This document shows, in pieces, positions 1 through 64,000 of a stretch of 64,000 bases of DNA. The DNA is taken from assembly GCF_003628535.1 (NCBI RefSeq), contig NZ_RBCI01000009.1, positions 1-64,000 on the forward strand. The letters are read 5' to 3'. The notes beneath the pieces were generated by a model. It saw only the letters and a program-made list of their open reading frames with translations, was not told where the DNA came from and did not search any database. Both the position numbers and the translations under genes were made by a program. Numbering within the stretch: the stretch's first letter is position 1; each line of letters begins with the position of its first letter. The DNA comes from Flavisolibacter nicotianae. GTDB taxonomy: Bacteria; Bacteroidota; Bacteroidia; Chitinophagales; Chitinophagaceae.

Positions 1-122
1 TCACTTCCCCTGATGCCCTCTTTGGCCATCAGCGAAGGATTGGTGGTCACACCATCCAGTATGCCCAGCCGGGCCGCTTCACGGATCTGCAAAAGGTTCG
101 CCGTATCAATAAAAAATTTCAT
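1..122 (-). CDS. Transaldolase / fructose-6-phosphate aldolase family, N-terminal part (cut by window edge)
   Basis: Only the first 40 codons are inside the window. The reverse strand reads [20 protein letters not shown] and then a VTTNPSL segment, which is the opening strand and first catalytic region of the small (about 215-residue) TalB-like/Fsa transaldolase family. The ATG is at 122-120. Family members move dihydroxyacetone units between sugar phosphates in the pentose phosphate pathway. The Lys that forms the Schiff base lies outside the window, so transaldolase and fructose-6-phosphate aldolase cannot be separated. It lies 36 bases downstream of the aldose epimerase on the same strand, which suits a pentose catabolism operon fed by the arabinofuranosidases. 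Confidence 0.88.
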
Positions 123-158
123 GGACTATTTGCTTATGCGGATTGGAGAGAATTTGGT

Positions 159-1313
159 TTACTGAACGGTGAGTTTGTATCTGGTAACGGTATGGTATTT
201 TTCACCGGGTTTTAGAATTGTTGAAGGAAACGAAGGTTGGTTGGGAGAGTCCGGAAAGTGCTGGGTTTCCAGGCACAAAGCACCGTGTTGCGGAATAGGT
301 TTTCCATCCCTGTTTTTGATGGTGCCGTCCAGGAAATTGCCCGAATAAAACTGCAGTCCCGGCTCGGTGGTGTAGACTTCCAACTTCCGGCCTGTCGCCG
401 AATCCGCCACCCAGGCCACCAGGGCCAGATCAGTTCCTTTCCTGTTCAAGACAAAGTTGTGATCGTAACCACCCTGCACCTGTCCGATGCGTTCACCGAT
501 TTTATGCGGAGAAGTAAAGTCGAACGGTGTGCCCTTTACCGCCAGCAATTGCCCTGTCGGGATGAGCGTGGTATCAACCGGTGTGTACCGGTCGGCATCA
601 ATCCAAAGCGTGTGGTCCAAAATGCCTTTGCTCACATCGCCGCTTAGGTTAAAATAACTGTGGTTGGTGAGGTTTACCGGCGTGGCTTTGTCTGTTTCGG
701 CAGTGTACTCAATCTGCAATTCGTTGTTGTCAGTCAGGGTGAACGTCACGCTTGCTTTCAGGTTGCCGGGGTAGCCTTCTTCGCCGTCCTTGCTGATGTA
801 AGAAAGGGTGAGCGCCGGTGTGCCATCATTGGCAGGCGCTGCATCCCACACCACTTTGTCAAAGCCCTGGTTGCCGCCGTGCAAACTGTTTTTGCCGTTG
901 TTGGCTGCCAGTGTATAGGTTTTCCCATCAAGGCTGAATTTTGCATCGGCGATGCGGTTGCCATAGCGGCCGATGGTAGCCCCGAAATAAGGTGGTTTAG
1001 CCAGGTAGCCCGAAAGGCTGTCAAAGCCCAGCACAATATTGCTCTTGCCACCACTTTTATCAGGCGCTATCCACGAGGTAACGGTGCCGCCGTAGGATGA
1101 AATTTTTACTTCCGCACCGTTTTTATTCGTCAGCGTAAAGAGCTGCACTTTTTTGCCGCCGGCCTCGCCCCAGTCGGCCGCCGTCACTGCTGCCGTATGC
1201 GTGGTAGTGTCGCCTTTGCCGGCCGCGTTCTCGTTTTTCGTTTCTGTGTTTCCGCAGGAAGCAAATAAACCACTGCAAAAAACCACCAGGGAGAAGAATG
1301 TCACTCTGTTCAT
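159..1313 (-). CDS. galM: Aldose 1-epimerase (mutarotase), predicted lipoprotein
   Basis: 384 residues. The N-terminus has a lipoprotein signal ending in LFASC, so the mature enzyme is probably anchored in the periplasm or cell surface. The rest is a full galactose-mutarotase fold: the GNRIADAKF and NSLHGG segments, the NLTNHSYFNL segment carrying the catalytic His, and ETQHFPDSPN near the C-terminus carrying the catalytic Glu. The family interconverts alpha and beta anomers of free aldoses. It sits 33 bases downstream of a GH51 arabinofuranosidase and just before a transaldolase, so it probably speeds anomer equilibration of released arabinose or galactose. Start ATG at 1313. The family call is secure; the preferred sugar is inferred from neighbours only. 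Confidence 0.93.
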   Translation of the reverse strand: MNRVTFFSLVVFCSGLFASCGNTETKNENAAGKGDTTTHTAAVTAADWGEAGGKKVQLFTLTNKNGAEVKISSYGGTVTSWIAPDKSGGKSNIVLGFDSLSGYLAKPPYFGATIGRYGNRIADAKFSLDGKTYTLAANNGKNSLHGGNQGFDKVVWDAAPANDGTPALTLSYISKDGEEGYPGNLKASVTFTLTDNNELQIEYTAETDKATPVNLTNHSYFNLSGDVSKGILDHTLWIDADRYTPVDTTLIPTGQLLAVKGTPFDFTSPHKIGERIGQVQGGYDHNFVLNRKGTDLALVAWVADSATGRKLEVYTTEPGLQFYSGNFLDGTIKNRDGKPIPQHGALCLETQHFPDSPNQPSFPSTILKPGEKYHTVTRYKLTVQ

Positions 1314-1346
1314 AAAGCTGACTTGTTTTAATTGATTGAAAAATGA

Positions 1347-3356
1347 TTATTGTTTTGTACTGTTTTTTTTCAGGGAAGGTTTACCGCCAGCCATCCTGAT
1401 TCGAACGACTGACAATGAATACGCCGGGGCACTCAGCGCCAGTTTATTGCTTTTGATGGAAACCGTAGATTCTTTGGGCGCGACCTGTGCGGGCTGACCG
1501 AAGGTATTCACTGCATCCGGCTCATTGCCCTGCAGGACGGTCAGCGTGCCTTCGCCCCTCAACGACTGTACACCTTCCAGTGAGAGGTTGCTGCTCTTGC
1601 GTTTACCGGAAACATTCACCAGTTTAATGATCAGGTCATTGGACTTTTCATCTACGACGGCCGATGCATACAAGCTGTCCTGGCCCGCAATCGTTTTCCC
1701 GTTCGCTGTAAGAGAGACCACCTTGGTGCCTTTGTTCAGCGAAAACAATTTCTGCACGTAGTAATCCGGTGTGCCGATGATGTGCAGGTTATCCACCCAG
1801 ATCAGGTCCGGCGTCCATTGCCAGCCGTCGGCATGGGCAAACAGCGGCGCATACGAAGCCATGGTCACCACGTCGGCATTGCGTTCCAAACCGGTCATAA
1901 AGGCCGCCTCCGAAAGGGCCGTCGTGAGGTTGTTGCGGTTGCTCACACTCACGGTCCTGTCGCTTTGTGCGGCATATTCACCGGCAAAGACTTTCGAGCC
2001 GTTGCGGGGATAATTGTCGTAGCGGCCCGCGTTCTGCAGAAACCATTCCGGGCGGCGGTAGTAATGTTCGTCAATGATGTCGGCGTTGTTGCTGCGCAGC
2101 GCTGTATTCAACTGGTCAAATCGTTCGCCATTGGGATCGGTGCCCGAGCTGTTCACCAGTTGAATACCGGGATATTTTGCTTTGAGGGCTTTCGTAAAAA
2201 TGGCCAGGCGCTCGAGGTATTGCGGTCCCCAGTTTTCGTTGCCAATGCCCATCATCTTCAGGTGGAAAGGCGCCGGGTGTCCCAGGTCGGCACGCACCTT
2301 TCCCCATTTCGTCGTTGCATCGCCGTTCGCAAATTCCACCAGGTCCAGGGCGTCCTGCACATAGGGGCCCAGTTCATCCAGCGGCACCACTTCGGCGGAA
2401 TTAAACTGGCAGGCCATGCCGCAGTTTAAAATCGGCAGGGGCTCCGCCCCAATGTCTTCACACAATTGAAAATATTCCAGAAAGCCCAGGCCAAAGGATT
2501 GAAAATAATCCGGCGCCGGGCGGTGGGCAAATTCGAAGTTCCAGCGGTTGATCTTCATCTGGCGGTTTTCCACCGGTCCGATGGTTTTTTTCCATTCATA
2601 CCGCTGCGACAGGTCGTAGCCCTCCACGATACAGCCACCGGGAAAGCGCACAAAGCCCGGCTTCATATCGGCAAGCATCTGCACCATGTCGGCACGCAGC
2701 CCGCCCGGACGGCCTTTCCAGGTGTCCGAAGGAAAAAGGGAGATCATGTCCAGGTCAATGATCCCCTCGCCTTCAAACCAGAGATTCAGCCTGCCCTTGG
2801 GTTCCGTGGCAGTTGCCTGTAAACTGACCGCCTGCCGGTTCCAGTTGGTATCGCTTTTTTCCGGCGTCAATACCGTTTCGCCAATGACCCCGCCTGCTGC
2901 ATCCAGCAATTCGATATGCAGTTTCAACCCCGGCTTTTGCTGGCGATAAAGCACCGAAAAATCGTAGCGCAGGTCTTTTTTAAACCCCATCCCGCGGAAG
3001 CCTTCGTTGAGCAAACTGACATCGCCTTTTTGCGGATGGCGGGCCGCCACGCGAAGGAAGCGGGGGTTGGTACTGTTTACCTCCTTTCGGTTCAACACCA
3101 GCACGTCACCTTCGGCCTGCCGCGTGATTGTCCAGCCCATGGTGGGCTTAAAAAACTCAAACGAACGGTTCTTCACCAGTTCCGCATAAAGCCCGCCATC
3201 CGCACCAAAATTGATGTCTTCGAAAAACACGCCCCACATGGTGGGCTGCACGCTGGCCTTTACCTCGTTTACGTTGACCACCATCGCCGCCGGCTGCGCC
3301 GTAAGCTGCAGGTAAACCGCGGTGGCAACCAGCACAATCGGTATCCGTTTTTTCAT
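1347..3356 (-). CDS. GH51 alpha-L-arabinofuranosidase, long form with N-terminal beta domain
   Basis: 669 residues with a cleavable signal peptide (about residues 1-20). After a short N-terminal strand comes a carbohydrate-binding-like insert (about 65-210), then the TIM barrel and a C-terminal beta domain. The acid/base Glu is in GNENWGPQY (E374) and the likely nucleophile is E460 in VFAGEYAAQ. The family removes terminal alpha-L-arabinofuranosyl groups from arabinan, arabinoxylan or pectic side chains with retention of configuration. This extracellular long type differs from the shorter GH51 next door. The spacing of 33 bases to the epimerase and 65 bases to the upstream GH51 supports one transcript. 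Whether it prefers linear or branched arabinan cannot be read from sequence. Confidence 0.93.
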   Translation of the reverse strand: MKKRIPIVLVATAVYLQLTAQPAAMVVNVNEVKASVQPTMWGVFFEDINFGADGGLYAELVKNRSFEFFKPTMGWTITRQAEGDVLVLNRKEVNSTNPRFLRVAARHPQKGDVSLLNEGFRGMGFKKDLRYDFSVLYRQQKPGLKLHIELLDAAGGVIGETVLTPEKSDTNWNRQAVSLQATATEPKGRLNLWFEGEGIIDLDMISLFPSDTWKGRPGGLRADMVQMLADMKPGFVRFPGGCIVEGYDLSQRYEWKKTIGPVENRQMKINRWNFEFAHRPAPDYFQSFGLGFLEYFQLCEDIGAEPLPILNCGMACQFNSAEVVPLDELGPYVQDALDLVEFANGDATTKWGKVRADLGHPAPFHLKMMGIGNENWGPQYLERLAIFTKALKAKYPGIQLVNSSGTDPNGERFDQLNTALRSNNADIIDEHYYRRPEWFLQNAGRYDNYPRNGSKVFAGEYAAQSDRTVSVSNRNNLTTALSEAAFMTGLERNADVVTMASYAPLFAHADGWQWTPDLIWVDNLHIIGTPDYYVQKLFSLNKGTKVVSLTANGKTIAGQDSLYASAVVDEKSNDLIIKLVNVSGKRKSSNLSLEGVQSLRGEGTLTVLQGNEPDAVNTFGQPAQVAPKESTVSIKSNKLALSAPAYSLSVVRIRMAGGKPSLKKNSTKQ

Positions 3357-3421
3357 GCTATCGTTTTAATTCGGTCCTGAACGCATCAGGTTTGTGATTT
3401 ACTCAGCTCCCCCGGCTGTTA

Positions 3422-4978
3422 TCACTTCATCTCCAGCACCACCACCGAGAAAGGCGGTAGCTTTACATTCAACGCCCCCCCGGCAAGGGTCGCACCGTTA
3501 AATACAGCCGGCTGAATTTTGGCAGGATTTTCAAATGAATTGTAATCCTGCAGTTTGCCGGACTGCAAAATGCGACCGGTCAGCGTGCTGTATTTTCCGC
3601 CTTCAACCTGCAAACTTACGGTCTGCTCTTTTTGGGCGTCGATGTTCACCAATGAAACGTGTGTGCGTCCCAGCGAGTCTACTGAAGCGGAACCGGAAAC
3701 CGCCGGTAGTTTTTGCCCGCTCACCACGTAATCACCCGAGCGGATCGTCAGCGGCAACAGCCTGGCATCCTGGTGCACGTTGTACATCTCCATCACATGA
3801 TAGGTCGGTGTCAGGATCATTTTATTCCCCTTTGTCAGGATCACCGCCTGCAGCACGTTGATGGCCTGTGCGAGGTTCGCCATCCGCACACGGTCGCTGT
3901 GGTTGTTGAAGATGTTCAGCGTGGTGCCGGCAATCATGGCATCACGCATGGTGTTTTGCTGGTAAAGAAAACCGGGGTTGGAGCCTTTCTCCACATCGTA
4001 CCAGCCGCCCCATTCGTCCACCACCAGGGCCACTTTTTTCTGCGGATCGTATTTGTCCATGATGGCGCTGTGATGCTGCACAAGGCTATCCATGAAGAGG
4101 GCCTGTTGCATCGTTTTAAAATACTCGTCCTCGCTGTAGTTCACCGCATCGCCTTTCTTCGACCAGTTGATGACCGAATAGTGATGCAGGGCAACGCCTT
4201 CCACCATGTGGAGCGGGATGTTCTTCATCAGTGTTTCGGTCCAGTTGTAATCAGCGGAATTGGCGCCGGAAGCGACACGAAAGATATGGCTCGTGTTGCT
4301 CCAGTCGGACATGAACGTGGCATATTTGCGATAGAGATCGGAATAGTAATCGGGCTTCATGTTGCCGCCACAGCCCCAGGCTTCGTTGCCCACGCCCCAA
4401 AACCGCACGTTCCAGGGTTTGCTGCGGCCGTTGGCCTTGCGAAGATTGGTCATCGGGCTTTCGCCGGGAAAGTTGACATAGTTGACCCAGTCGGCAACAT
4501 CCTGCACGGTGCCGCTGCCGATGTTGGCAGCAAGGTAAGGTTCGGCACCAATCAGTTCGCACATGTTGAGAAAATCGTGCGTACCGAAGGAGTTGTCTTC
4601 CGTAACACCACCCCACCATACGTTCACCATTTTCGGCCGCTTGGCTTTGGGCCCAATGCCGTCCTTCCAGTGATAGGTATCGGCAAAGCAGCCACCCGGC
4701 CAGCGCAGCACCGGCACTTTTAATTTGCGAAGAGCGGCCACCACATCGTTCCGCACACCGGCCGTGTTGGGAATGGCGGTGTTCTTTTCACCCACGTAAA
4801 AACCATCGTAAATACAGCGGCCCAAATGCTCGGCAAAATGCCCGTAAATAAACCGGCTGATCGTACTTTTTGGCGTACCGGCCTGCAGCACACCGGTGCT
4901 GGTTTGCGAAAATGTTGCCGATACAAAAGACAATAGAAATAAGCAGCAAAGAATCGTCTTCTTCATCATTCTTTTCAT
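3422..4978 (-). CDS. GH51 alpha-N-arabinofuranosidase, short form
   Basis: 518 residues, signal peptide at about 1-24 ending before QTSTG. It is the classical short GH51 layout: TIM barrel then a C-terminal beta-sandwich. The acid/base Glu lies in VGNEAWGCGG (E199) and the nucleophile in VVDEWGGWYD (E322). RWPGGCFAD at about 92-100 is the conserved loop near the arabinose pocket. Together with the neighbouring long-type GH51 it probably strips arabinofuranose from pectic arabinan oligosaccharides. It is the first gene of the leftward arabinose module, with 444 bases of non-coding DNA upstream. ATG at 4978 is used; a second Met three codons in (MMKK) is an alternative start. Confidence 0.94.
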   Translation of the reverse strand: MKRMMKKTILCCLFLLSFVSATFSQTSTGVLQAGTPKSTISRFIYGHFAEHLGRCIYDGFYVGEKNTAIPNTAGVRNDVVAALRKLKVPVLRWPGGCFADTYHWKDGIGPKAKRPKMVNVWWGGVTEDNSFGTHDFLNMCELIGAEPYLAANIGSGTVQDVADWVNYVNFPGESPMTNLRKANGRSKPWNVRFWGVGNEAWGCGGNMKPDYYSDLYRKYATFMSDWSNTSHIFRVASGANSADYNWTETLMKNIPLHMVEGVALHHYSVINWSKKGDAVNYSEDEYFKTMQQALFMDSLVQHHSAIMDKYDPQKKVALVVDEWGGWYDVEKGSNPGFLYQQNTMRDAMIAGTTLNIFNNHSDRVRMANLAQAINVLQAVILTKGNKMILTPTYHVMEMYNVHQDARLLPLTIRSGDYVVSGQKLPAVSGSASVDSLGRTHVSLVNIDAQKEQTVSLQVEGGKYSTLTGRILQSGKLQDYNSFENPAKIQPAVFNGATLAGGALNVKLPPFSVVVLEMK

Positions 4979-5422
4979 TTCAAGGTAAACACAAAGGACC
5001 GGATCGCGACTGGATTTTAAAAGCTGCCAATGAAAGTGGGGTTACCCGGGAGTCCTCTGCACTGTTACCACTAACCAGGAAATGATCGCTGATTTTTCAG
5101 GGCAATTGCACTCGTATCGATATCACCTATTCCAAACGATTTGTACTGTTTACCCTCAAGCGCAACCGCCTTTTTTCATAAGCAGGAAAATCCTACGAAG
5201 GTCTTTGGGTGGTGAAGTTGCGGAAATTTGCTTTTGTTTTCTATTCAGATTGTTTCAATATTTCGACAAATCGTTACATTTTTTTGGCTTTTGCAGATAA
5301 CGACGCCTACTTTTTGTCCTTACAAAGAACCCTGCTCTCACACAGGGCAAACGCCAGTTTTCGATCTGGTACCGGTAGCCGCACCGGTCGTCCTTTTATT
5401 TCCAGAAGTGCCCACGGTATTT
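4979..5422. other. Intergenic region upstream of the GH51 module
   Basis: No gene is convincing here; the short open frames on both strands have no family features. It must hold the promoter of the arabinose module and the 3' end of the arsenic transcript. The 10-mer AACGATTTGT at 5135-5144 recurs in inverted orientation at 5266-5275, a possible operator pair but within what chance allows. Confidence 0.4.
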
Positions 5423-5935
5423 TCATCGGCCAGCAACGGTGCTTCTTCGCTCCAGCAACACGGTATTCCGCCAAAGACCGTTAAGTTGGGCAATTCTTTC
5501 GCGGTAGCCAATTTCACGGAAACCGAACTTCTTTTGAAGTGCGATACTAGCGGTGTTTTCCGGAAAAGTGCTTGAGTAAAGCGACCATACGCCGTTCGCT
5601 TCACTGCTTTTGATCACGGCTTCCATGAGCCTACTGCCAATCCCTTTTCCATGAAAAACCGGGTCAATATAGATGCTCAATTCGCAGACACCCTTGTAAT
5701 GCTCTTTGGCTGATGTCGGCGACAAGGCAACCCAGCCAACAACCACATCGTTCTGTACGGCAACAAACCTCGAATGATTGAGGTGGCCACTGTTCCACAA
5801 ATGCCAGGAGGCAGGAGCCAAAAGCTGGAAAGTGGCATTGCCCGAGGCAATGCCACTTTCATAAATCTTCCTTACGGCCTCCCAGTGCCGGGGCAGCAAA
5901 GGCTTAATTTGCACAGCGGTTACAGCTCGCTTCAT
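5423..5935 (-). CDS. arsN: GNAT N-acetyltransferase, phosphinothricin/arsinothricin acetyltransferase-like (ArsN type)
   Basis: 170 residues covering one complete GNAT domain. It opens with the IYESGIASGNATF segment typical of phosphinothricin-type acetyltransferases, has the acetyl-CoA loop HGKGIGSRLM at about 95-105, and ends with FGFREIGYRER. Phosphinothricin and its arsenic analogue arsinothricin are acetylated on the amino group by this branch, which inactivates them. The start ATG (5935) lies inside the last codons of arsI, an overlap of about 32 bases, so the two are translationally coupled. The arsenic context is the main reason to prefer an ArsN role over general amino acid acetylation. 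Substrate is inferred. Confidence 0.8.
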   Translation of the reverse strand: MKRAVTAVQIKPLLPRHWEAVRKIYESGIASGNATFQLLAPASWHLWNSGHLNHSRFVAVQNDVVVGWVALSPTSAKEHYKGVCELSIYIDPVFHGKGIGSRLMEAVIKSSEANGVWSLYSSTFPENTASIALQKKFGFREIGYRERIAQLNGLWRNTVLLERRSTVAGR

Positions 5936-6410
5936 TTGTTTTTACGTTGCTTTCGGCAATCGGTAATTCAGCATTTTTTCCGTCGTTACCCATCCATTGT
6001 TCCATTGCTTCCGGCGCTGGTCTTGCATTGACGCCTTCTCCGTAAACGGTCGCCGTTCCGTGTGTATAGAAGGCTTCCCAATCCACTCCCTGCGGGTCTG
6101 TAATCCAGCTTTTTTGCGACTTGGAATAACAGCAGGTGCATTCTCCTTCCTCTCTGACCGTTCCTTTGGCGTTTTGCATGTTCCGGTATACATCCTGCAG
6201 TTCGTCCGTGCTCTCCACCTGCAGTCCCAGGTGCTCGATGCCGGTTTCCGCATGACCGGTGGAGATGGCAAAGTTAACACGGGGATCGTCCAGCATCCAC
6301 TTGGCATAATCAGCCTTTTCTACACTTGGCTGTATGTTGAACAAGGCATTGTAAAAGCTGATGCTGTCGGCCAGGTTTTTTACTCGTACGTGAACGTGAA
6401 AGCGTTTCAT
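5904..6410 (-). CDS. arsI: ArsI/CadI family enzyme, predicted organoarsenical C-As lyase
   Basis: 168 residues from the ATG at 6410; an upstream in-frame start exists but would add residues unlike the family. It is a vicinal-oxygen-chelate dioxygenase fold. Likely metal ligands are H5 (RFHVHV), H60 (GIEHLG) and E112 (DWEAF). The cysteine cluster ECTCCYS at 90-96 matches the As(III)-binding cysteines of ArsI. The family uses oxygen and Fe(II) to break the carbon-arsenic bond of trivalent methyl- and aromatic arsenicals, giving arsenite. The Asn/Glu-rich tail ends SCNRCAN, with two more cysteines. It is divergent from arsR-acr3, so the arsenite produced could be exported by Acr3. CadI (cadmium-induced) is the alternative family name. 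Confidence 0.87.
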   Translation of the reverse strand: MKRFHVHVRVKNLADSISFYNALFNIQPSVEKADYAKWMLDDPRVNFAISTGHAETGIEHLGLQVESTDELQDVYRNMQNAKGTVREEGECTCCYSKSQKSWITDPQGVDWEAFYTHGTATVYGEGVNARPAPEAMEQWMGNDGKNAELPIAESNVKTNEASCNRCAN

Positions 6411-6532
6411 GGTTGTTGTTTTTTGTGTTTGTGTGGCTGGTTTACATCCTAACAACGGCAGCCTGTAAAAAAAGACGCAGGTTTTTTTAGAAATTTCATT
6501 GATTTATTTTTTCCGATTCACCAGCCGCATTC

Positions 6533-6548
6533 ATCGTAATATTGCAAT
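6533..6548. promoter_or_regulatory. Candidate ArsR operator
   Basis: ATCGTAATATTGCAAT is a 16-base imperfect palindrome (6 of 8 pairs match) that ends 4 bases before the arsR start codon and lies between arsR and the divergent arsI. Position and form suit an autoregulatory ArsR site. This is inferred from symmetry and location only. Confidence 0.5.
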
Positions 6549-6552
6549 TAAT

Positions 6553-6882
6553 ATGGGAACTACGAAAGCGGAAAACTTTACCGACCGGCAGAACCGGCTG
6601 GCGCAGATGATGAAGGCACTTGGCCATCCTGCCCGGATTGCCATCATCCAGGAACTGCTCAATGCGAAAACCTGTATCTGCAATGAGTTGGTGAATGAAC
6701 TGGGCCTGGCGCAGGCAACCATCTCCCAGCATTTGAAGGAACTCAAAAATGTCGGCCTGATTAAAGGCACGGTCGAAGGAACCAGCACGTGCTATTGCAT
6801 CGATCCGAAAGGATGGAAGCAATACAGGCAGCAAATGGATGCTTTCTTTGTCAGCTACGAAGGAAAAAACAACTGCTGTTAG
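6553..6882 (+). CDS. arsR: ArsR/SmtB family arsenic-responsive repressor
   Basis: 109 residues from the ATG at 6553, where the family begins; an upstream in-frame start would run through the candidate operator. The winged helix spans about 15-85: [18 protein letters not shown], then KTCICNELV with two cysteines in the helix that commonly senses As(III), then the recognition helix [14 protein letters not shown]. The C-terminus ends NNCC, giving further thiols that may join the metal site. Members leave DNA on binding As(III) or Sb(III). It overlaps no gene and is followed after 43 bases by acr3, which it presumably controls, together with the divergent arsI-arsN pair. Confidence 0.92.
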
Positions 6883-6925
6883 TCCTTTTCGAAACCACAT
6901 CGCGTACTCATCTACTCATTTGAAT

Positions 6926-8008
6926 ATGTCAGCCACTCATTGTACACCGGCCAACGAACGAAAGCGCCTTGGATTTTTAGACAGGTACCTCACCCTTTGG
7001 ATCTTCCTGGCCATGGGAACTGGCGTCGCCCTCGGCTATTTCTTGCCTTCTTCTTCGGGTATCATCAATTCCTTTTCCTCCGGCACCACCAATATTCCGC
7101 TGGCCGTTGGACTGATCCTGATGATGTATCCACCCTTTGCGAAGGTGCGTTACGAAAAGCTCGGGGAGGTTTTCCGGAATACAAAAGTCCTCGGCATGTC
7201 GCTCCTGCTAAACTGGGTGATCGGTCCCGTGCTGATGTTTATCCTGGCGATTGTTTTCTTACACGGCTATCCCGAATACATGGTGGGCCTGATCCTGATC
7301 GGGCTTGCCCGCTGCATCGCGATGGTGATCGTTTGGAACGAACTGGCAGAAGGCAGCCGCGAATATGCAGCCGGCCTGGTGGCGCTGAACAGCATTTTCC
7401 AGGTGTTGCTTTACAGCGTATATGCCTATGTGTTTGTCACCTTGCTGCCGCCGCTGTTTGGCATTACCGGTGCCGAAGTCAGCATCACCATCGGGCAGAT
7501 TGCCAAAAGCGTGGCCATTTACTTAGGCATCCCTTGCGTCGCCGGCGTTCTCACACGAGTTCTTCTGCGCCGGGCACTGGGTGAGACGTGGTACCAAACG
7601 AAGCTCATCCCCTTTGTTGCACCCGTCACGCTGATCGCCCTGCTCTTTACCATTGTCGTGATGTTTAGTCTCAAAGGCAAACTGATTGTGCAGATCCCGT
7701 TTGATGTCATCCGGATTGCCGTTCCGCTGGTCATTTATTTTGCCATCATGTTTACCGTGAGCTTTTGGATCGGCAAAAGGATGGGCGCCGATTATTCCAC
7801 CAACGCCTCCATTGCTTTTACGGCAGCCGGCAACAATTTTGAGCTGGCCATTGCCGTAGCCATTGGCGTTTTTGGCATCAACAGCGGGCAGGCATTTGCA
7901 GGCGTCATTGGCCCGCTGGTGGAAGTGCCGGCGCTGATTGCACTGGTGAACCTGGCCTTTTGGTTCCGGAAGAAATTCTATTCTACCAAACCTGTACAGG
8001 CAACCTGA
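6926..8008 (+). CDS. acr3: Acr3 family arsenite efflux transporter
   Basis: 360 residues from the ATG at 6926, chosen because family similarity begins at [13 protein letters not shown]; a longer reading frame overlaps arsR. About ten membrane helices are visible. The conserved Cys of helix 4 is C130 in [15 protein letters not shown], and the conserved Glu of a later helix is in [15 protein letters not shown]. These are the residues tied to arsenite transport in Acr3. It exports As(OH)3 using the proton motive force. The N-terminal tail ([15 protein letters not shown]) adds a cysteine. No arsenate reductase lies in the window, so reduction of arsenate must be encoded elsewhere if it occurs. 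Confidence 0.95.
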
Positions 8009-8237
8009 AACCAATGAATATTGTCTGGACAACTGAACGTGATTGACACGAACCTTCACGCACAGGAATGGCGCAACGTAATGCATACCAGAACCGATCT
8101 GCTACTTGCCTTAAGCATGATAGCAGCCTAACGGATAAAACCCGTTTGACGAATTTTGTTAGATTTGATTTCAAGCGACAGTTGAAGATTGCCGCCTGCC
8201 GCACGATAGATTGACCTGCTAAAAAGAGAGCAAACCG

Positions 8238-8771
8238 ATGGCTACAAGCACACTGACCGCTTCACTATGGAAAGAACACAGCGAGAAACTAAAACAGTTC
8301 ATCTGCCATAAGGTGAACGATGATGATTGCTGCAATGACATTCTGCACGACCTGTTTTTTAAGATCCGGGACAAAGAGGAAAAGATCGCCCTGCTGGAAA
8401 AACCGGCGTCTTATATCATCAAGATGGCCCAGAACGCCGTGATCGATTATTACCGTTCACAAAAAGAAGAGCCGACCGAAATCTGCGAATATGGCCCACT
8501 GGCGGGCAGCCAGGAATTTTCCTCTACGGAACTGTACAATATTACCCTGCTACCGTACATTGAAAACCTTCCCGCCATTTACAGGGACGCACTCATCCTC
8601 AGCGACCTGGAAGGACTTCCGCAAAAAGAGCTGGCGGAGAAGCTGAACATCTCCTATACTGGTGCAAAGTCGAGAGTGCAACGGGCAAGGCAAATGCTTA
8701 AAGAGGCCATCCTCAAGTGCTGTAACTACAAATTCGACAAATTTGGAAACGTGATCGGCTGTTGCGAATAA
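8238..8771 (+). CDS. sigZ: RNA polymerase sigma factor, SigZ-type ECF
   Basis: 177 residues. Region 2 (about 8-75) includes DILHDLFFKIRDK and ASYIIKMAQNAVIDYYR; region 4 (about 105-160) includes LILSDLEGLPQKELAEKLNISYTGAKSRVQRAR. The C-terminal tail LKCCNYKFDKFGNVIGCCE, rich in cysteine pairs, is characteristic of SigZ-like sigma factors and could sense metal or thiol state, which is an inference. No anti-sigma gene is adjacent. A lone -7-like TAGATTTG lies at 8160-8167, 70 bases upstream, without a matching -33 box. It follows acr3 by 229 bases on the same strand and precedes the DUF1259 gene. Confidence 0.88.
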   Translation: MATSTLTASLWKEHSEKLKQFICHKVNDDDCCNDILHDLFFKIRDKEEKIALLEKPASYIIKMAQNAVIDYYRSQKEEPTEICEYGPLAGSQEFSSTELYNITLLPYIENLPAIYRDALILSDLEGLPQKELAEKLNISYTGAKSRVQRARQMLKEAILKCCNYKFDKFGNVIGCCE

Positions 8772-8985
8772 ATTCATTGCGTCTTTTTCGCAGGGCTCTG
8801 TTGGTAGGGCGAAGGATAATAAAATCTGCTGGTATGCATTCCGCGACCAAAATTTCCCGGCTTCGGCAAAACTGTACAGCAAAAAGGCAATGGCCTGGAA
8901 AGAATCTTTAAAAGTCCTTGTTTCGCGAAGCAAAATGGTACGGCTGCAATTCGGTAATTTTGGTTTCACCGTCAAATTGAAAATT

Positions 8986-9951
8986 ATGCCTGCTAAAAAA
9001 CTGTGTCGCAGTCTCCCTGTCTTCCTGTTTGCCGTATTCAGTGCCCACTTCGCAAACGCACAAAATGAAAAGGGCCCCAACCGGGTCTTGCCTTTTTTGG
9101 ACACGGCCGTCATTGAACAGAGCGTAGGGCTGAAAGGGAAATCCAGTAACGGCGAATACAAAATCACGATCCCGCAAAACGACCTGCGCGTCGATGTTGA
9201 TGGCTTTACAATTATCCCAGCAATGGGACTGGGAACATGGGTTGACTTTGCGCCTTCGGCTGACGGCGCAATGGTCATGGGTGACCTCGTGCTGACCGAA
9301 ACCGATCTCAAGCCCGTGCAACAGGAAGTTATCAGGCAGGGACTGACCATTACCGCCATTCATAACCATTTTGTCCGCAACCATCCCAATGTATTGTACA
9401 TGCATGTGGGCGGCTCCGGACCCACTGCCGGGATAGCGCAAAAAATAAAAGCCGTGTTGGCCAAAATAGCCGAATTGCGGGGTGGCGATCCGGCGAAGGG
9501 AACGGCTTCCAACCAAAGCGTACAAAACACCCTTGATACCAAGCGCCTGGATGAAATACTGGGATCGAAAGCCGAAATGAGCAAGGGGGTATACAAATAC
9601 ACCATTGGCCGGCCCGATGTAACCCTGAAGGAACACGGCATGACCGTTACGACGTTCATGGGTTTTAATACCTGGGCCGCCTTCCAGGGTACACCGGAAA
9701 AGGCGGCCGTTGCCGGTGATTTTACCATGCTTGAAAACGAGGTTGCCCCGGTGATCAAAGCGCTGGTGGAAAACGGGATTGAAGTCGTGGCGGTCCATAA
9801 CCACATGGTGCACGAGCAACCGCGAATATTCTTTTTGCACTACTGGGGCATTGGCAATGCCGAGCAGTTAGCAAAAGGCCTTCGGGCTGCGCTGGACCAA
9901 ACCGGCAAAAAAAATGCGTCGATGGGTGAAATGAAAATGGGCAATCATTGA
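8986..9951 (+). CDS. DUF1259 (LppY/LpqO-like) exported protein
   Basis: 321 residues from ATG 8986, which is directly followed by a signal peptide (cleavage near ANAQNEK); the longer upstream frame would bury it. The mature part holds two tandem DUF1259 units, each with the same pattern: a domain start in a GxxxxWxxF context and an HNH motif, ITAIHNHFVRNHPNV at about 125 and VVAVHNHMVHEQPRI at about 275. The repeated HNHxxxxxP histidines look like a metal or ligand site. The biochemical function of the family is unknown. It is 214 bases downstream of sigZ on the same strand and convergent with the DsrE-like gene, and lies among thiol/sulfur genes. Confidence 0.85.
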   Translation: MPAKKLCRSLPVFLFAVFSAHFANAQNEKGPNRVLPFLDTAVIEQSVGLKGKSSNGEYKITIPQNDLRVDVDGFTIIPAMGLGTWVDFAPSADGAMVMGDLVLTETDLKPVQQEVIRQGLTITAIHNHFVRNHPNVLYMHVGGSGPTAGIAQKIKAVLAKIAELRGGDPAKGTASNQSVQNTLDTKRLDEILGSKAEMSKGVYKYTIGRPDVTLKEHGMTVTTFMGFNTWAAFQGTPEKAAVAGDFTMLENEVAPVIKALVENGIEVVAVHNHMVHEQPRIFFLHYWGIGNAEQLAKGLRAALDQTGKKNASMGEMKMGNH

Positions 9952-10052
9952 TCTCCGTTTAAGACCAGTGAAGCATGGAAATCGACGGCGCAGGCAGGTG
10001 GCAGAACCGCATGCGCTTTTGCCAAAAACCCAAGGCACCCTTCTCCGGTGTA

Positions 10053-10511
10053 TTAGGGATGCACAATGGCCCAGCCCTGGTATTGCCGGATAATGATTTC
10101 CCCGTTGCCACTCGGAACGTAGGAAACGAAGGGCCACAGTTCTTCTTTGCTGATGTGCCGTTCCCGAACGGTGTTTTCGCACTGGGCAAGAATGACACCT
10201 TTGTTTTGCAGGGCGGTCAGCAACGTATCGTAGTGCGCCGTTTTCCGGTACATCTCCACACCGTCTCCAAACGCAACCAGTTCCACCTGCAGTTTGCCTT
10301 TCAGGCGTGGATCTGCCAGGGCATTGTTGATGTTGCGGATGATACCCCGGATCTTCTTGTCGTCCGACTGGTTGAGAATATAGAGTGCCTTGTATTCAGT
10401 TAACGTGGCTTCCGCTCCGCGAAACGCCTGTGGCCTGGTGGTTTTCTGTGCATGACCGGTAACGGAAAAAAACAGGATCAAAAGGGCCGGAATGATTTTC
10501 AGTTTCGTCAT
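10053..10511 (-). CDS. DsrE-like exported protein
   Basis: 152 residues with a signal peptide (about 1-21, ending GHAQ). The remainder is a small alpha/beta fold of the DsrE/DsrF/DsrH type: YKALYILNQSDDKKI, then VELVAFGDGVEMY, then LLTALQNKGVILAQCENTV with the single Cys (about residue 110) at the position that carries sulfane sulfur in the family. DsrE-like proteins bind and pass on persulfide sulfur. Its ATG overlaps the stop of the persulfide-dioxygenase/rhodanese gene by ATGA, so the two are coupled. Export to the periplasm is unusual for a sulfurtransferase but occurs among Bacteroidota homologues; a redox role there is inferred. Confidence 0.83.
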   Translation of the reverse strand: MTKLKIIPALLILFFSVTGHAQKTTRPQAFRGAEATLTEYKALYILNQSDDKKIRGIIRNINNALADPRLKGKLQVELVAFGDGVEMYRKTAHYDTLLTALQNKGVILAQCENTVRERHISKEELWPFVSYVPSGNGEIIIRQYQGWAIVHP

Positions 10512-11878
10512 TGTTCTTTTAATTTTTCTGATTGGCTAAACTCCTTAACCGCCTCACCAAGATCCAGCACGGTAACACTCCCGTTGCGTTTGGAATGGAT
10601 CAGCGAACTGGCGGCCGCACTGCGGTAGCCGCCGGCACAATGTACAACGATTGGTTTGTCCGTTGGTATCTCCCCGACCCTGTTCCGCAATTCAGCCAAG
10701 GGAATAGCAAGACTGCCCGGAAAGATTTTACCGGCTTTTACCTCCGGTGTGTTTCGCACATCCACGATGGTGTACTTGTCAATGTGTCGCCGGAATCGTG
10801 CCACATCCATCGTTGCTTCCTTCACTCCACCACCGGTAACGACCAGGGCCGCGATAATCGCTGTTTCGTACCCGATCGATCCCGCCCTTTTCATCATTCG
10901 TTGCAACTGTTCTTCGTTTTCACCGGCCAGGTAAAATTTTTCGCCGGGTCTGATGATGCTGCCCAACCAGGTTTCAAACTTTCCATCTTCCATCAGGTTC
11001 ACGGAATGGGGTAAATGCCCATTCTTAAACGCTTCTCCTTTACGTGTATCCACAATCCACGCCGTTTTGTCGAATCCATTGATTTGCCCCTCGCTTTCCA
11101 GCACAGCAATCCTGGACAGGTTTTCGGCCAGCGGCGCAACGCCCTGCCTGTTCAATTCGACGGCATACGGGAAATACTGCGGAACAAAGGGCTGATCGGC
11201 CAAAAGGTTTTCAACGAATTCCGCTTTGCTTGCCGGTTGCAAACTCCAGTTGGTCTGCTTTTCCCTGCCGATCGTGCTGCTGCTTTCTTTGCCGAGGCTT
11301 TTGCCGCAGAGGGTGCCGGCGCCGTGTGCCGGGTAGACAACAACATCATCGTGCAACACCATCAGTTTTTCACGCAGCGAATGAAACATCTGCCCGGCTA
11401 GTTCTTCCCGCTTCGTGTGCATCTTGCTGGCACCTTCGCGCAGGTCGGGCCGGCCGCAGTCGCCAACAAAAAGTGTATCGCCGGTGAAAACGGCTTTCTG
11501 TTTTCCATCGTGCGCAAGCAAAATGCAAATGCTGTCGGGTGAATGACCGGGTGTAAATAGAGCGGACAGGGTTATCTTACCCAAGCGGATCGATTGCCCT
11601 TCGTCGAATGACTGGTGCGGATAGGTTGCATCCACCCGTTTGCTGGTGTAAACAGGCGCACCGGTCAGCCGGTGCAGTTCCAAATGTCCGCTGACGAAAT
11701 CGGCGTGCGGGTGCGTTTCAATGATGCCGGCAAGTTGCAGCCCGTTTTGCTGTGCAAAGTCAAGGTAAGGCTGCACCGTACGGGCCGGATCGATCAGGAT
11801 CATCTTTTTCTCGCAGTCGCTTACGACTGCGTAACTGTATTGCGAAAGGTTTTTGTCTTCGAATTGTTTTATCTGCAT
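10508..11878 (-). CDS. Persulfide dioxygenase-like MBL hydrolase fused to two rhodanese domains
   Basis: 456 residues from ATG 11878; a GTG one codon earlier is possible. Residues about 1-210 are a metallo-beta-lactamase fold with ETHPHADFVSGH, VFTGDTLFVGDCGRPDL and YPAHGAGTLCGKS, the pattern of ETHE1-like persulfide dioxygenases. Two rhodanese domains follow. The first (about 255-345) has no Cys at the active loop (YLAGENEEQL) and is probably structural. The second (about 360-455) has VVHCAGGYRSAAAS with the active Cys. The enzyme would oxidise glutathione- or other persulfides to sulfite and exchange sulfur with thiosulfate. It lies downstream of the Crp/Fnr-like site shared with the divergent MFS gene and upstream of the DsrE-like gene. 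Confidence 0.92.
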   Translation of the reverse strand: MQIKQFEDKNLSQYSYAVVSDCEKKMILIDPARTVQPYLDFAQQNGLQLAGIIETHPHADFVSGHLELHRLTGAPVYTSKRVDATYPHQSFDEGQSIRLGKITLSALFTPGHSPDSICILLAHDGKQKAVFTGDTLFVGDCGRPDLREGASKMHTKREELAGQMFHSLREKLMVLHDDVVVYPAHGAGTLCGKSLGKESSSTIGREKQTNWSLQPASKAEFVENLLADQPFVPQYFPYAVELNRQGVAPLAENLSRIAVLESEGQINGFDKTAWIVDTRKGEAFKNGHLPHSVNLMEDGKFETWLGSIIRPGEKFYLAGENEEQLQRMMKRAGSIGYETAIIAALVVTGGGVKEATMDVARFRRHIDKYTIVDVRNTPEVKAGKIFPGSLAIPLAELRNRVGEIPTDKPIVVHCAGGYRSAAASSLIHSKRNGSVTVLDLGEAVKEFSQSEKLKEQ

Positions 11879-11907
11879 CACGTCGAATGTTGATTGTAAA
11901 GTAAAGA

Positions 11908-11981
11908 CAAACTTATCTTGTGCCTCTCATCCAATGCGTGACTTCAGTCACTCAATAAACGTCAATTCTTTGGTTAATTTG
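11908..11981. promoter_or_regulatory. Divergent promoter pair sharing one Crp/Fnr-type site
   Basis: GTGACTTCAGTCAC (11938-11951) has perfect 6-base arms and the GTGA-N6-TCAC spacing of Crp/Fnr boxes. To the left, the minus strand reads TAAGTTTG at 11915-11908, a perfect Bacteroidota -7 (TAnnTTTG). To the right, the plus strand reads TTAATTTG at 11974-11981, one mismatch. In both directions the last base of the -7 is 36.5 bases from the centre of the box. That places the box near -41 of both starts, the class II activator position. Confidence 0.65.
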
Positions 11982-11989
11982 TCGGGTAA

Positions 11990-13231
11990 ATGTTTCAGGA
12001 AATGCAGGGATTAAAAGAAAATCGCGGCCAGTTTTATCTCCTGGTGCTTATCAACGCTTTTGTCGGCAGCATGGTAGGCCTGGAACGGTCGGTATTACCG
12101 GGATTAAGCCAGTCTTTTCACCTGGACAGCTATACAGCCATGCTTTCGTTTTTGGTTGCATTTGGCAGCAGCAAGGCTCTTTTTAACCTGCTGACCGGTA
12201 AACTTTCAAAAAAGCTTTCCCGCAAAAAGGTCCTGTTGCTGGGATGGATCGCCGCCCTACCGGTTCCGTTTCTCCTGCTCTATGCACCCAATTGGAATTG
12301 GATCATTGCGGCCAATATTTTTTTGGGAATCAACCAGGGACTGGCCTGGTCGTCAACCGTGATCATGAAGATTGATCTCGTGGGCGAAAAAAACCGTGGT
12401 CTCGCGATGGGCATTAACGAATTTGCCGGCTATCTCTCTGTTGGCCTGGCAGCCTACCTGGCCAGCGAAATCGCTGCGGCCAAAGGCTTTGCGTTCTATC
12501 CCTTTCTGCCGGGCATCTTCTTTTCGCTTGCCGGCCTGCTGCTTACTGTTCTCTTCGTGAAAGACACAATGCCGCATGTGTTGCACGAAGCCGAAAAAAG
12601 CAAGCTTCCCTTGTTGCCCAATATCTGGAAAGAAACCTCGTTCAGGCACCACAACATCGGCAGTGTAACCATCAACGGCTTTGTCAATAACCTGAACGAT
12701 GGCATCATTTGGGGACTGCTGCCCGTGCTGCTGGCAAGCAAGCATTTCTCGGTAACGCAAACGGGACTGGTTGCCGGCATTTATCCCGCCATCTGGGGTC
12801 TGGGACAACTCTTTACCGGCCGGTTGGGCGATCGCTATTGCAAAAAGCAATTGATCTCGGCCGGCATGGCGATACAGGCTGTTGGACTGATCGTACTGGC
12901 GCTTGCAGCAACAGTTTCGACAGCCATTTTTTCCATGACGCTGTTAGGCCTGGGAACCGCCCTGGTTTACCCCAATTTTTTGACTGTCGTGGCCGAAAAC
13001 ACGCATCCGCACCAACGGGCACAGAGCCTGAGCATTTTCCGGTTTTGGCGGGACAGCGGTTATGTTGCCGGCGCCTTGCTTTCGGGGATGCTGGCAGACG
13101 CATTCGGCATAGTTGTTACATTGCTGATCGTTGCTGCACTGACGGCGCTGGCAGGCCTTGTCGCCCAGGTTCGCATGTGCTGCACGATGAAGCTCTTCTG
13201 GAAAAGCAGCGTTTGTGCGGATCTATATTGA
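11990..13231 (+). CDS. Major facilitator superfamily transporter
   Basis: 413 residues and about twelve membrane helices. The cytoplasmic loop between helices 2 and 3 reads GKLSKKLSRKKVLLLGW and the equivalent in the second half reads GRLGDRYCKKQLISAG, both MFS signatures. The C-terminus is odd: after the last helix comes VRMCCTMKLFWKSSVCADLY with a vicinal cysteine pair. The substrate is not known. It is divergent from the persulfide-dioxygenase gene and shares its regulatory site, so export or uptake of a sulfur compound, or of a metalloid given the arsenic genes nearby, is a reasonable guess. If the predicted start of transcription is right, the ATG at 11990 is almost leaderless. Confidence 0.88.
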   Translation: MFQEMQGLKENRGQFYLLVLINAFVGSMVGLERSVLPGLSQSFHLDSYTAMLSFLVAFGSSKALFNLLTGKLSKKLSRKKVLLLGWIAALPVPFLLLYAPNWNWIIAANIFLGINQGLAWSSTVIMKIDLVGEKNRGLAMGINEFAGYLSVGLAAYLASEIAAAKGFAFYPFLPGIFFSLAGLLLTVLFVKDTMPHVLHEAEKSKLPLLPNIWKETSFRHHNIGSVTINGFVNNLNDGIIWGLLPVLLASKHFSVTQTGLVAGIYPAIWGLGQLFTGRLGDRYCKKQLISAGMAIQAVGLIVLALAATVSTAIFSMTLLGLGTALVYPNFLTVVAENTHPHQRAQSLSIFRFWRDSGYVAGALLSGMLADAFGIVVTLLIVAALTALAGLVAQVRMCCTMKLFWKSSVCADLY

Positions 13232-13284
13232 ACCGAACCACGCAGCGAATGGAGAAAAAAATCTCCGGGAAAGACTCTTCTTTT

Positions 13285-13833
13285 TTATTGCAACAGGGCT
13301 TTGTACCTGGCCGTATTGTAATCATCACTGCCGCCCACCTGTTTGATGAGTTCTCCCTTTTCATCAAAAATGAATGTAGCAGGGATATAGGGGACGCGGA
13401 ACATAGCCGGCAGGTTTTCGGTGGGATAGTAAACCGGCAATTGCATTTTCTTCGCTTTTACAAACTGCTTTGCCTGTTCAAACTGGTCGTCCAGGGAAAT
13501 CATCACAAACATGACCCGGTTCGCATCGACTGCTTGCGAAAGCTTCTCAATCGATGGCATTTCCCGCCTGCAGGGCGGGCACCACGAAGCCCATAAATTC
13601 ACAAATACCTTTTTACCTTTCAGGCTTTGCAGGTTCAATTTACGGCCCTGCATGTCCTGGATGGCAAACGAAGGCAGGCTGGCCGCAACCACCGGTGCGC
13701 TTGCCGTGTTGTGATCCGTGCTGGTTTGTACGACTTCTGTTGTTGCTGCGGCGTTTCCGTTCTTTTTGCTATCCGAGCAGGCTGAAAATGTTGCCAGGAG
13801 AACACTTGCCGAAATGATTAGGGTCTTCTTCAT
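13285..13833 (-). CDS. TlpA-like thioredoxin lipoprotein
   Basis: 182 residues. The lipoprotein signal ends ATFSACSDS. After a low-complexity linker (about 25-50) comes a TlpA/ResA domain with WASWCPPCRREMPSI as the redox site (about residue 85) and the cis-Pro loop VPYIPATF. Members reduce periplasmic disulfides, for example in cytochrome c maturation. The start ATG overlaps the stop of the upstream TlpA gene (TGATG), so both are one translation unit. It converges with the MFS gene, 53 bases apart. Its place in the sulfur cassette suggests that it keeps periplasmic thiols or persulfide carriers reduced. Confidence 0.92.
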   Translation of the reverse strand: MKKTLIISASVLLATFSACSDSKKNGNAAATTEVVQTSTDHNTASAPVVAASLPSFAIQDMQGRKLNLQSLKGKKVFVNLWASWCPPCRREMPSIEKLSQAVDANRVMFVMISLDDQFEQAKQFVKAKKMQLPVYYPTENLPAMFRVPYIPATFIFDEKGELIKQVGGSDDYNTARYKALLQ

Positions 13834-14474
13834 CAGATACGTTTACGCATGAAATATACACCGTCTTTTACCGACGCAAGACTCTTTAACTGTGCTTTAA
13901 ATGTTGCATGATTGTAAGCGCCGATCCCCTCGTTCCGGTAAACGAGTTTCCCTTCCCTGTTTAACACCACGGTAGTGGGAAGGGTACCACTGAAAATTTC
14001 CGGCGGCACCGTTCCGGAGCGTGCCAGCAAGGGCATTGAAAAACCCTTGTCCTGCAAATAGCGTTTTGCCTTCGCTGCATTGTCGTCTTCGCTGATGAAT
14101 AAAAACACAAGGTTGCTATCCCCTTTCAATTCGTTGTACATGTCGTTCAGCGAGGACATCTCGGCACGACAGGGCGGGCACCACGTTGCCCAGAAGTTGA
14201 TGAACACCACCTTTCCCCGAAGATCGGCGGTCGATACGGCTTTCCCGCTCTCATCACGAACGGCAAACGAGAGTCGATCAGCCGGAACATCGGCCAACGG
14301 CGCCTCTTTTTTAATTTCCGCCTTAAAAAGGCCGACGTTGACCAACTGTTTCAACAGCCAGGCTTTTGCATCGGTATTTATCAACAGGACGATCAGTAGT
14401 CCCCAAAAAAGGAAATTACCCGCCCTCTGCAGATTTTTTTTGTTCACGAGTTTTGTCATCCGCGTATGATTCAT
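13833..14474 (-). CDS. TlpA-like membrane-anchored thioredoxin
   Basis: 213 residues. An N-terminal membrane anchor (about 20-40, LFWGLLIVLLINTDAKAWL) replaces the lipobox of its partner. The thioredoxin domain has FINFWATWCPPCRAEMSSL (Cys pair near 105) and the cis-Pro stretch GTLPTTVVLN. It is the first gene of the two-gene TlpA unit. ATG 14474 is preceded by AAGGG at suitable spacing, which favours it over the Met five codons later. A Crp/Fnr-like box and a -7-like element lie upstream at 14602-14645, matching the layout of the persulfide-dioxygenase promoter. A pair of one soluble-anchored and one lipid-anchored TlpA suggests an electron relay; this is inference. Confidence 0.91.
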   Translation of the reverse strand: MNHTRMTKLVNKKNLQRAGNFLFWGLLIVLLINTDAKAWLLKQLVNVGLFKAEIKKEAPLADVPADRLSFAVRDESGKAVSTADLRGKVVFINFWATWCPPCRAEMSSLNDMYNELKGDSNLVFLFISEDDNAAKAKRYLQDKGFSMPLLARSGTVPPEIFSGTLPTTVVLNREGKLVYRNEGIGAYNHATFKAQLKSLASVKDGVYFMRKRI

Positions 14475-14601
14475 TGCCCTTGGTGATTTTGCAATCTTTC
14501 CTGCCAGGCTGTATGCCTTCTTTTATTTTGCTGCTGTTTGGAACAGGATCTTGCTAAAAGAATGAATACTCATTCCGCCTGGTTTCATGAAACATTTGTC
14601 G

Positions 14602-14645
14602 TAAAAATAAGCCGGAAGTCATACTTGCTTCGTGACAAGTATCAC
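14602..14645 (-). promoter_or_regulatory. Crp/Fnr-type promoter of the TlpA pair
   Basis: GTGACAAGTATCAC at 14632-14645 carries the GTGA-N6-TCAC arms. Reading the minus strand, TATTTTTA at 14609-14602 is a -7 element with one mismatch to TAnnTTTG. Its last base is 36.5 bases from the centre of the box, the same as in both promoters at 11.9 kb. The rest of the 333-base gap 14475-14807 shows no gene. Confidence 0.55.
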
Positions 14646-14807
14646 ACTTATTGGTTTCAGTATGTTTGGTAAACGCCTTGCGGCAAACGGGCCGCTCTTA
14701 CCTGTTTGACAGGGAAGGCTTATGGCGTTTGCCTGTCGCTTTTTTGTGTTTGCCTTGGAGAACTACTTTGTCAGACTTTTTCCTTTATTGCCTGCTGCAA
14801 ATTGGGC

Positions 14808-17800
14808 TTAGTTTGCCGCGGCAAGAATGTGAAAGTCTTCCAGCAAGCCGTAGGGATAGGTGTCGTAATCCTTACCGGCCGGATAAACGGTGGCCGTTCG
14901 CCAGTGCCAGGGAGAAACCAAGCCGGGTGCCGGTTTACCGTGATGCGGGCCCAGTAAATTTTTCAGGCTTCCGGTTACTCTCACTTCGACGGTGTTGCTC
15001 CCTTTTTTCAGGTAGGACGAAATATCCAGTTCGTACGGCTCATAGGCAATCATGCCCACCCTCTTCCCGTTAACATACACGGCGGCAACCGTCCCCTCCC
15101 ACCGTCCCAGGCGAACTTTGTAAAACCTGTTTGCAGAAACATTGATTGTTTTTGTGTAACTGACCTCCTGCCCGTACATCGGCATTCCCTGCTCTTTCCA
15201 GCTTCCGAAAGTGAGGGCTGCAGGCGGCGCAAGCGTCCAGCCTTTTGCGGCCGACTGCAAGGCAAAATTGCCGATCAAATACGCCGGCTCGATCTCCGAA
15301 TGCACCGTCATCTTTGGTGCCACCAGTGCCAGCTTATTCTCGCCGTATTGAACTTCGTTACCGATGGTGAAGACCTGCATGCTCCGGTCGAGCCACCACT
15401 CGCCTTTGCGCGGGCTTAAGCGTTTGCCATTGAGATAAACCTGCCACAACTGCGGACGCTCCACCACAGCTTTCAGGGAGGACAGATCCACGCCTTCGCC
15501 TACGGTAAACGAATAGGTAGCGGTAAATCCCGTACCGGCCGAAAATGTATCCCTGGCGAGTGTCCTGTCCCTGAACTGCACGGACGTGTTCCAGGGATTG
15601 CCGTTGGCAAATCCAAAATGTTTGAACAATGTATCGGTGGCACGATACACATGAAAATCGTTGAGGATTGTTCCGCCCAGGACCAGGTCGCAAAAATCGA
15701 TCATCAACGTGTTGCCGGATGCCGGCCTGATAGCGGTTGGCGCGGTGAGTTCTTTCCAGTTTTTCGGAGGGTCTGGCAGCTGCCTTATACCCTGCTGTTT
15801 TTGATCCGGTATAAAAAGCAGCAGGCTCCCCGCCGGCGGCAACTGAAAGAAAGCCTCGACCGATGCGACCGTTTTGCTTTGGTTGGGATAGAGCTGATTT
15901 TTTCCTGTAAATAAATCCATCCGGATAAGCGCTGCACCTTTCGCCTTCACATGTCCCGAAACCGGCTGTTCCAAACTTGCATTCGCTAAAAACAGCAACT
16001 TCCCGTCTTTCATTTGCCGTTGGTGATGGAACAAATTGCCCTGCACCGGCTCGTCGATTTCGACCAGCAGGTTTTTGTTCTGCAATCGCTTTTGAATCAC
16101 GGTTGTGTTCAGGGAATCAAGGCGTGCAAATCCGGCGGATTGCGTTTGGTAAAATGCATCGAGACGTTTGTCCGGCTTTCCGTCAATATACCGGAGGCTG
16201 CTGAATTGCAAAATGGTGCCACCCGCAGCCCCGAATGCTTGCAGCAGGCTAAACGTGGAGGCCTCCACGTTTTCGATTCCGTACGGCAACACAACCGTTC
16301 CATACGCTCTTTCGCCAACCACGAATTTGCCGCTCCGTACGCTGCCGTGATCCCTGATAATATTTTCAGAGCCGAGGTCATATTCCACCTGCGCTTTTTC
16401 CAGCCGGGTCAGGAAACCCTGGAAGCGGATGCCGATATCGCGGATGAACTGTTTTGGTTTGTCGTAATTGAAATACATCCACGTGGTGGTGGTAGGTTCC
16501 AGTACGAGAATGTCGTTTTGCTGTTTCCCGCTCGAAAGGGCAAGTGACAGGCGTGCAAAATATTTATTGAGCGAGCCGTAAGATGGCCACCATGGATTCT
16601 GGTACGAAAACGACTGCGGGTAGTCGTATTTGCGAGCTCCTTTCAGGGTCATGTAAGAAAGGTGCTGGTTCAGGGTGTTGACGCCAAGTACGAATTCCCA
16701 GTCGCCCAACCGTTTTAAATCTTTGAAGGTGATCTCCCAGCCCGCCCCGCCATAAGTTTCGCTCAGGGTACGTTTCTTTCCCAACTGGTTGGCCACGCTT
16801 GCCAGTTCCTTCACCGAACGGATGTTACCAAATTGTGCCCCGGGACTGGCTTCGTTAAACTGGTTGAACAACATGTCGATACCGGGCCGCTGGTGCCAGG
16901 CGTACATCGCCATGTTATCGGGCCCCCAGTTGGGATTGGGCCAGGCATGTTCCCAATAATGGCCGGTCCATTCCAAACCTTTCTTTTGCGTGAAGGCATA
17001 ATAGGGCTTGCTCCACCGCTCGATAAACAAAACCAGCAAGGTTGAAAAATAGTCATGGCGAACTTTTTTCCAGTCGCCCACCTCCTCGAGCAAGGAAGGC
17101 AGGTTCGGCACCAGGTCGTACCCCCATTTGCTGCGGAAGATGCCGAACAGGTCGGGTGTCCACCGCAGGCTGTGTTCGTCCTGCACTTCAATATTCGGCT
17201 CGTCGGAGAAAACACCGGGAACCGATTTGCCAAAATCCTTGCCGAAGATTTTTTCATATGCCGGCATGGTTACGGAAATAAATTTTTCCGTCACTCCCTT
17301 TACCAGCAGGTCCACGTACGAGAAACCACCGTACCAGTCGGAATTGTGGTAGAAGGTTTTTTTGTAGAGATAAAATTTGCCGGTCTTGTTTTTCTCGGCA
17401 TCCACCGTTTTGGTGATGTCAATAAAACGGTCTCCTTCCCTCTTCAAACAAAGAAAGAAACTGCCTGCCGTATCCGGAAGCTGCGTTGTTTTTGTCAACT
17501 GCAACATTTGCCCCTGGTTGTAGGACGAAGGCATTTCATCCGGCACATGCCCGCCGCCAAAACCACTGGGATACGAGTTCTCGTCATAGATCCATACATC
17601 GAGGTCAAGTCTTTTGGCTTCTTTCAATGTGTAGCTGCACAGGGCAAGCCATTGTGGCGAGAGATAAGGCGTGATCAGCCCGGGTCGCGGGTGAATAAAC
17701 ACACCGCCGAATTCGTTTTGCTTAAACTCCCTGAGCATTTGCGAAATGGTGCCGGAATCAACATCCGTATTCCAAACCCATAGCGGAGCACTGCCGTACT

Positions 17801-17939
17801 TCCGTCCCGGGTTTTTAAATTGTTTGGTTAGCGAACGAAAATCATCCTGCGCCGTTGCCGGGTGAAAAAGGAAGGCCAGTAACAGCGTACAGAAAAAAGG
17901 GGGGTTAACTAATCTTCGCACTGCTTTTTGTTTTCGCAT
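14808..17939 (-). CDS. GH106-like glycoside hydrolase (alpha-L-rhamnosidase type), exported
   Basis: 1043 residues with a signal peptide ending ATAQDDF. The N-terminal barrel starts SLTKQFKNPGRKYGSAPLWVWN and continues with IYDENSYPSGFGGG and FSDEPNIEV, the conserved acidic stretches of the GH106-like family. The C-terminal part contains beta-sandwich domains, including a galactose-binding-like unit (about 900-1030, VRLGRWEGTVAAVYVNGKR). GH106 enzymes release alpha-L-rhamnose from rhamnogalacturonan and arabinogalactan oligosaccharides. It is the last gene of the leftward PUL, 31 bases after the GH78 gene. The broad GH106-like group includes members whose activity is unproven, so the exact bond is inferred. 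Confidence 0.82.
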   Translation of the reverse strand: MRKQKAVRRLVNPPFFCTLLLAFLFHPATAQDDFRSLTKQFKNPGRKYGSAPLWVWNTDVDSGTISQMLREFKQNEFGGVFIHPRPGLITPYLSPQWLALCSYTLKEAKRLDLDVWIYDENSYPSGFGGGHVPDEMPSSYNQGQMLQLTKTTQLPDTAGSFFLCLKREGDRFIDITKTVDAEKNKTGKFYLYKKTFYHNSDWYGGFSYVDLLVKGVTEKFISVTMPAYEKIFGKDFGKSVPGVFSDEPNIEVQDEHSLRWTPDLFGIFRSKWGYDLVPNLPSLLEEVGDWKKVRHDYFSTLLVLFIERWSKPYYAFTQKKGLEWTGHYWEHAWPNPNWGPDNMAMYAWHQRPGIDMLFNQFNEASPGAQFGNIRSVKELASVANQLGKKRTLSETYGGAGWEITFKDLKRLGDWEFVLGVNTLNQHLSYMTLKGARKYDYPQSFSYQNPWWPSYGSLNKYFARLSLALSSGKQQNDILVLEPTTTTWMYFNYDKPKQFIRDIGIRFQGFLTRLEKAQVEYDLGSENIIRDHGSVRSGKFVVGERAYGTVVLPYGIENVEASTFSLLQAFGAAGGTILQFSSLRYIDGKPDKRLDAFYQTQSAGFARLDSLNTTVIQKRLQNKNLLVEIDEPVQGNLFHHQRQMKDGKLLFLANASLEQPVSGHVKAKGAALIRMDLFTGKNQLYPNQSKTVASVEAFFQLPPAGSLLLFIPDQKQQGIRQLPDPPKNWKELTAPTAIRPASGNTLMIDFCDLVLGGTILNDFHVYRATDTLFKHFGFANGNPWNTSVQFRDRTLARDTFSAGTGFTATYSFTVGEGVDLSSLKAVVERPQLWQVYLNGKRLSPRKGEWWLDRSMQVFTIGNEVQYGENKLALVAPKMTVHSEIEPAYLIGNFALQSAAKGWTLAPPAALTFGSWKEQGMPMYGQEVSYTKTINVSANRFYKVRLGRWEGTVAAVYVNGKRVGMIAYEPYELDISSYLKKGSNTVEVRVTGSLKNLLGPHHGKPAPGLVSPWHWRTATVYPAGKDYDTYPYGLLEDFHILAAAN

Positions 17940-17970
17940 ACGGTTGTCTTGTCGAAGGAAAAAGAAAGAT

Positions 17971-20340
17971 TCAACGTGTTACCTGTTGTGTTCCGCCATG
18001 AAGCAGGATCTCCTGGCCATTCCAGCGAAAGGTTCCGCGAAGTGAAGCAGGAAGCGTGATCGTACCACTGATGCCCTCCCGGCCTTTCCGTTTGAAAGAC
18101 ACGGTAATGGCACCAGCCGGGTGCGGCATGGTGGCAGAAACCTCGGTTAATTCGCCGAGTGCCGGTTGAATCAAAACGGTTTGAAATCCTGCACTCGCCG
18201 GCATGATGCCGCAGACCGTTGCCAGGAAATCATAATCCGGGCTGGCACTCCAGGCATGACAATCCGAGCGGGTGGGTTCGGGGTTTTCGGCAAAGGTGGT
18301 CAGCCCCATAGCAAGCATGTCACGCCAGGGTTTGAGTTGGGCATAATACAGGTCGGCCATCCCCGCTTTTTTCAGGGCCTGCGTCAGGTAAAAGCGGTAG
18401 TAAAACGTTGCCTGGCTCAAGCTGCTGTCGTGAAGCACTTTCTGCATTACATTGACCGCAGCCGCTTTCGGAATACTCCCGGTAAGAACACCCATGATGC
18501 TCGCATGCTGACTGAAAGTTTTCTTTTCCGGCGTATTTGCCATCAGCCCTTTTGCCCCATCGAAACAGTGCGCATAGGTTGAAGCAAGCAGTTTTTTTGC
18601 CAGCGCTTCGTAGTGCAGGGCTTCCGGCTTGCGGTTGAAATAGCTGAACAAAGCGGCCGCCTGCTGCAAGGTGTAGGCGTATTGCAGGGTAACGACAGAA
18701 CTGTTTCCATCCGTTGCACCATCCGGCGTTCCGCCTGGCCAGGACGTGTTCCAGTCGGTAAAATTCCACCAGGTCATCGGCCCAAGCATCCCTTTTTGCT
18801 GATCAATTTTTGTTTCGTACCAGTGCAAGACGCCATTCGCCGCAGTTAGAAAGTTTTCCAGGAAGGTATCGTCTTTCCGGTGCATCCAGTAGTCGTACAA
18901 CATGCTGACCCAATACAGCGAAAATGGCGGGATGACCTGCAACCGGTTGCTCGGATAACGACCCTGAGTCAAGCCTTCGGGCACACGTGAATTGTAAAAA
19001 TCACGGATGGCCTTTCGCATCAACCGGTCGTCGCCCGTTACATAAAGCGAAATCAGGGATTGGATCCGCGTATCGCCTTCGTATTGCAATTGCTCATAGT
19101 ACGGGCAGTCGAAATAGGTTTCGCCTGCGCACAAACGGGCCGTCCGCCAGCCTACATCCCAAATCGTTTGCAGCGAAGCGTCATTGCTGGCAAACGAAGC
19201 CTTCGGCTGGAATGGATAGGCCGAAAACATACCATAAAGATCCTGGATAGTGATTGGCTGATCTTTTGTCCGGACATCCAGCTCCAGGTACCGGAATGTG
19301 CGCAGCCACAACGGTCGGAACAGGCGGTTTTGCGCACCATCGGCAATAAATACATCATGATTGCCGATCACCTGCTTGCCTTCGATTTCGTTGCGGTTGC
19401 CTTTCTGCCGGTTTTTGTCGAATAAGGCTTCAGCATAGGTCAGCGTCAGCACGGCATCTTTGCCGCCACTGACCAGCAGTTCCGGGTAGGCGATGGTTTC
19501 AAAAGTCTGGTCGAGTAAAATGCGAACCGTGGAATTGGCCGGAACGGTCAGCGGGTTTTGGCCGGTAGTAAACGTGGTGCTGTTTGCCAGTCCTTCGACC
19601 TTTCTTACCAGCGGAATGCGCTGCAGGCGTTCTTCCATCAACGGGATGGAACGGGGAACAAGGGTCCATAAATTATCGGTGCCGTAGCCCGCCGGAACCG
19701 GGTTCGTTACAACGGCAGCGTTTGTCCATGCCTGGTCGGCGAAGCCCGGTCTTTCCCACCCCCACGGATACACTTCGGCCCTTACCGAATCGCCGGGGCC
19801 GATCACCATGTACGAATGCAGCCTGGCACCATTGTCCAAAGAACAGGGATGATAGGCTTTGTTCTGCAGTACTTTCCAGCTCTTGTCCGTGTTGAGGATG
19901 GATTCCGCTTTCGTGTCGCCCTGCAATAAAAACGCCGTTTGATTGGAGACCTGCGCAACGGCTGCATATTCGCCCATGTTCCAGACCTGGGCCGCAACCG
20001 TGTTCTCACCGCTATTCAAAAACGGGGCAAGGTCGATGGTTTCAAAATTCCAGTTGTACAGGTCTCCCCTGGCAGGGCCCGCACAAACAGCTTTACCGTT
20101 TACGAACAGCCGGTACCGGTTGTCGGCAGAAACATGCACCCGAAAGCTTGCGGGCTTTTTGTCGAGTGAAAGGGTTTTGCGGAAATGATAGACGCCGTAT
20201 GCCTTTTGTGCAACGCCGGGACAGGTGATCCAGTTCGCCGACCACGTTCCTTTCAAAAGCGCAGGATTGACCGGATTGTCCTGGGCCAGCAGACAGCTAC
20301 CTACAAGATGCGACAGCAGGAGAAGCAGTAATCGATTCAT
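17971..20340 (-). CDS. GH78 alpha-L-rhamnosidase, exported
   Basis: 789 residues, signal peptide about 1-19. N-terminal beta domain (about 30-180) with the FRKTLSLDKKPASFRVHVSA start, a second beta domain, then the (alpha/alpha)6 barrel from about 385. The barrel begins SFASNDASLQTIWDVGWRT and carries YFDCPYYEQLQYEGDTRIQ, the acidic catalytic segment of GH78. The C-terminal beta domain follows from about 690. The family removes terminal alpha-L-rhamnose by inversion. Neighbouring GH28 and GH106-like genes point to rhamnogalacturonan or a similar rhamnose-bearing plant polymer. 63 bases separate it from the upstream GntR gene. Confidence 0.93.
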   Translation of the reverse strand: MNRLLLLLLSHLVGSCLLAQDNPVNPALLKGTWSANWITCPGVAQKAYGVYHFRKTLSLDKKPASFRVHVSADNRYRLFVNGKAVCAGPARGDLYNWNFETIDLAPFLNSGENTVAAQVWNMGEYAAVAQVSNQTAFLLQGDTKAESILNTDKSWKVLQNKAYHPCSLDNGARLHSYMVIGPGDSVRAEVYPWGWERPGFADQAWTNAAVVTNPVPAGYGTDNLWTLVPRSIPLMEERLQRIPLVRKVEGLANSTTFTTGQNPLTVPANSTVRILLDQTFETIAYPELLVSGGKDAVLTLTYAEALFDKNRQKGNRNEIEGKQVIGNHDVFIADGAQNRLFRPLWLRTFRYLELDVRTKDQPITIQDLYGMFSAYPFQPKASFASNDASLQTIWDVGWRTARLCAGETYFDCPYYEQLQYEGDTRIQSLISLYVTGDDRLMRKAIRDFYNSRVPEGLTQGRYPSNRLQVIPPFSLYWVSMLYDYWMHRKDDTFLENFLTAANGVLHWYETKIDQQKGMLGPMTWWNFTDWNTSWPGGTPDGATDGNSSVVTLQYAYTLQQAAALFSYFNRKPEALHYEALAKKLLASTYAHCFDGAKGLMANTPEKKTFSQHASIMGVLTGSIPKAAAVNVMQKVLHDSSLSQATFYYRFYLTQALKKAGMADLYYAQLKPWRDMLAMGLTTFAENPEPTRSDCHAWSASPDYDFLATVCGIMPASAGFQTVLIQPALGELTEVSATMPHPAGAITVSFKRKGREGISGTITLPASLRGTFRWNGQEILLHGGTQQVTR

Positions 20341-20403
20341 ATAAGCGATTTCTTTTTTTGCAAACTAACAGTGCAGCGCCGGAGCCGCCCTTTACATTAG
20401 GGT

Positions 20404-21435
20404 TTACAGCGATGAACGGGATGTAAAATAAAAGGGCACCTCCAGGTGCTCTTTCGAGTTATTTAAAATCAGTTGCGCCGCCATCTTTCCCATCTGTTGA
20501 AAATCGGTTGAAACCGTCGTGATGCCATTCAGGATGATTTTCTTCAGCGGCGTTTCGTTGTACGAGATGACGCCGACCTGTTTGCCCACGTCGAAGGACA
20601 AGGACACGATGCGTTCGATCAGGGTTACCAGGTCCGATTCCATCAGGTTGATAAACGCATTCCCTTCTTCAATTTCCTCGGTTTCGATATTGTCCAGCAC
20701 CTTGCAGGTAAAAGCGTATTCCAGGCAAAATTTTTTAAAGCCTTCCACGATTTCAACGGGGTAATAGCTTTTTTGCGGGAACACCAACTTCAGCGTGTGG
20801 TACTTGCTCAGCAGGTCCTTTGCTTCTTCCAGCGCATGGTAAATATCGTTCTCGAAATTTTCGTACACGGCACCGTATTCGCCGTTCACACCGGGTATCT
20901 TTTTATCCAGTAAAATCAGTTTTTCTTTTGGAATGGTGTTGATGATTTCACTGGCGTTTTCGCCCCCTTCGATGAAATGCGGGATAATGACGTAATGCGT
21001 GTAGCGGTCGCCTGCATTCAGGAGCAGCTTTTTGAACAGGCCGAAATCATTGTTGTAAATGTAAAAGTCGATCACCGCGTCATCACCGATCGTTTCGACA
21101 AACGAGTCGTAGATGATCTTTTTGTGTGCACTCAGTTTATTAAAGAACAAAACAATGCGCAGCTTTTGATGAAAATCCGTTTTGACCACATAATATCCTT
21201 TGCCCGGCACCGATCCCAAAACACCCAGGCTTTTCAGGTGTTTGTATCCTTTTTCGGCCGTGTCGCGGGAGATCTCGAATTCAAAACTGAGCTCGTTGAT
21301 CGAAGGCAGCATATCGTCTTTCTTCATTTGACCTGCGTTGATCGCATTCAAAATCGAATTGGTGAGCTGCAGATATTTTGGGGTGGCCGAAAATTCGTCG
21401 ATTTGGATCAGGTCAAAGATTTTGCTTGGTTTCAT
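20404..21435 (-). CDS. GntR-family regulator with sugar-binding (PBP-like) sensor domain
   Basis: 343 residues from ATG 21435; the longer frame upstream lacks family features. Residues about 10-80 form the winged helix: YLQLTNSILNAINAGQMKKDDMLPSINELSFEFEISRDTAEKGYKHLK. The rest (about 90-343) is a LacI/periplasmic-binding-like sensor, with HKKIIYDSFVETIG and VGVISYNETPLKKIILNGITTVSTDF, where sugar effectors bind in this class. It sits within the leftward PUL between the GH28 and GH78 genes and no other regulator is nearby, so it probably controls this locus. The effector may be rhamnose, arabinose or a derived sugar; this is inferred from the enzymes. Confidence 0.88.
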   Translation of the reverse strand: MKPSKIFDLIQIDEFSATPKYLQLTNSILNAINAGQMKKDDMLPSINELSFEFEISRDTAEKGYKHLKSLGVLGSVPGKGYYVVKTDFHQKLRIVLFFNKLSAHKKIIYDSFVETIGDDAVIDFYIYNNDFGLFKKLLLNAGDRYTHYVIIPHFIEGGENASEIINTIPKEKLILLDKKIPGVNGEYGAVYENFENDIYHALEEAKDLLSKYHTLKLVFPQKSYYPVEIVEGFKKFCLEYAFTCKVLDNIETEEIEEGNAFINLMESDLVTLIERIVSLSFDVGKQVGVISYNETPLKKIILNGITTVSTDFQQMGKMAAQLILNNSKEHLEVPFYFTSRSSL

Positions 21436-21581
21436 ACAGCAGCAACTTAAAGAAAACAACGCATTTTTGGTTAGGGTTTCATGAAATACTGCGTGACCGG
21501 CCGAAAGGCCTTTGCTCCTGCACGAAGGCAACAGCAGCAATTCGTTCCATTGTCAGATCGCTCCGCCAATTGCCTTTCCTC

Positions 21582-23057
21582 CTATCGGGTAACGATACCC
21601 GTTGACTTGTACTGATAAAGCAATTGCTTCTGACCCGGCTGGTTGAATGTCACGCCGTTGAATGTTGCCTGCTGCACATCATCCAGCACGACAGGCAAAC
21701 GGTAATCCGTTTTTTCACAGGTCATGGCAATGTTGCTGAACTGCAGGTCCTTTGCATGCCGCACATAAATTCCCCAGGCAGGCAGTTCCTTGAACATGGA
21801 AAAATCGGGGTACTGTGCCGGAATTTCCGGTACGTTGTCGAGCTGCGTCAACGACACCTGCGCATACTGCGGATTGCCGCCACCCGGGTGTTTCATCACC
21901 ACATTGCTGATGCGAACACCCGTGATCTTTTTGTTGGCCAGGCCGGTAATGATGATCCCCGGCGAAATGTTGCGCGGCAGGTCTTCCACAGGGCCTTCGT
22001 AGCTGTAACCGGCATCGGGCTTTGTAGCCGGCACTTCCGCATAGACATTCCTGATAACGACATCGTTCATCCGTGCCGTTTTATCGCCCCAGCGTTCGCC
22101 AACCCGCAAAAAAATCACGTTACCAGTTTTGTATACCTGCAGGCTGTCCACTTCAATGTGCTCTACATAGCCGCCATCCACTGCTTCTAAGGCTATGGCG
22201 GAACGATAGGTATCAAAGACCTTGTTATTAATGATGCGGACATTTTTAAATCCGCCGCGGGACACGGTGCCAAACTTGATGCCATTGGCGCTGGTGCGTA
22301 CCGTATTGTTGCGGATCAGGATGTTGTTGCATGCCACTTTCGGATCGTGCGATTTCAGGCAGATGCCGTCATCGGCCGCATCGATATAGGAATTGGTTAC
22401 CGTGACATTTTCACAGTCAACGATGTCGATGCCGTCCTCGTTCCAGAAATCCTTGTTGTCGACATAAATGCTATCGATCAACAGGTTGGCGCACTGGTCG
22501 TAGGTTTGGTTCCAACTTGCGGAGTTTTTCAGGATGATATTTTTGATCGTAATGTTTTTGCAATTGCGGAAGTAAATGTTCATCGGTCTCGTTTCCGCTT
22601 CGGGCCGGCCATTCCTGAACTTGTCCTTGATCAGTCCTTTGTCAATGAGGTCGACATAATTGCGGGCAACATATTTACCCTGCCCGTCGATCATGCCCTT
22701 GCCGGTGATGGCAATGTTTTCCACGCTGTCGGCAAAGACCAGGGCCGTCCAGAACGGGTTGGTCCGCGACTCGTAGTCAAACGGGTTTAAAGAACCTACC
22801 AGCACGGCGCCCTCTTCCAGTTGCAGCGTCACATTGGAGCGCAGGTGAATGGTGCCTGTAAGATAACGCCCGACATGAAAAACCAGCCGGCCGCCGCCGT
22901 TTTTATGAATGTAATCGATGGCGAACTGGATGGACCGCGTGTTCAATACCATGCCATCGGAATGAATGCCGAAATACGAAGCCAGGTAGTCTTTCGCCCA
23001 TAGCACTTGCACCTGCAAAAGCAAAATGGAAACAACGATAAATTTTCTCAGTTGCAT
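21582..23057 (-). CDS. GH28 family protein, copy 1 (polygalacturonase-like, atypical active site)
   Basis: 491 residues, signal peptide about 1-21. It is a right-handed parallel beta-helix of GH28 type. The three Asp positions are visible in WNEDGIDIVD and AADDGICLKS. The segment that carries the catalytic-site His in typical polygalacturonases (GHG) reads TSANGIKFGT here, so His appears replaced by Asn. The strand after it reads FKNVRIINNKVFD. That suggests a changed specificity, for example a different uronide or an exo mode, or weak activity. A strong ribosome site (AAAAGGAGGA) precedes the ATG at 23057. It follows a close paralogue by 63 bases. Confidence 0.87.
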   Translation of the reverse strand: MQLRKFIVVSILLLQVQVLWAKDYLASYFGIHSDGMVLNTRSIQFAIDYIHKNGGGRLVFHVGRYLTGTIHLRSNVTLQLEEGAVLVGSLNPFDYESRTNPFWTALVFADSVENIAITGKGMIDGQGKYVARNYVDLIDKGLIKDKFRNGRPEAETRPMNIYFRNCKNITIKNIILKNSASWNQTYDQCANLLIDSIYVDNKDFWNEDGIDIVDCENVTVTNSYIDAADDGICLKSHDPKVACNNILIRNNTVRTSANGIKFGTVSRGGFKNVRIINNKVFDTYRSAIALEAVDGGYVEHIEVDSLQVYKTGNVIFLRVGERWGDKTARMNDVVIRNVYAEVPATKPDAGYSYEGPVEDLPRNISPGIIITGLANKKITGVRISNVVMKHPGGGNPQYAQVSLTQLDNVPEIPAQYPDFSMFKELPAWGIYVRHAKDLQFSNIAMTCEKTDYRLPVVLDDVQQATFNGVTFNQPGQKQLLYQYKSTGIVTR

Positions 23058-23120
23058 GATTCCTCCTTTTAAAAGAACAATAATTTTTTCAGGGTACCCC
23101 TGCCTGCGAAAGGCTGCGCT

Positions 23121-24584
23121 TTATTTGGTTGTGATGCCTGTTGACTTGTAGAGTTGCATGATCTTGTTTTGTACGCCGGGAGTGGCCGTTACCGCTGTAA
23201 ATCGCGATTGGTGCACATCATCCAGCACGATCGGCAGGCGGTGATCTTTTTTCTCTGTAGTCAGTGTGACATGGCTGAACTGCAGGTCTTTTGCATGGCG
23301 GATATAAATACCCCACGCCGGCAGTTCCTTGAACATCGAAAAGTCCGGGTACTTGGCGGGAATTTCCGGAACGCTGTCCAACCGGTCGAGCGGTACATCG
23401 GCAAAAAAAGGCGTTCCACCGCCGGGAGAAACGATGGCAATGTCGGTCAACACAACATCCTGGATGTATTGTCCCGGCAGACCGGCAATCACCACCGGCG
23501 AAACGTTGCGGGGCATGTCTTCCACCGGTCCTTCGTACTCGTATCCCGCATCTGGTTTGGTAGCCGGGATCTGCACGCTGACATGGCTGATTCGAATGTG
23601 CTGCAACCGCCCTTTCCGGCCTGCGGCCCTCTCGCCCAGGCGCAAAAAAATGGCGTTGCCCGTATTCACGGCTGTGAGTGTATCCACCACTACGTTTTCC
23701 AGGAATCCGCCGTCCACAGTTTCGAGGGCAATGGCCGAACGGTAGGTATCAAAAACCCTGTTGTTGGTGATGCGGATATTTTTAAACCCACCCCAGGAAG
23801 CTGTGCCGAACTTGATGGCATTGGCGCTTGAACGAATGGTGTTGTTGCGAATGACGATATTGTTGCAAAAGGCCTTGTCGTCGTGCGACTTCAGGCAAAT
23901 GCCGTCATCGGCGGCATCAATGAACGAGTTGGTCACGGCAACCTCTTCGCAATCGACAATATCGATGCCGTCGTTGTTCCAAAACGCCTTGCTGTTCACG
24001 GTAATGCTGTCGATCACCAGGTTTTTGCACTGGTCATAGGTCTGCACCCACGACGCGGCGTTCTGGATGGTGACGCCACGGATCGTGACGTTATTGCAAT
24101 TGCGAAAATTCAGCAGCATGGGACGTTTGTCTTCCTGGGGCCGATCGTTGCGCAAGGCATCCTGGATCACGCCGCTGTGAACCAGGTGAACCACGTTTTT
24201 CGCTACTTCCCGGCCTCGCCCTTCCAGCACGCCCTGTCCTGTAATGCCCACGTTGGTCTGGTCGTAAGCGAAGATGAAAGCCGTGAAGATTTTTTTATCG
24301 TAATCGTACGGGTTGGTGGAACCGACCAGCACCGCACCTTCCTGCAGGTGCAGGGTCACGTTGGACTTTACCTGCAGAGAGCCGGAAAGATAACGGCCAA
24401 CGGAAAACACGAGCCGTCCGCCGCCATTGGCATTGATGTAGTCTATCGCCGCCTGGATGGACCGTGTGTTCATGGTCACGCCGTCGGATGCAATGCCAAA
24501 CAGCGAGGCAGGATAATCTTTTGCCAGCAAGGGCAAGGACTGCAGGGCAAAAACGATCAGGAAAAGACAGGTTCTATTTTTCAC
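23121..24584 (-). CDS. GH28 family protein, copy 2 (tandem paralogue, atypical active site)
   Basis: 487 residues with a signal peptide about 1-21, closely similar in all parts to the GH28 gene downstream, so the pair is a tandem duplication. Asp positions are kept in WNNDGIDIVD and AADDGICLKS. The GHG segment reads SSANAIKFGTASW, again without His. The start codon is GTG at 24584 with no in-frame ATG nearby, and it lies 10 bases after the stop of the GH106-like gene, so translation may depend on coupling. It is probably an exported hydrolase of galacturonan or rhamnogalacturonan oligosaccharides; the exact substrate is not shown by sequence. Confidence 0.86.
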   Translation of the reverse strand: MKNRTCLFLIVFALQSLPLLAKDYPASLFGIASDGVTMNTRSIQAAIDYINANGGGRLVFSVGRYLSGSLQVKSNVTLHLQEGAVLVGSTNPYDYDKKIFTAFIFAYDQTNVGITGQGVLEGRGREVAKNVVHLVHSGVIQDALRNDRPQEDKRPMLLNFRNCNNVTIRGVTIQNAASWVQTYDQCKNLVIDSITVNSKAFWNNDGIDIVDCEEVAVTNSFIDAADDGICLKSHDDKAFCNNIVIRNNTIRSSANAIKFGTASWGGFKNIRITNNRVFDTYRSAIALETVDGGFLENVVVDTLTAVNTGNAIFLRLGERAAGRKGRLQHIRISHVSVQIPATKPDAGYEYEGPVEDMPRNVSPVVIAGLPGQYIQDVVLTDIAIVSPGGGTPFFADVPLDRLDSVPEIPAKYPDFSMFKELPAWGIYIRHAKDLQFSHVTLTTEKKDHRLPIVLDDVHQSRFTAVTATPGVQNKIMQLYKSTGITTK

Positions 24585-24594
24585 GGAAAACGGT

Positions 24595-27474
24595 TTAGAT
24601 GCTCAGGTTTTTTTCATCCGAAGGTTGGTAACAGGTCACCGGACCTACCAAACCCATTGACTGGATCGGCTGATCCTTTCTTTTTTCGTTGGTCCAGTAC
24701 TGGGCAACCAGGTTGTCTTTCAGTGTCTTGAGGTAATTTCCCATCGTGGTTACAACCCGCACTTCAATGGCGTTTACGCCAGGTTTTACCTGATTGGTCA
24801 CATCATAGATATGACGGCCATACCACCGCGTGCCGCAGGGCACACCATTCACCAACAACTCGGAAACCCCAAACACTTTTCCCAAATTCAAAAAACGTTC
24901 TTTACCCGACTCCGCCAGCTCCAGGCTGGTGCGATAGACCGCCGTGCCGGAAAACGAAACTGTATCGGGAAGCTCTTTCAGGTCTTTTAACGGGTTCATT
25001 TGCAGGGTGCGTGTTGTTCCGTTGAGGTGACGGAATTCCACCTGCCAGTTGCCGTTCAAACCAACGGTGGCGGCACCTCTTACCGGCGCCGGCTTCCAGG
25101 TCGGCCCTTTTTTGGTTTTGTCGAACACCACCAGTTTTGCATCGGCAGGACCAAGGTCCAGCGTGATGCCCGACGATGAACCGCATTTGTACCGCTCACC
25201 GGTTTCCGCATCCCAGATCCAGGCCTGTTTTCCATTGGCCAGTTCACGGGAAGGCGTGATCTCAACGCGGTGCGAATCTTCGGTGCTTGCATTGGTCACG
25301 AGCAAAACTTCTTTACCCGGCATCTGGTAACGCACCTGCGTGACAAAAACATTCGGATCGCGGAAGTTGACGTATGGTGCAAGGTTATACTGCTGCTGGA
25401 TGGTTTTGTACCACTGCAGGAAATCTTTTTCCGGCTTTTTCAACAAAACAAATCGATCGGGATAGCCTTTGAGTTGCGAAACAACGTCCTGCACCTCTCT
25501 GTCTTTTTGTTCGTACTGGTGCAGGCCGAGTGAGAATTCGGGAAGGGTTTCAAGGCAGAAGACACGGCCGCCATTTTGTACAAACTGCAAAAGTTTGCGG
25601 GCTGTGGCCGGTTCCAGGCTTTGCACTTGCACCAGGAAAAGGGTATGGTATTTCCGCGGCCCGAATTGCAGGTTCCCATTTTTCATGTCGCCGTCGCGTA
25701 TCACCGCCTCCGAAATGTAATCGCAGGCATTGCCGTTCTGGTGCATCGCCTCCCAAACCAGGGAAAGATAGTTGGGATAGTAGAACGAAGGGAAGGGTTC
25801 GTTCTGTGCGCCGAACTGGCTCCACATATCGGCAACCGGCGGCAGGATGGCAATATCGGCAAACATCTCTCCCTGTTGCAAGAGGGCAGACAGGCGTGCT
25901 TTATAATCGGTAAATTTTCTGAAATAAGGCCACCAGTTGTTTCGTTCGTTGATGAAGGTGCCATACCGCACCCACCCGGGAAACGGCGCTTCCGGCGGCG
26001 AGTAGTTAAAGCCGTGGAAGACCGGGTGCGTAACACCGGAAATGGCACTTTGGTCGCCGGCAACCTTCAGAACTTCCAGTGTTGCGTTGAACACCACGTC
26101 GGTGTTGGTGAGTTCTTCGCAGCTAACAAGGCGCTTGCCTTTCAGGTGCGCTGCAGACGAAACAAATTTGTTGATCATCGTGTAAGCCCTGCCAACCCGG
26201 TAATCGGATTCGCCCATTTCTTTTCCAATGCCGTACTTGATCCAGGTTTCGCATTCGGGGATGTCCATGTCGAAGCTTCCTTCCAGCGGGAAATAACCGC
26301 GTCCGTAGGCCTGTGCCCGCGATTTCACGCCATTGTCGCTGCACCACCGGGTAAACGTATCGATAAAGCGCTCCTGCAACAGCTCCGTTTTCGTCAGTTC
26401 AAAATCGTAGCGCACCCGCTGGATGATGTTCTTCAATTCGGGGCCGAGCTGTGCGCCATAACTGTAGTCCCACACATTGCCCATACCGCCGATTTTGAAT
26501 TGCGTAAACGGCAGGTAAGGAAGCAAATCATACCCCCTGCGCTTTTTGAATTCATCCGCCATATCAGCAGTCCAGTTGGCACCTTCCAGTTCCATGCTGT
26601 CGGTAAAGAAAGAGCGGATATGCCTGGAGAGCGGTCCTGTCTTTTTCTGAATGGCATCAGACATATGGTGCAGGTATTTGCTGACCGCCGCTTTGTTGTA
26701 GTGGTTCAACACGGGACCGTTGGCACCGGGTGCACCGTTGATCACTTCCAGAAAGCCGCTGCTCCTGACCAGCGTGTATAAAACGTATTTGCCCTGGGGT
26801 AGGGTAACGCTGATAAAGCCCGACTTGACCTGGTCGGTCAGGTCTTTGATTTCGTCCATCCGGCTGAGCGGATCGGGAGCCAATTGCACGGAAATGATTT
26901 CCATTTTACGGCGGGAAAAGGGACTGGTAACTGCCGGATCGGCATCTTTCAAGAGATCGAAAAGCGATGCCTCAAAATCCATCGCCCCCTCCAGTTTTTT
27001 CGCCCCAAGCACCATCAGTTGGGCCCGTTCTTCGCCTTCCAGGTATTCCGCACCAAACGGCCACCCGGATCCCACAATCAGGTCGCAGGTGAGCCCCAGG
27101 CTCTTTGCTTCGGAAAAAGTAAACTGCAGCATTTCGATCCACTCGTCACTTAACCAGGTCAGCGATCGTTTTCCCAGGTCGTCGGTGCGTTGCGGGAATT
27201 TAATGGGGTTGATTTCTACACCGCCAATACCGGCTTCTTTCAGCAGGTGCAGTTCTCTTGCCAGTTCTGCTTTTTCTACCTTGTCGCCGTTCCACCACCA
27301 TCGTACAAAAGGGCGATAACCTGCGGACGGGTTTTTGAAAAGCTGGTAAATATCGCTTGAATCGTCGGTGTTTGTTTCCGCCAGGATATTGCGGGCAAAA
27401 GCGGGCACGGAAGAAAACAGTGTATATCCTGCCGTTACCAGGGTGCTCTGGCTTAAAAATGTTCTTCTTTTCAT
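24595..27474 (-). CDS. GH106-like glycoside hydrolase, twin-arginine-type signal
   Basis: 959 residues. The N-terminus MKRRTFLSQSTLVTAGYTLF has a KRRTFL twin-arginine-like motif, so Tat export of the folded enzyme is likely. The catalytic region begins LFKNPSAGYRPFVRWWWNG and contains FFTDSMELEGANW and FVSSAAHLKGKRLVSCEELTN, features of the GH106-like group. A C-terminal galactose-binding-like domain follows (about 810-950). It differs strongly from the 1043-residue GH106-like protein of the same locus, so the two probably act on different rhamnosyl links or on different oligosaccharide ends. It lies 10 bases from both its upstream isomerase gene and the downstream GH28 gene, a tight operon. 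Confidence 0.8.
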   Translation of the reverse strand: MKRRTFLSQSTLVTAGYTLFSSVPAFARNILAETNTDDSSDIYQLFKNPSAGYRPFVRWWWNGDKVEKAELARELHLLKEAGIGGVEINPIKFPQRTDDLGKRSLTWLSDEWIEMLQFTFSEAKSLGLTCDLIVGSGWPFGAEYLEGEERAQLMVLGAKKLEGAMDFEASLFDLLKDADPAVTSPFSRRKMEIISVQLAPDPLSRMDEIKDLTDQVKSGFISVTLPQGKYVLYTLVRSSGFLEVINGAPGANGPVLNHYNKAAVSKYLHHMSDAIQKKTGPLSRHIRSFFTDSMELEGANWTADMADEFKKRRGYDLLPYLPFTQFKIGGMGNVWDYSYGAQLGPELKNIIQRVRYDFELTKTELLQERFIDTFTRWCSDNGVKSRAQAYGRGYFPLEGSFDMDIPECETWIKYGIGKEMGESDYRVGRAYTMINKFVSSAAHLKGKRLVSCEELTNTDVVFNATLEVLKVAGDQSAISGVTHPVFHGFNYSPPEAPFPGWVRYGTFINERNNWWPYFRKFTDYKARLSALLQQGEMFADIAILPPVADMWSQFGAQNEPFPSFYYPNYLSLVWEAMHQNGNACDYISEAVIRDGDMKNGNLQFGPRKYHTLFLVQVQSLEPATARKLLQFVQNGGRVFCLETLPEFSLGLHQYEQKDREVQDVVSQLKGYPDRFVLLKKPEKDFLQWYKTIQQQYNLAPYVNFRDPNVFVTQVRYQMPGKEVLLVTNASTEDSHRVEITPSRELANGKQAWIWDAETGERYKCGSSSGITLDLGPADAKLVVFDKTKKGPTWKPAPVRGAATVGLNGNWQVEFRHLNGTTRTLQMNPLKDLKELPDTVSFSGTAVYRTSLELAESGKERFLNLGKVFGVSELLVNGVPCGTRWYGRHIYDVTNQVKPGVNAIEVRVVTTMGNYLKTLKDNLVAQYWTNEKRKDQPIQSMGLVGPVTCYQPSDEKNLSI

Positions 27475-27484
27475 TCTTCTAGGT

Positions 27485-28321
27485 TCAGTCGTTCGAATAT
27501 CGTTTTTGCAACAGGTCTTTCATCCAAAGGTTCAGGCGCCATTGCTCCTCGTGTGGTGCGGCTGTGCGGCCGGCCGTTACCAAATAAGGCGGCGGACCAA
27601 ATTCAGGTGTGATGCTGCACCAGGCGGCGCCACTTTCCTTCCGCTGAGTGATCCATTGATCCCACACCTTCAGGTGCTCGGCCAGGGCTTCGGCATATTC
27701 GGGCAGGGCCGGGTCGTACACCTGCGGCCCTTCGGGAAAGCCAACCCGGGCATGCACGTGCCGGGCATGGCGGATGGCCTTTTGCACGCCGGCCTGCTGA
27801 TCGCTTAAATAGCTTTCCGACACGCAAAACCAGTGTGAAAGATCGAGCGTTAACGCCAGTTCGTCGCGTGCCTGCAAAATGGGTGCAACCGTATGCACGG
27901 CGTAAGACCATTTGTTGCGGTGGGTTTCCTGGTAAATGGGAATGCCGGTTTGCCGGCTAACATCGAGGCAGCAATCCAGGCAGGCATTGATCTCACCAAT
28001 TGTATAAAACTCGCGTCCTGTTTGCGCACTGATGAACAAAGGCTTTTTGCCGTCTGCCTGCAGTGCACACAGCTCCAGCAACTGCGTTCGTAATTCGTTC
28101 AGGTAATCGCTGCTGTTGTCGAAGGTTTGCAGCACGGCCATCACGATACAAAACTCCAGGTCATATTTTTCCAACAGGCGCAACACGTCCTGGTGATCGC
28201 AGCGCTCCCCAAACGGGAACCATTCTATTCCGTCATAGCCGGCTTGTTTTACCGAAGAGAGGAATGGTTCCCAGGGAAGGTGTTCGTAACCCCACCGCGG
28301 CGAAAAGAACTTTATCCTCAT
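27485..28321 (-). CDS. Sugar phosphate isomerase/epimerase family TIM-barrel protein
   Basis: 278 residues with no signal peptide, so cytoplasmic. Fold of the xylose-isomerase-like/AP endonuclease 2 family. Likely metal ligands are Glu in IYQETHRN, Asp in TLDLSHWF, His in RHVHARVG and Glu in SITPEFGP. Members isomerise or epimerise keto- and aldoses such as tagatose, allulose or inosose; the exact sugar cannot be told from sequence. It overlaps the upstream PhyH gene by ATGA and is followed after 10 bases by the GH106-like gene. In this locus it probably converts an uncommon imported sugar or its oxidised derivative. Confidence 0.82.
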   Translation of the reverse strand: MRIKFFSPRWGYEHLPWEPFLSSVKQAGYDGIEWFPFGERCDHQDVLRLLEKYDLEFCIVMAVLQTFDNSSDYLNELRTQLLELCALQADGKKPLFISAQTGREFYTIGEINACLDCCLDVSRQTGIPIYQETHRNKWSYAVHTVAPILQARDELALTLDLSHWFCVSESYLSDQQAGVQKAIRHARHVHARVGFPEGPQVYDPALPEYAEALAEHLKVWDQWITQRKESGAAWCSITPEFGPPPYLVTAGRTAAPHEEQWRLNLWMKDLLQKRYSND

Positions 28322-29151
28322 ACTCCTACCGGCATCGATGCATGGTAGATGAGCGGGTTTTGCGCATCGTTGTTCAGTTGATCACCCACCTGTAAGGTTC
28401 GTAAATATTCTTCCGGCAGAATGTTGGCCTGCCCGTTGAACGTATTGCCTTCGGGCATGTAGGCACAGGTCATGGCACGACGGAAGCCATTGGTCATGTT
28501 GGCGCCGGCCCCGTGAATGGTGAGACCGTTATGAAACGAGCAACTGCCGGCTTTCATTTTTGCCGCAAAGGATTTCATCGTGGCGCATTGCGGATACACC
28601 TCGAAAATGCCGTCCATGTTTTTGCCAATGCCACTGTTTTTAAAATTGGTGAGTTTGTGCGATCCGGGAATGAAATACAGACAGCCGTTTTCCAGTGTCG
28701 CATCGTCGAGGGCCACCCAGATCGAAAGCGCCCTGCGATCGGAAAACGACCAGAATGGCGTATCCAGGTGCCAGGCTGTTGGATTGGCCCATGGCCGCTT
28801 GATCAGCGCCTGGTCGTGCCAGATGCGGATGCCATCGGCACCGGATAGTTTGGCCGCCATCTCACCAATGCGTTCATCCACCATCAGCTCTTTCACACGG
28901 TCGTTTGTTTGCCATAGATTCAGGAGCTGGTCAAACACTTTTCCAAAATAATCGGCGTCTTCGTTGATGCCGTCGTCTTCGCCGACTCTCACTTCCTTGC
29001 CAGGCATCTTCTGCCCGCCACGTTCTTTTACCGCTTCTGTCACGGCGCCACGCCATTCTTCCAGTTCTTCCGGCGAAAGGAAATCATCTATGACGATGAA
29101 ACCATTTTCCTGGTAGGAGTCTATTTGCTCCTGAGAGAGTTTCCAATTCAT
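28318..29151 (-). CDS. Phytanoyl-CoA dioxygenase (PhyH) family non-heme iron oxygenase
   Basis: 277 residues from ATG 29151; an upstream TTG would add two residues. Double-stranded beta-helix fold with the iron ligands in AWHLDTPFW (His and Asp) and GLTIHGAGAN (His), and an Arg for 2-oxoglutarate in the FRRAMTCAYMP segment. Family members hydroxylate or demethylate small molecules using 2-oxoglutarate and O2. In sugar loci they are often found beside TIM-barrel isomerases, but the substrate is unknown. It is translationally coupled to the isomerase gene and lies 19 bases downstream of susD, so it belongs to the same transcript. It may act on a methylated or modified sugar. Confidence 0.85.
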   Translation of the reverse strand: MNWKLSQEQIDSYQENGFIVIDDFLSPEELEEWRGAVTEAVKERGGQKMPGKEVRVGEDDGINEDADYFGKVFDQLLNLWQTNDRVKELMVDERIGEMAAKLSGADGIRIWHDQALIKRPWANPTAWHLDTPFWSFSDRRALSIWVALDDATLENGCLYFIPGSHKLTNFKNSGIGKNMDGIFEVYPQCATMKSFAAKMKAGSCSFHNGLTIHGAGANMTNGFRRAMTCAYMPEGNTFNGQANILPEEYLRTLQVGDQLNNDAQNPLIYHASMPVGV

Positions 29152-29170
29152 ATGCAAGACGTTTTAAAAA

Positions 29171-30727
29171 TTAATAACCCGGGTTTTGCGTCAACTTGGC
29201 GTTCAACTGGATTTCCCGCAGCGGAATGGGATACAGTAAACGATCCTGGGTGACATTATAGCTTTGCGGTAAAAGGTAGGGATATTTTAGCTTCAGGGCT
29301 GTGCCATAGGCCGTCATCACCTGGATGGCCTGTCCCGTGCGAATAAGATCCTGCCAGCGCTTGTTTTCAAAAGCCAGCTCCCTTCTTCTTTCATCCGCGA
29401 TGATAGTGCGTAAGGCCGCCTGGTCGACGGTCGTAATCTGGCCGTTGCCGGCACCAAAGGCCCGGGTTCTGACCTGGTTCAGATAGGTCAGTGCTTCGGT
29501 TGATTTGCCGGTTTCGTTCAGGGCTTCCGCCAGCAGCAGCAACACATCCGAATAGCGGTACAGGGGCCAGTTCTGATCGGTATTCTGGTTCAGGTTGGGG
29601 TAAGGAGGATAATAAAACTTCCTTGCAAAATACTTGGCCACCACACCGGCGGGTTGCGTATAGCCTACGGCACTGACAACCCGGGTCGGCGTAAAGTTGG
29701 TGTTGGCATCCAGCGTGCCTTCAATCACACCAATGGTCGCATCAAAACGGGTGTCGCCGGCTTCGTAAGTGTTGATCAGGCTTTCGGTCGGAACGTTCCA
29801 GCCGCCGATCGTGTTGTTGAAGCTCACACCCAGGATATTCAGCGTATTGGTGGTCACCGGCGTAAAGCGATAAATAAAATTGCTTTGCTGCCCTGTTGTG
29901 CCGGACTGGAACTGCACATCCCAAATGATTTCCTTGTTCCCGTTTTTATTGGCAGGATTGAAGACGTCGCGGAAGTTGGGCATAAGTGCATAGCCCATCT
30001 GCGTCACGCTTTGCAGCAAGGGAATGGCTTTGTTATACTCCTTGCGCTGCATATAGACCGCAGCCAGTTCGGTGGTAACCGATCCTTTCGTTACACGTCC
30101 GGTTTGCGCAGCCGCAAAGGTTGGCGCAGCCAACAGTCCCGCAGCTTCCGTCAGGTCGGCAATGATCTGCGCATAGACCTGTTCGGCGGATGAACGTTCT
30201 ACAAAGGCATCGGACGGATTTTTCACCTCGTGAAGATGCAGGGGCACCCCGCCGAAATTTCTCACGAGGTCGAAATAGTAATGACCACGAAGCGCTTTTG
30301 CTTCACCGGTGATTTGCTTTTTGTCGGCGTCCGACATGGCAAATGTGATGGCTGCCAGCCTGTCGAGAATGACGTTGGTGCGGGATATGCCGTTGTATGC
30401 GGCCTGGTAACGGTTTTGCGTGATCACGTTGTTCGCCTGGTCGAGAAAATCCACCAGGTTTTCCGTTGTGGCATTGCCCCTGTCTTTTTGGTTGTAGTCG
30501 TAATGCGCATTGTCCGAACGCATTTCGTCCATCCAGTAGGCGTTGTTGGCAATGTCCCGCAGGGGTACGTAAGCGCCGTTTACTGCTTGCTGAAAATCCA
30601 GCGTTGATTTATAAAAGTTCCCCTCGTTCAGGTTTCCTTCCGGGTAAAGCGTCAGGAAGTCTTTTTTGCAGGAGCCCATCAGGACAACGGATGAAAAGAG
30701 GTATAGGAAAATTTTGACTTGTTTCAT
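29171..30727 (-). CDS. susD: RagB/SusD family nutrient-binding outer-membrane lipoprotein
   Basis: 518 residues from ATG 30727. The signal ends LMGSCKKDF, so it is a lipoprotein. The start DFLTLYPEGNLNEGNFYKS, the TPR-like helices and the C-terminal AFENKRWQDLIRTGQAI and PIPLREIQLNAKLTQNPGY segments are typical SusD features. It lies on the cell surface as the lid that catches oligosaccharides and delivers them to the SusC channel. It follows the susC gene by 97 bases. No SusE/SusF-type surface binding gene follows, so this is a minimal pair. The glycan is inferred from the hydrolases of the locus. Confidence 0.96.
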   Translation of the reverse strand: MKQVKIFLYLFSSVVLMGSCKKDFLTLYPEGNLNEGNFYKSTLDFQQAVNGAYVPLRDIANNAYWMDEMRSDNAHYDYNQKDRGNATTENLVDFLDQANNVITQNRYQAAYNGISRTNVILDRLAAITFAMSDADKKQITGEAKALRGHYYFDLVRNFGGVPLHLHEVKNPSDAFVERSSAEQVYAQIIADLTEAAGLLAAPTFAAAQTGRVTKGSVTTELAAVYMQRKEYNKAIPLLQSVTQMGYALMPNFRDVFNPANKNGNKEIIWDVQFQSGTTGQQSNFIYRFTPVTTNTLNILGVSFNNTIGGWNVPTESLINTYEAGDTRFDATIGVIEGTLDANTNFTPTRVVSAVGYTQPAGVVAKYFARKFYYPPYPNLNQNTDQNWPLYRYSDVLLLLAEALNETGKSTEALTYLNQVRTRAFGAGNGQITTVDQAALRTIIADERRRELAFENKRWQDLIRTGQAIQVMTAYGTALKLKYPYLLPQSYNVTQDRLLYPIPLREIQLNAKLTQNPGY

Positions 30728-30824
30728 ATAAGAAGAATTTTTTCTGATCACAACGGTGATGAACATTTCAGTTTTTTGTTACAGACCCAACGTTTCCTCA
30801 CGCAAACAGCAAGGTCCGTTTACG

Positions 30825-33800
30825 TTAGAAGTTGATGTTGGTCCCGATCATGAAGGTTCTTGGTACAGGGAAGGTGCTCAGGTCCTGTCCATATGTACCG
30901 ATCGCATCATCGCGGCCTATGCTGGCTTCGGGATTCTGACCCGTGTAGTTGGTGATCACGAATGCCTGCTGCACGCTTACATAAAGCCGGGCCGACTTGA
31001 TATACTTCACCGCGTTTGGTTTCAGCGTGTATCCCAGTGCAATGTTCTTTGCCGTCAGGTAGCTGCCATCGGAAACCCAGGTGGTATTGGCCAGGCGGTA
31101 AAGTTCAGTGGTACCGGAACGAGTTCTCGGCGTTTTGCCGTCGCCGGGATTTTCGGGAGAACGCCAGCGGTTGATCATATCGCGGCTCATATTGAAGACA
31201 CCATCGTTGTTGTGAAAGTCCTGGAAGTTTACATTCATCACCTTGTTGCCATACTGTCCCGCCAAAACAAAATTGAAATCGAAATTTTTGTAGCGCACCG
31301 TATTGGTCATGCCGTAAATAAACTTCGGATTGGGATTGCCGATGAAGGTCCTGTCAGCGTCATCGATCTTGCCGTCGCCGTTGGTGTCTTTCATACGGGT
31401 TGTACCGACCATGGACGTGGCTTCTTTGGGGAATTTCGCCAGTTCGTCGTCGGTCATGTAAATGCCGTCAAAAACATAGCCGTAAAACTCACCGATCCGG
31501 CGCCCCACAACCGACCTGTTAAAGCCGGAATAACGCGGTCCGCCACCGATGAACGGCGTATTCGGTGGCAGTTCCATCACCCTGTTGTCGTTGAATGAAA
31601 GGTTTAGATCCGTTGTCCAGCTAAGAGGGCCGGTAAGGTTCCGGGAGCTTAACTGAAATTCGTGTCCCCACATTTTAAACTTGCCCACGTTCAGTGTAAC
31701 GCTTCCGTAACCGGATGCAAACGGCAGTGATGTTGGATACAGCATACCCTCTGTGGTCTTTTTGTAGTAGTCGTAAGTGAACGTCAGCCGGTTATTCAGC
31801 AGGTTGGCTTCCAAACCAAAATCGGCCTGATTCGAAACTTCCCAGGTCAGGTCTTTGTTACCCAAGGTTGTGATGGACAAACCGGGAGTCAGGTTGCCGC
31901 CAAAAACATAGTTGGTCGCCGTGATGTTGGAAATCTGCAGGTAGTTACCGATGTTGAAGTTCCCGGTTTTGCCGTAGCTGCCACGCAGTTTCAGGAAGCT
32001 GACGAAATCATTTTTCGGAAAAAAGCTTTCGTCACTCACCACCCAGCCTGCAGAAACGGACGGGAAATAACCGTACTTCTTGTTTTCACCGAAGCGGGAC
32101 GAACCATCCTGGCGAATGGTTCCGGTGAGGTAGTATTTCGACTTGTAGTCATAGCTCACACGGCCAAACGCAGAAGCCAGGCTCCAGGCCTCGTTGTTGT
32201 TGGTACCGCTGGTGACAGCTGCACCGGAGATCCATGGAATGGCATCGCCGGCAAAGTTGCTGCCGCCAATCGAGCGGTAGTTGCGATTCCATTTTTGTGC
32301 ACTGTAACCGGCCAGTAGATCAATGTTGTGGTCCTTTACTTTCAGGTTATACGTAAGCGTGTTTTCGTTTAGCCAGGAAACATAGTTGTACGAGCTGTGC
32401 GTGGCCGAAGCAGACGTTGCGGCACGGGGCAGCACAGGCGCATTTAATCCGATACCGAACATGGTGCCGAAGAACTGGTCGTATTCGGCCGCACCGTAGT
32501 CTGTATTAAAGCTCGAACGGAAGCGAAGATTTTTGATGATTTCCAGTTCGCCGTAAAGGTTACCCAACAAACGCAGGGTGTTTTGATTACCGTCCAACAA
32601 TTCGAGTTGCTGCACCGGGTTGTTGATTCCCAGCATGCCAAACGAACTAACCCTGCCGGTGTAGTTCCCATCTACATTGCGAATAGGAATTAACGGGGAA
32701 GCCGCCGTCGCCAGGCCGATGATCTGGCGGCTGCCGTCGGTGTAGCCTCTTGTGTTGTGATCACGCTGGAAGGTCGGGGCAATGTTGAATCCGACTTTCA
32801 CCCGATCGTTTGGCCGGTATTCGTTGTTGCTGCGGAAAGAATAACGCTTCATGCCGGTATTGAGCAGCACACCTTCCTGCGTGAAATAGGTGAGCGTGGT
32901 GCTGGAGGAAACTTTGTCGGTACCCGTAGAAAGGTTCACCGAATAATTTTGCATCGGCGCTGTTCTGATCAGCGCATCATACCAGTTTGTTCCCTCACCA
33001 TATTGTTCGGGGTTGGCATAATCGGCCGGTACGCCAGCCGTGTACCCTTCGTATTTTGCTTTGTCTTCGTAGAACTCCTTCATGAAAGTGGCAAACTCCC
33101 TTGCGTTCATCAGGTTTGGTCGTCCTCTTTGCGGAACGGTTTGCCAGCCGGTGTAGGCATTCAGCGACACATTGGTACGACCCGATTTGGCCTGCTTGGT
33201 GGTGATGATGATCACACCGTTGGCGGCACGGGAACCGTAAAGTGCCGTCGCAGAGGCATCTTTCAGCACTGTGAACGATTCAATTTCATCTGGGTTAATC
33301 AGGTTCATGTCGCCGTTGCGTGTATTGGCACCGGTCAGGGGCTGGCCGTCCACCACGATCAGGGGCTGGAAACCGGATGAGAATGAAGCCGCTCCCCGAA
33401 TGCGAAAATCCATTCCTTGGCCCGGGCGGCCGGTGGACTGGTTCAATTGTACGCCGGCAACTTTTCCCTGCAGTTTCTGACCGAATTCGGCCGCAGGAAT
33501 ATCCTGCAGTTCCGATGCATTGACTTTGGATACGGAGCCGGTAATGTCACGCTGGCGCTTGGTACCATAACTGACGACCACTACCTGGTCCATGCTCTTG
33601 TTATTTGCGTCCAGTACGGGATTGATCTGCGTTTGCGTTGTAACACGTACTTCATAGTCGTTATATCCCACATGCGAGAAAACGAGTATCGCCGGCAATT
33701 TTACAGAGATGGAATAGCGGCCATCATTGTCCGTAGTAACACCTTGTGTAGCGCCTTTCACCTGGACCGATGTACCCGACAAATCAGTCAGGCCGTTTCC

Positions 33801-33947
33801 CAATGAAACTTTCCCACTGATTGTTGCAGTGGCACCGTTTTGTGCCGTTGCAGAGAAGAAAGAAAGAAAAAGCAGAAAGGTTAAAAAAGGCAATCGAAGA
33901 AGTCGAAAATATTGCGACTTCCAATAAAAGCAGCTGCTTGACTTCAT
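30825..33947 (-). CDS. susC: SusC/RagA family TonB-linked outer-membrane transporter
   Basis: 1040 residues from ATG 33947, directly before the signal peptide (cleavage near SATAQNG); the longer frame is unlikely. Domains: carboxypeptidase-regulatory-like beta domain (about 45-125), a TonB-dependent plug with the DQVVVVSYGTKRQRDITGSV box and the LKDASATALYGSRAANGVIIITTK segment, then the 22-strand barrel. It imports large oligosaccharides into the periplasm with SusD. There is no extra N-terminal FecR-interacting (STN) domain, so anti-sigma signalling through this protein is not expected; the GntR regulator is the better candidate. The next upstream gene is 486 bases away, so this is probably the first gene of the PUL transcript. 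Confidence 0.96.
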   Translation of the reverse strand: MKSSSCFYWKSQYFRLLRLPFLTFLLFLSFFSATAQNGATATISGKVSLGNGLTDLSGTSVQVKGATQGVTTDNDGRYSISVKLPAILVFSHVGYNDYEVRVTTQTQINPVLDANNKSMDQVVVVSYGTKRQRDITGSVSKVNASELQDIPAAEFGQKLQGKVAGVQLNQSTGRPGQGMDFRIRGAASFSSGFQPLIVVDGQPLTGANTRNGDMNLINPDEIESFTVLKDASATALYGSRAANGVIIITTKQAKSGRTNVSLNAYTGWQTVPQRGRPNLMNAREFATFMKEFYEDKAKYEGYTAGVPADYANPEQYGEGTNWYDALIRTAPMQNYSVNLSTGTDKVSSSTTLTYFTQEGVLLNTGMKRYSFRSNNEYRPNDRVKVGFNIAPTFQRDHNTRGYTDGSRQIIGLATAASPLIPIRNVDGNYTGRVSSFGMLGINNPVQQLELLDGNQNTLRLLGNLYGELEIIKNLRFRSSFNTDYGAAEYDQFFGTMFGIGLNAPVLPRAATSASATHSSYNYVSWLNENTLTYNLKVKDHNIDLLAGYSAQKWNRNYRSIGGSNFAGDAIPWISGAAVTSGTNNNEAWSLASAFGRVSYDYKSKYYLTGTIRQDGSSRFGENKKYGYFPSVSAGWVVSDESFFPKNDFVSFLKLRGSYGKTGNFNIGNYLQISNITATNYVFGGNLTPGLSITTLGNKDLTWEVSNQADFGLEANLLNNRLTFTYDYYKKTTEGMLYPTSLPFASGYGSVTLNVGKFKMWGHEFQLSSRNLTGPLSWTTDLNLSFNDNRVMELPPNTPFIGGGPRYSGFNRSVVGRRIGEFYGYVFDGIYMTDDELAKFPKEATSMVGTTRMKDTNGDGKIDDADRTFIGNPNPKFIYGMTNTVRYKNFDFNFVLAGQYGNKVMNVNFQDFHNNDGVFNMSRDMINRWRSPENPGDGKTPRTRSGTTELYRLANTTWVSDGSYLTAKNIALGYTLKPNAVKYIKSARLYVSVQQAFVITNYTGQNPEASIGRDDAIGTYGQDLSTFPVPRTFMIGTNINF

Positions 33948-34433
33948 ATAACAAGAGTTTTGTTTGGAACAATCGATTAAGTTTCTAAAAATAATTTTCA
34001 CATGCTGGTTAACCATCCTGCACCATACTGTAGATCAAAAAGTTTGAACGATAAAACAGGAGTCGCTAATTTCTTTTTTGCGATAATAGGCCACACCTCC
34101 ACCTGCCTGAAACGGACTGACGACCGGATTGAAAAACGCGGCACAAGTAGCAACAAATATGCGATGGATTTACTTGCGAATCGGAAAAGAATAACTGCCG
34201 GAGCCGACGACCAGGACCGTCTGCCTTCCTTGAATACTTCTGCCGTTGCCAACCGGCGACGACAATGGTTTACTGCTTTCGAATAGTTTGTTTGGCACCG
34301 TTTCGGGCAGGTGTACTTCGGCTACTGGGATTCAATGTGCATTGGAGATAATTTAAGGTTTGTCACCAGTGAGGCCAACAAAATAAAAAAGGCAAACAAA
34401 AAATAGATTTTTCATTTTGAGCGGATAAGTCGT
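33948..34433. other. Intergenic region upstream of susC, with palindrome
   Basis: No convincing gene in 486 bases. It should hold the susC promoter. TATTTTTA on the minus strand (near 33987-33994) resembles the -7 of the TlpA promoter. A perfect 10-base palindrome TGGTTAACCA lies at 34006-34015, about 60 bases before the start codon, and could be an operator of the GntR protein; this rests on symmetry only. The 3' end of the isomerase gene's transcript does not reach a clear terminator. Confidence 0.35.
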
Positions 34434-35852
34434 TTAACAAATTTGGATGACCGGGATGTTCAGAAGCATGCCCAATTTATGAATGATGCCGGCAACGTGT
34501 CCCACACCGATGGCACAATGATGCGAAGGCCCCTGCTTTGACCAGCGGTTGACAAATTCTTTTGCCGGAATAGGAAAGCGATACCGGCTATTCGTATTTC
34601 CAATCTGAAGCACAGGACCGGGCACGGAACTGCCTTCGGCCACCAGCAAAAACATTCCCGCCTTGCCTTCCACAACGGAGAGCAGCGTTACAGGCCCGTA
34701 TTTGACGGTCATCTGAATTGACAGGCCTTTACCAGGTTTACCGTGATAGACCGGCAACGGAACAAGTTTTACGCGGCCTTCCGCGATGGCAAAATGCGCC
34801 GGCCCATCATGCCCGAGAAGAACAGCATCATCCGCAAAATCCATTGCATAGAATTCGGAGAACGAGCCACCCGCATTTAGCGAGTCCATGATCTTCATGG
34901 CGTGGGCATTTTTGATCTCCAGTTCACCGGCAACGGGAAGATTTCTTCCGGTGAGAAGCGTGTTACCTGCAATGACCGATGTTACGATGTCTTCATAATC
35001 ATTTCCGGCTTCTCCTTCATAGTAATAAGCCAGTGAACCCAGTTGATGATTCTTGACCAGTGCATCCAAAGCGATTGATGTTTTTGCAGCCCGCACCAGT
35101 TCATCGTCCGGACACTCATCGGACACATCGAAGGTTGCGTGAAACTCCGCCAGTTTTTGTTGGACCTGATCGCCGGAGACTGCATCACGGTATTTTTTCA
35201 GTTCGCACATCTCCACAATTTCCATATGCGTACCAAAAACGATGGAATGCTTTGTCAGGTCGGCATACACATCGAGCATGCCGCCGTAATAATGCCCCAG
35301 GACGCCCAGACGGTTGTGACGCATGATGCATTGCACGTTTGCAGCGCTAATCCATTCGGCAATCTGCTTCCAAGCGGCTTCCTCTTCCAGGTAGCCGGAA
35401 ACAATTTCGTAGCGGATCGAAGAGCGATTGAACACCGAAGCGATTTCAGGGACCGAACAGGCCTGGCAATGGGCCAGCCACTCACCGGTCATTTGCCCGC
35501 GATCGCCCAGGAGATTGAAAGACTCGTAATCGATGGCGGCTACCGGCTGGAGATTAAGAATGATCACCGGCACGTTTAGCCGTTTGGCAACCGGCAATAC
35601 GGTAGAGGAAAGTGCATAGGTGGAAATAAAGAGAAACAGGATGTCAACGTTTTGACTTCGCAGGTAGTCCCCCGCATCAGCGGCTTTCTGCGGGTTGTCT
35701 ACCAAACCGGCATCGATCACGGTTACACCCCTCTGCTCCATTTTTTCCCTGATTCGATTTTGATAGCCTTGCAGCCGTTCGTACAGACCTTCGAACTGCG
35801 GCCAGTACGTGTCAAGCCCAATGCCGTATAAGCCAATCTTCAGCTTTTGCAT
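34434..35852 (-). CDS. L-fucose/L-arabinose isomerase-like protein
   Basis: 472 residues, cytoplasmic. The N-terminal half shows the Rossmann-like layout of arabinose/fucose isomerases (IGLYGIGLDTYWPQF, then DILFLFISTYALSSTVLP). The active-site half has acidic and His positions resembling AraA: a Glu in AYYYEGEAGNDYE (about 280), GHDGPAHF (about 345) and the final SHHCAIGVGHVAGI (about 445). Members convert an aldose to a ketose using Mn. The protein is shorter and clearly divergent from classical AraA, so arabinose, fucose, rhamnose or a related sugar are all open. It sits between the PL8 lyase and susC on the same strand. Nothing like araB/araD kinase or epimerase is present in the window. 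Confidence 0.75.
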   Translation of the reverse strand: MQKLKIGLYGIGLDTYWPQFEGLYERLQGYQNRIREKMEQRGVTVIDAGLVDNPQKAADAGDYLRSQNVDILFLFISTYALSSTVLPVAKRLNVPVIILNLQPVAAIDYESFNLLGDRGQMTGEWLAHCQACSVPEIASVFNRSSIRYEIVSGYLEEEAAWKQIAEWISAANVQCIMRHNRLGVLGHYYGGMLDVYADLTKHSIVFGTHMEIVEMCELKKYRDAVSGDQVQQKLAEFHATFDVSDECPDDELVRAAKTSIALDALVKNHQLGSLAYYYEGEAGNDYEDIVTSVIAGNTLLTGRNLPVAGELEIKNAHAMKIMDSLNAGGSFSEFYAMDFADDAVLLGHDGPAHFAIAEGRVKLVPLPVYHGKPGKGLSIQMTVKYGPVTLLSVVEGKAGMFLLVAEGSSVPGPVLQIGNTNSRYRFPIPAKEFVNRWSKQGPSHHCAIGVGHVAGIIHKLGMLLNIPVIQIC

Positions 35853-35980
35853 TTTGTCGTTTGTTCCAGTTGATCAAATTCACTTTCACCGGCCTTCCAA
35901 TGGGATTGCCATTAGCGGGAAGGCAAGCATTGTTTATGTTGCTACCCTGCTTTTAAAGGCAGGTCGTTCCGGCACGATTG

Positions 35981-37999
35981 CTACTTCGTCAAAGCCGTTG
36001 TGGTTCCATCAGCCTTCAACGTTACGGTATATTTTTTTTGATTCAACGCCATGTGCAGCACCTCCCCTTTATGCAACGGGTCGCTCACAAAAAGACTGTT
36101 GCCCACCAGCTGTACGAGGCAGGGCTTGTCGACGGTGAGCCACGTTGCACGATCGACCTGCAATGTGGCGTTGGCATAAAAAGCTGCCATCACATTCTTG
36201 TTTTGAAACACCACTGCCTGGCAATGACCGGTGTTTGCCAGGACCTTCCAGGTTGGATGCGCCACCAGTGATTTTACCGCATCCGCGCTGGTGCACGACG
36301 CCAGCACATAACCTGTTGCCGGCTCCGATGGACTGTGATACAGGAGCGGCAGAAAAACACTGTCCTGCACCGGTGGAGCAACGATCGACTGGTTGATAGC
36401 GCTCCAGGTACCAGTTCTTTTTTCCAGTTCAAGCTTTATCGTAGATGGCCTGAGCGGAATGTAGGCAAATTGCGCATGGTAGATCCACCGGGTGTCGGGC
36501 AGCAAAAAGCGGCCACCCTGGCGACCATCGAACCGGCGATGATTCGTCATCACCGGACCCTGCCACCGGCATTGATCCAGCGCCGTGAAGATGCTATCGG
36601 TAATGTTTTGCCCGGTCAACCCGGCGACCAGGCAAACCGTAAGATTTTGATCGGAAGCCCAAAATTTGTGCGCAGCGAGTGTTTTCCCCGCTCCTTCCAG
36701 CCCATAGACCATCGCCGTCGCACCCGTGCGGCCATCCGTTACACTTCCCGCAAAACTGTTGCGAACAATGGTCAAATCGCTGCCTGCATTGGTGATGCCC
36801 GGCAGGAAATTCCAGTCCCAGACAGGCAGCAGGTTGAAATATTCCGTTCCGTTTCGAACCAGGTAGGTATCGCCGTTGTTCAGCAAGCGTCCTTTTAAAT
36901 TTTCCGAAATGATCGATTCACTGGGCAGTGTTCTGTCGGAAATTGTTTTGACGAAAACGCTGAAGTCGTTTTGCTGGTAGGCGGCAAAATCCGAGTACGG
37001 ATAATAGCGAAACCCACGTAAAAAAGGGCCCGTGCCGTTTTGCTGTCCCGCAATTGCATCGAATTGCGGTTTATGTTGCGGATCGAGTTCGCGCAGGTAG
37101 GGTAATAACGAACGAAGGTCGGCATAGGTCAGCGCATTGATTCGTGTCGCAGACCGGTCGATGGTGCCCGGAACAACGTAGATCCCTCTTGCCATCCACT
37201 GCCAGCCTTTCAACACAAAATCGGTGAGAATGCGAATTTTTTCCTGCTCAAAGGCCCATTTGCTGTTTCGCAATTCCCAAGCGATACGCACGGCTTCACT
37301 TAAAAACGACGAGCCATAAGAATGCGTTTGCAGCCTGGCTTCGTGCTGGTGGAAACTGTAGTCTGGCTGGATGCCCTCGTCCGTTGACACCTTAATTTCC
37401 CGGGCAATCAACTGACTGGTTTTAGCCACCAGGTCTTCATCATGGTTCAACAAACCGAAATGCATTCCCAGGTCGGCACTCCAGATCATATTGGCGCCTG
37501 TACCTTTTACTTTGTGCTGTGCAAAAACCTCCATTGCACGATGAAATTGCTCCGAGCTTAAATGATCCCGTGTGAGGACGAGAATATTGCGCATGCTTCG
37601 CGGCACGCCGATTTCGTTGTGCCACCAGTTCCGGTTCTGGTAGCGCTTTTCCAGCCAGTGATCCAGCGACTGGCTCAGTACTGCCCAGAGTGAAGCATTT
37701 TGATAAAAAGCGGATGCGGGATCGGCCCACGCATAGGCCAGTGTTTCCACCCGTCCGAGGTGACCCATGACCTGCCAGCTGGCGGAACTGGTGTCATTGT
37801 AATTTACTTCGGTCCATTGCTTTGCAGGGGAGTAGTGCGCAACATAAACAGCCACGGCAGAATCCAAAACCCGGAGGTTCACCGATCGGAAAAGATACAG
37901 GCGGTAGTTCGAAAGGATGCTGTCCATTTCGGGTTCGGAACGGCTGAATACGGAGGTCGAAAACACGAGTAAATGCAAAGCAAGCAAAACGACACGCAT
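35981..37999 (-). CDS. Polysaccharide lyase family 8 enzyme, exported
   Basis: 672 residues, signal peptide about 1-19. The N-terminal alpha/alpha toroid carries NRNWWHNEIGVPRSM (about 122-136) and the catalytic set of PL8: Asn in GTGANMIW (N170), His in DYSFHQH (H217) and Tyr in THSYGSSF (Y228). Beta-sandwich domains follow. PL8 enzymes cut a uronic acid linkage by beta-elimination, known on hyaluronan, chondroitin and xanthan, giving 4,5-unsaturated uronates. A KdgF-type protein directly upstream (62 bases) handles just such products. The presence of a PL8 in a rhamnosidase/GH28 locus is unusual, and its true polymer is open; a glucuronate-containing plant or bacterial gum is the best guess. 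Confidence 0.86.
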   Translation of the reverse strand: MRVVLLALHLLVFSTSVFSRSEPEMDSILSNYRLYLFRSVNLRVLDSAVAVYVAHYSPAKQWTEVNYNDTSSASWQVMGHLGRVETLAYAWADPASAFYQNASLWAVLSQSLDHWLEKRYQNRNWWHNEIGVPRSMRNILVLTRDHLSSEQFHRAMEVFAQHKVKGTGANMIWSADLGMHFGLLNHDEDLVAKTSQLIAREIKVSTDEGIQPDYSFHQHEARLQTHSYGSSFLSEAVRIAWELRNSKWAFEQEKIRILTDFVLKGWQWMARGIYVVPGTIDRSATRINALTYADLRSLLPYLRELDPQHKPQFDAIAGQQNGTGPFLRGFRYYPYSDFAAYQQNDFSVFVKTISDRTLPSESIISENLKGRLLNNGDTYLVRNGTEYFNLLPVWDWNFLPGITNAGSDLTIVRNSFAGSVTDGRTGATAMVYGLEGAGKTLAAHKFWASDQNLTVCLVAGLTGQNITDSIFTALDQCRWQGPVMTNHRRFDGRQGGRFLLPDTRWIYHAQFAYIPLRPSTIKLELEKRTGTWSAINQSIVAPPVQDSVFLPLLYHSPSEPATGYVLASCTSADAVKSLVAHPTWKVLANTGHCQAVVFQNKNVMAAFYANATLQVDRATWLTVDKPCLVQLVGNSLFVSDPLHKGEVLHMALNQKKYTVTLKADGTTTALTK

Positions 38000-38061
38000 A
38001 AAAAATAGTATTCGTTACGACAAGAAAAAAACCGCCATCCGGGAAACTAGGCAAACAAAAA

Positions 38062-38409
38062 TCAGATCAAAAAATCTTCGCGTTGCGGTGTAAATACATC
38101 TATCAGCACACCGGCTTCAAGACAATGGCAGCCGTGTTCAACGTTCGACGGAACATAAAATCCGTCGCCACCCCGGAGTGTCTTTTTTTCGCCGCCGATG
38201 ATCACCTCGAAAACGCCACTTTCCACGTAGGAAACCTGTATGTGCGGGTGGTTGTGCAAAGCGCCGACGGCATCCTTTTCAAACAGCACTTTTACCATCA
38301 TCACCTGGTCGCCATACCCGAAAATTTGCCGTTGAATACCGGGGCCGGCCGGCTGCCAGTCGATCTCCTTGTTTACCTGGAAGATGTTTTCATTTTTGTT
38401 TGTTTCCAT
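38062..38409 (-). CDS. kdgF: KdgF-like cupin, unsaturated uronate ring-opening protein
   Basis: 115 residues from ATG 38409 (the longer frame is poorly conserved-looking at its start). A single cupin with metal ligands in LHNHPHIQVSY (H52, H54, Q58) and EHGCH (H92). The C-terminus reads VLIDVFTPQREDFLI, which is the hallmark ending of KdgF. KdgF catalyses linearisation of 4,5-unsaturated galacturonate or related monouronates to the keto acid used by the KduI/KduD path. Its place next to the PL8 lyase fits exactly. No signal peptide, so cytoplasmic. No kduI, kduD or kdgK is present in the window. Confidence 0.88.
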   Translation of the reverse strand: METNKNENIFQVNKEIDWQPAGPGIQRQIFGYGDQVMMVKVLFEKDAVGALHNHPHIQVSYVESGVFEVIIGGEKKTLRGGDGFYVPSNVEHGCHCLEAGVLIDVFTPQREDFLI

Positions 38410-38852
38410 AAATCCTGCTTTATCGATCCGAAAAAAGGTTAGCTGTCGTTGGTGCTGGTGCGGCAGAAATAACTGCCAGGACTTTCTGCATTCCACACAA
38501 GCAATCATTTCGGGCATTGTTTTAACACGCTGAACAAAGCGTTGTAATGTTCAAAGCGAAAATCACGTTTTTCAAGATAAAAACGGATTCCTTTTCAACT
38601 ATCCTGCACCATCGGGCCGACGACTCTGGCTTTAGTTGCTCACTCCCAAAACGCAGCACATTGTTGGAGATTCATTTTCCATTTCCTGCTGTTGAAGTGC
38701 ATTTCTATCACCATTTTTTTTACGCCAGGAAGGTACCGTTAATGAAATAACGTCTCTCCCGCCAACGTTTCGCCGTCACATTTCATTTGCTTTCCATAAC
38801 TTTCATTTTCACAAATGCCCGGACCGGGCTTGATTTCCAGACGTAACCATCC
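38410..38852. other. Intergenic region between kdgF and hypothetical gene
   Basis: 443 bases without a supported gene. It must hold the start of the leftward transcript for kdgF and PL8 and of the rightward small hypothetical. No structured RNA or perfect promoter pair was recognised. Confidence 0.35.
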
Positions 38853-39215
38853 ATGACGCCAACTTATTTTTACAGGGTTGATGAATTTGTCGCCACTTCA
38901 GGCAGAGGTGAAAGAAAAGAAGAGTCGTTCTCACATTCGCTGGATTTCCATTTCGACTCGCTTGCAGAAAGCAAAAAACAGGCATATGAATATTATACCG
39001 ACAGGCTGTTGTTTCTCGCCAAGGAAAGCGATTATTTTTTGCCGTTCACACCAGCTACAGATGCCAGTCCCGGCCTGATTGCCGCCTATTCGCTCACCCT
39101 TTATTTTGTAGAATGCTATGACGAAGAGGAGTATTACCTGCATGGCCTTGAAGGTGTGGATGACGACGAAAAAAGGCGGGCTGGTGAAATTGAAGCGGAG
39201 GTTTTTGCCCTGTAA
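38853..39215 (+). CDS. Hypothetical acidic protein
   Basis: 120 residues, no signal peptide or membrane segment, rich in Glu, Asp and Tyr (for example FVECYDEEEYYLHGLEGVDDDEKRR near the C-terminal half, split here in words). No family recognised. The composition (acidic, soluble) and normal start suggest a true gene rather than a shadow, and no gene on the other strand overlaps it. It stands alone between kdgF and the T9SS cargo gene with gaps of over 400 bases on both sides. Function unknown. Confidence 0.6.
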   Translation: MTPTYFYRVDEFVATSGRGERKEESFSHSLDFHFDSLAESKKQAYEYYTDRLLFLAKESDYFLPFTPATDASPGLIAAYSLTLYFVECYDEEEYYLHGLEGVDDDEKRRAGEIEAEVFAL

Positions 39216-39617
39216 CAATCAGCCTCACTGCTGCGAATCGTCATTCACCGTGAAAAAATAAAACAACTAACGGAAAAGAGGATACGTTTTTAAAACGTTC
39301 GCCTCCTGAAAAAAAATTTTTCCTGCTGATTTGCAAATTTGAAATTCAGGGTTTATGTTTGCTCTCAAGCTACACCATCTGATCCGCCCTATCCTTCTCA
39401 AAGACCTCCTGATCTAATTTCCATTTTACCATTTTTTTGAATAGAGAATTCTATTCCTGTCTTGCTGTACCTATTGACTACCGCCGTTCGTTTATCGATC
39501 CGACCATCCTATCAATGTCCGCACATATCTCCAATCCGATGAGCCCCCAATACTGGATGTAACCAAAACATCATACATCGATTTAACGGCATTTGTAAAC
39601 TATCAAAAAAAGTTTTT
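39216..39617. other. Intergenic region upstream of the T9SS cargo gene
   Basis: 402 bases without a supported open frame. It carries a good Bacteroidota promoter at 39330-39361, which would give a 5' leader of about 250 bases; no known riboswitch or leader RNA was recognised in that leader. Confidence 0.4.
39330..39361 (+). promoter_or_regulatory. Promoter of the T9SS cargo gene
   Basis: TTTG at 39330-39333, then exactly 20 bases, then TATGTTTG at 39354-39361. This is a full match to the Bacteroidota TTTG / TAnnTTTG pair. Transcription would begin near 39367, leaving about 250 bases of leader before the ATG at 39618. Confidence 0.6.
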
Positions 39618-41051
39618 ATGAAAAAACTGCTACTCTCCTGTGCCCTTTTGGCATCAACCTTCGCTTTCAACAAACTGAATGCACAATGTACCGTCACCCA
39701 ACCGGCGGTGTCAAACATCCGCAAATCCGGTTGCAGCTTTACGTTTGACCTGAGCTTTAACCTGACCGGAAACGGTGGCAACAAGGTAACGGCCCTGTAC
39801 TTGTACAGCACGGCCGATTACAATGCACTCCCAGCAAATTTTTATGGCAACGACAACCACGTTCCGACTTCTGCTGAACTGAATGCCGCCAAGGCGCTGG
39901 CAACGATCAAGATCAACAAAGACAGCGCACTGACTGTGTACAACTACCAGAAATCCGGTAATTCTTTTGAACGTCCTGCCAGCATGGAAGGCGGGTTGAC
40001 GTACAATATTGATCCTTCAGGTCAAATAACCGTCAAAGATGTAACGGTTACGTTTACCGATTGCGCCAGCCTGATCACGCTGAAGGCAGACGTCATTTCT
40101 TCACAGTCGCCTGACTTAAGTAGCATTGGCTGTCTGTCAAAAGGTCTGGCCTTTTCGCCCAACGAACCGATTATCAGGGCGCTGAGCAAAGGTTGTGGTG
40201 CAAGCCGCCTGGTAACGACCACCTTCATTACCACCCAGGCCCGTTCGATTGGCTTCCGGCTTTATAAAGATGTAGCGCCGGTTGGTGTATTCACTGCAGA
40301 CGATACACTCGCTGCCAACGCCGTAAGCCCGGTTTACTACACAACCACCACGTTCAACAGCGCTACGAACGACTACCGCTCTGTTGGCGATTATGCCTAC
40401 AGCGTTCAGCCGGGAGAGCAATTCAATGTTTGGGTTGTTGCCAACACACCTGGCATTCCCAACGTGTCGACTGCCTATGCCACCAACACTTGTGCACCGC
40501 TTGCCGCTAATTTCCGTTCCATCTCCGCGGCCCGCATCAAGCAAAATGTTGCCGTGAAATGGGAAACAGCCATGGAAGAAAACAGTCGCGGATTTTATGT
40601 ACAGCGTCAACTGGGCACCAGCGAATGGCAGAATGTAGCCTTCGTGGCTTCCCAGGCGATGAACGGTTCCAGCGCCAGCCTGCTATCATATGCATACACA
40701 GATTTCAATCCTGCAAAGGGTATCAGCCAATACCGCATCCAGCAAGTGAGCTTCGATGGTAAAACCAGCATTTCCGAGATCCGCTCGGTGCGCAGCGAAG
40801 ACCTGGCCGGCAAAGTGGTTGTTTACCCCAACCCGACAACCAATGGAAAAGTCAACCTGGCATTTGAAACTGCAAACGAAAAAGACGTTGTTGTCAGCGA
40901 TATGGCTGGCCGCGTTGTGAAGAAATTCAGCAACGTACGTTCCAACAACCTGGTAATTGAAAACCTGAACGAAGGATTTTACACGATCCAAATCCTGGAT
41001 AAAACCAACTCAACTTCAAGCATCGAAAAAGTTGTGGTAAAACAGCAGTAG
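39618..41051 (+). CDS. Secreted protein with T9SS type A sorting domain
   Basis: 477 residues. Signal peptide about 1-22 (ends NKLNAQ). The last about 75 residues form a Por-type sorting domain: VVYPNPTTNGKVNLAF, VSDMAGRVVKKF, VIENLNEGFYTIQIL, ending KVVVKQQ. That targets the protein to the type IX secretion system. The middle part, residues about 25-390, has repeated beta-rich segments without a recognised domain. Secreted or surface role is likely, but no catalytic motif is seen. A terminator follows at 41075. Upstream gap and promoter as described. Not linked to neighbouring genes by spacing. Confidence 0.88.
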   Translation: MKKLLLSCALLASTFAFNKLNAQCTVTQPAVSNIRKSGCSFTFDLSFNLTGNGGNKVTALYLYSTADYNALPANFYGNDNHVPTSAELNAAKALATIKINKDSALTVYNYQKSGNSFERPASMEGGLTYNIDPSGQITVKDVTVTFTDCASLITLKADVISSQSPDLSSIGCLSKGLAFSPNEPIIRALSKGCGASRLVTTTFITTQARSIGFRLYKDVAPVGVFTADDTLAANAVSPVYYTTTTFNSATNDYRSVGDYAYSVQPGEQFNVWVVANTPGIPNVSTAYATNTCAPLAANFRSISAARIKQNVAVKWETAMEENSRGFYVQRQLGTSEWQNVAFVASQAMNGSSASLLSYAYTDFNPAKGISQYRIQQVSFDGKTSISEIRSVRSEDLAGKVVVYPNPTTNGKVNLAFETANEKDVVVSDMAGRVVKKFSNVRSNNLVIENLNEGFYTIQILDKTNSTSSIEKVVVKQQ

Positions 41052-41074
41052 TTTCAATGCCTATAATTCAAGAC

Positions 41075-41108
41075 AAGGGTGGCTCTTCGTGGCCACCCTT
41101 CCCTTTTT
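41075..41108 (+). terminator. Intrinsic terminator after the T9SS cargo gene
   Basis: AAGGGTGGC (41075-41083) pairs with GCCACCCTT (41092-41100) around an 8-base loop, followed by CCCTTTTTA. The stem begins 24 bases after the stop codon. Confidence 0.8.
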
Positions 41109-41281
41109 ATATGCTTTACCTGCCGGCGCTGACACTGTAATCCGCCAATTTACCGTCTCCGAAAACGCAAGGCAAATGACTTTCGCTATACCCGGCACTC
41201 CCGCCGGAAACTACGCCGCAGGGCCGATTTGAAATTTTCACCTGCATAAAACAGTATTTTCTTCAATTTTGCGACTTATCA

Positions 41282-42346
41282 ATGAATGCAGAATCGTTGT
41301 CGCAACAGACCAGTATGAAAGACATGCACGACCGGGTGAAAACTTTTTCTTCCAAGCAACCCTTTGCGCTGGAGACCGGCGCCGTGCTTCCCGAACTGAC
41401 AATCGCCTATCACACCTGGGGGCAACTCAACGAAGGCGGTGATAATGTGATCTGGGTTTGCCACGCCCTGACGGCAAACTCCAACGCCAGGGAATGGTGG
41501 CCCAACTTAATCGGGCCGGGACTGGTGTTTGATACCAACCGGTATTTTGTTGTTTGCGCCAACATCCTGGGCTCCTGTTACGGTACAACGGGGCCTTCCA
41601 GCATCAATCCGGAAACAGGTCAGCCATATTTTTATTCATTTCCCTTTATCACCATCCGCGACATGGTCAATGCCCACGACCTGCTTCGCAAACACCTGGG
41701 TATCCAAAAAATTCATTTGCTCGCCGGGGGCAGCATGGGCGGTTACCAGGTGCTCGAATGGGCCGTAAAAGCGCCGGCGCTGTGCGAACACCTTTTTCTT
41801 ATCACCACTTCGGCGCGGGAAAGTGCCTGGGGTATTGCTATTCATACAGCCCAACGCATGGCCATCGAAACCGACAGCACCTGGAAAGAAGGCCGGGAAT
41901 CGGACGGCCTGAACGGCCTGAAAGTCGCCCGGGCCATCGGTATGCTGACGTACCGGAGCTACGACTCGTTTGTAAAAACGCAAACGGATCACAACAACGA
42001 GAAGGTTGACGGTTTTATGGCCTCGTCCTATATTCAATACCAGGGCGAAAAGCTGGCCAACCGCTTTACGGCGCACAGCTACTGGCACCTGAGCAAGGCA
42101 CTGGACTCCCACAACCTTGCACGGGGAAGAGGAGAAATGAACGAGGTGCTGAAAAGCATCAGCGCCAAAACGCTGGTGATGGGCATCGAATCCGATCTTT
42201 TGTGCCCGGTGAAAGAGCTTGTTTTTCTCGCCGAACAGATTCCATCGGCCCAGTTGATCACCATCGGATCGCTTTACGGGCACGACGGCTTCCTGGTGGA
42301 AACAGCAGCCATCAGTCAACATCTCTCGCAATGGTTATACGCTTAA
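41282..42346 (+). CDS. metX: Homoserine O-acetyltransferase
   Basis: 354 residues, alpha/beta hydrolase fold. CHALTANSNAREWW gives the oxyanion region, the nucleophile Ser is S151 in AGGSMGGYQV, and the Asp and His of the triad lie in MGIESDLLCPV and YGHDGFL. The family acetylates homoserine with acetyl-CoA in methionine synthesis; succinyl use cannot be excluded because specificity depends on a few residues. It is followed after 16 bases by a PLP-dependent sulfhydrylase, so the two form a methionine operon. ATG 41282 is taken; a Met 12 codons on (MKDMHDRV) is an alternative. No SAM riboswitch was recognised upstream. Confidence 0.92.
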   Translation: MNAESLSQQTSMKDMHDRVKTFSSKQPFALETGAVLPELTIAYHTWGQLNEGGDNVIWVCHALTANSNAREWWPNLIGPGLVFDTNRYFVVCANILGSCYGTTGPSSINPETGQPYFYSFPFITIRDMVNAHDLLRKHLGIQKIHLLAGGSMGGYQVLEWAVKAPALCEHLFLITTSARESAWGIAIHTAQRMAIETDSTWKEGRESDGLNGLKVARAIGMLTYRSYDSFVKTQTDHNNEKVDGFMASSYIQYQGEKLANRFTAHSYWHLSKALDSHNLARGRGEMNEVLKSISAKTLVMGIESDLLCPVKELVFLAEQIPSAQLITIGSLYGHDGFLVETAAISQHLSQWLYA

Positions 42347-42362
42347 CACAAACACACGTACA

Positions 42363-43532
42363 ATGAACCAACACCGCATAACAAAAGCCATCCGCAGCCA
42401 AGTAGAACGCACCAACGAAATGGAGCACTCCTCGCCCCTTTTTCTGACCAGCTCTTTTTGTTTTGAGAATGCCGAAGACATGCGGGCCGCCTTTGCCGAC
42501 GAAACAGACGACAATATTTACAGCCGTTTTTCCAATCCCAGCGTGCAGGAGTTTGTGAACCGGGTTTGCATTATGGAAGGTGCGGAAGCCGGCTTTGCCA
42601 CCGCTTCGGGGATGAGTGCCGTTTTTGCTTCGTTTATGGCCCTGCTGAAACAGGGCGACCACTTGCTTGCCTGCAATGCCATCTTCGGCAGCACACATAC
42701 CGTCATCACCAAATACCTCCCCAAATACGGAATTGAACACACGTATTTTAAAGCCGACAAACCCGAAGAATGGGAATCACTGATCCGGCCCACGACCAGG
42801 ATGATCTATGTGGAAACTCCAACCAATCCCGGGTTGGATATCCTCGATCTTTCGGCCCTGAGCGCCCTGGCTAAGAAACACAACCTTATTCTGAACGTTG
42901 ACAACTGCTTTGCCACGCCGGTCTCGCAACAACCCATCCTGTTGGGCGCCGACCTCGTGGTGCATTCGGCCACCAAGTGGCTCGACGGGCAAGGCCGGGT
43001 TCTGGGCGGCGTCGTTGTAGGCCGCAAAGACCTTATTAAAGATATTTACCTGTTTTGCCGCAGCACGGGCCCCGCCATGTCTCCCTTCAATGCCTGGGTG
43101 CTGAGCAAAAGCATGGAAACACTGGAAGTTCGAATGGAGCGCCATGCCTCCAACGCACTTTACCTGGCTGAAGCGCTTTCAAACCATCCGAAATTAAACT
43201 GGATCAAATACCCTTTTCTTTCGTCCCACCCGCAACATGCCATTGCCAAAAAACAAATGCGGGACGGCGGTGGGATTGTTTGCTTTGAACTGAGCGGCGG
43301 CCTGGAGGCAGGACGAACGTTCCTCAATTCCCTGCAGATGCTTTCGCTGACGGCGAATCTTGGCGACACACGCAGCATTGTTTCGCACCCGGCCAGCACC
43401 ACGCATGCCAAACTAACGGAGGAAGAACGGCAAACCGTTGGCATTACGCCGGGGCTTATCCGTATTTCCGTTGGCCTCGAAAACAAGGACGACATTCTGA
43501 ACGACATCTTGCAGGCACTGAACCGTCTTTAA
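42363..43532 (+). CDS. metZ: O-acetyl/O-succinylhomoserine sulfhydrylase (Cys/Met PLP family)
   Basis: 389 residues. PLP is bound by the Lys in HSATKWLDGQGRVLGG (K205). Other family marks: NIYSRFSNPSVQEF, FATASGMSAVFASF and VETPTNPGLDILDL. The enzyme joins sulfide to acetylated or succinylated homoserine to give homocysteine. The metX-metZ order 16 bases apart indicates direct sulfhydrylation rather than the cystathionine route. MetB and MetC share the fold, but the missing second gene and the metX link favour the sulfhydrylase. The link to sulfide chemistry elsewhere in the window (persulfide oxidation at 11 kb) is interesting but has no genetic connection. Confidence 0.9.
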   Translation: MNQHRITKAIRSQVERTNEMEHSSPLFLTSSFCFENAEDMRAAFADETDDNIYSRFSNPSVQEFVNRVCIMEGAEAGFATASGMSAVFASFMALLKQGDHLLACNAIFGSTHTVITKYLPKYGIEHTYFKADKPEEWESLIRPTTRMIYVETPTNPGLDILDLSALSALAKKHNLILNVDNCFATPVSQQPILLGADLVVHSATKWLDGQGRVLGGVVVGRKDLIKDIYLFCRSTGPAMSPFNAWVLSKSMETLEVRMERHASNALYLAEALSNHPKLNWIKYPFLSSHPQHAIAKKQMRDGGGIVCFELSGGLEAGRTFLNSLQMLSLTANLGDTRSIVSHPASTTHAKLTEEERQTVGITPGLIRISVGLENKDDILNDILQALNRL

Positions 43533-43770
43533 TCATTTGCTGTTGGCAGAAAACGTACACGGCAAACGGGGAGAATTTCCCTGCAGGCTGCCCCGTTGAC
43601 TGATATGTGTAGAACCGGACTTACCGGCATTTCCACACTCTGGCAAATATCTTCCTCTGTTTTTCCGTCGTTTCACGGAGTTTCACTCCATTTCAGGCAG
43701 AGACAAACTGGCACAATTACTGTACAGATTGTTGTTATATGAACCATTTTTTAGCCTAAATTGTGTTTGC

Positions 43771-44070
43771 ATGTTCAACTCTACCGATTTTTATCAACTC
43801 AGCTATCAACAACAAGCAGATGTGCTTTTATCCGATGCGACCTTTTTGCTATCCCGGATTGAGGACAGCTTTATCGTTGATCTTTACGAACTGGACCACC
43901 TCCTGGTAGAAGTTTTTTACCAGAAAGAAAATGAGGATCTTGTTTCCGTGATGGCTTATAATTCGTCGGAGAAACTACGGGCTTTGACAAATGGCGCAAA
44001 CCTGAAACCACGCCTGACCTTTAAACAGGGTGGTTCACCTTACTCTTCTCACGCAGAGTTTTATGCATAA
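43771..44070 (+). CDS. Small hypothetical protein
   Basis: 99 residues from ATG 43771; a longer upstream frame is possible. No signal peptide, membrane helix or known motif. The N-terminal half is hydrophobic-alternating and acidic (VDLYELDHLLVEVFYQKENED). It stands alone between metZ and the terminator at 44071. Its stop codon overlaps the A-run of that terminator. Function unknown; reality is supported only by the isolated position, the length and the normal composition. Confidence 0.55.
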   Translation: MFNSTDFYQLSYQQQADVLLSDATFLLSRIEDSFIVDLYELDHLLVEVFYQKENEDLVSVMAYNSSEKLRALTNGANLKPRLTFKQGGSPYSSHAEFYA

Positions 44071-44094
44071 AAAAATCCCGCCTCTCGGCGGGAT
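44069..44094 (-). terminator. Strong minus-strand terminator
   Basis: Stem of 8 pairs, ATCCCGCC (44075-44082) with GGCGGGAT (44087-44094), loop of 4. On the minus strand the stem is followed by seven T (44075-44069). The plus strand lacks a clear T-run. So it terminates leftward transcription, although the adjacent gene at 43771 reads rightward. Confidence 0.75.
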
Positions 44095-44284
44095 AATAAT
44101 TTCAGGCGGTTTTTGGTACGTGTAACTTAGTTTTCATCTGATTGGACGCCTGTGTTTTTCATAAGAATGGATTTGTTTTCGGGTACAAAACTAAAAACGG
44201 ACGTAACGAGTAAAAGTCCTGGTTTTCGAAGGATTTGGATGGTTGGTTTTCTTTGGATATCGGCTCACCGCTTTCGCAATGATC
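44071..44284 (-). ncRNA. Candidate small RNA of about 210 nt between promoter and terminator
   Basis: A minus-strand unit from a promoter at 44320-44290 (TTG, 20 bases, TACTTTTG) to the strong terminator at 44094-44069. No reading frame longer than 11 codons with a plausible ribosome site is present. A second -7-like element TAGTTTTG (44193-44186) could give a shorter transcript. The neighbouring gene on this strand has its own terminator at 44425, so this unit is separate. No match to a known RNA class (6S, tmRNA, RNase P) was recognised. It is inferred from signals only. Confidence 0.4.
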
Positions 44285-44289
44285 TGGTA

Positions 44290-44320
44290 CAAAAGTAAGC
44301 TGGCCGCACGACCTGTACAA
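44290..44320 (-). promoter_or_regulatory. Promoter of the candidate small RNA
   Basis: Minus strand: TTG at 44320-44318, spacer of 20, TACTTTTG at 44297-44290. Same spacing as the T9SS cargo promoter at 39330. It points away from the L,D-transpeptidase gene, into a stretch without coding frames. Confidence 0.5.
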
Positions 44321-44424
44321 TTGCGCTTTTTCTCTTTTTTCACCCTATGGTTATTACGCCAACCCGGGTAAACAACCCACCCCTCTACAAGCAGTTATAC
44401 GGCACGTAATAGCGTATTTTTACG

Positions 44425-44450
44425 AAAAAAGCAGCCCGGTGTCGGACTGC
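44425..44450 (-). terminator. Terminator of the L,D-transpeptidase/TonB gene
   Basis: Imperfect hairpin GCAG-C-CCG / CGG-A-CTGC (44431-44450) with a six-base T-run on the minus strand (44430-44425), 22 bases after the stop codon of the leftward gene. Confidence 0.65.
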
Positions 44451-44471
44451 TTCTCTTCAATGTATTGTTTT

Positions 44472-45617
44472 TTATTTTTCGATGGTAATGCTCTGCTTGA
44501 TCTTTTTTGCCACCGGTTTGCCATCGAGGATCGCCGGTTCCCATACAGGCATTTGCTCCAGTACCGAGATCAGTTCATCGTCGAATTCTTCGTTCACGCC
44601 CTGCAACACCTTAAAATTCGTCGGTACGCCGTCGGTGTCCACGATGAATTCAATCTGCACATGGGCTTTTTTAACGGTTGGAGGAAGACTTGACGATAGC
44701 GCCTTTCCCATTTTATCGAGATATTTCAAAAAGCCCTCGCCCCCACCGGTGAACTGCGGCCAGGTCAGCACCACATCGGCCAGTTGTGTAATGTTCCGGA
44801 CCCTGTGTTGCACGGGTTGTCTCTTGGGCTTTGGCGGTGGCGGCAGTTTTTTTGCAAGACCGTCGTACTGGTATTCGCCCTGTGTATCGACCATGATCAC
44901 CGGCAACTGGTGGGTCAGTTCAAAATGGTCATAAACGGATTCCAGTTTTGTCTCAAAAGCGTTCAGCTTTTCGTCGTTCTTGGTCAGTGTCGTGAGATAG
45001 TCAACACTTTTTTGATTGTTGTAGCGAATCGGAAAAATATGTACCGGGATATAGTCCTGCCCTGCATTTTTGGCAAACGCTGCCAGCAGGTAAATTTCAT
45101 CAATCTGCTGATCGGTTACCGGAATGCAGCCAACGGTCACACAGCTTCCGTGGATATAGATGTCGCCACCGGGACGCACGGGGTCGGCAAGAATTTTATC
45201 CGAAACATTGGGATAATTCAGGCCGAGTGACAGGTAGTAATTGCTGTTGGGATTGAATTCGCTGATGTAGTAAAAGCCTTCCGGAACCTGGTAATCGCCG
45301 GCCATGCGCTTGGGTCCCAGCGAACCGGCCAGTGCACAAACGCGGTAGGTCTTGAAAAGCTTATAGGGCTCCTTGCGGCTGTTGCTTACCCACACTTCCA
45401 ACTGCCCGTCATACTTAAACGAACGGATGTAGAGATTGCGGGCCGGCCATTGGAAACCTTTTGCGGCAAACTGCTTTTGCAACGTGTCCAGCTTGTTTTG
45501 CATGGCCTGCGACGGGCGGGTAAAGTTTCGCTGAAACTCGATAAACGAAACCGTGGTTCCTTGTCCGAAGCCGGCAATTCCCAGCAACATTAAAACAGCC
45601 AGAAGAAGGTTTTTCAT
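44472..45617 (-). CDS. Fusion of L,D-transpeptidase (YkuD) and TonB C-terminal domain
   Basis: 381 residues from ATG 45617 with a signal peptide (about 1-18); the longer frame upstream has no sense as a signal. Residues about 75-200 are a YkuD-type L,D-transpeptidase with the IYIHGSCVTVGCIPV site (H156, nucleophile C164). After a Pro-rich stretch (LPPPPKPKRQPVQ, near 278-290) comes a TonB C-terminal domain (about 300-381): AHVQIEFIVDTDGVPTNFKV and MPVWEPAILDGKPV. L,D-transpeptidases crosslink peptidoglycan or attach proteins to it; TonB C-termini contact outer membrane receptors. No N-terminal membrane anchor other than the signal is seen, so the TonB-like part may be a structural module. Confidence 0.84.
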   Translation of the reverse strand: MKNLLLAVLMLLGIAGFGQGTTVSFIEFQRNFTRPSQAMQNKLDTLQKQFAAKGFQWPARNLYIRSFKYDGQLEVWVSNSRKEPYKLFKTYRVCALAGSLGPKRMAGDYQVPEGFYYISEFNPNSNYYLSLGLNYPNVSDKILADPVRPGGDIYIHGSCVTVGCIPVTDQQIDEIYLLAAFAKNAGQDYIPVHIFPIRYNNQKSVDYLTTLTKNDEKLNAFETKLESVYDHFELTHQLPVIMVDTQGEYQYDGLAKKLPPPPKPKRQPVQHRVRNITQLADVVLTWPQFTGGGEGFLKYLDKMGKALSSSLPPTVKKAHVQIEFIVDTDGVPTNFKVLQGVNEEFDDELISVLEQMPVWEPAILDGKPVAKKIKQSITIEK

Positions 45618-45780
45618 CAAATTGATCGCTTTATGGTTGGCAAGTTCACTATTCAAGTGTAAAGAAAAGTTCAAAAATCGTTCAAGCAAAGAGTTTGTTC
45701 GATTATTTCGGCACGGCTCGCTGCCACGGACAATCCGGTGGTGAACCATTGCAGTGCATCACATTAACGTCAGTAACCGC

Positions 45781-46914
45781 TTAAAGATTGCCCCGTTCCG
45801 CCTGTTCCCGTTCAATGGCTTCAAAGAGGGCCTTGAAATTACCTTTGCCGAAGCTTTTGGCGCCTTTGCGCTGTATGATTTCGAAGAAAAGTGTTGGCCG
45901 GTCCTGTACGGGTTTCGAAAATAGCTGCAAGAGGTATCCCTCGTTGTCCCTGTCTACCAGGATGCCCAGTTCTTTTAGCGGCTCCAGGTCTTCGTCGATT
46001 TTACCGACGCGGTCAAGCAGGTCGTCGTAATAAGAGGTGGGCACTTTTAAAAATTCCACGCCGCGGCTCATCAGGTCCCGCACTGTTTTGACAATGTCCT
46101 GCGTTGCTAGAGCAACGTGCTGTACGCCTTCGCCGTTGTAAAACTCCAGGTATTCTTCTACCTGCGACTTTTTCTTGCCCTCTGCCGGCTCGTTGATCGG
46201 GAACTTGACAAAGCCATTGCCATTGCTCATGACTTTGCTCATCAAAGCTGAATAGTCAGTCGAGATATCTTCATCGTCGAAGGATAAAATGTTTTTAAAC
46301 CCCATTACGTCCTCGTAAAATTTTACCCAGGGATTCATCTGGTTCCACCCCACATTTCCCACACAATGGTCAACGTACAGCAATCCGGTATCGGCCGGGG
46401 CAAAATGCGGGTTATTCCAGGGCCGGAATCCCGGCATGAAAGCGCCACTGTAATTTTTTCGCTCGACAAACAGGTGTACGGTATCGCCGTAGGTATGAAT
46501 TCCGCTTAGCACCACTTCGCCGCTTTCATCCGTTAATCGCTGCGGTTCCTGGTAGCTCCGGCCGCCGCGTGCCGTGGTTTCTTTCCAGGCGGATATGGCA
46601 TCATCCACCCGCAGGGCCAGCACTTTTACCCCGTCGCCGTGTTTAAACACATGATCCGCAATCTCGTTGCCAGGCCGTAAAGGTGTCGTCAGGACAAAGG
46701 TCAGTTTGTGCTGGCGCACCACGTAACTTGCCCTGTCTTTGACACCGGTCTCGGGGCCCGCGTAGGCGATGGCCTGGAAACCGAAGGCGCTCATGTAATA
46801 ATGCGCGGCCTGTTTGGCGTTGCCCACGTAAAATTCAACATAGTCGGTCCCCTGGAGAGGAAGAAAATCGGTCGTTGCAGCAAGCGATTGTTTTGCAGAT
46901 GTCAGCGTTTCCAT
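45781..46914 (-). CDS. hppD: 4-hydroxyphenylpyruvate dioxygenase
   Basis: 377 residues. The two-domain vicinal-oxygen-chelate fold has the iron ligands H183 (VDHCVGNVG), H266 (GVQHVALATQDI) and E345 (LFFEIIQRKG), and the FGKGNFKALFEAIEREQ C-terminal helix. The enzyme turns 4-hydroxyphenylpyruvate into homogentisate in tyrosine breakdown. Length and order match the bacterial enzyme. It stands as a lone gene here; no homogentisate dioxygenase (hmgA) is in the window. It is divergent from the PH-domain gene with a -7-like element at 46945-46952 in between. Confidence 0.95.
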   Translation of the reverse strand: METLTSAKQSLAATTDFLPLQGTDYVEFYVGNAKQAAHYYMSAFGFQAIAYAGPETGVKDRASYVVRQHKLTFVLTTPLRPGNEIADHVFKHGDGVKVLALRVDDAISAWKETTARGGRSYQEPQRLTDESGEVVLSGIHTYGDTVHLFVERKNYSGAFMPGFRPWNNPHFAPADTGLLYVDHCVGNVGWNQMNPWVKFYEDVMGFKNILSFDDEDISTDYSALMSKVMSNGNGFVKFPINEPAEGKKKSQVEEYLEFYNGEGVQHVALATQDIVKTVRDLMSRGVEFLKVPTSYYDDLLDRVGKIDEDLEPLKELGILVDRDNEGYLLQLFSKPVQDRPTLFFEIIQRKGAKSFGKGNFKALFEAIEREQAERGNL

Positions 46915-46944
46915 AAAACTGATTTCGGTGAAAAAAGCGTGCTA

Positions 46945-46952
46945 CAAAATTA
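46945..46952 (-). promoter_or_regulatory. Candidate -7 element of hppD
   Basis: Minus strand TAATTTTG, a perfect TAnnTTTG, 31 bases before the hppD start codon. A TTTG lies 15 bases further upstream, shorter than the usual spacing. Confidence 0.35.
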
Positions 46953-46980
46953 GCTATATTCGACCGACAAAATCGTGTTC

Positions 46981-47472
46981 ATGGAACCCGAAAAAACCAT
47001 TCACCAAACCAGCCCTTCGCAAATCGTAAACCTCAAATTCTTCCTTGTTTGCGGCTTGCTGGCTGCCGGTATCATTGTGCTTTCGTTTGTGCTGAACAAC
47101 CCGGTCCTGTTGGTGTTCCTGCTGGTGCCGTTTGCCTATGCGTGGTGGAAATGGATGCTGGTAAAATCCATGAAACTCACCCTCACCGACCAACGTCTCA
47201 TTGTTTCGCAGGGTGTGTTCAACAAAGTCACCAACGAAACGGAGCTTTACCGCGTTCGCGACACCTCGATTGAAGAACCTTTTTTCTACCGGATGTTTAG
47301 TGTTGGAAATATCGTGGTGTACAGCACCGACGAAGCGGAAGGCAAGCTACTCTTTACGGCCTTTCGAAAACCGCACTGGATTAAGGACCAGATCCGGAAC
47401 TATGCGGAAATCTGTCGCAAAAACCGCCGCTGGGGCAACGACAATGTTTTGATCCACGAACACCAGCTTTAA
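46981..47472 (+). CDS. Membrane protein with bacterial PH domain
   Basis: 163 residues from ATG 46981; an upstream TTG/ATG two codons earlier is possible. Two adjacent membrane helices (about 20-60, FFLVCGLLAAGIIVLSFVL and VLLVFLLVPFAYAWW) precede a PH-like domain (about 62-150, MKLTLTDQRLIVSQGVFNKVTNETELYRVRDTSIEEPFF), the bPH2 (YdbS/YdbT-like) type. Its job is unknown; related proteins sit in the cytoplasmic membrane. It overlaps the end of the convergent erythromycin esterase gene by four bases. No operon partner on this strand. Confidence 0.82.
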   Translation: MEPEKTIHQTSPSQIVNLKFFLVCGLLAAGIIVLSFVLNNPVLLVFLLVPFAYAWWKWMLVKSMKLTLTDQRLIVSQGVFNKVTNETELYRVRDTSIEEPFFYRMFSVGNIVVYSTDEAEGKLLFTAFRKPHWIKDQIRNYAEICRKNRRWGNDNVLIHEHQL

Positions 47473-48728
47473 TAATTGAAGGGGTAGGTTTCCGGGATTT
47501 TTTCTGCATGCGGCTTTAAATGCAGCGGGTGCAAAGCCCTCGTGGCATCCAGGAAAACAAAGGCATCATACCGGTTCGACATAACCGACGGCACATAGTT
47601 GCCGAATTTTTCCCTGCTTGGATGATACACCACGCCAATAGCCCGGTGACGAATTGCTTCATCCCACTGCCGGCGCATTTCTTCGGCGTTGAACAACAGG
47701 TAACGGTTTTGCGGGCTTTCGCTGTGCAACTGGTGTTCTATGCTACCTTCTCTTGCCTCGGGCACGTCCATTACTTTCATTGGTGCCCCCCACTCCTCGC
47801 CAGCGATCACTGTTCCCTGGTAAGACCCAAAACCAACTAGGTAAACCTTATTAATGCCATATTGTTCCCTTGCCAGCTGACCGATGTTTACCATCCCGGA
47901 CCTCCTCATATCCGTTGCCCGTGCATCGCCGATATGGGTGTTGTGCTCCCACACAATGCCTTTGGCTTTGGGCCCGTGAAATGTCATCAGCCTGTCCAGC
48001 GTTTCCATCATGTGGGTGTCTCTCACATTCCAGCTATCATTATTAAAGCTCATCATGGTGCTGTAATATTTCTCGGCATTCACGGCAATGATGGCGTTTT
48101 GTTCCGTATTGAAACCGGCCTCACGGTCGCCGTCCAGGAATTGTGCTTTCAGCCGTATTTCCCGCAGCATGGCCAGCACCTTATCGCGGCAGGAGTGCTC
48201 TGTCAGAGAGTAGCGGGCATAGGCATGCTCATCTTCCTGGAAAGGCTCAAAGCATTGAATGGCCTTCTTCACCGATTGCGCCGCCTGCGGATCTTCCTTT
48301 TCAAGATAATTGATCATGGCATAAAGGCTGTCCCAAAGACTGTACACGTCCAAACCGTAAAAGCCGACCTTTTGCACCAGCGGTTTTGATTGATTGTATT
48401 CACGCAGCCAGTCGGCCAGCGCCGCCACTTCCCAGTTGGCCCACATCCAGGTTGGCCAGCGGTCGAAGTGCAGCAGCACATCTTTGATGTTATCGCCAGC
48501 GTCTTTGTAGCCTTTAACAAAACGATTGATCCGGTAACAGTCGGGCCAGTCGCCTTCGACGGCGATGAAGTTGAAACCTTTTTCCCGGATCAGGCGTTTG
48601 GAAATAGCCGTCCGCCAGGTATAGTATTCGTGGGTGCCGTGCGAGGCTTCCCCCAGCATCACTACGGGGCGATCGCCAATGTCATCCAGCAAAGCATCCA
48701 GATCGTTGGCAGAATGAAGGGCATGCAT
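47469..48728 (-). CDS. Erythromycin esterase homologue
   Basis: 419 residues. It shows the Ere-type features GEASHGTHEYYTWR (about 22-35, catalytic Glu and His), EGDWPDCYRINRF, and NTHIGDARATDMR. True erythromycin esterases open the macrolactone ring of 14-membered macrolides by hydrolysis. Many Bacteroidota homologues have no resistance role shown, so this is annotated by family only. It is followed in the same direction by nothing close, and preceded by the HD-domain gene 162 bases upstream. It is outside the kinase array by gap and content. Confidence 0.86.
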   Translation of the reverse strand: MHALHSANDLDALLDDIGDRPVVMLGEASHGTHEYYTWRTAISKRLIREKGFNFIAVEGDWPDCYRINRFVKGYKDAGDNIKDVLLHFDRWPTWMWANWEVAALADWLREYNQSKPLVQKVGFYGLDVYSLWDSLYAMINYLEKEDPQAAQSVKKAIQCFEPFQEDEHAYARYSLTEHSCRDKVLAMLREIRLKAQFLDGDREAGFNTEQNAIIAVNAEKYYSTMMSFNNDSWNVRDTHMMETLDRLMTFHGPKAKGIVWEHNTHIGDARATDMRRSGMVNIGQLAREQYGINKVYLVGFGSYQGTVIAGEEWGAPMKVMDVPEAREGSIEHQLHSESPQNRYLLFNAEEMRRQWDEAIRHRAIGVVYHPSREKFGNYVPSVMSNRYDAFVFLDATRALHPLHLKPHAEKIPETYPFNY

Positions 48729-48890
48729 GCTCTATGCGTTTAGAAATTGCGTGCAACTGTTGCGCCAGTGTTTCGGCTACAACGAATCAGGGACAAGGCA
48801 CAGACTGGAAGAAACAGATTCTAACTGAATCATGTTTAAAAACAGTCCTGGCCCAGCGCAAAAGAAAAATGCTGGAAGAAAGCGCAGCGT

Positions 48891-49499
48891 TTATTTTCCA
48901 CTACCTTCCAGGGCTACGACATTTTGCTGCTTCTTCGGTGCCAGTTCGGCGATGGCTGTTTTGGTAAAATACTGGTGCTGGTGAAGGAAATTCAATTGCT
49001 TTTCGTTCCACTCCTCCTCGGTTTTGATGAAGCCAACCGCTTTCAGTTCCTTGTAGAGATTGTTGGCTATGGGCAGAAAGCTGTCAGTGCCCAGGTAATA
49101 GAGGTCGGCATCGCAAAGAATTTGGCTGTAATGATCAAGGGGCGTTTGCGGCAGCTTTGTCGCCATGATCAGGCGGCAGATGTCGTCGATATTTTCGGCG
49201 CTGTAGCCGTGAACCGGGAGGATTTCCCGGGCAATATCACACGAAAGTTCCTCGTGGTTCTGGTAGGCTTTCAAAAAACCGCAATCGTGTAAAAGTGCCG
49301 CCGTCAGGATCATCCAGCGCTCCTCAACAGGCACGCCTTCCTTTTGCAGGAGGTAATCCGTTGCCCGGATCACGCCAAGGATATGGTCGAAATTATGGTA
49401 GGACAGTTGGGAAGGAAGCTTTTTGAATTGCGGCAGCATCGCGTTGCAGACGCTGTCGTACTGTTGCTTCGTAATGTGAGTGATCGGTGGCACGTTCAT
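48891..49499 (-). CDS. HD-domain protein (phosphohydrolase fold)
   Basis: 202 residues. An HD superfamily metal site is visible as YHNFDHILGVI (about 43-53) and LTAALLHDCGFLKAY (about 85-100). Later residues TDSFLPIANNLYKEL follow. HD proteins hydrolyse phosphate esters, including cyclic nucleotides and (p)ppGpp. It lies 18 bases downstream of the response regulator/cyclase gene and is the last gene of the signalling array, so a role in nucleotide breakdown of the same signal is attractive but only inferred. No GGDEF, EAL or HD-GYP marks are present. Confidence 0.8.
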   Translation of the reverse strand: MNVPPITHITKQQYDSVCNAMLPQFKKLPSQLSYHNFDHILGVIRATDYLLQKEGVPVEERWMILTAALLHDCGFLKAYQNHEELSCDIAREILPVHGYSAENIDDICRLIMATKLPQTPLDHYSQILCDADLYYLGTDSFLPIANNLYKELKAVGFIKTEEEWNEKQLNFLHQHQYFTKTAIAELAPKKQQNVVALEGSGK

Positions 49500-49517
49500 C
49501 GTTAGTGGTTTGTGATG

Positions 49518-50558
49518 TCAATTGAGTACTTCATAAGCAACCAGGGGCTTTTCTTTGTTTTTCACGGTAAACTCTCCCACTTTCCTGCAATTAAAAAACT
49601 CCTTTACTTTTTGATAAGATGATTCTTCAATAAAGATTTGTCCGGCGGTCGCCGCGCTTTGCAGGCGCTGGGCGGTGTTCACCACATCGCCAAGCACCGT
49701 ATAATCCAGTCGCTTCAAGGTGGCCGAACCGATGTTCCCGCTGATCATTTCCCCGCTGTTGATGCCGATCGAAACTTTCGGCATATAGCCGGCCCCGTTT
49801 TCTTCCGGTGGCAGGGCTTCGATCTGTGCCCGAAGCGTCAGGGAGGCTTCAATGGCCCGGTCGAGGTGAAAGTCGCCGCGAAAAACAGCCATCACGGCAT
49901 CCCCCATGAACTTGTCGACATGTCCGCCTTGCGCAATAATGGCTTTCACCATCACGTCAAAGTATTTGTTCAGTAGCTTCACCACCTTGTCAGCCGGTTC
50001 TTTCTCCATGATGGACGTAAAGCCACAGATATCGATAAACACCACGGTAGCGTCAATGATTTCGTTGGCCATCAGCGCCTTCTCAAATTCCTTGCTTTTC
50101 ATGAAGTGCAACACTGATTCGTCAACGTACATGCGCAAAATGTCATTTTCCTTAATCGCCTGTAATGTTTTTTTTAACTGGTTGACGTGCTGGACGGTTT
50201 TCTCTATCGTCAGTTCAAGGTCCTGGAAGTTCACCGGCTTGCAGATAAAATCGAAGGCACCACGGTTCATGGCCGTCCGGATATTGTCCATATCGCCATA
50301 AGCCGATACAATCACGGTTTTGATGAGAGGGCTTAGTTCCGTCAACTGGCTCAACAGGGTCAGGCCATCCATCTCCGGCATGTTAATGTCGCTGAGCACC
50401 ACGTCAATGTCCTTTTCCACCTCCAGTTGGGCCAGCGCCTCCTTCCCATTCAGCGCAAAAACAAACTGGTACTTGTTTTCACGGATCTGCTTGCGAAACC
50501 GCTGTTTGATCAACAACTCAAGGTCCGCTTCGTCGTCTGCCACTAGAATTTTGGTCAT
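49518..50558 (-). CDS. Response regulator fused to class III nucleotide cyclase
   Basis: 346 residues. The receiver (1-125) has the acidic pocket DDE (8-10), phospho-acceptor D57 in VLSDINMPEMD, and K107 in FICKPVN. A short helix leads to the class III cyclase (about 165-345): metal Asp residues D176 (FIDICGFTSI) and D220 (DKFMGDAVMAVF), purine-contact Lys K216, and DYTVLGDVVNTAQRL. The Lys/Asp pair favours ATP, i.e. adenylyl cyclase. The ATG overlaps the stop of the upstream response regulator by ATGA. It is the one receiver in the array with an enzymatic output, so it is likely to turn kinase input into cAMP. Confidence 0.92.
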   Translation of the reverse strand: MTKILVADDEADLELLIKQRFRKQIRENKYQFVFALNGKEALAQLEVEKDIDVVLSDINMPEMDGLTLLSQLTELSPLIKTVIVSAYGDMDNIRTAMNRGAFDFICKPVNFQDLELTIEKTVQHVNQLKKTLQAIKENDILRMYVDESVLHFMKSKEFEKALMANEIIDATVVFIDICGFTSIMEKEPADKVVKLLNKYFDVMVKAIIAQGGHVDKFMGDAVMAVFRGDFHLDRAIEASLTLRAQIEALPPEENGAGYMPKVSIGINSGEMISGNIGSATLKRLDYTVLGDVVNTAQRLQSAATAGQIFIEESSYQKVKEFFNCRKVGEFTVKNKEKPLVAYEVLN

Positions 50559-50932
50559 ACCACTGGTATTTTCAGTTTTTCCCGTAACAACGCAAAGTCA
50601 ATTGGTTTGGTGAGAAAGTCATCAGCACCCAGGGTCATTGCCTGGTGGTAATTTTCCTCGTCGCCGTAAGCCGTCACCATCATGACCACTGGCGGTGGTT
50701 CATAATGATTCTGCTTAATTTTTTGCAACAATTGCAAACCAGTCATCCCGGGCATGTTGATGTCGGAAAGGATCAACACCGCTTCGTGGCTGTGCTGGTT
50801 GAGATAGTTCAAAGCCTGTTCGCCGGAAGACGCAAACGCAAAATTCACATTTCCATTCCGGATATCTTTTCGAAAGCGCTGCTCGAACAGCGCCTGCATG
50901 TCTTTTTCATCATCTACCACTAATATCTTCAT
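50555..50932 (-). CDS. Single-domain response regulator (CheY-like)
   Basis: 125 residues, receiver only. DDE pocket at 7-9, phospho-acceptor D57 in LILSDINMPGM, and TKPID (Lys about 107) at the end of the fold. No output domain. It is coupled by ATGA to the receiver-cyclase gene and lies 33 bases downstream of the 7TM kinase. It probably shuttles phosphate from the kinases to the cyclase receiver or acts as a sink. Confidence 0.94.
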   Translation of the reverse strand: MKILVVDDEKDMQALFEQRFRKDIRNGNVNFAFASSGEQALNYLNQHSHEAVLILSDINMPGMTGLQLLQKIKQNHYEPPPVVMMVTAYGDEENYHQAMTLGADDFLTKPIDFALLREKLKIPVV

Positions 50933-50965
50933 AAACAGTCTGGCTCTTTTAGTTAGGGAATTTAG

Positions 50966-53161
50966 TTAATTTGTTTTGGCAGGTAAAATAATTTTGAACA
51001 CTGTTCCCACGCCTTCTGTTGTTTCCACCTGCAGTTCACCGCCATAAGCTTTGGTCACGATGTCGTAGCTCAGCGAAAGGCCCAGGCCCGTTCCCTCGCC
51101 GGTTGGTTTGGTGGTGAAAAAAGGCTGGTAAATTTTGTCAACCGTTTTTTGGGGAATACCGGTACCATTGTCGCTCACCGATATCTCTGTTCCCCTGCCC
51201 GTTTTTTTCGTGGCAACCGACACGATAGGTTCAAAGGTTCCGTTCAGCATCTGCTTTTTCGCATTCACGGCGTAGAACGCATTGTTGAATAAATTGAGCA
51301 ACACCCGGCCCAGTTCTTCGGGTACAACATGCACTGGGTCGATGCCGGAATCAAAATGCGTATTAATGGTGGCATTAAAATCCTTGTTACCGGCGCGGAA
51401 ACCGTGGTAACTCAAGCGCAGGTATTCGTCCGCCAAGGCATTGATATCGGTTTGTTCTTTCTCGCCGACCCTGAACCGTGAGTGTTGCAGCATGGCTTTT
51501 ACTATGGCATCGGCCCGCTGGCCGTGTTTGAGCACTTTCAACTGGTTCACCCGCAGGTCGTCGGCCAGCGGGCCAAGTGCTGTATTAGCTCCTGCCTCGT
51601 TTTTGATCTCGTCGATGATCTCGAGATTGAGCTCCGAAAAGTTGTTGATAAAGTTCAGCGGGTTTTGAATCTCATGGGCGATGCCGGCAGTGAGTTCACC
51701 CAGCGACGCCATTTTTTCTTTTTGAATCAATTGAGCCTGCGCTTCCTTCAGGTCGCGCAGGGATTGTTTCAGTTCCAGCGTTCTGGCTTCCACCTGTTGT
51801 TCCAGTTCGGCCTTTTGCCTGGCGATCAACTGGTGACGCTCCGCCTCTTTCTGCTGCTTCAACCGCTCGTTGCGAACCGCCTGCTTCAGCACTTTATTTT
51901 GCAGGTGGGCAAACCGCTGAACCAGGAGCGAGGAAAACACCGACACGATCCAGAGAATGCTGACCAGGTCTACCACGTAAGTATTTTCATTCATCCACCG
52001 GATCAGGCCGTGGGCCTGGAAAGCGGGATTGCTGGCCTGCAACAGGTTGTGCACCAGTTTATAGGTTTGGCCAACGCCCCATAAAAGCAGGGCCGGTATT
52101 GTGGCCACAATGCCGGCCGAAGCCCGGTGGGTAAAAATGAAAAGAACGGCTGTCACCAACAGCGAGTCCAGGACGAGGATATAGCTTCGCCCACCCCAGG
52201 GAAGGGTATGTACAAGCACCGGCGGCGGCAACAGATTCACAAATACATAGTTCACGAAAAAAGACAGGAGGGGCAGCACGCTCACCACGATCAACCACCT
52301 GTCCCACCGCCGGTAGTTGACCTTTGTGCGTAAGTAAGAGCGGAAGAATTGCGTAAAATAAAACAGCCCGAAACCAAAGGCCAGGTTTCCCACATAAAGA
52401 TCTACCAGCGGAAAGGACTGGAACAGGACACCGAGCGGCGAATACAGCAACGAAAAGCCAAACAGGAAAAGGGCATAATGGAGATAAAACTGCACCCGGA
52501 CAATACGGTAAAAGCGCCAATAAATGATTCCTGCAAAAAGCAAAATACCCGCGATCATTGCCGACAACATTTTGTTGGCCTGCGCCGAAAGCGGCGGGAT
52601 CGCCTGCGCCTGCAGGTACTGAACTTCGGCCATCTTCCGCGGCACCTGCACGGCCGGCTGCACCGATTTGGGCACCTGCTGCCAGTAATCATCCCGTTGG
52701 TACACCTCCACCTCCTCACCAGGGGAGAGCAACAGTGGCAGGCTGTTTCCTTTTTTTATGCCGTCTTTTTTAGTCCAGGATTGTAGCCAGCCGGTTTGCT
52801 TTTTTTCCCAGGGTAAGCTTCCTTTTTTCACAAAGCAGGTAGCGAAATTGGCGGCCGATGTCAGGGCGATATGGACAGGAGAATCGGATGCATTTCGCAG
52901 GCGGTAGTGCAGCCAGTATACACCGGGATAAAGCGTTTTGGTCCATTCGCCAAGTTTACGAAATTCCGGCTGGTAGGCACCGGAAACCACGTCGTGAAAA
53001 AGGGCCTTTTTTTCATCGTCGCGCCATACCCTGACATAAGTCTCCGGTACGGTGATGACAGGTTCCGTCTCTCCATGCAGGGGAAACGCCGGAAAGCTGT
53101 CCTGCGCCTGTAAGGTGGCAAATGAAAGCAGCAGAAAAACTATAAAAAGAAAAGCTCGCAT
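50966..53161 (-). CDS. Histidine kinase with 7TMR-DISM sensor
   Basis: 731 residues. Signal peptide about 1-19; periplasmic carbohydrate-binding-like DISMED2 domain about 25-180; seven membrane helices about 200-410; then a coiled coil with RLKQQKEAERHQ (about 425-475). The kinase core has [28 protein letters not shown], the phospho-His in AHEIQNP, N-box [18 protein letters not shown] and [16 protein letters not shown]. The sensor half matches 7TM proteins with extracellular glycan-type modules. No receiver domain is attached. It lies 38 bases downstream of the TPR kinase gene and upstream of two response regulators, the natural partners. Confidence 0.93.
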   Translation of the reverse strand: MRAFLFIVFLLLSFATLQAQDSFPAFPLHGETEPVITVPETYVRVWRDDEKKALFHDVVSGAYQPEFRKLGEWTKTLYPGVYWLHYRLRNASDSPVHIALTSAANFATCFVKKGSLPWEKKQTGWLQSWTKKDGIKKGNSLPLLLSPGEEVEVYQRDDYWQQVPKSVQPAVQVPRKMAEVQYLQAQAIPPLSAQANKMLSAMIAGILLFAGIIYWRFYRIVRVQFYLHYALFLFGFSLLYSPLGVLFQSFPLVDLYVGNLAFGFGLFYFTQFFRSYLRTKVNYRRWDRWLIVVSVLPLLSFFVNYVFVNLLPPPVLVHTLPWGGRSYILVLDSLLVTAVLFIFTHRASAGIVATIPALLLWGVGQTYKLVHNLLQASNPAFQAHGLIRWMNENTYVVDLVSILWIVSVFSSLLVQRFAHLQNKVLKQAVRNERLKQQKEAERHQLIARQKAELEQQVEARTLELKQSLRDLKEAQAQLIQKEKMASLGELTAGIAHEIQNPLNFINNFSELNLEIIDEIKNEAGANTALGPLADDLRVNQLKVLKHGQRADAIVKAMLQHSRFRVGEKEQTDINALADEYLRLSYHGFRAGNKDFNATINTHFDSGIDPVHVVPEELGRVLLNLFNNAFYAVNAKKQMLNGTFEPIVSVATKKTGRGTEISVSDNGTGIPQKTVDKIYQPFFTTKPTGEGTGLGLSLSYDIVTKAYGGELQVETTEGVGTVFKIILPAKTN

Positions 53162-53199
53162 GGGTGGTTGGCGATCGTTTTCGAAAGGAATTTACGGAA

Positions 53200-55293
53200 T
53201 TATTCGTGTTTGTCTACCGATGCCGGAGCTGGCAGTTGAACAATGAACGTGGTGCCTTCACCTTCCTGCGTCTCCACAAGCAACGCGCCGCCGTGACCTT
53301 TGGTGATGATGTCGTAGCTCAGCGAAAGGCCCAGGCCTGTTCCCTCACCGGTTGGCTTGGTGGTAAAAAAAGGCTGAAAGATCTTCGCCAGTGCTTTTTG
53401 CGGAATCCCCTTGCCGTTGTCCCTGACAATAATTTCAATTGCATTGACGCATTTTTTTGTGCTCACCCAAATCGTTGGCTCAAACCCTTCCCTGAGTTGT
53501 TTTTTCTTCTTGTAGATTTCATAAAAGGCATTGTTAAACAGGTTTAAAAGCACCCGGCCGATGTCCTGTGGTATCACGTTCACCTTGCCAATTACCGCAG
53601 CAAAATCCGTTTCGATGGTCGCATTGAACGCTTTGTCCTTTGCCCGCATACCGTGGTAACTCAGGCGCAGGTATTCATCTGCCAGTACATTGATGTCTGT
53701 CGGCTCTCTCTGGCCGGTGCTTTTGCGACTGTGCTGCAGCATGTTTTTCACAATGGCATCAGCCCGCCTTCCGTGATAGGAAACCTTTTCCAGGTTTTGC
53801 TGAATATCATCTGCCATTGCCACTGCATCCTCGCTCCTACCCTGCTGAAGCCCGTCTTTCATTTCGGTGATCAGTTCCAGGTTCAGCTCCGAAAAATTAT
53901 TGACGAAGTTGAGCGGGTTCTGGATCTCGTGGGCAATGCCGGCTGTGAGCTCACCCAGCGACGCCATCTTCTCCCGCTGGATCAACTGCGCCTGTGTCTC
54001 TTTTAACTGCACCAGGGAATCTTCGGCAATCTTGCGCTGGTTGTCTGTTTCTTCTTTTTGCTTTTTCAGCTCTTCGTACAGAGCCGCCAGCTCCTCGTTC
54101 TGCAAACGGAGGTTTTCGGCTTCCTGCTTTGTCTGTTCGATGCGGTGGGAGATCTGCAGGTTGATCACCTTTTCGGCCAGCGCATCTTTGTGCAATTCCC
54201 GCTCGATCTGGTTGTAGGTTTCCAGGCTTGCCAGCGCCTGCTCAAATTGCTCCAGCTTTTTATACGTGGTGTAATAGTGGAAATGTACATTGGCCAGCAG
54301 GTCCTGTGCCTTGATCTCATTGGCCAGCAAAAACGCTTCGTTCAAAAATACAAGCGCCGTCTGCCGCGCAGGAAAAGAACAAAGAGAAAGTTGCGAAAGA
54401 AAAAGTAGCGCTTCGGCCTGCCCCCGCTTGTCGTTGATGTCTTTGCGGATCTGCAAACTTTCGTTGGCGGTAGCAAGCGCCTTTTCTGTCCTGCCCTGCT
54501 TGTGATATACCTGGCTCAAATGAAACAGGGTGTTGGCAATGCCTTTTTTATCGCTGGTACACTGGCAAATACCAAGACTCTGTGTGCACATTTCAATAGC
54601 CTGCTCGTAAGCGCCGATCTTGTAGTAAGTAAATCCAATGTTATCGAGGCATCCTGCTTCGCCCCACTGGTCGCCGCTCGACCGGCGGATTTGCAGGCTT
54701 TGCTGGTAATAAGCAATCGCCTGCTGGTAGTCGCCGGTCTCAAAATAGATCTGCCCGATAAGGTTCAGTGCATAAGACTCAGCTACCCAGTGTCCAATTT
54801 CCCTGGCTGTTTTCAATCCCTCGAGCAGGTAGTGGATGGCTTTCTCGTAACTGCCCATGTATTTGTACGTCACGCCGAGATGGTAACAGGCCAGCGAAGC
54901 CTCTTCCAGGTAGTTGGTCCGGGTACAGATGTCCAGCGCCTTGAACAGGTTTTCCAGTGAGGCATCGAAATTGCCAAAGCTGCGGTGGATAATCCCGAAA
55001 TATTCATGCACTTCCGACAAGCCCCGGTTGTCGCCCATTTCAGCAAACAACACAAAGGCTTCGTCCAAGACGGCCTTTGCTTCCTTGTGTTTTGAGAGGC
55101 GGATGAGACCGAAACCGTAGGTCCGCAATCCCTCCGCCAAACCTTTTTTATAACCGGCTTGTCGTGACAGTTCGGCGGCTTCCTTTCCCATAGAAAAGGC
55201 CTTCCCCGAATCATTCACACGGATCTCCCATGCCCTGGCATTCAGGTCGTCAATTCTTTTCTGCAACTCGAACAAGGTGCTTTCGGTTTCCAT
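53200..55293 (-). CDS. Cytoplasmic TPR histidine kinase
   Basis: 697 residues, no signal peptide or membrane helices. About nine tetratricopeptide repeats fill 30-370 (for example YQQAIAYYQQSLQIRRSSG and YEQAIEMCTQSLGIC), then a coiled coil about 380-445. Kinase core with the usual [22 protein letters not shown]-box NNAFYEIYKKKK, DNGKGIPQ and [15 protein letters not shown]. TPRs normally bind peptides or other proteins, so this kinase probably senses an intracellular protein state. 15 bases after the VOC gene. Confidence 0.93.
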   Translation of the reverse strand: METESTLFELQKRIDDLNARAWEIRVNDSGKAFSMGKEAAELSRQAGYKKGLAEGLRTYGFGLIRLSKHKEAKAVLDEAFVLFAEMGDNRGLSEVHEYFGIIHRSFGNFDASLENLFKALDICTRTNYLEEASLACYHLGVTYKYMGSYEKAIHYLLEGLKTAREIGHWVAESYALNLIGQIYFETGDYQQAIAYYQQSLQIRRSSGDQWGEAGCLDNIGFTYYKIGAYEQAIEMCTQSLGICQCTSDKKGIANTLFHLSQVYHKQGRTEKALATANESLQIRKDINDKRGQAEALLFLSQLSLCSFPARQTALVFLNEAFLLANEIKAQDLLANVHFHYYTTYKKLEQFEQALASLETYNQIERELHKDALAEKVINLQISHRIEQTKQEAENLRLQNEELAALYEELKKQKEETDNQRKIAEDSLVQLKETQAQLIQREKMASLGELTAGIAHEIQNPLNFVNNFSELNLELITEMKDGLQQGRSEDAVAMADDIQQNLEKVSYHGRRADAIVKNMLQHSRKSTGQREPTDINVLADEYLRLSYHGMRAKDKAFNATIETDFAAVIGKVNVIPQDIGRVLLNLFNNAFYEIYKKKKQLREGFEPTIWVSTKKCVNAIEIIVRDNGKGIPQKALAKIFQPFFTTKPTGEGTGLGLSLSYDIITKGHGGALLVETQEGEGTTFIVQLPAPASVDKHE

Positions 55294-55308
55294 GCGAAAA
55301 CGCTTGTT

Positions 55309-55701
55309 TTACTTCATGTAAAACTCCCATTGAATGCGGTCGGGATCTTTGAAAGCCACGTAAAGCTTTTGCAGGGTCTCGTCTTTTTTCACACCGGTGT
55401 TTTCCACGCCGGCGTCGGCAAGGCCTTTGGCAAAGCGGTGAAGTTCGTCTTCCGTTTCACAGACCAGGGCAACGTGGTCTAGACCAATGTTGAAAGGCGT
55501 AAATACGGCGTCGGGGTTCCCGTTTGTTTCGGCTTTTTTAAACGCAACGATCACCTGTCCTGCGACAAAGGCGATCAGGTCGGGACTGTCAAGCGCCAGC
55601 GGCAAACCAAGGACGTTCTGATAAAAGTCTTTGGTCACCGAAAAATTTTTGCAGCGTAATGCAATGTGGTGAATGCCGGGAGTTTGCGGTTGGATAGCCA
55701 T
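55309..55701 (-). CDS. VOC family (glyoxalase-like) protein
   Basis: 130 residues forming one vicinal-oxygen-chelate module pair: HIALRCKNFSVTKDFYQNVLGLPL at the start, LDHVALVCETEDELHRF in the middle and VAFKDPDRIQWEFY at the end. Metal ligands are plausibly the His of HHIALR and DHVAL and the Glu of WEF. The family includes glyoxalases, dioxygenases and antibiotic-binding proteins; no subfamily can be chosen. Sits inside the kinase array with 15 bases to the next kinase and 83 to the previous gene. Confidence 0.82.
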   Translation of the reverse strand: MAIQPQTPGIHHIALRCKNFSVTKDFYQNVLGLPLALDSPDLIAFVAGQVIVAFKKAETNGNPDAVFTPFNIGLDHVALVCETEDELHRFAKGLADAGVENTGVKKDETLQKLYVAFKDPDRIQWEFYMK

Positions 55702-55784
55702 GGTTATAATTTTTTAATAGTGGCTGCTTTCAACAGGTACCCAGGTCCATAAAAATAGATGATGATTTTTTCTCCTGCAACGTA

Positions 55785-56189
55785 TCAACCGGTCACCGCC
55801 CGCGGATCAAAATGGTTTTCCTGCTCGATAATCCGGCTCTCTTCATTTACCGTAAAGCGGTCGGCTACGCGAAGTGTTACCGCAGGCGCTCTCAGTGAAA
55901 TTTCCGCCTCGCTGATGATACCGGACAAATCTTCCTGGATGTAATGACCAAGAATGTTCACCGTTATATCTTTCAACGCGGGCCCGAGTGGTAGCCACCA
56001 CTTTTCATAGACGTCTTTCCCGCTGGTCGGAACCAGCACGCCGCCAGGATCGAACGGTGTACGGATGGATGCCGTTTCCGCACAGGGGATGGTTTCAAAT
56101 TTTGCGTTGCGCAAGGACTCAAAATAGTCCTCTGCTACCTTTTTCAATTGCGCTACCCGGGTCGCGGCCGATAGTGATTCAAGATTCAT
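55785..56189 (-). CDS. SnoaL-like / NTF2-fold small protein
   Basis: 134 residues from ATG 56189, chosen for the strong AAGGAGG ribosome site right before it. The fold signal is a cystatin/NTF2-like cone (helix-rich start AATRVAQLKKVAEDYFESL, then beta strands ending ITVNILGHYIQEDL, EAEISLRAPAVTLRVADRFTVNEES). SnoaL-like proteins are small ligand-binding or isomerase enzymes. No catalytic residues can be assigned. It lies 28 bases downstream of a kinase gene. Confidence 0.68.
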   Translation of the reverse strand: MNLESLSAATRVAQLKKVAEDYFESLRNAKFETIPCAETASIRTPFDPGGVLVPTSGKDVYEKWWLPLGPALKDITVNILGHYIQEDLSGIISEAEISLRAPAVTLRVADRFTVNEESRIIEQENHFDPRAVTG

Positions 56190-56217
56190 AAATCCTCCTT
56201 TTGTTTTAATGAATCGA

Positions 56218-58191
56218 TCAGTGCGTTGTTTGGGAGTTGTCAAGTGGAAGCCGGATTACGAACGCCGCACCTTCCCCTTCTTCCGATTCCACCTTTAGTT
56301 CGCCGCCGTGGGCCTTCACCATATCGTAGCTGAGTGACAGGCCCAGGCCCAGGCCCGTTCCCTCTCCCGGCGGCTTGGTGGTGAAGAAAGGCTGGAAGAC
56401 TTTTTCTTTTGCATTTTCCGGAATGCCGGTGCCGTTGTCTTTGACCACGATGACAACGGAGTTTCTTTCTTTCCTTGTGCAAACATTCACTACCGGTCCA
56501 TAGGGTCCATTCAACTGCCTCTTCTTTGCACTGACAGCATAAAAGGCGTTGTTGAAAAGATTGAGCAGCACTCTTCCGATTTCCTGCGGTACCACGTCTA
56601 TTTTATCCAGGGTTTTGTCAAACTGCGTTTCCACCACCGCATCGAACGATTTGTCTCTTACCCGCATTCCGTGGTAAGAAAGTCGCAGGTAGTCTTCCGC
56701 CAGGGTATTGATATCTGTGGACTGCTTCTCTCCCTTTGACGTACGGCTATGTTCCAGCATGCCTTTCACGATGGCATCGGCCCGTCTGCCATGGTGCAGG
56801 ATTTTTTGCAGGTTTTCCGTTGCGGCATTGATTCCCTGGAGAACGGCGTCTTTTTTACCAGAACCGATTTCTTCTTTTACCTCGGCCAAAATTTCAATAT
56901 TGATATCCGAAAAGTTGTTGATAAAATTCAGTGGATTTTGTATTTCGTGGGCAATGCCCGCAGTCAGTTCACCCAAGGAAGCCATCTTCTCCCGTTGAAT
57001 CAACTGAGCTTGTGTCGACTTTAACTCCGCATAGGCCCGCTCTATTTTTGCTTTGGCTTTTTGCTTTTGGCGGTTGCCCTGCCATAGCACAACGGAGAGA
57101 AAAAGCAGAACCAGTAAGCCGGCAATCAGTGCATATATCTGTATCCTGCTTTTGTACTTCTCCTGGCCCGCCTTCATTTCTTCCTCCTTTAGCTTTGCGT
57201 TGAAGGCGACCTGCTGTATTTCGCGGTCTTTTTCGGTGTTGAAAATGGTGTCTTTTATCGCGTAACTACGCTCGGTATATTTAAGAGCGCTGTCTTTGTT
57301 CCCAATTGCTTTGTAGGCCTGTGCCAGGTTGCTGACTGCCTCCAGAAGATTTTTAAACTCTGATTGACTCTTCCATCCCTGTTCGACAATTTTTGCATAA
57401 TGAATCGTCGAATCGTATTGCCGCGCATTTTTGAAAAGCGTTGACATGCCGCTGTATATCTGTAATGTATCCCATGGAATTCCGTTTGGCACACATAAGG
57501 CCAGTGCTTCGCGATATTTTTCCAACGCCGGTTTATATTCCCCTTTCCTGTTTAGAATGGTTGCCAGTAGGTAAATAGGAAACTCCCACGTTGTGCCATT
57601 AAAAAGTTCATTCTGTGCAATGGATTTCTTCGTGAAAAAAAGAGCGGAGTCCAGTTTGTTCATTAACACGTACGTCTGCCCAATCTCTGCCAGTAACAAA
57701 GGAAACCAACGATGGCCGGGGAAAACAATTGACCCGTTAACCTTGTAGTCTTCGGCTATCTGCAAGCCAAGAAACGCATGGGACAGGGCTTTGCGATAGT
57801 CGCCTATTTCGCGATAAATGCCTTGCAACATGGCATGTGCATTGGCCATGCCGGCATGATCCCTACTGTCTTCGTAAATCGCCAAAGCATCCAGATTGGC
57901 CTGTATCGCCTGATTGAAATTGCTCTGCTGACCATAACAGTTTTGAAGAATCAAAAGGCAATCTGCTTCTCCTTTCTTATACCCAATTCTCCTGGCCAGT
58001 GACAGGCCTCTCTGCGCATACCAAGTAAGCGAATCCAACGGTTGCCCGTAACTTAATTGGACAAAAGCGTTGACTTCGGCACTATCGCCCTTGTGCTGGT
58101 TGATAAGGGCCCTCAGATCGCCTTCATTCTGCTGCGCATTGGCCGCATGAATGCCAAGCAAGAAAAGCACGATGATCAGCCTGTTTTTCAT
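56218..58191 (-). CDS. TPR histidine kinase with membrane anchor
   Basis: 657 residues. Signal peptide about 1-19, periplasmic TPR region about 40-340, one membrane helix about 350-372 ([19 protein letters not shown]), short coiled coil, then kinase core with [33 protein letters not shown] and DNGTGIPE. The G2 box reads [16 protein letters not shown], two residues longer than in the other four kinases here (see findings). The ATG 58191 overlaps the stop of the HAMP kinase by four bases. Confidence 0.93.
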
Positions 58192-60116
58192 TGACTATTT
58201 GTTGGCTTCTGTTCCTGAAAAGGTAACTGCACGATAAACGCTGTCCCCTCGCCTTCTTTGGTCTCTACGATAATTTCGCCCTTGTGTCCATTGGTAATGA
58301 TGTCGTAGCTGAGTGAAAGGCCTAGCCCTGTTCCCTCTCCGGCCGGTTTGGTGGTAAAGAAAGGCTGGAAGATTTTATCGATAATTTGCTGGGGGATACC
58401 GGTACCGTTGTCGCGGATGCATAACGCAACCCTGTCGCTTTCTTTTTTGGTGGTTATGGTGACAGTGGGTTCGAACGTTCCATTGAGCAGTTTCTTCTTT
58501 TCACTCACTGAATAAAAGGCGTTGTTAAACAGATTGAGCAGCACCCGTCCAATGTCTTCCGGCACAACGTTCAGTTTACCGATCTCCGGATCGAGGTTTT
58601 TTTCGATGACGGAACGAAAACTTTTGTTCTTGATTTGCATCTCTTCATAACTGGCATGGAGATAGGTTTCGATGAGCTCATTGAGATCGGTTTGCTCTTT
58701 TATTCCTTTTGATGCCCGGCTGTGCTTCAACATGCTCGATACGATGCTGGATGCTTTTTTCCCGTGCTGCACCATTTTCTGAAAATTTCCAGTGATGTCA
58801 TCCAGGAGGCTGTTGACGTTTTCCTTGTCGATTTCCACTTTGTTGATCTCCTCCCGCAACTCGTCGGCAAGATCTTCGCTCACTTCGGAAAAATTGACAA
58901 TAAAATTCAGCGGGTTTTTGATTTCGTGGGCAATGCCCGCGGTGAGCTCGCCCAAAGACGCCATTTTCTCCCGCTGGATCAGTTGCGCCTGCGTGGCTTT
59001 CAGGTCGTTGAGCGATTGCTGCAACTGCTTTGTCCGGGTTGCGACTTGAATTTCGAGGGTCTGCGCATAATTGGTCAATTCATCCTGCGCCTTTTTCATG
59101 CTTTGCGTCATGTGGTTGAAGTTCTCGGTCAGCAGTCCGATTTCGTCCCGCAATCCCACTTCCACATGCGTATCCAGTTGGCCGGCGTTCACCTTCTCCA
59201 CGCCTTCCAGCAGCCGTTCCAGCGGCCGGGTAAGGCTGGCCCGCAGCATCAACGGCATCAGGGTAACGATGAGCAGGGCCACCGACGGAACGATGATCAC
59301 GAGTCGGGTCAATCCCTGCTGCTGCGCCATTTGGGCAGCGAGATCGGCCGAGTAATCGGGTGGGTAAAATGTCATGGTGATGATGCAAAGAATCGTTGCC
59401 GCCACGATGAAAGAAAAGCCGGTGATCTTGGTTTGAAAACCCGCAGGCACAGCTGCCGTCACAATATAAAGAACGATGGAGGCAAGATTGCCAAGCCACA
59501 CAAACGAAAAATACGACCACGAACCCGGAACGGTAAGAAAGCCAAAGACAATGGAGATCGTGCTTCCGATCACATAGCAGCCGTTGATACCGGCATAGAT
59601 ATAATGCGCTTTGGAGGCTTTCGGATCGGTGCCATGCAGGTAGCGTGCCTTGCGCAGGGCCAGCGCAATCATCCACAGGGTAAAAAACGCACTAAAGACA
59701 AAAGCCGACATCCGGGTATAGGCAAAATTTCCCGTGCCGAAGAATTCGTTCCAGACAGCAAAGGCGAATTCTGCAAGGAAGAAAACAAGACTGATAAGGA
59801 ATACTTTTTTCCTTTCGCGAGGGAAGGGATCTGCCAGGAAGCAATAAACGTATTGGGTGTGGCAGATGAGCGTAAATGCAAGTCCCGGGATGAGGATGAA
59901 CGTGGCAGAAAGTTTTGGCAATAAAAGTCCTTCGTATTCCGGCGGAAGGCTGTAACGGACCATATTTTCCACCTGCCAGCAAAACAACGAGAAATAAAAA
60001 CCAAGGAGCCATTTCTTCGCATTGACGGGACGTTTCAGCCGCACAAGATGAACAACCATTCCTGCCGCCGTTAGCGCCAGAATCAGGGACATGACTGAAT
60101 GCGTGTGAAGCATCAT
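58188..60116 (-). CDS. Multi-pass membrane histidine kinase with HAMP domain
   Basis: 642 residues. About eight membrane helices up to residue 290, then HAMP about 291-345 (SLTRPLERLLEGVEKVNAGQL), coiled coil about 345-385, kinase core with phospho-His H397 in [30 protein letters not shown] and GEGTGLGLS. It lacks an extracellular ligand domain of appreciable size, so it may sense membrane or ion state. It lies 14 bases after the kinase at 60131 and overlaps the TPR kinase start. Confidence 0.93.
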   Translation of the reverse strand: MMLHTHSVMSLILALTAAGMVVHLVRLKRPVNAKKWLLGFYFSLFCWQVENMVRYSLPPEYEGLLLPKLSATFILIPGLAFTLICHTQYVYCFLADPFPRERKKVFLISLVFFLAEFAFAVWNEFFGTGNFAYTRMSAFVFSAFFTLWMIALALRKARYLHGTDPKASKAHYIYAGINGCYVIGSTISIVFGFLTVPGSWSYFSFVWLGNLASIVLYIVTAAVPAGFQTKITGFSFIVAATILCIITMTFYPPDYSADLAAQMAQQQGLTRLVIIVPSVALLIVTLMPLMLRASLTRPLERLLEGVEKVNAGQLDTHVEVGLRDEIGLLTENFNHMTQSMKKAQDELTNYAQTLEIQVATRTKQLQQSLNDLKATQAQLIQREKMASLGELTAGIAHEIKNPLNFIVNFSEVSEDLADELREEINKVEIDKENVNSLLDDITGNFQKMVQHGKKASSIVSSMLKHSRASKGIKEQTDLNELIETYLHASYEEMQIKNKSFRSVIEKNLDPEIGKLNVVPEDIGRVLLNLFNNAFYSVSEKKKLLNGTFEPTVTITTKKESDRVALCIRDNGTGIPQQIIDKIFQPFFTTKPAGEGTGLGLSLSYDIITNGHKGEIIVETKEGEGTAFIVQLPFQEQKPTNSQ

Positions 60117-60130
60117 TTTCCGGGAGCGTT

Positions 60131-61489
60131 TTAAAGTGGTATCGATACGATAAATTCACTTCCCTGCCCTTCTTTTGTTTCCACCTTCAGTTCACCGCCG
60201 TGGCCCTTGGTTACAATGTCGTAGCTTAACGACAACCCAAGACCAGTTCCCTCACCCGTTGGTTTTGTGGTAAAAAAAGGCTGGTAAATTTTTTCTTTTA
60301 CTTTTTCGGCAATGCCCATTCCATTGTCTTTGACACAGATCTCCAGTCTGCCGCCTCTTTTCCGGGTGCTTACTTGCACCGTCGGCTCGTAATCACTGCC
60401 TTTATTTTTCTTTTTCTCCGTTACGGCATAAAAGGCATTGCTGAACAGGTTGAGCAAGACCCGCCCGATCTCTTCGCCGTTGATGGTAACCTGTTTCAGC
60501 GCCGGGTCGAAATGGGTTTCGATGATCACGTTGAACATGCCGTCTTTTGCGCGGATGCCGTGATAGCTTAACCGCAGGTATTCTTCTACAAAAGCGTTAA
60601 TGTCAACCGGCTGTTTTTGTCCCGACGTTTTGCGGCTGTGTTGCAGCATGGCCTTTACAATCGAATCAGCCCTGTTGCCGTGTTCGTAAATTTTTTTCTG
60701 GTTCTCAACAAGGTCATGCAACAACAGCGACAAGGAGTCTTTTTCTTTGTTGCCAATCGCCATTTGGTTGATAGACTGCCCGATTTCTGCAGCCAGTTCT
60801 ACATTCAGCTCAGAAAAATTATTGATAAAATTTAATGGGTTTTTGATTTCATGGGCAATGCCCGCGGTGAGCTCGCCGAGCGACGCCATCTTCTCCCGCT
60901 GGATCAGCTGTGCCTGGGTGGCCTTCAGGTCTTGCAGCGCATGCAGCAGTTCTTCTTTTTGTTGTTGCAATTCGGCCGTCCGTTCGGCTACCAGCGCTTC
61001 CAGTTCGGCTTTGCGTGCCGTTACGATGCGGTGCTGTTCTTCTTCCTGGAGTCTTTTTCGGCGCTCTTCTTTCAGGGCTTTCAGTTGCTTTCGTGACAGG
61101 ATGAGCAGGGCGATCAGCCAGGTCGCGGCTACGGGATAAACATAGGCTTCGTATTGATACAAGGTGGGGCGGCCAGCCGGCCACAAAACAAGGAGGCTAT
61201 TTGAAACGATAGAGATGACAACAAGGGGCAAAACCGCATAGAGTGTCATGCGCACGGGAACAAACCGGGGTTCCCGGAACGAGAAGATAAGGATACCAAC
61301 CAATGCCAGGTGCCAGATCCATTGCGTGGCCGTTTCAATGCGCAGACCGTTTGTCAGAAAAAACAATACGGCGGACGCAAGCATCCCCCATTTCAACCGC
61401 CGCTCCCAGAGAGGGTAAGGCGAAAAGGTTTGCAGAATTTTCCGCAAACGCATCAGGAGAAGAAATGTTAACAGGGCTTCTAAAAACAT
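60131..61489 (-). CDS. Membrane histidine kinase, short sensor
   Basis: 452 residues. Four or so membrane helices in 1-130 (for example WGMLASAVLFFLTNGL and YAVLPLVVISIVSNSLLVL), a long coiled coil about 135-195, phospho-His H213 in AHEIKNPLNF, SNAFYAVTEKKK, DNGMGIAE and [10 protein letters not shown]. No periplasmic domain. It is separated from the kinase at 61710 by 220 bases, the widest gap in the array, where a second promoter could lie. Confidence 0.92.
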   Translation of the reverse strand: MFLEALLTFLLLMRLRKILQTFSPYPLWERRLKWGMLASAVLFFLTNGLRIETATQWIWHLALVGILIFSFREPRFVPVRMTLYAVLPLVVISIVSNSLLVLWPAGRPTLYQYEAYVYPVAATWLIALLILSRKQLKALKEERRKRLQEEEQHRIVTARKAELEALVAERTAELQQQKEELLHALQDLKATQAQLIQREKMASLGELTAGIAHEIKNPLNFINNFSELNVELAAEIGQSINQMAIGNKEKDSLSLLLHDLVENQKKIYEHGNRADSIVKAMLQHSRKTSGQKQPVDINAFVEEYLRLSYHGIRAKDGMFNVIIETHFDPALKQVTINGEEIGRVLLNLFSNAFYAVTEKKKNKGSDYEPTVQVSTRKRGGRLEICVKDNGMGIAEKVKEKIYQPFFTTKPTGEGTGLGLSLSYDIVTKGHGGELKVETKEGQGSEFIVSIPL

Positions 61490-61709
61490 GATCGTATTCC
61501 TGAAAATTTAGGTTGGTTTCTCGAGCCGGATGTAAAGGTGATTTTGTTTTTAAGGGCAGAATGTATCATGTTGAATCGCTGCGAACGACCTTTTCTCACC
61601 TTCCATACCGTACAGCGAGAGAATAAAACAAGCAGGCATGGTTGCAATCAAAAAAACGCCTGGCAGATACGGAGGCGGCATTCGCCGCATGGCTTTTTTC
61701 CCACCAGCA

Positions 61710-62762
61710 TTATCCCTTTTTTCGCGTTGTTTTGTTCAACACGATCGTAAACTCGGTTTCCTCGCCTTCAATGCTTTTCACTTTCAGTTCGCCGCCATGG
61801 GCTTTCACGATGTCGTAGCTCAGCGACAGTCCCAGGCCCGTTCCGGAACCGGCCGGCTTGGTGGTGAAAAAGGGCTGAAAAATTTTATCCATGGCGGCGG
61901 CTGGTATGCCAACACCATTGTCCTTCACGCGGATCTTGACCTGGTTGTCGTCAAGCCGGGTCATGACCTGGATCGTGGGCTCATAATCGTCGCCGGCTTT
62001 TTTCTTCCGTTCGGTCACAGCATAAAAAGCGTTGTTAAAAAGATTGAGCAAGACCCGCCCAATGTCCTGGGGAATCACGTCAATCTTCCCAATACGTTCG
62101 TCATAGCGGGTCTGCATGATTGCGTTGAATGCCTTGTCTTTTGCCCGCAGCCCATGGTAACTCAGGCGCAGGTATTCATCCACCAGGGAATTAAGATCGG
62201 TTGGCAGCGTTTGCCCGTCGCTTTTGCGGCTGTGCAGCAACATTCCTTTGACAATGGAGTCTGCCCGCTTGCCGTGATGGTTGATTTTTTGGAGGTTTTG
62301 TTTTACTTCTTCCATGATCACACCGGCTTCGTCCACGCGGCCATCCTGCAGGCACTCTTCAATTTCTTTCAGCAGGTCTTCTGTCAGCTCCGAAAAATTA
62401 TTGACGAAGTTGAGCGGGTTCTGGATCTCGTGGGCAATGCCGGCAGTGAGTTCACCCAGCGACGCCATCTTTTCCGCCTGGATCAGTTGCGCCTGGGCCG
62501 CTTTCAGGTCCATCAGGGCCCTGGTCAGGTCAATATTGGCTTGCTCTACCGCAAAGGTTTTCTTTTGCAATTCTTCGATGGTTTCTTCCAGTAAAATGGA
62601 AAGGGATTTTTTCTCCTTTTCGTATCGTCCCAGTTTGAATTCGGTTACGACCAGCGCTTTGTCGGCTTCCTTCAATGCCTGGTCCAGCGCCGCCTTTTCA
62701 GAGTCGGTCAGGGCCGTTAGAGCAGTGATGGCATCCACCATTTTCTTTAGTGCTTTGTGCAT
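61710..62762 (-). CDS. Soluble coiled-coil histidine kinase
   Basis: 350 residues, no membrane helix. Helical coiled coil about 1-90 (EKAALDQALKEADKAL, LLEETIEELQKKTF), phospho-His H111 in [11 protein letters not shown]-box NNAFYAVTERKKK, DNGVGIPA, GSGTGLGLS. No known sensor domain. It follows the FIST gene directly (42 bases), so FIST may be its sensor in trans, as known for other FIST gene pairs. Confidence 0.92.
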   Translation of the reverse strand: MHKALKKMVDAITALTALTDSEKAALDQALKEADKALVVTEFKLGRYEKEKKSLSILLEETIEELQKKTFAVEQANIDLTRALMDLKAAQAQLIQAEKMASLGELTAGIAHEIQNPLNFVNNFSELTEDLLKEIEECLQDGRVDEAGVIMEEVKQNLQKINHHGKRADSIVKGMLLHSRKSDGQTLPTDLNSLVDEYLRLSYHGLRAKDKAFNAIMQTRYDERIGKIDVIPQDIGRVLLNLFNNAFYAVTERKKKAGDDYEPTIQVMTRLDDNQVKIRVKDNGVGIPAAAMDKIFQPFFTTKPAGSGTGLGLSLSYDIVKAHGGELKVKSIEGEETEFTIVLNKTTRKKG

Positions 62763-62804
62763 CCGGTAGCTGTTTTATCGCTTGGGTTTTATCGTCCTTT
62801 CTAT

Positions 62805-63968
62805 TTATGCCGTCGCCGGTTTTTCATCGATTTCCTTTAGCGCCACAAGGCAGCAGGTATTGTTGTGAAACTCGTGTTTGCCATAGGCTGTTTTACCAAT
62901 TTCGCCGTAGCTGAAAAAACCAATCAGCGGTGAGCCCCAAACCTTTTTCAATCCTTCAATTTCGTCGCTGACCATAGGCCCGAGAGTAAGGTGACGGGCC
63001 ACGCAGGAAAACATCACGAGTGCATCGGCCTGCGGCAATTGCTGCGATTTGATTTCCTTCGATTGTTCAATCACCTCGTCCACCACGTCAAAATCCGGCG
63101 GAAGTGCAAACCGGAACCGGGAGCCCTGCGGCACATTGCCGCTGAATTTCAAACAACGCTCCTCGAAGTTCGCAAACATTGTCGTACGCACGACGGGGTC
63201 GCCGTTTGGTCGTTGCATCAGGATCGGGAAATAAGATCCCATTTTCGTCAGCACCTCGTTTGCGGCCGTGTTGGTTTCGGCGCTGACGCCCAAAAATTTC
63301 ATCACCACGTCCAGCGCCGGTTCGTCGTCGATGGTGTATACAACACTTCCTTCGCTCCGGGTGATGGTGCGTTCGGTGCCTACCGGTTTCCATCCGCTGG
63401 TGGCGTGTCCGCGCAGCGAAATTTTATCCGCATCAATGATTGCCGCCACAATGGCTTTGTCGCTGGCACTGTCGTTGGTAAAAACGCAAGGTCCCGACCA
63501 GGTCATATCGTCGCCGGCCATGCCACCGAAGATGGCAGTTGCTTCGCCGGCCGTGTCCTCTATCCCCCGCACGATCTGTTCGCCATCTGTATACAAACCA
63601 CTGTACGAAACCAAAAAAGCCGGGTTGGCAAACGTCTGCTTGCCTGCCAGGCCGATTTGCCGGGCCAGTGATTTCAGGTCGTTTTCACCGATGTTTTCAA
63701 AAACGATCCGGAAGTAACGATCATCAAGATCGAGCAGCATGATCACGACCGAACCTTCTGCGACATCGCCATCGATAAATTCGCCGGCGGTGGTTGCACC
63801 AAAAATGCGAATGCCCATCGCATCCAGCAAACGGCAGATTTCCTCGCGGTTTTGCCGGATGGACAAAAACACCAGCGCCAGCGTAGGACGAAACCCGTCG
63901 GACGTGGTTTGCTCCAGTTCCGCCTTTAGCTGGTCAACCGACTGGCCTTTGATGGTTTTTGCTTTCAT
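62805..63968 (-). CDS. FIST domain signal-sensing protein
   Basis: 387 residues, cytoplasmic. FIST_N about 25-215 (PTLALVFLSIRQNREEICRLLDAMGIRIFGATTAGEF is its start) and FIST_C about 225-370 (EPALDVVMKFLGVS, then ALVMFSCVARHLTLGP and PLIGFFSYGEIG). FIST proteins are proposed sensors of small molecules such as amino acids and often pair with kinases or cyclases. It is the first gene of the leftward array and ends 42 bases before a kinase with no sensor of its own. The ATG is 63968, 32 bases from the window edge; upstream genes may extend the operon. Confidence 0.92.
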   Translation of the reverse strand: MKAKTIKGQSVDQLKAELEQTTSDGFRPTLALVFLSIRQNREEICRLLDAMGIRIFGATTAGEFIDGDVAEGSVVIMLLDLDDRYFRIVFENIGENDLKSLARQIGLAGKQTFANPAFLVSYSGLYTDGEQIVRGIEDTAGEATAIFGGMAGDDMTWSGPCVFTNDSASDKAIVAAIIDADKISLRGHATSGWKPVGTERTITRSEGSVVYTIDDEPALDVVMKFLGVSAETNTAANEVLTKMGSYFPILMQRPNGDPVVRTTMFANFEERCLKFSGNVPQGSRFRFALPPDFDVVDEVIEQSKEIKSQQLPQADALVMFSCVARHLTLGPMVSDEIEGLKKVWGSPLIGFFSYGEIGKTAYGKHEFHNNTCCLVALKEIDEKPATA

Positions 63969-64000
63969 AAAAACGTGTTTTTTTATCTGCCGATGGAAGT

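What the first reader, a model, noticed from the sequence alone, without database searches (positions are those of the whole stretch)
48891..63968. Fifteen-kb signalling array: FIST sensor, five paralogous kinases, two receivers, a cyclase and an HD protein
Seen: five histidine kinases with near-identical cores but five different sensor halves (coiled coil, short membrane, HAMP/multi-pass, periplasmic TPR, cytoplasmic TPR) plus a 7TMR-DISM kinase, all without receiver domains, transcribed leftward with short gaps or overlaps. Counting the DISM kinase there are six kinases in all. Only two receivers follow, one alone and one fused to a class III cyclase. Known: orphan kinases of this kind occur in Bacteroidota and cyanobacteria, and FIST proteins pair with signalling enzymes. 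Inference: many inputs feed one cAMP output in a single operon; this arrangement is not a system I know by name.
Basis: partly seen in the sequence, partly recalled or inferred. Interest (0 to 1): 0.75.

Follow-up and report, generated by a model that had tools for sequence, protein, structure and literature searches.

The report
Kinase array feeding one cAMP switch
A bacterium strings seven sister sensor kinases together with a gas-sensor-like helper protein and a single cyclic-AMP-making enzyme, a layout that recurs across the Bacteroidota with one to seventeen kinases and looks like a shared wire carrying many signals to one switch.

Summary
The genes are real; the inference (many inputs, one cAMP output) is well supported by comparison but untested. 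A seventh kinase lies just outside the window, and two small genes (SnoaL-like, VOC) sit inside the array. Cores are 54-66% identical. Of 71 related REC-cyclase loci with enough upstream DNA, 65 have a kinase of this family directly upstream. In 147 genomes of the family, all 31 with the REC-cyclase have these kinases, 113 have neither, 3 fragmented drafts have kinases only. Copies run from 1 to 17 per genome, the cyclase is single; one genome has two FIST genes, 17 kinases, REC, REC-cyclase and YitT over about 53 kb. In 7 of 12 kinase-only genomes examined, the array ends in REC-SpoIIE instead: the output is swappable. Nine of 13 sensorless short kinases directly follow a FIST gene (6 of 201 longer ones), as in NosP/NosK. 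Window and 80 related cyclases keep adenylate-cyclase residues. Downstream: HD, HD-YitT, YitT, or the Pycsar effector PycTM. Best reading: a convergent 'sensor bus' onto a phosphorylation-controlled adenylate cyclase. New variant of a known kind.

The parts
62805..63968 (-). FIST protein (FIST_N + FIST_C), likely auxiliary sensor for the next kinase
   Evidence: Pfam FIST 117 bits, FIST_C 78 bits; NCBIfam NosP 51.6 bits over residues 11-357, far below its cut-off of 450; only FIST found in the genome
61710..62762 (-). HK1, 350-aa kinase with no sensor domain or TM found
   Evidence: HisKA + HATPase_c; no hydrophobic stretch; 9 of 13 such short kinases directly follow a FIST gene
60131..61489 (-). 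HK2, short membrane kinase
   Evidence: HisKA + HATPase_c; one TM over a simple hydropathy threshold
58188..60116 (-). HK3, multi-pass membrane + HAMP kinase
   Evidence: HAMP, HisKA, HATPase_c; eight hydrophobic stretches
56218..58191 (-). HK4, TPR + TM kinase
   Evidence: TPR_12, HATPase_c; HisKA 26.1 bits, just under cut-off 26.9; one TM
55785..56186 (-).
   Evidence: SnoaL_2 19.2 bits, below cut-off 27; SnoaL_3 is fused to 2 of 42 array kinases scanned
55309..55701 (-).
   Evidence: Glyoxalase 63.3 bits
53200..55293 (-). HK5, cytoplasmic TPR kinase
   Evidence: TPR_12 110 bits, HisKA, HATPase_c; no TM
50966..53161 (-). HK6, 7TMR-DISMED2 kinase
   Evidence: 7TMR-DISMED2 24.3 bits, HisKA, HATPase_c
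50555..50932 (-). single-domain receiver, D57/T87/K109
   Evidence: Response_reg 94.8 bits; residues; a REC is adjacent to REC-cyclase in 65 of 71 loci
49518..50558 (-). receiver fused to class III adenylate cyclase; REC D57/S85/K107; cyclase D176, K216, D220, T287, N294, R298
   Evidence: Response_reg 82.6 and Guanylate_cyc 81.7 bits; residues conserved
48891..49499 (-). HD-domain hydrolase, candidate cyclic-nucleotide phosphodiesterase or nucleotide hydrolase
   Evidence: HD 31.3 bits; H71, D72, H82, D130 invariant in the 26 aligned sequences; AF2 pLDDT 96; YpgQ-like fold

Best explanation
A convergent two-component pathway. Seven orphan kinases here (HK0-HK6), plus nine relatives elsewhere in the genome, each read a different input (7TM-DISM, HAMP, TPR, or a separate FIST protein acting on sensorless HK1) and all phosphorylate the same small receiver and the related receiver of one adenylate cyclase. 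Phosphorylation changes cAMP synthesis. The single receiver probably buffers or gates the phosphate, somewhat as SdrG does in Sphingomonas. The HD protein may hydrolyse the cyclic nucleotide or a product of it. Shown by sequence: gene order, co-occurrence, intact catalytic residues, shared docking surfaces. Inferred: phosphotransfer, direction of control, the FIST-HK1 contact, the HD substrate, and what cAMP then does.
For: Co-occurrence in 147 family genomes (G000-G146): REC-cyclase in 31, kinases in 34, all 31 with both, 113 neither (Fisher 9.7e-29, not corrected for relatedness). Eight genera hold one species with both and another with neither (g1, g4, g8, g21, g23, g25, g34, g35, genus labels of unmatched genomes). 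1 to 17 kinases per genome (at most 18 scored) against one cyclase (G012's second hit is a 101-aa fragment). Kinase directly upstream in 65 of 71 and REC adjacent in 65 of 71 loci. 17-kinase array with 2 FIST in G027. Helix 1 around the phospho-His averages 94% conserved against 69-73% elsewhere in 186 cores, and 94% in 184 kinases picked mainly by the ATPase half. Both receivers share LxxQxFRxxIR in helix 1. Arrays with REC-SpoIIE in 7 of 12 kinase-only genomes examined: inputs stay, output swaps. D176, K216, D220, T287, N294 in the window and all 80 relatives.
Against: L050, L055, L057, L093, L095 and L113 have no kinase as immediate upstream neighbour; L073, L089, L093, L103, L122 and L125 have no called adjacent REC; in G260 a kinase sits between REC and REC-cyclase. 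Three family genomes have kinases without REC-cyclase; one (G074) is explained by a contig end at the REC gene, two (G038, G059) are not. In the wider phylum 33 of 57 kinase genomes lack a REC-cyclase hit; of 12 examined, 5 show no partner in the stretch fetched. Two 220-nt gaps weaken the single-operon claim. 33 of 74 loci have neither HD, YitT nor PycTM in the next two genes. HD occurs in 91 of 147 genomes, so it is not specific to this pathway. No biochemistry.
Confidence: 0.72

Rival explanations
1. A cluster of tandem duplicates whose members have drifted to separate partners elsewhere; adjacency reflects duplication only.
For: In a tree of 79 cores the nearest neighbour is from the same genome in 44 cases, shuffled mean 9.1, so arrays grow by duplication.
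Against: Docking helix is 94% conserved; in the family sample every genome without REC-cyclase also lacks these kinases, dispersed copies included, apart from three drafts.
Confidence: 0.1
2. The single receiver is the real target (sink, inhibitor or relay), and the cyclase is mainly controlled in another way or through a phosphotransferase not identified here, as PhyT does in Sphingomonas.
For: A REC is adjacent in 65 of 71 loci; precedent Pak-SdrG-PhyT-PhyR (PMC5898713, passages).
Against: L103, L122, L125 have kinase then REC-cyclase with no called REC between; the cyclase's receiver keeps S85 and K107 in all 81 and D57 in 80, one gap. I made no search for a phosphotransferase.
Confidence: 0.25
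3. An anti-phage system of Pycsar type driven by kinases.
For: The window REC-cyclase matches PADLOC PycC at 1.8e-21, and the neighbour of the L104 REC-cyclase matches PycTM at 1.1e-28; PycTM follows in 16 of 74 loci; patchy occurrence within genera.
Against: Window and all 80 relatives, 16 PycTM-linked ones included, keep the K216/T287 pair of adenylate cyclases; the window has HD, not PycTM; sensor domains found are TPR, DISM, GAF and the like. I take the PycC match as generic class III similarity, which was not tested with a control cyclase.
Confidence: 0.08

Closest known systems
Alphaproteobacterial general stress response, Sphingomonas melonis Pak-SdrG-PhyT-PhyR (PMC5898713, passages read)
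   Same: Several kinases feed one single-domain receiver and one output receiver whose receivers resemble each other.
   Different: Paks are HWE/HisKA_2 kinases scattered in the genome and PhyR acts through a sigma-factor-like domain; here HisKA kinases in a gene array and the output is a cyclase or SpoIIE phosphatase; a PhyT counterpart was not searched for.
NosP-NosK-NosR nitric-oxide systems (PMC12570481, passages read)
   Same: A FIST protein encoded beside a kinase with no recognised sensor domain; REC-output in the operon.
   Different: FIST here scores 51.6 against a NosP cut-off of 450; output is a cyclase, not a c-di-GMP domain; many other kinases join.
Rhizobial plasmid GAF-kinase - REC - REC-cyclase triads
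   Same: Same order, same receiver pair, kinases 50-52% identical to HK1.
   Different: One kinase, no FIST or HD annotated at the two loci read.
Kinase array - REC - REC-SpoIIE elsewhere in the phylum
   Same: Same kinase family and receivers, FIST in some.
   Different: Output is a SpoIIE-type phosphatase.
Cyanobacterial adenylate cyclase CyaC (architecture recalled; cyclase domains of that kind 1wc0/1wc1 appear)
   Same: Receiver-controlled class III adenylate cyclase.
   Different: Kinase and receivers in one polypeptide there (recalled); separate and many-to-one here.
Pycsar (PMC11224242, passages read)
   Same: Class III-fold cyclase; PycTM effector beside it in 16 of 74 relatives.
   Different: Adenylate-type residues; two-component control; window lacks PycTM.

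Membership tests
Two-component system | HisKA/HATPase kinase with phospho-His and REC with Asp, Thr/Ser, Lys | tested here: met
   HK4 and HK0 HisKA 0.8 and 1.2 bits under the Pfam cut-off but H-box intact
Two-component system | phosphotransfer from kinase to receiver | not testable with these tools
   needs purified proteins
Class III adenylate cyclase | two metal Asp, adenine-selecting Lys and Thr/Asp, transition-state Asn and Arg (roles recalled) | tested here: met
   D176, K216, D220, T287, N294, R298; all 81 sequences for the first five, 80 of 81 for R298; aligned to CyaB 3r5g
NosP/NosK nitric-oxide system | FIST protein scoring above the NosP equivalog cut-off | tested here: not met
   51.6 bits against 450
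NosP/NosK nitric-oxide system | FIST gene next to a kinase without sensor domain | tested here: met
   window FIST-HK1; 9 of 13 short kinases against 6 of 201 longer ones
NosP/NosK nitric-oxide system | heme and NO binding | not testable with these tools
   no experiment; ligand residues not examined
Alphaproteobacterial general stress response | HWE/HisKA_2 kinases and PhyR sigma-like domain | tested here: not met
   Pfam gives HisKA in 42 of 42 array kinases scanned; the output domain is a cyclase
Pycsar | PycTM or PycTIR effector beside the cyclase | tested here: not met
   window has HD; 16 of 74 relatives have PycTM; TIR not searched in relatives
Pycsar | pyrimidine-selecting pocket | tested here: inconclusive
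   adenylate K/T pair in all 81, but the AnPycC pocket also holds a Lys (K104) per PMC11224242
Class I cyclic-nucleotide phosphodiesterase (PDEase_I) | match over the Pfam cut-off | tested here: not met
   13.5 bits against 24.8; PDE folds at TMq 0.54-0.69 but E of 0.04 or more

The most novel reading that the evidence does not exclude
A phylum-wide, unnamed 'sensor bus': one receiver pair serves as a common socket for an expandable array of up to 17 or more orphan kinases and FIST helpers, the socket's output domain is exchanged between adenylate cyclase and SpoIIE phosphatase, and in many flavobacterial and some other loci the cAMP made is read by a PycTM membrane protein, so that a Pycsar effector works in ordinary two-component signalling and defence scans mislabel it.
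Probability: 0.4. Interest if true: 0.85.

Novelty: new variant of a known kind. Interest (0 to 1): 0.7.

Why it matters
It would say what a large class of receiver-less Bacteroidota kinases talks to, give a natural system for studying how many kinases share one receiver without losing information, place cAMP at the centre of sensing in a phylum where little is known of it (recalled), and warn that PycTM plus a class III cyclase is not by itself a defence system. Arrays of up to 17 kinases on one strand are, to my knowledge (recalled), beyond the described many-to-one cases.

Tried and rejected
Promoter scan by a strict recalled Bacteroidetes consensus: one hit per strand in the window and none in the cluster, uninformative. 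Solved-structure sequence search of HD: nothing significant, one hit at E 0.56; of FIST: one weak match, 1vki at 9.8e-05 over 74 residues. HD as PDEase_I: rejected as a membership claim, kept as a guess. HD as a pathway-specific marker: rejected, 91 of 147 genomes have it. PycTM as strictly tied to REC-cyclase: rejected, 2 of 6 phylum genomes with this PycTM have it adjacent (G249, G298), G260 has both apart, G196, G318 and G366 have no REC-cyclase hit. FIST as tied only to these kinases: rejected, 46 of 147 family genomes have FIST and 27 of the 46 have no K* hit. Literature: nothing describing this arrangement was seen in the listings of searches (open-licence library only). Passages of three papers were read and one outline with abstract. 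The second structure job and the viral fold library were not used. No search for Hpt or other phosphotransferases, nor for cAMP receptors, was made.

Genes in scripts come from a simple longest-ORF picker of mine (90 aa or more), which can hide a short gene under an opposite ORF (probably so for REC in L073 and G198). In one search part of the conserved stretch was in the search motif; one search repeats it with ATPase-half selection, though it still needs a loose H-box (8 of 194 proteins dropped for lacking one, 2 more for being too near an end). My note says 13 kinase-only genomes; the right figure is 12.
Full report
What is there. The window is G000:C69:1-64000 of a 6.09-Mb genome in 70 contigs, 100% complete. 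The nearest named relatives of its REC-cyclase are Chitinophagaceae and other Bacteroidota, so it is probably one of the Chitinophagaceae (inference). The array genes lie on the minus strand. In transcription order: HK0 (C69:66473-64188, outside the window), FIST, HK1, HK2, HK3, HK4, a SnoaL_2-like gene, a VOC gene, HK5, HK6, REC, REC-cyclase, HD. HK0 and HK6 carry 7TMR-DISM parts. Upstream of HK0 lies a divergent gene that looks like purK (recalled from its first residues).

The kinase family. A search of the own genome with HK1 gives 16 matches from 1.2e-225 to 4.2e-91 and then drops to 7.3e-15: seven here, three in a row on contig C2 and six scattered. The genome has one REC-cyclase only, the one here. 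I call the family K*. Helix 1 of the DHp domain, which carries the phospho-His and docks the receiver (general knowledge), averages 94% conservation over 184 K* picked mainly by their ATPase half; in the 186 cores it is 94% against 69% and 73% for the rest. The two receivers share LxxQxFRxxIR in helix 1 and the active-site surroundings while differing at many other positions. So all K* should dock on the same surface and both receivers offer it (inference).

Conserved order. Of 80 REC-cyclase loci, 71 have at least 1.5 kb upstream: REC is adjacent in 65 of 71 and a K* is directly upstream in 65 of 71. With 16 K* in some 5,000 genes (my estimate), a chance neighbour would be expected well under 1% of the time. 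Of 52 loci with 9.8 kb or more upstream, contiguous K* number 0 in 3, 1 in 19, 2 in 12, 3 in 11, 4 in 4, 5 in 3, and FIST is in the run in 7. These are floors, as the stretch ends at about 10 kb. Arrays in whole genomes can be larger: G027 has two FIST genes, 17 K* with two other genes among them, then REC, REC-cyclase and YitT, about 53 kb on one strand; G086 has nine kinases of the family before REC and REC-cyclase, its contig starting inside the first; G260 has eight kinases, two FIST, REC and REC-cyclase, with one kinase between the last two.

Presence and absence. In 147 family genomes (G000-G146), REC-cyclase (E up to 1e-40) is in 31 and K* (E up to 1e-50) in 34. All 31 are among the 34; 113 have neither. 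The three K*-only genomes are drafts of 400, 350 and 290 contigs; in one, G074, the K* contig ends at a REC gene. Fisher's test gives 9.7e-29, but relatives are not independent; stronger is that in eight genera one sampled species has both and another neither (g1, g4, g8, g21, g23, g25, g34, g35), including two species of the window's own genus that lack both. In two further genera (g38, g59) one species has both and the other K* only. K* copies range from 1 to 17 while REC-cyclase is single (one extra 101-aa fragment in G012; in the phylum sample G264 has two). Losing or gaining the cyclase goes with losing or gaining every K*, as a many-to-one pathway predicts.

The output can be swapped. 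In 296 genomes of the phylum, REC-cyclase (E up to 1e-60) is in 24 and K* in 57; all 24 are among the 57 (Fisher 5.9e-20). Within the window's class the figures are 19 and 20. I fetched one stretch each of 12 of the 33 K*-only genomes: in 7 (G198, G250, G254, G391, G401, G406, G431) the kinases run into REC-SpoIIE, with a called separate REC in six; in 5 (G147, G185, G261, G306, G382) no partner lies in the stretch, two of which (G185, G261) run off it. Three of the 12 (G198, G382, G391) have FIST before a short K*, as here. On plasmids, rhizobia carry GAF-kinase, REC, REC-cyclase with 4-nt overlaps (two loci read, kinases 50-52% identical to HK1), Nostoc a kinase, REC and a second REC protein, Runella and Parabacteroides kinases with REC-SpoIIE. 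The socket is thus wider than the cyclase, and perhaps older (inference).

FIST and HK1. Of 214 complete K*, 13 are 370 aa or shorter; 9 of 13 directly follow a FIST gene, against 6 of 201 longer ones (Fisher 1.5e-9). Of 22 ends of FIST runs, 15 are followed by a K*, the other 7 by another kind of gene. In Burkholderia the FIST protein NosP controls a neighbouring kinase that has no recognised sensor domain, in an NO-dependent way (PMC12570481, passages). FIST-HK1 has the same layout. It is not a NosP by the NCBIfam cut-off (51.6 of 450 bits), and heme was not tested. FIST is not confined to these arrays: 27 of 46 family genomes with FIST have no K* hit.

Other inputs. Of 42 array kinases from six genomes (those complete in one stretch and under 2,000 aa), 24 match TPR_12, 8 DUF6377, and two each GAF, Reg_prop, 7TMR-DISMED2 and SnoaL_3 (the tool shows 25 of 43 families). 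Small ligand-binding folds recur as separate genes: SnoaL and VOC here, EthD twice and SCO4226-like once among the array genes scanned. SnoaL both free and fused suggests a trans sensor (inference).

The cyclase. It aligns with CyaB (3r5g) and photoactivated adenylate cyclases. D176 and D220, the Lys-Thr pair K216 and T287, and N294 are present in the window and all 80 relatives, R298 in 80 of 81, receiver D57 in 80 of 81 with one gap. Product: most likely cAMP.

Downstream. Of 74 loci with 1.5 kb or more downstream, the next two same-strand genes include HD fused to YitT in 15, PycTM in 15, PycTM with HD in 1, HD in 7, YitT with HD in 2, YitT in 1, none of these in 33 (families). The PycTM loci are mostly Flavobacteriaceae by title, with Membranihabitans, Portibacter and a MAG titled Bacteroidales among them. 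In the own genome another class III cyclase on contig C64 is followed by an HD-YitT gene, a second link between HD and cyclases. The window HD has an HD-superfamily fold, nearest 2pjq and YpgQ (best E 7.1e-4), with mammalian-type phosphodiesterases at TM-scores of 0.54-0.69 but E of 0.04 or more. I rate a cyclic-nucleotide phosphodiesterase at about 0.45. PADLOC scores the window cyclase as PycC and the L104 neighbour as PycTM, yet the cyclases look adenylate-type; only 2 of 6 phylum genomes with this PycTM have it next to REC-cyclase.

How it most likely works. Signals act on N-terminal halves or on FIST; the kinase autophosphorylates; phosphate goes to REC and REC-cyclase; cyclase activity changes; HD and, in relatives, YitT or PycTM act on or answer to the nucleotide. 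The nearest working precedent that I read is Sphingomonas, where seven Paks phosphorylate SdrG and PhyR, whose receivers are alike, and PhyT moves phosphate from one to the other (PMC5898713, passages). I did not search for such a third protein here. Kinase arrays grow largely by duplication: the nearest neighbour is in the same genome for 44 of 79 cores, shuffled mean 9.1.

Verdict. A real, conserved many-kinase module with a swappable output; new variant of a known kind. The claim that it is unnamed rests on the listings of ten searches of an open-licence library and would need a wider search.

Noticed in passing
G027 C1 (L133-L135), L110, L069, G118 (L136-L137), G260 (L168-L169): Giant single kinases of this family: 3,254 aa (G027), 3,320 aa and cut by the stretch end (L110, beginning with a SnoaL-like stretch by eye), 2,608, 2,709, 3,081 and 2,891 aa.
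   Followed up: partly
G000 contig C64 (L142:4328-7864): A different class III cyclase gene (669 aa) is directly followed by an HD-YitT fusion: a second cyclase-HD pairing in the same genome.
   Followed up: partly
L104:11500-12060, L103:11076-11633, L097, L108, L112 and others: PycTM gene right after REC-cyclase; defence scans may call this Pycsar.
   Followed up: partly
L136:4407-7061 (G118): Between FIST genes, one protein joins a class III cyclase domain, an FGE-sulfatase domain and a hydrolase domain.
   Followed up: no
G260 (L168-L170 joined) 291-2419 and 48298-54424; L108:2221-3726: Tandem runs of about 230-260-aa proteins sharing a 'Y(A/G)(I/L)GEI' stretch lie beside these arrays.
   Followed up: no
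L135:15236-15598, L136:11465-11788, L133:10903-11172: Small EthD and SCO4226-like genes sit between FIST or kinase genes.
   Followed up: partly
window 47469-48728 (-): Next gene downstream of HD is a strong erythromycin-esterase-family protein (398 bits); 163-nt gap, probably a separate unit.
   Followed up: no
window 44472-45749 (-): YkuD transpeptidase domain and a TonB C-terminal domain in one protein.
   Followed up: no
G264 C92 and C95: One genome has two full-length REC-cyclases, each with a K* just upstream.
   Followed up: no
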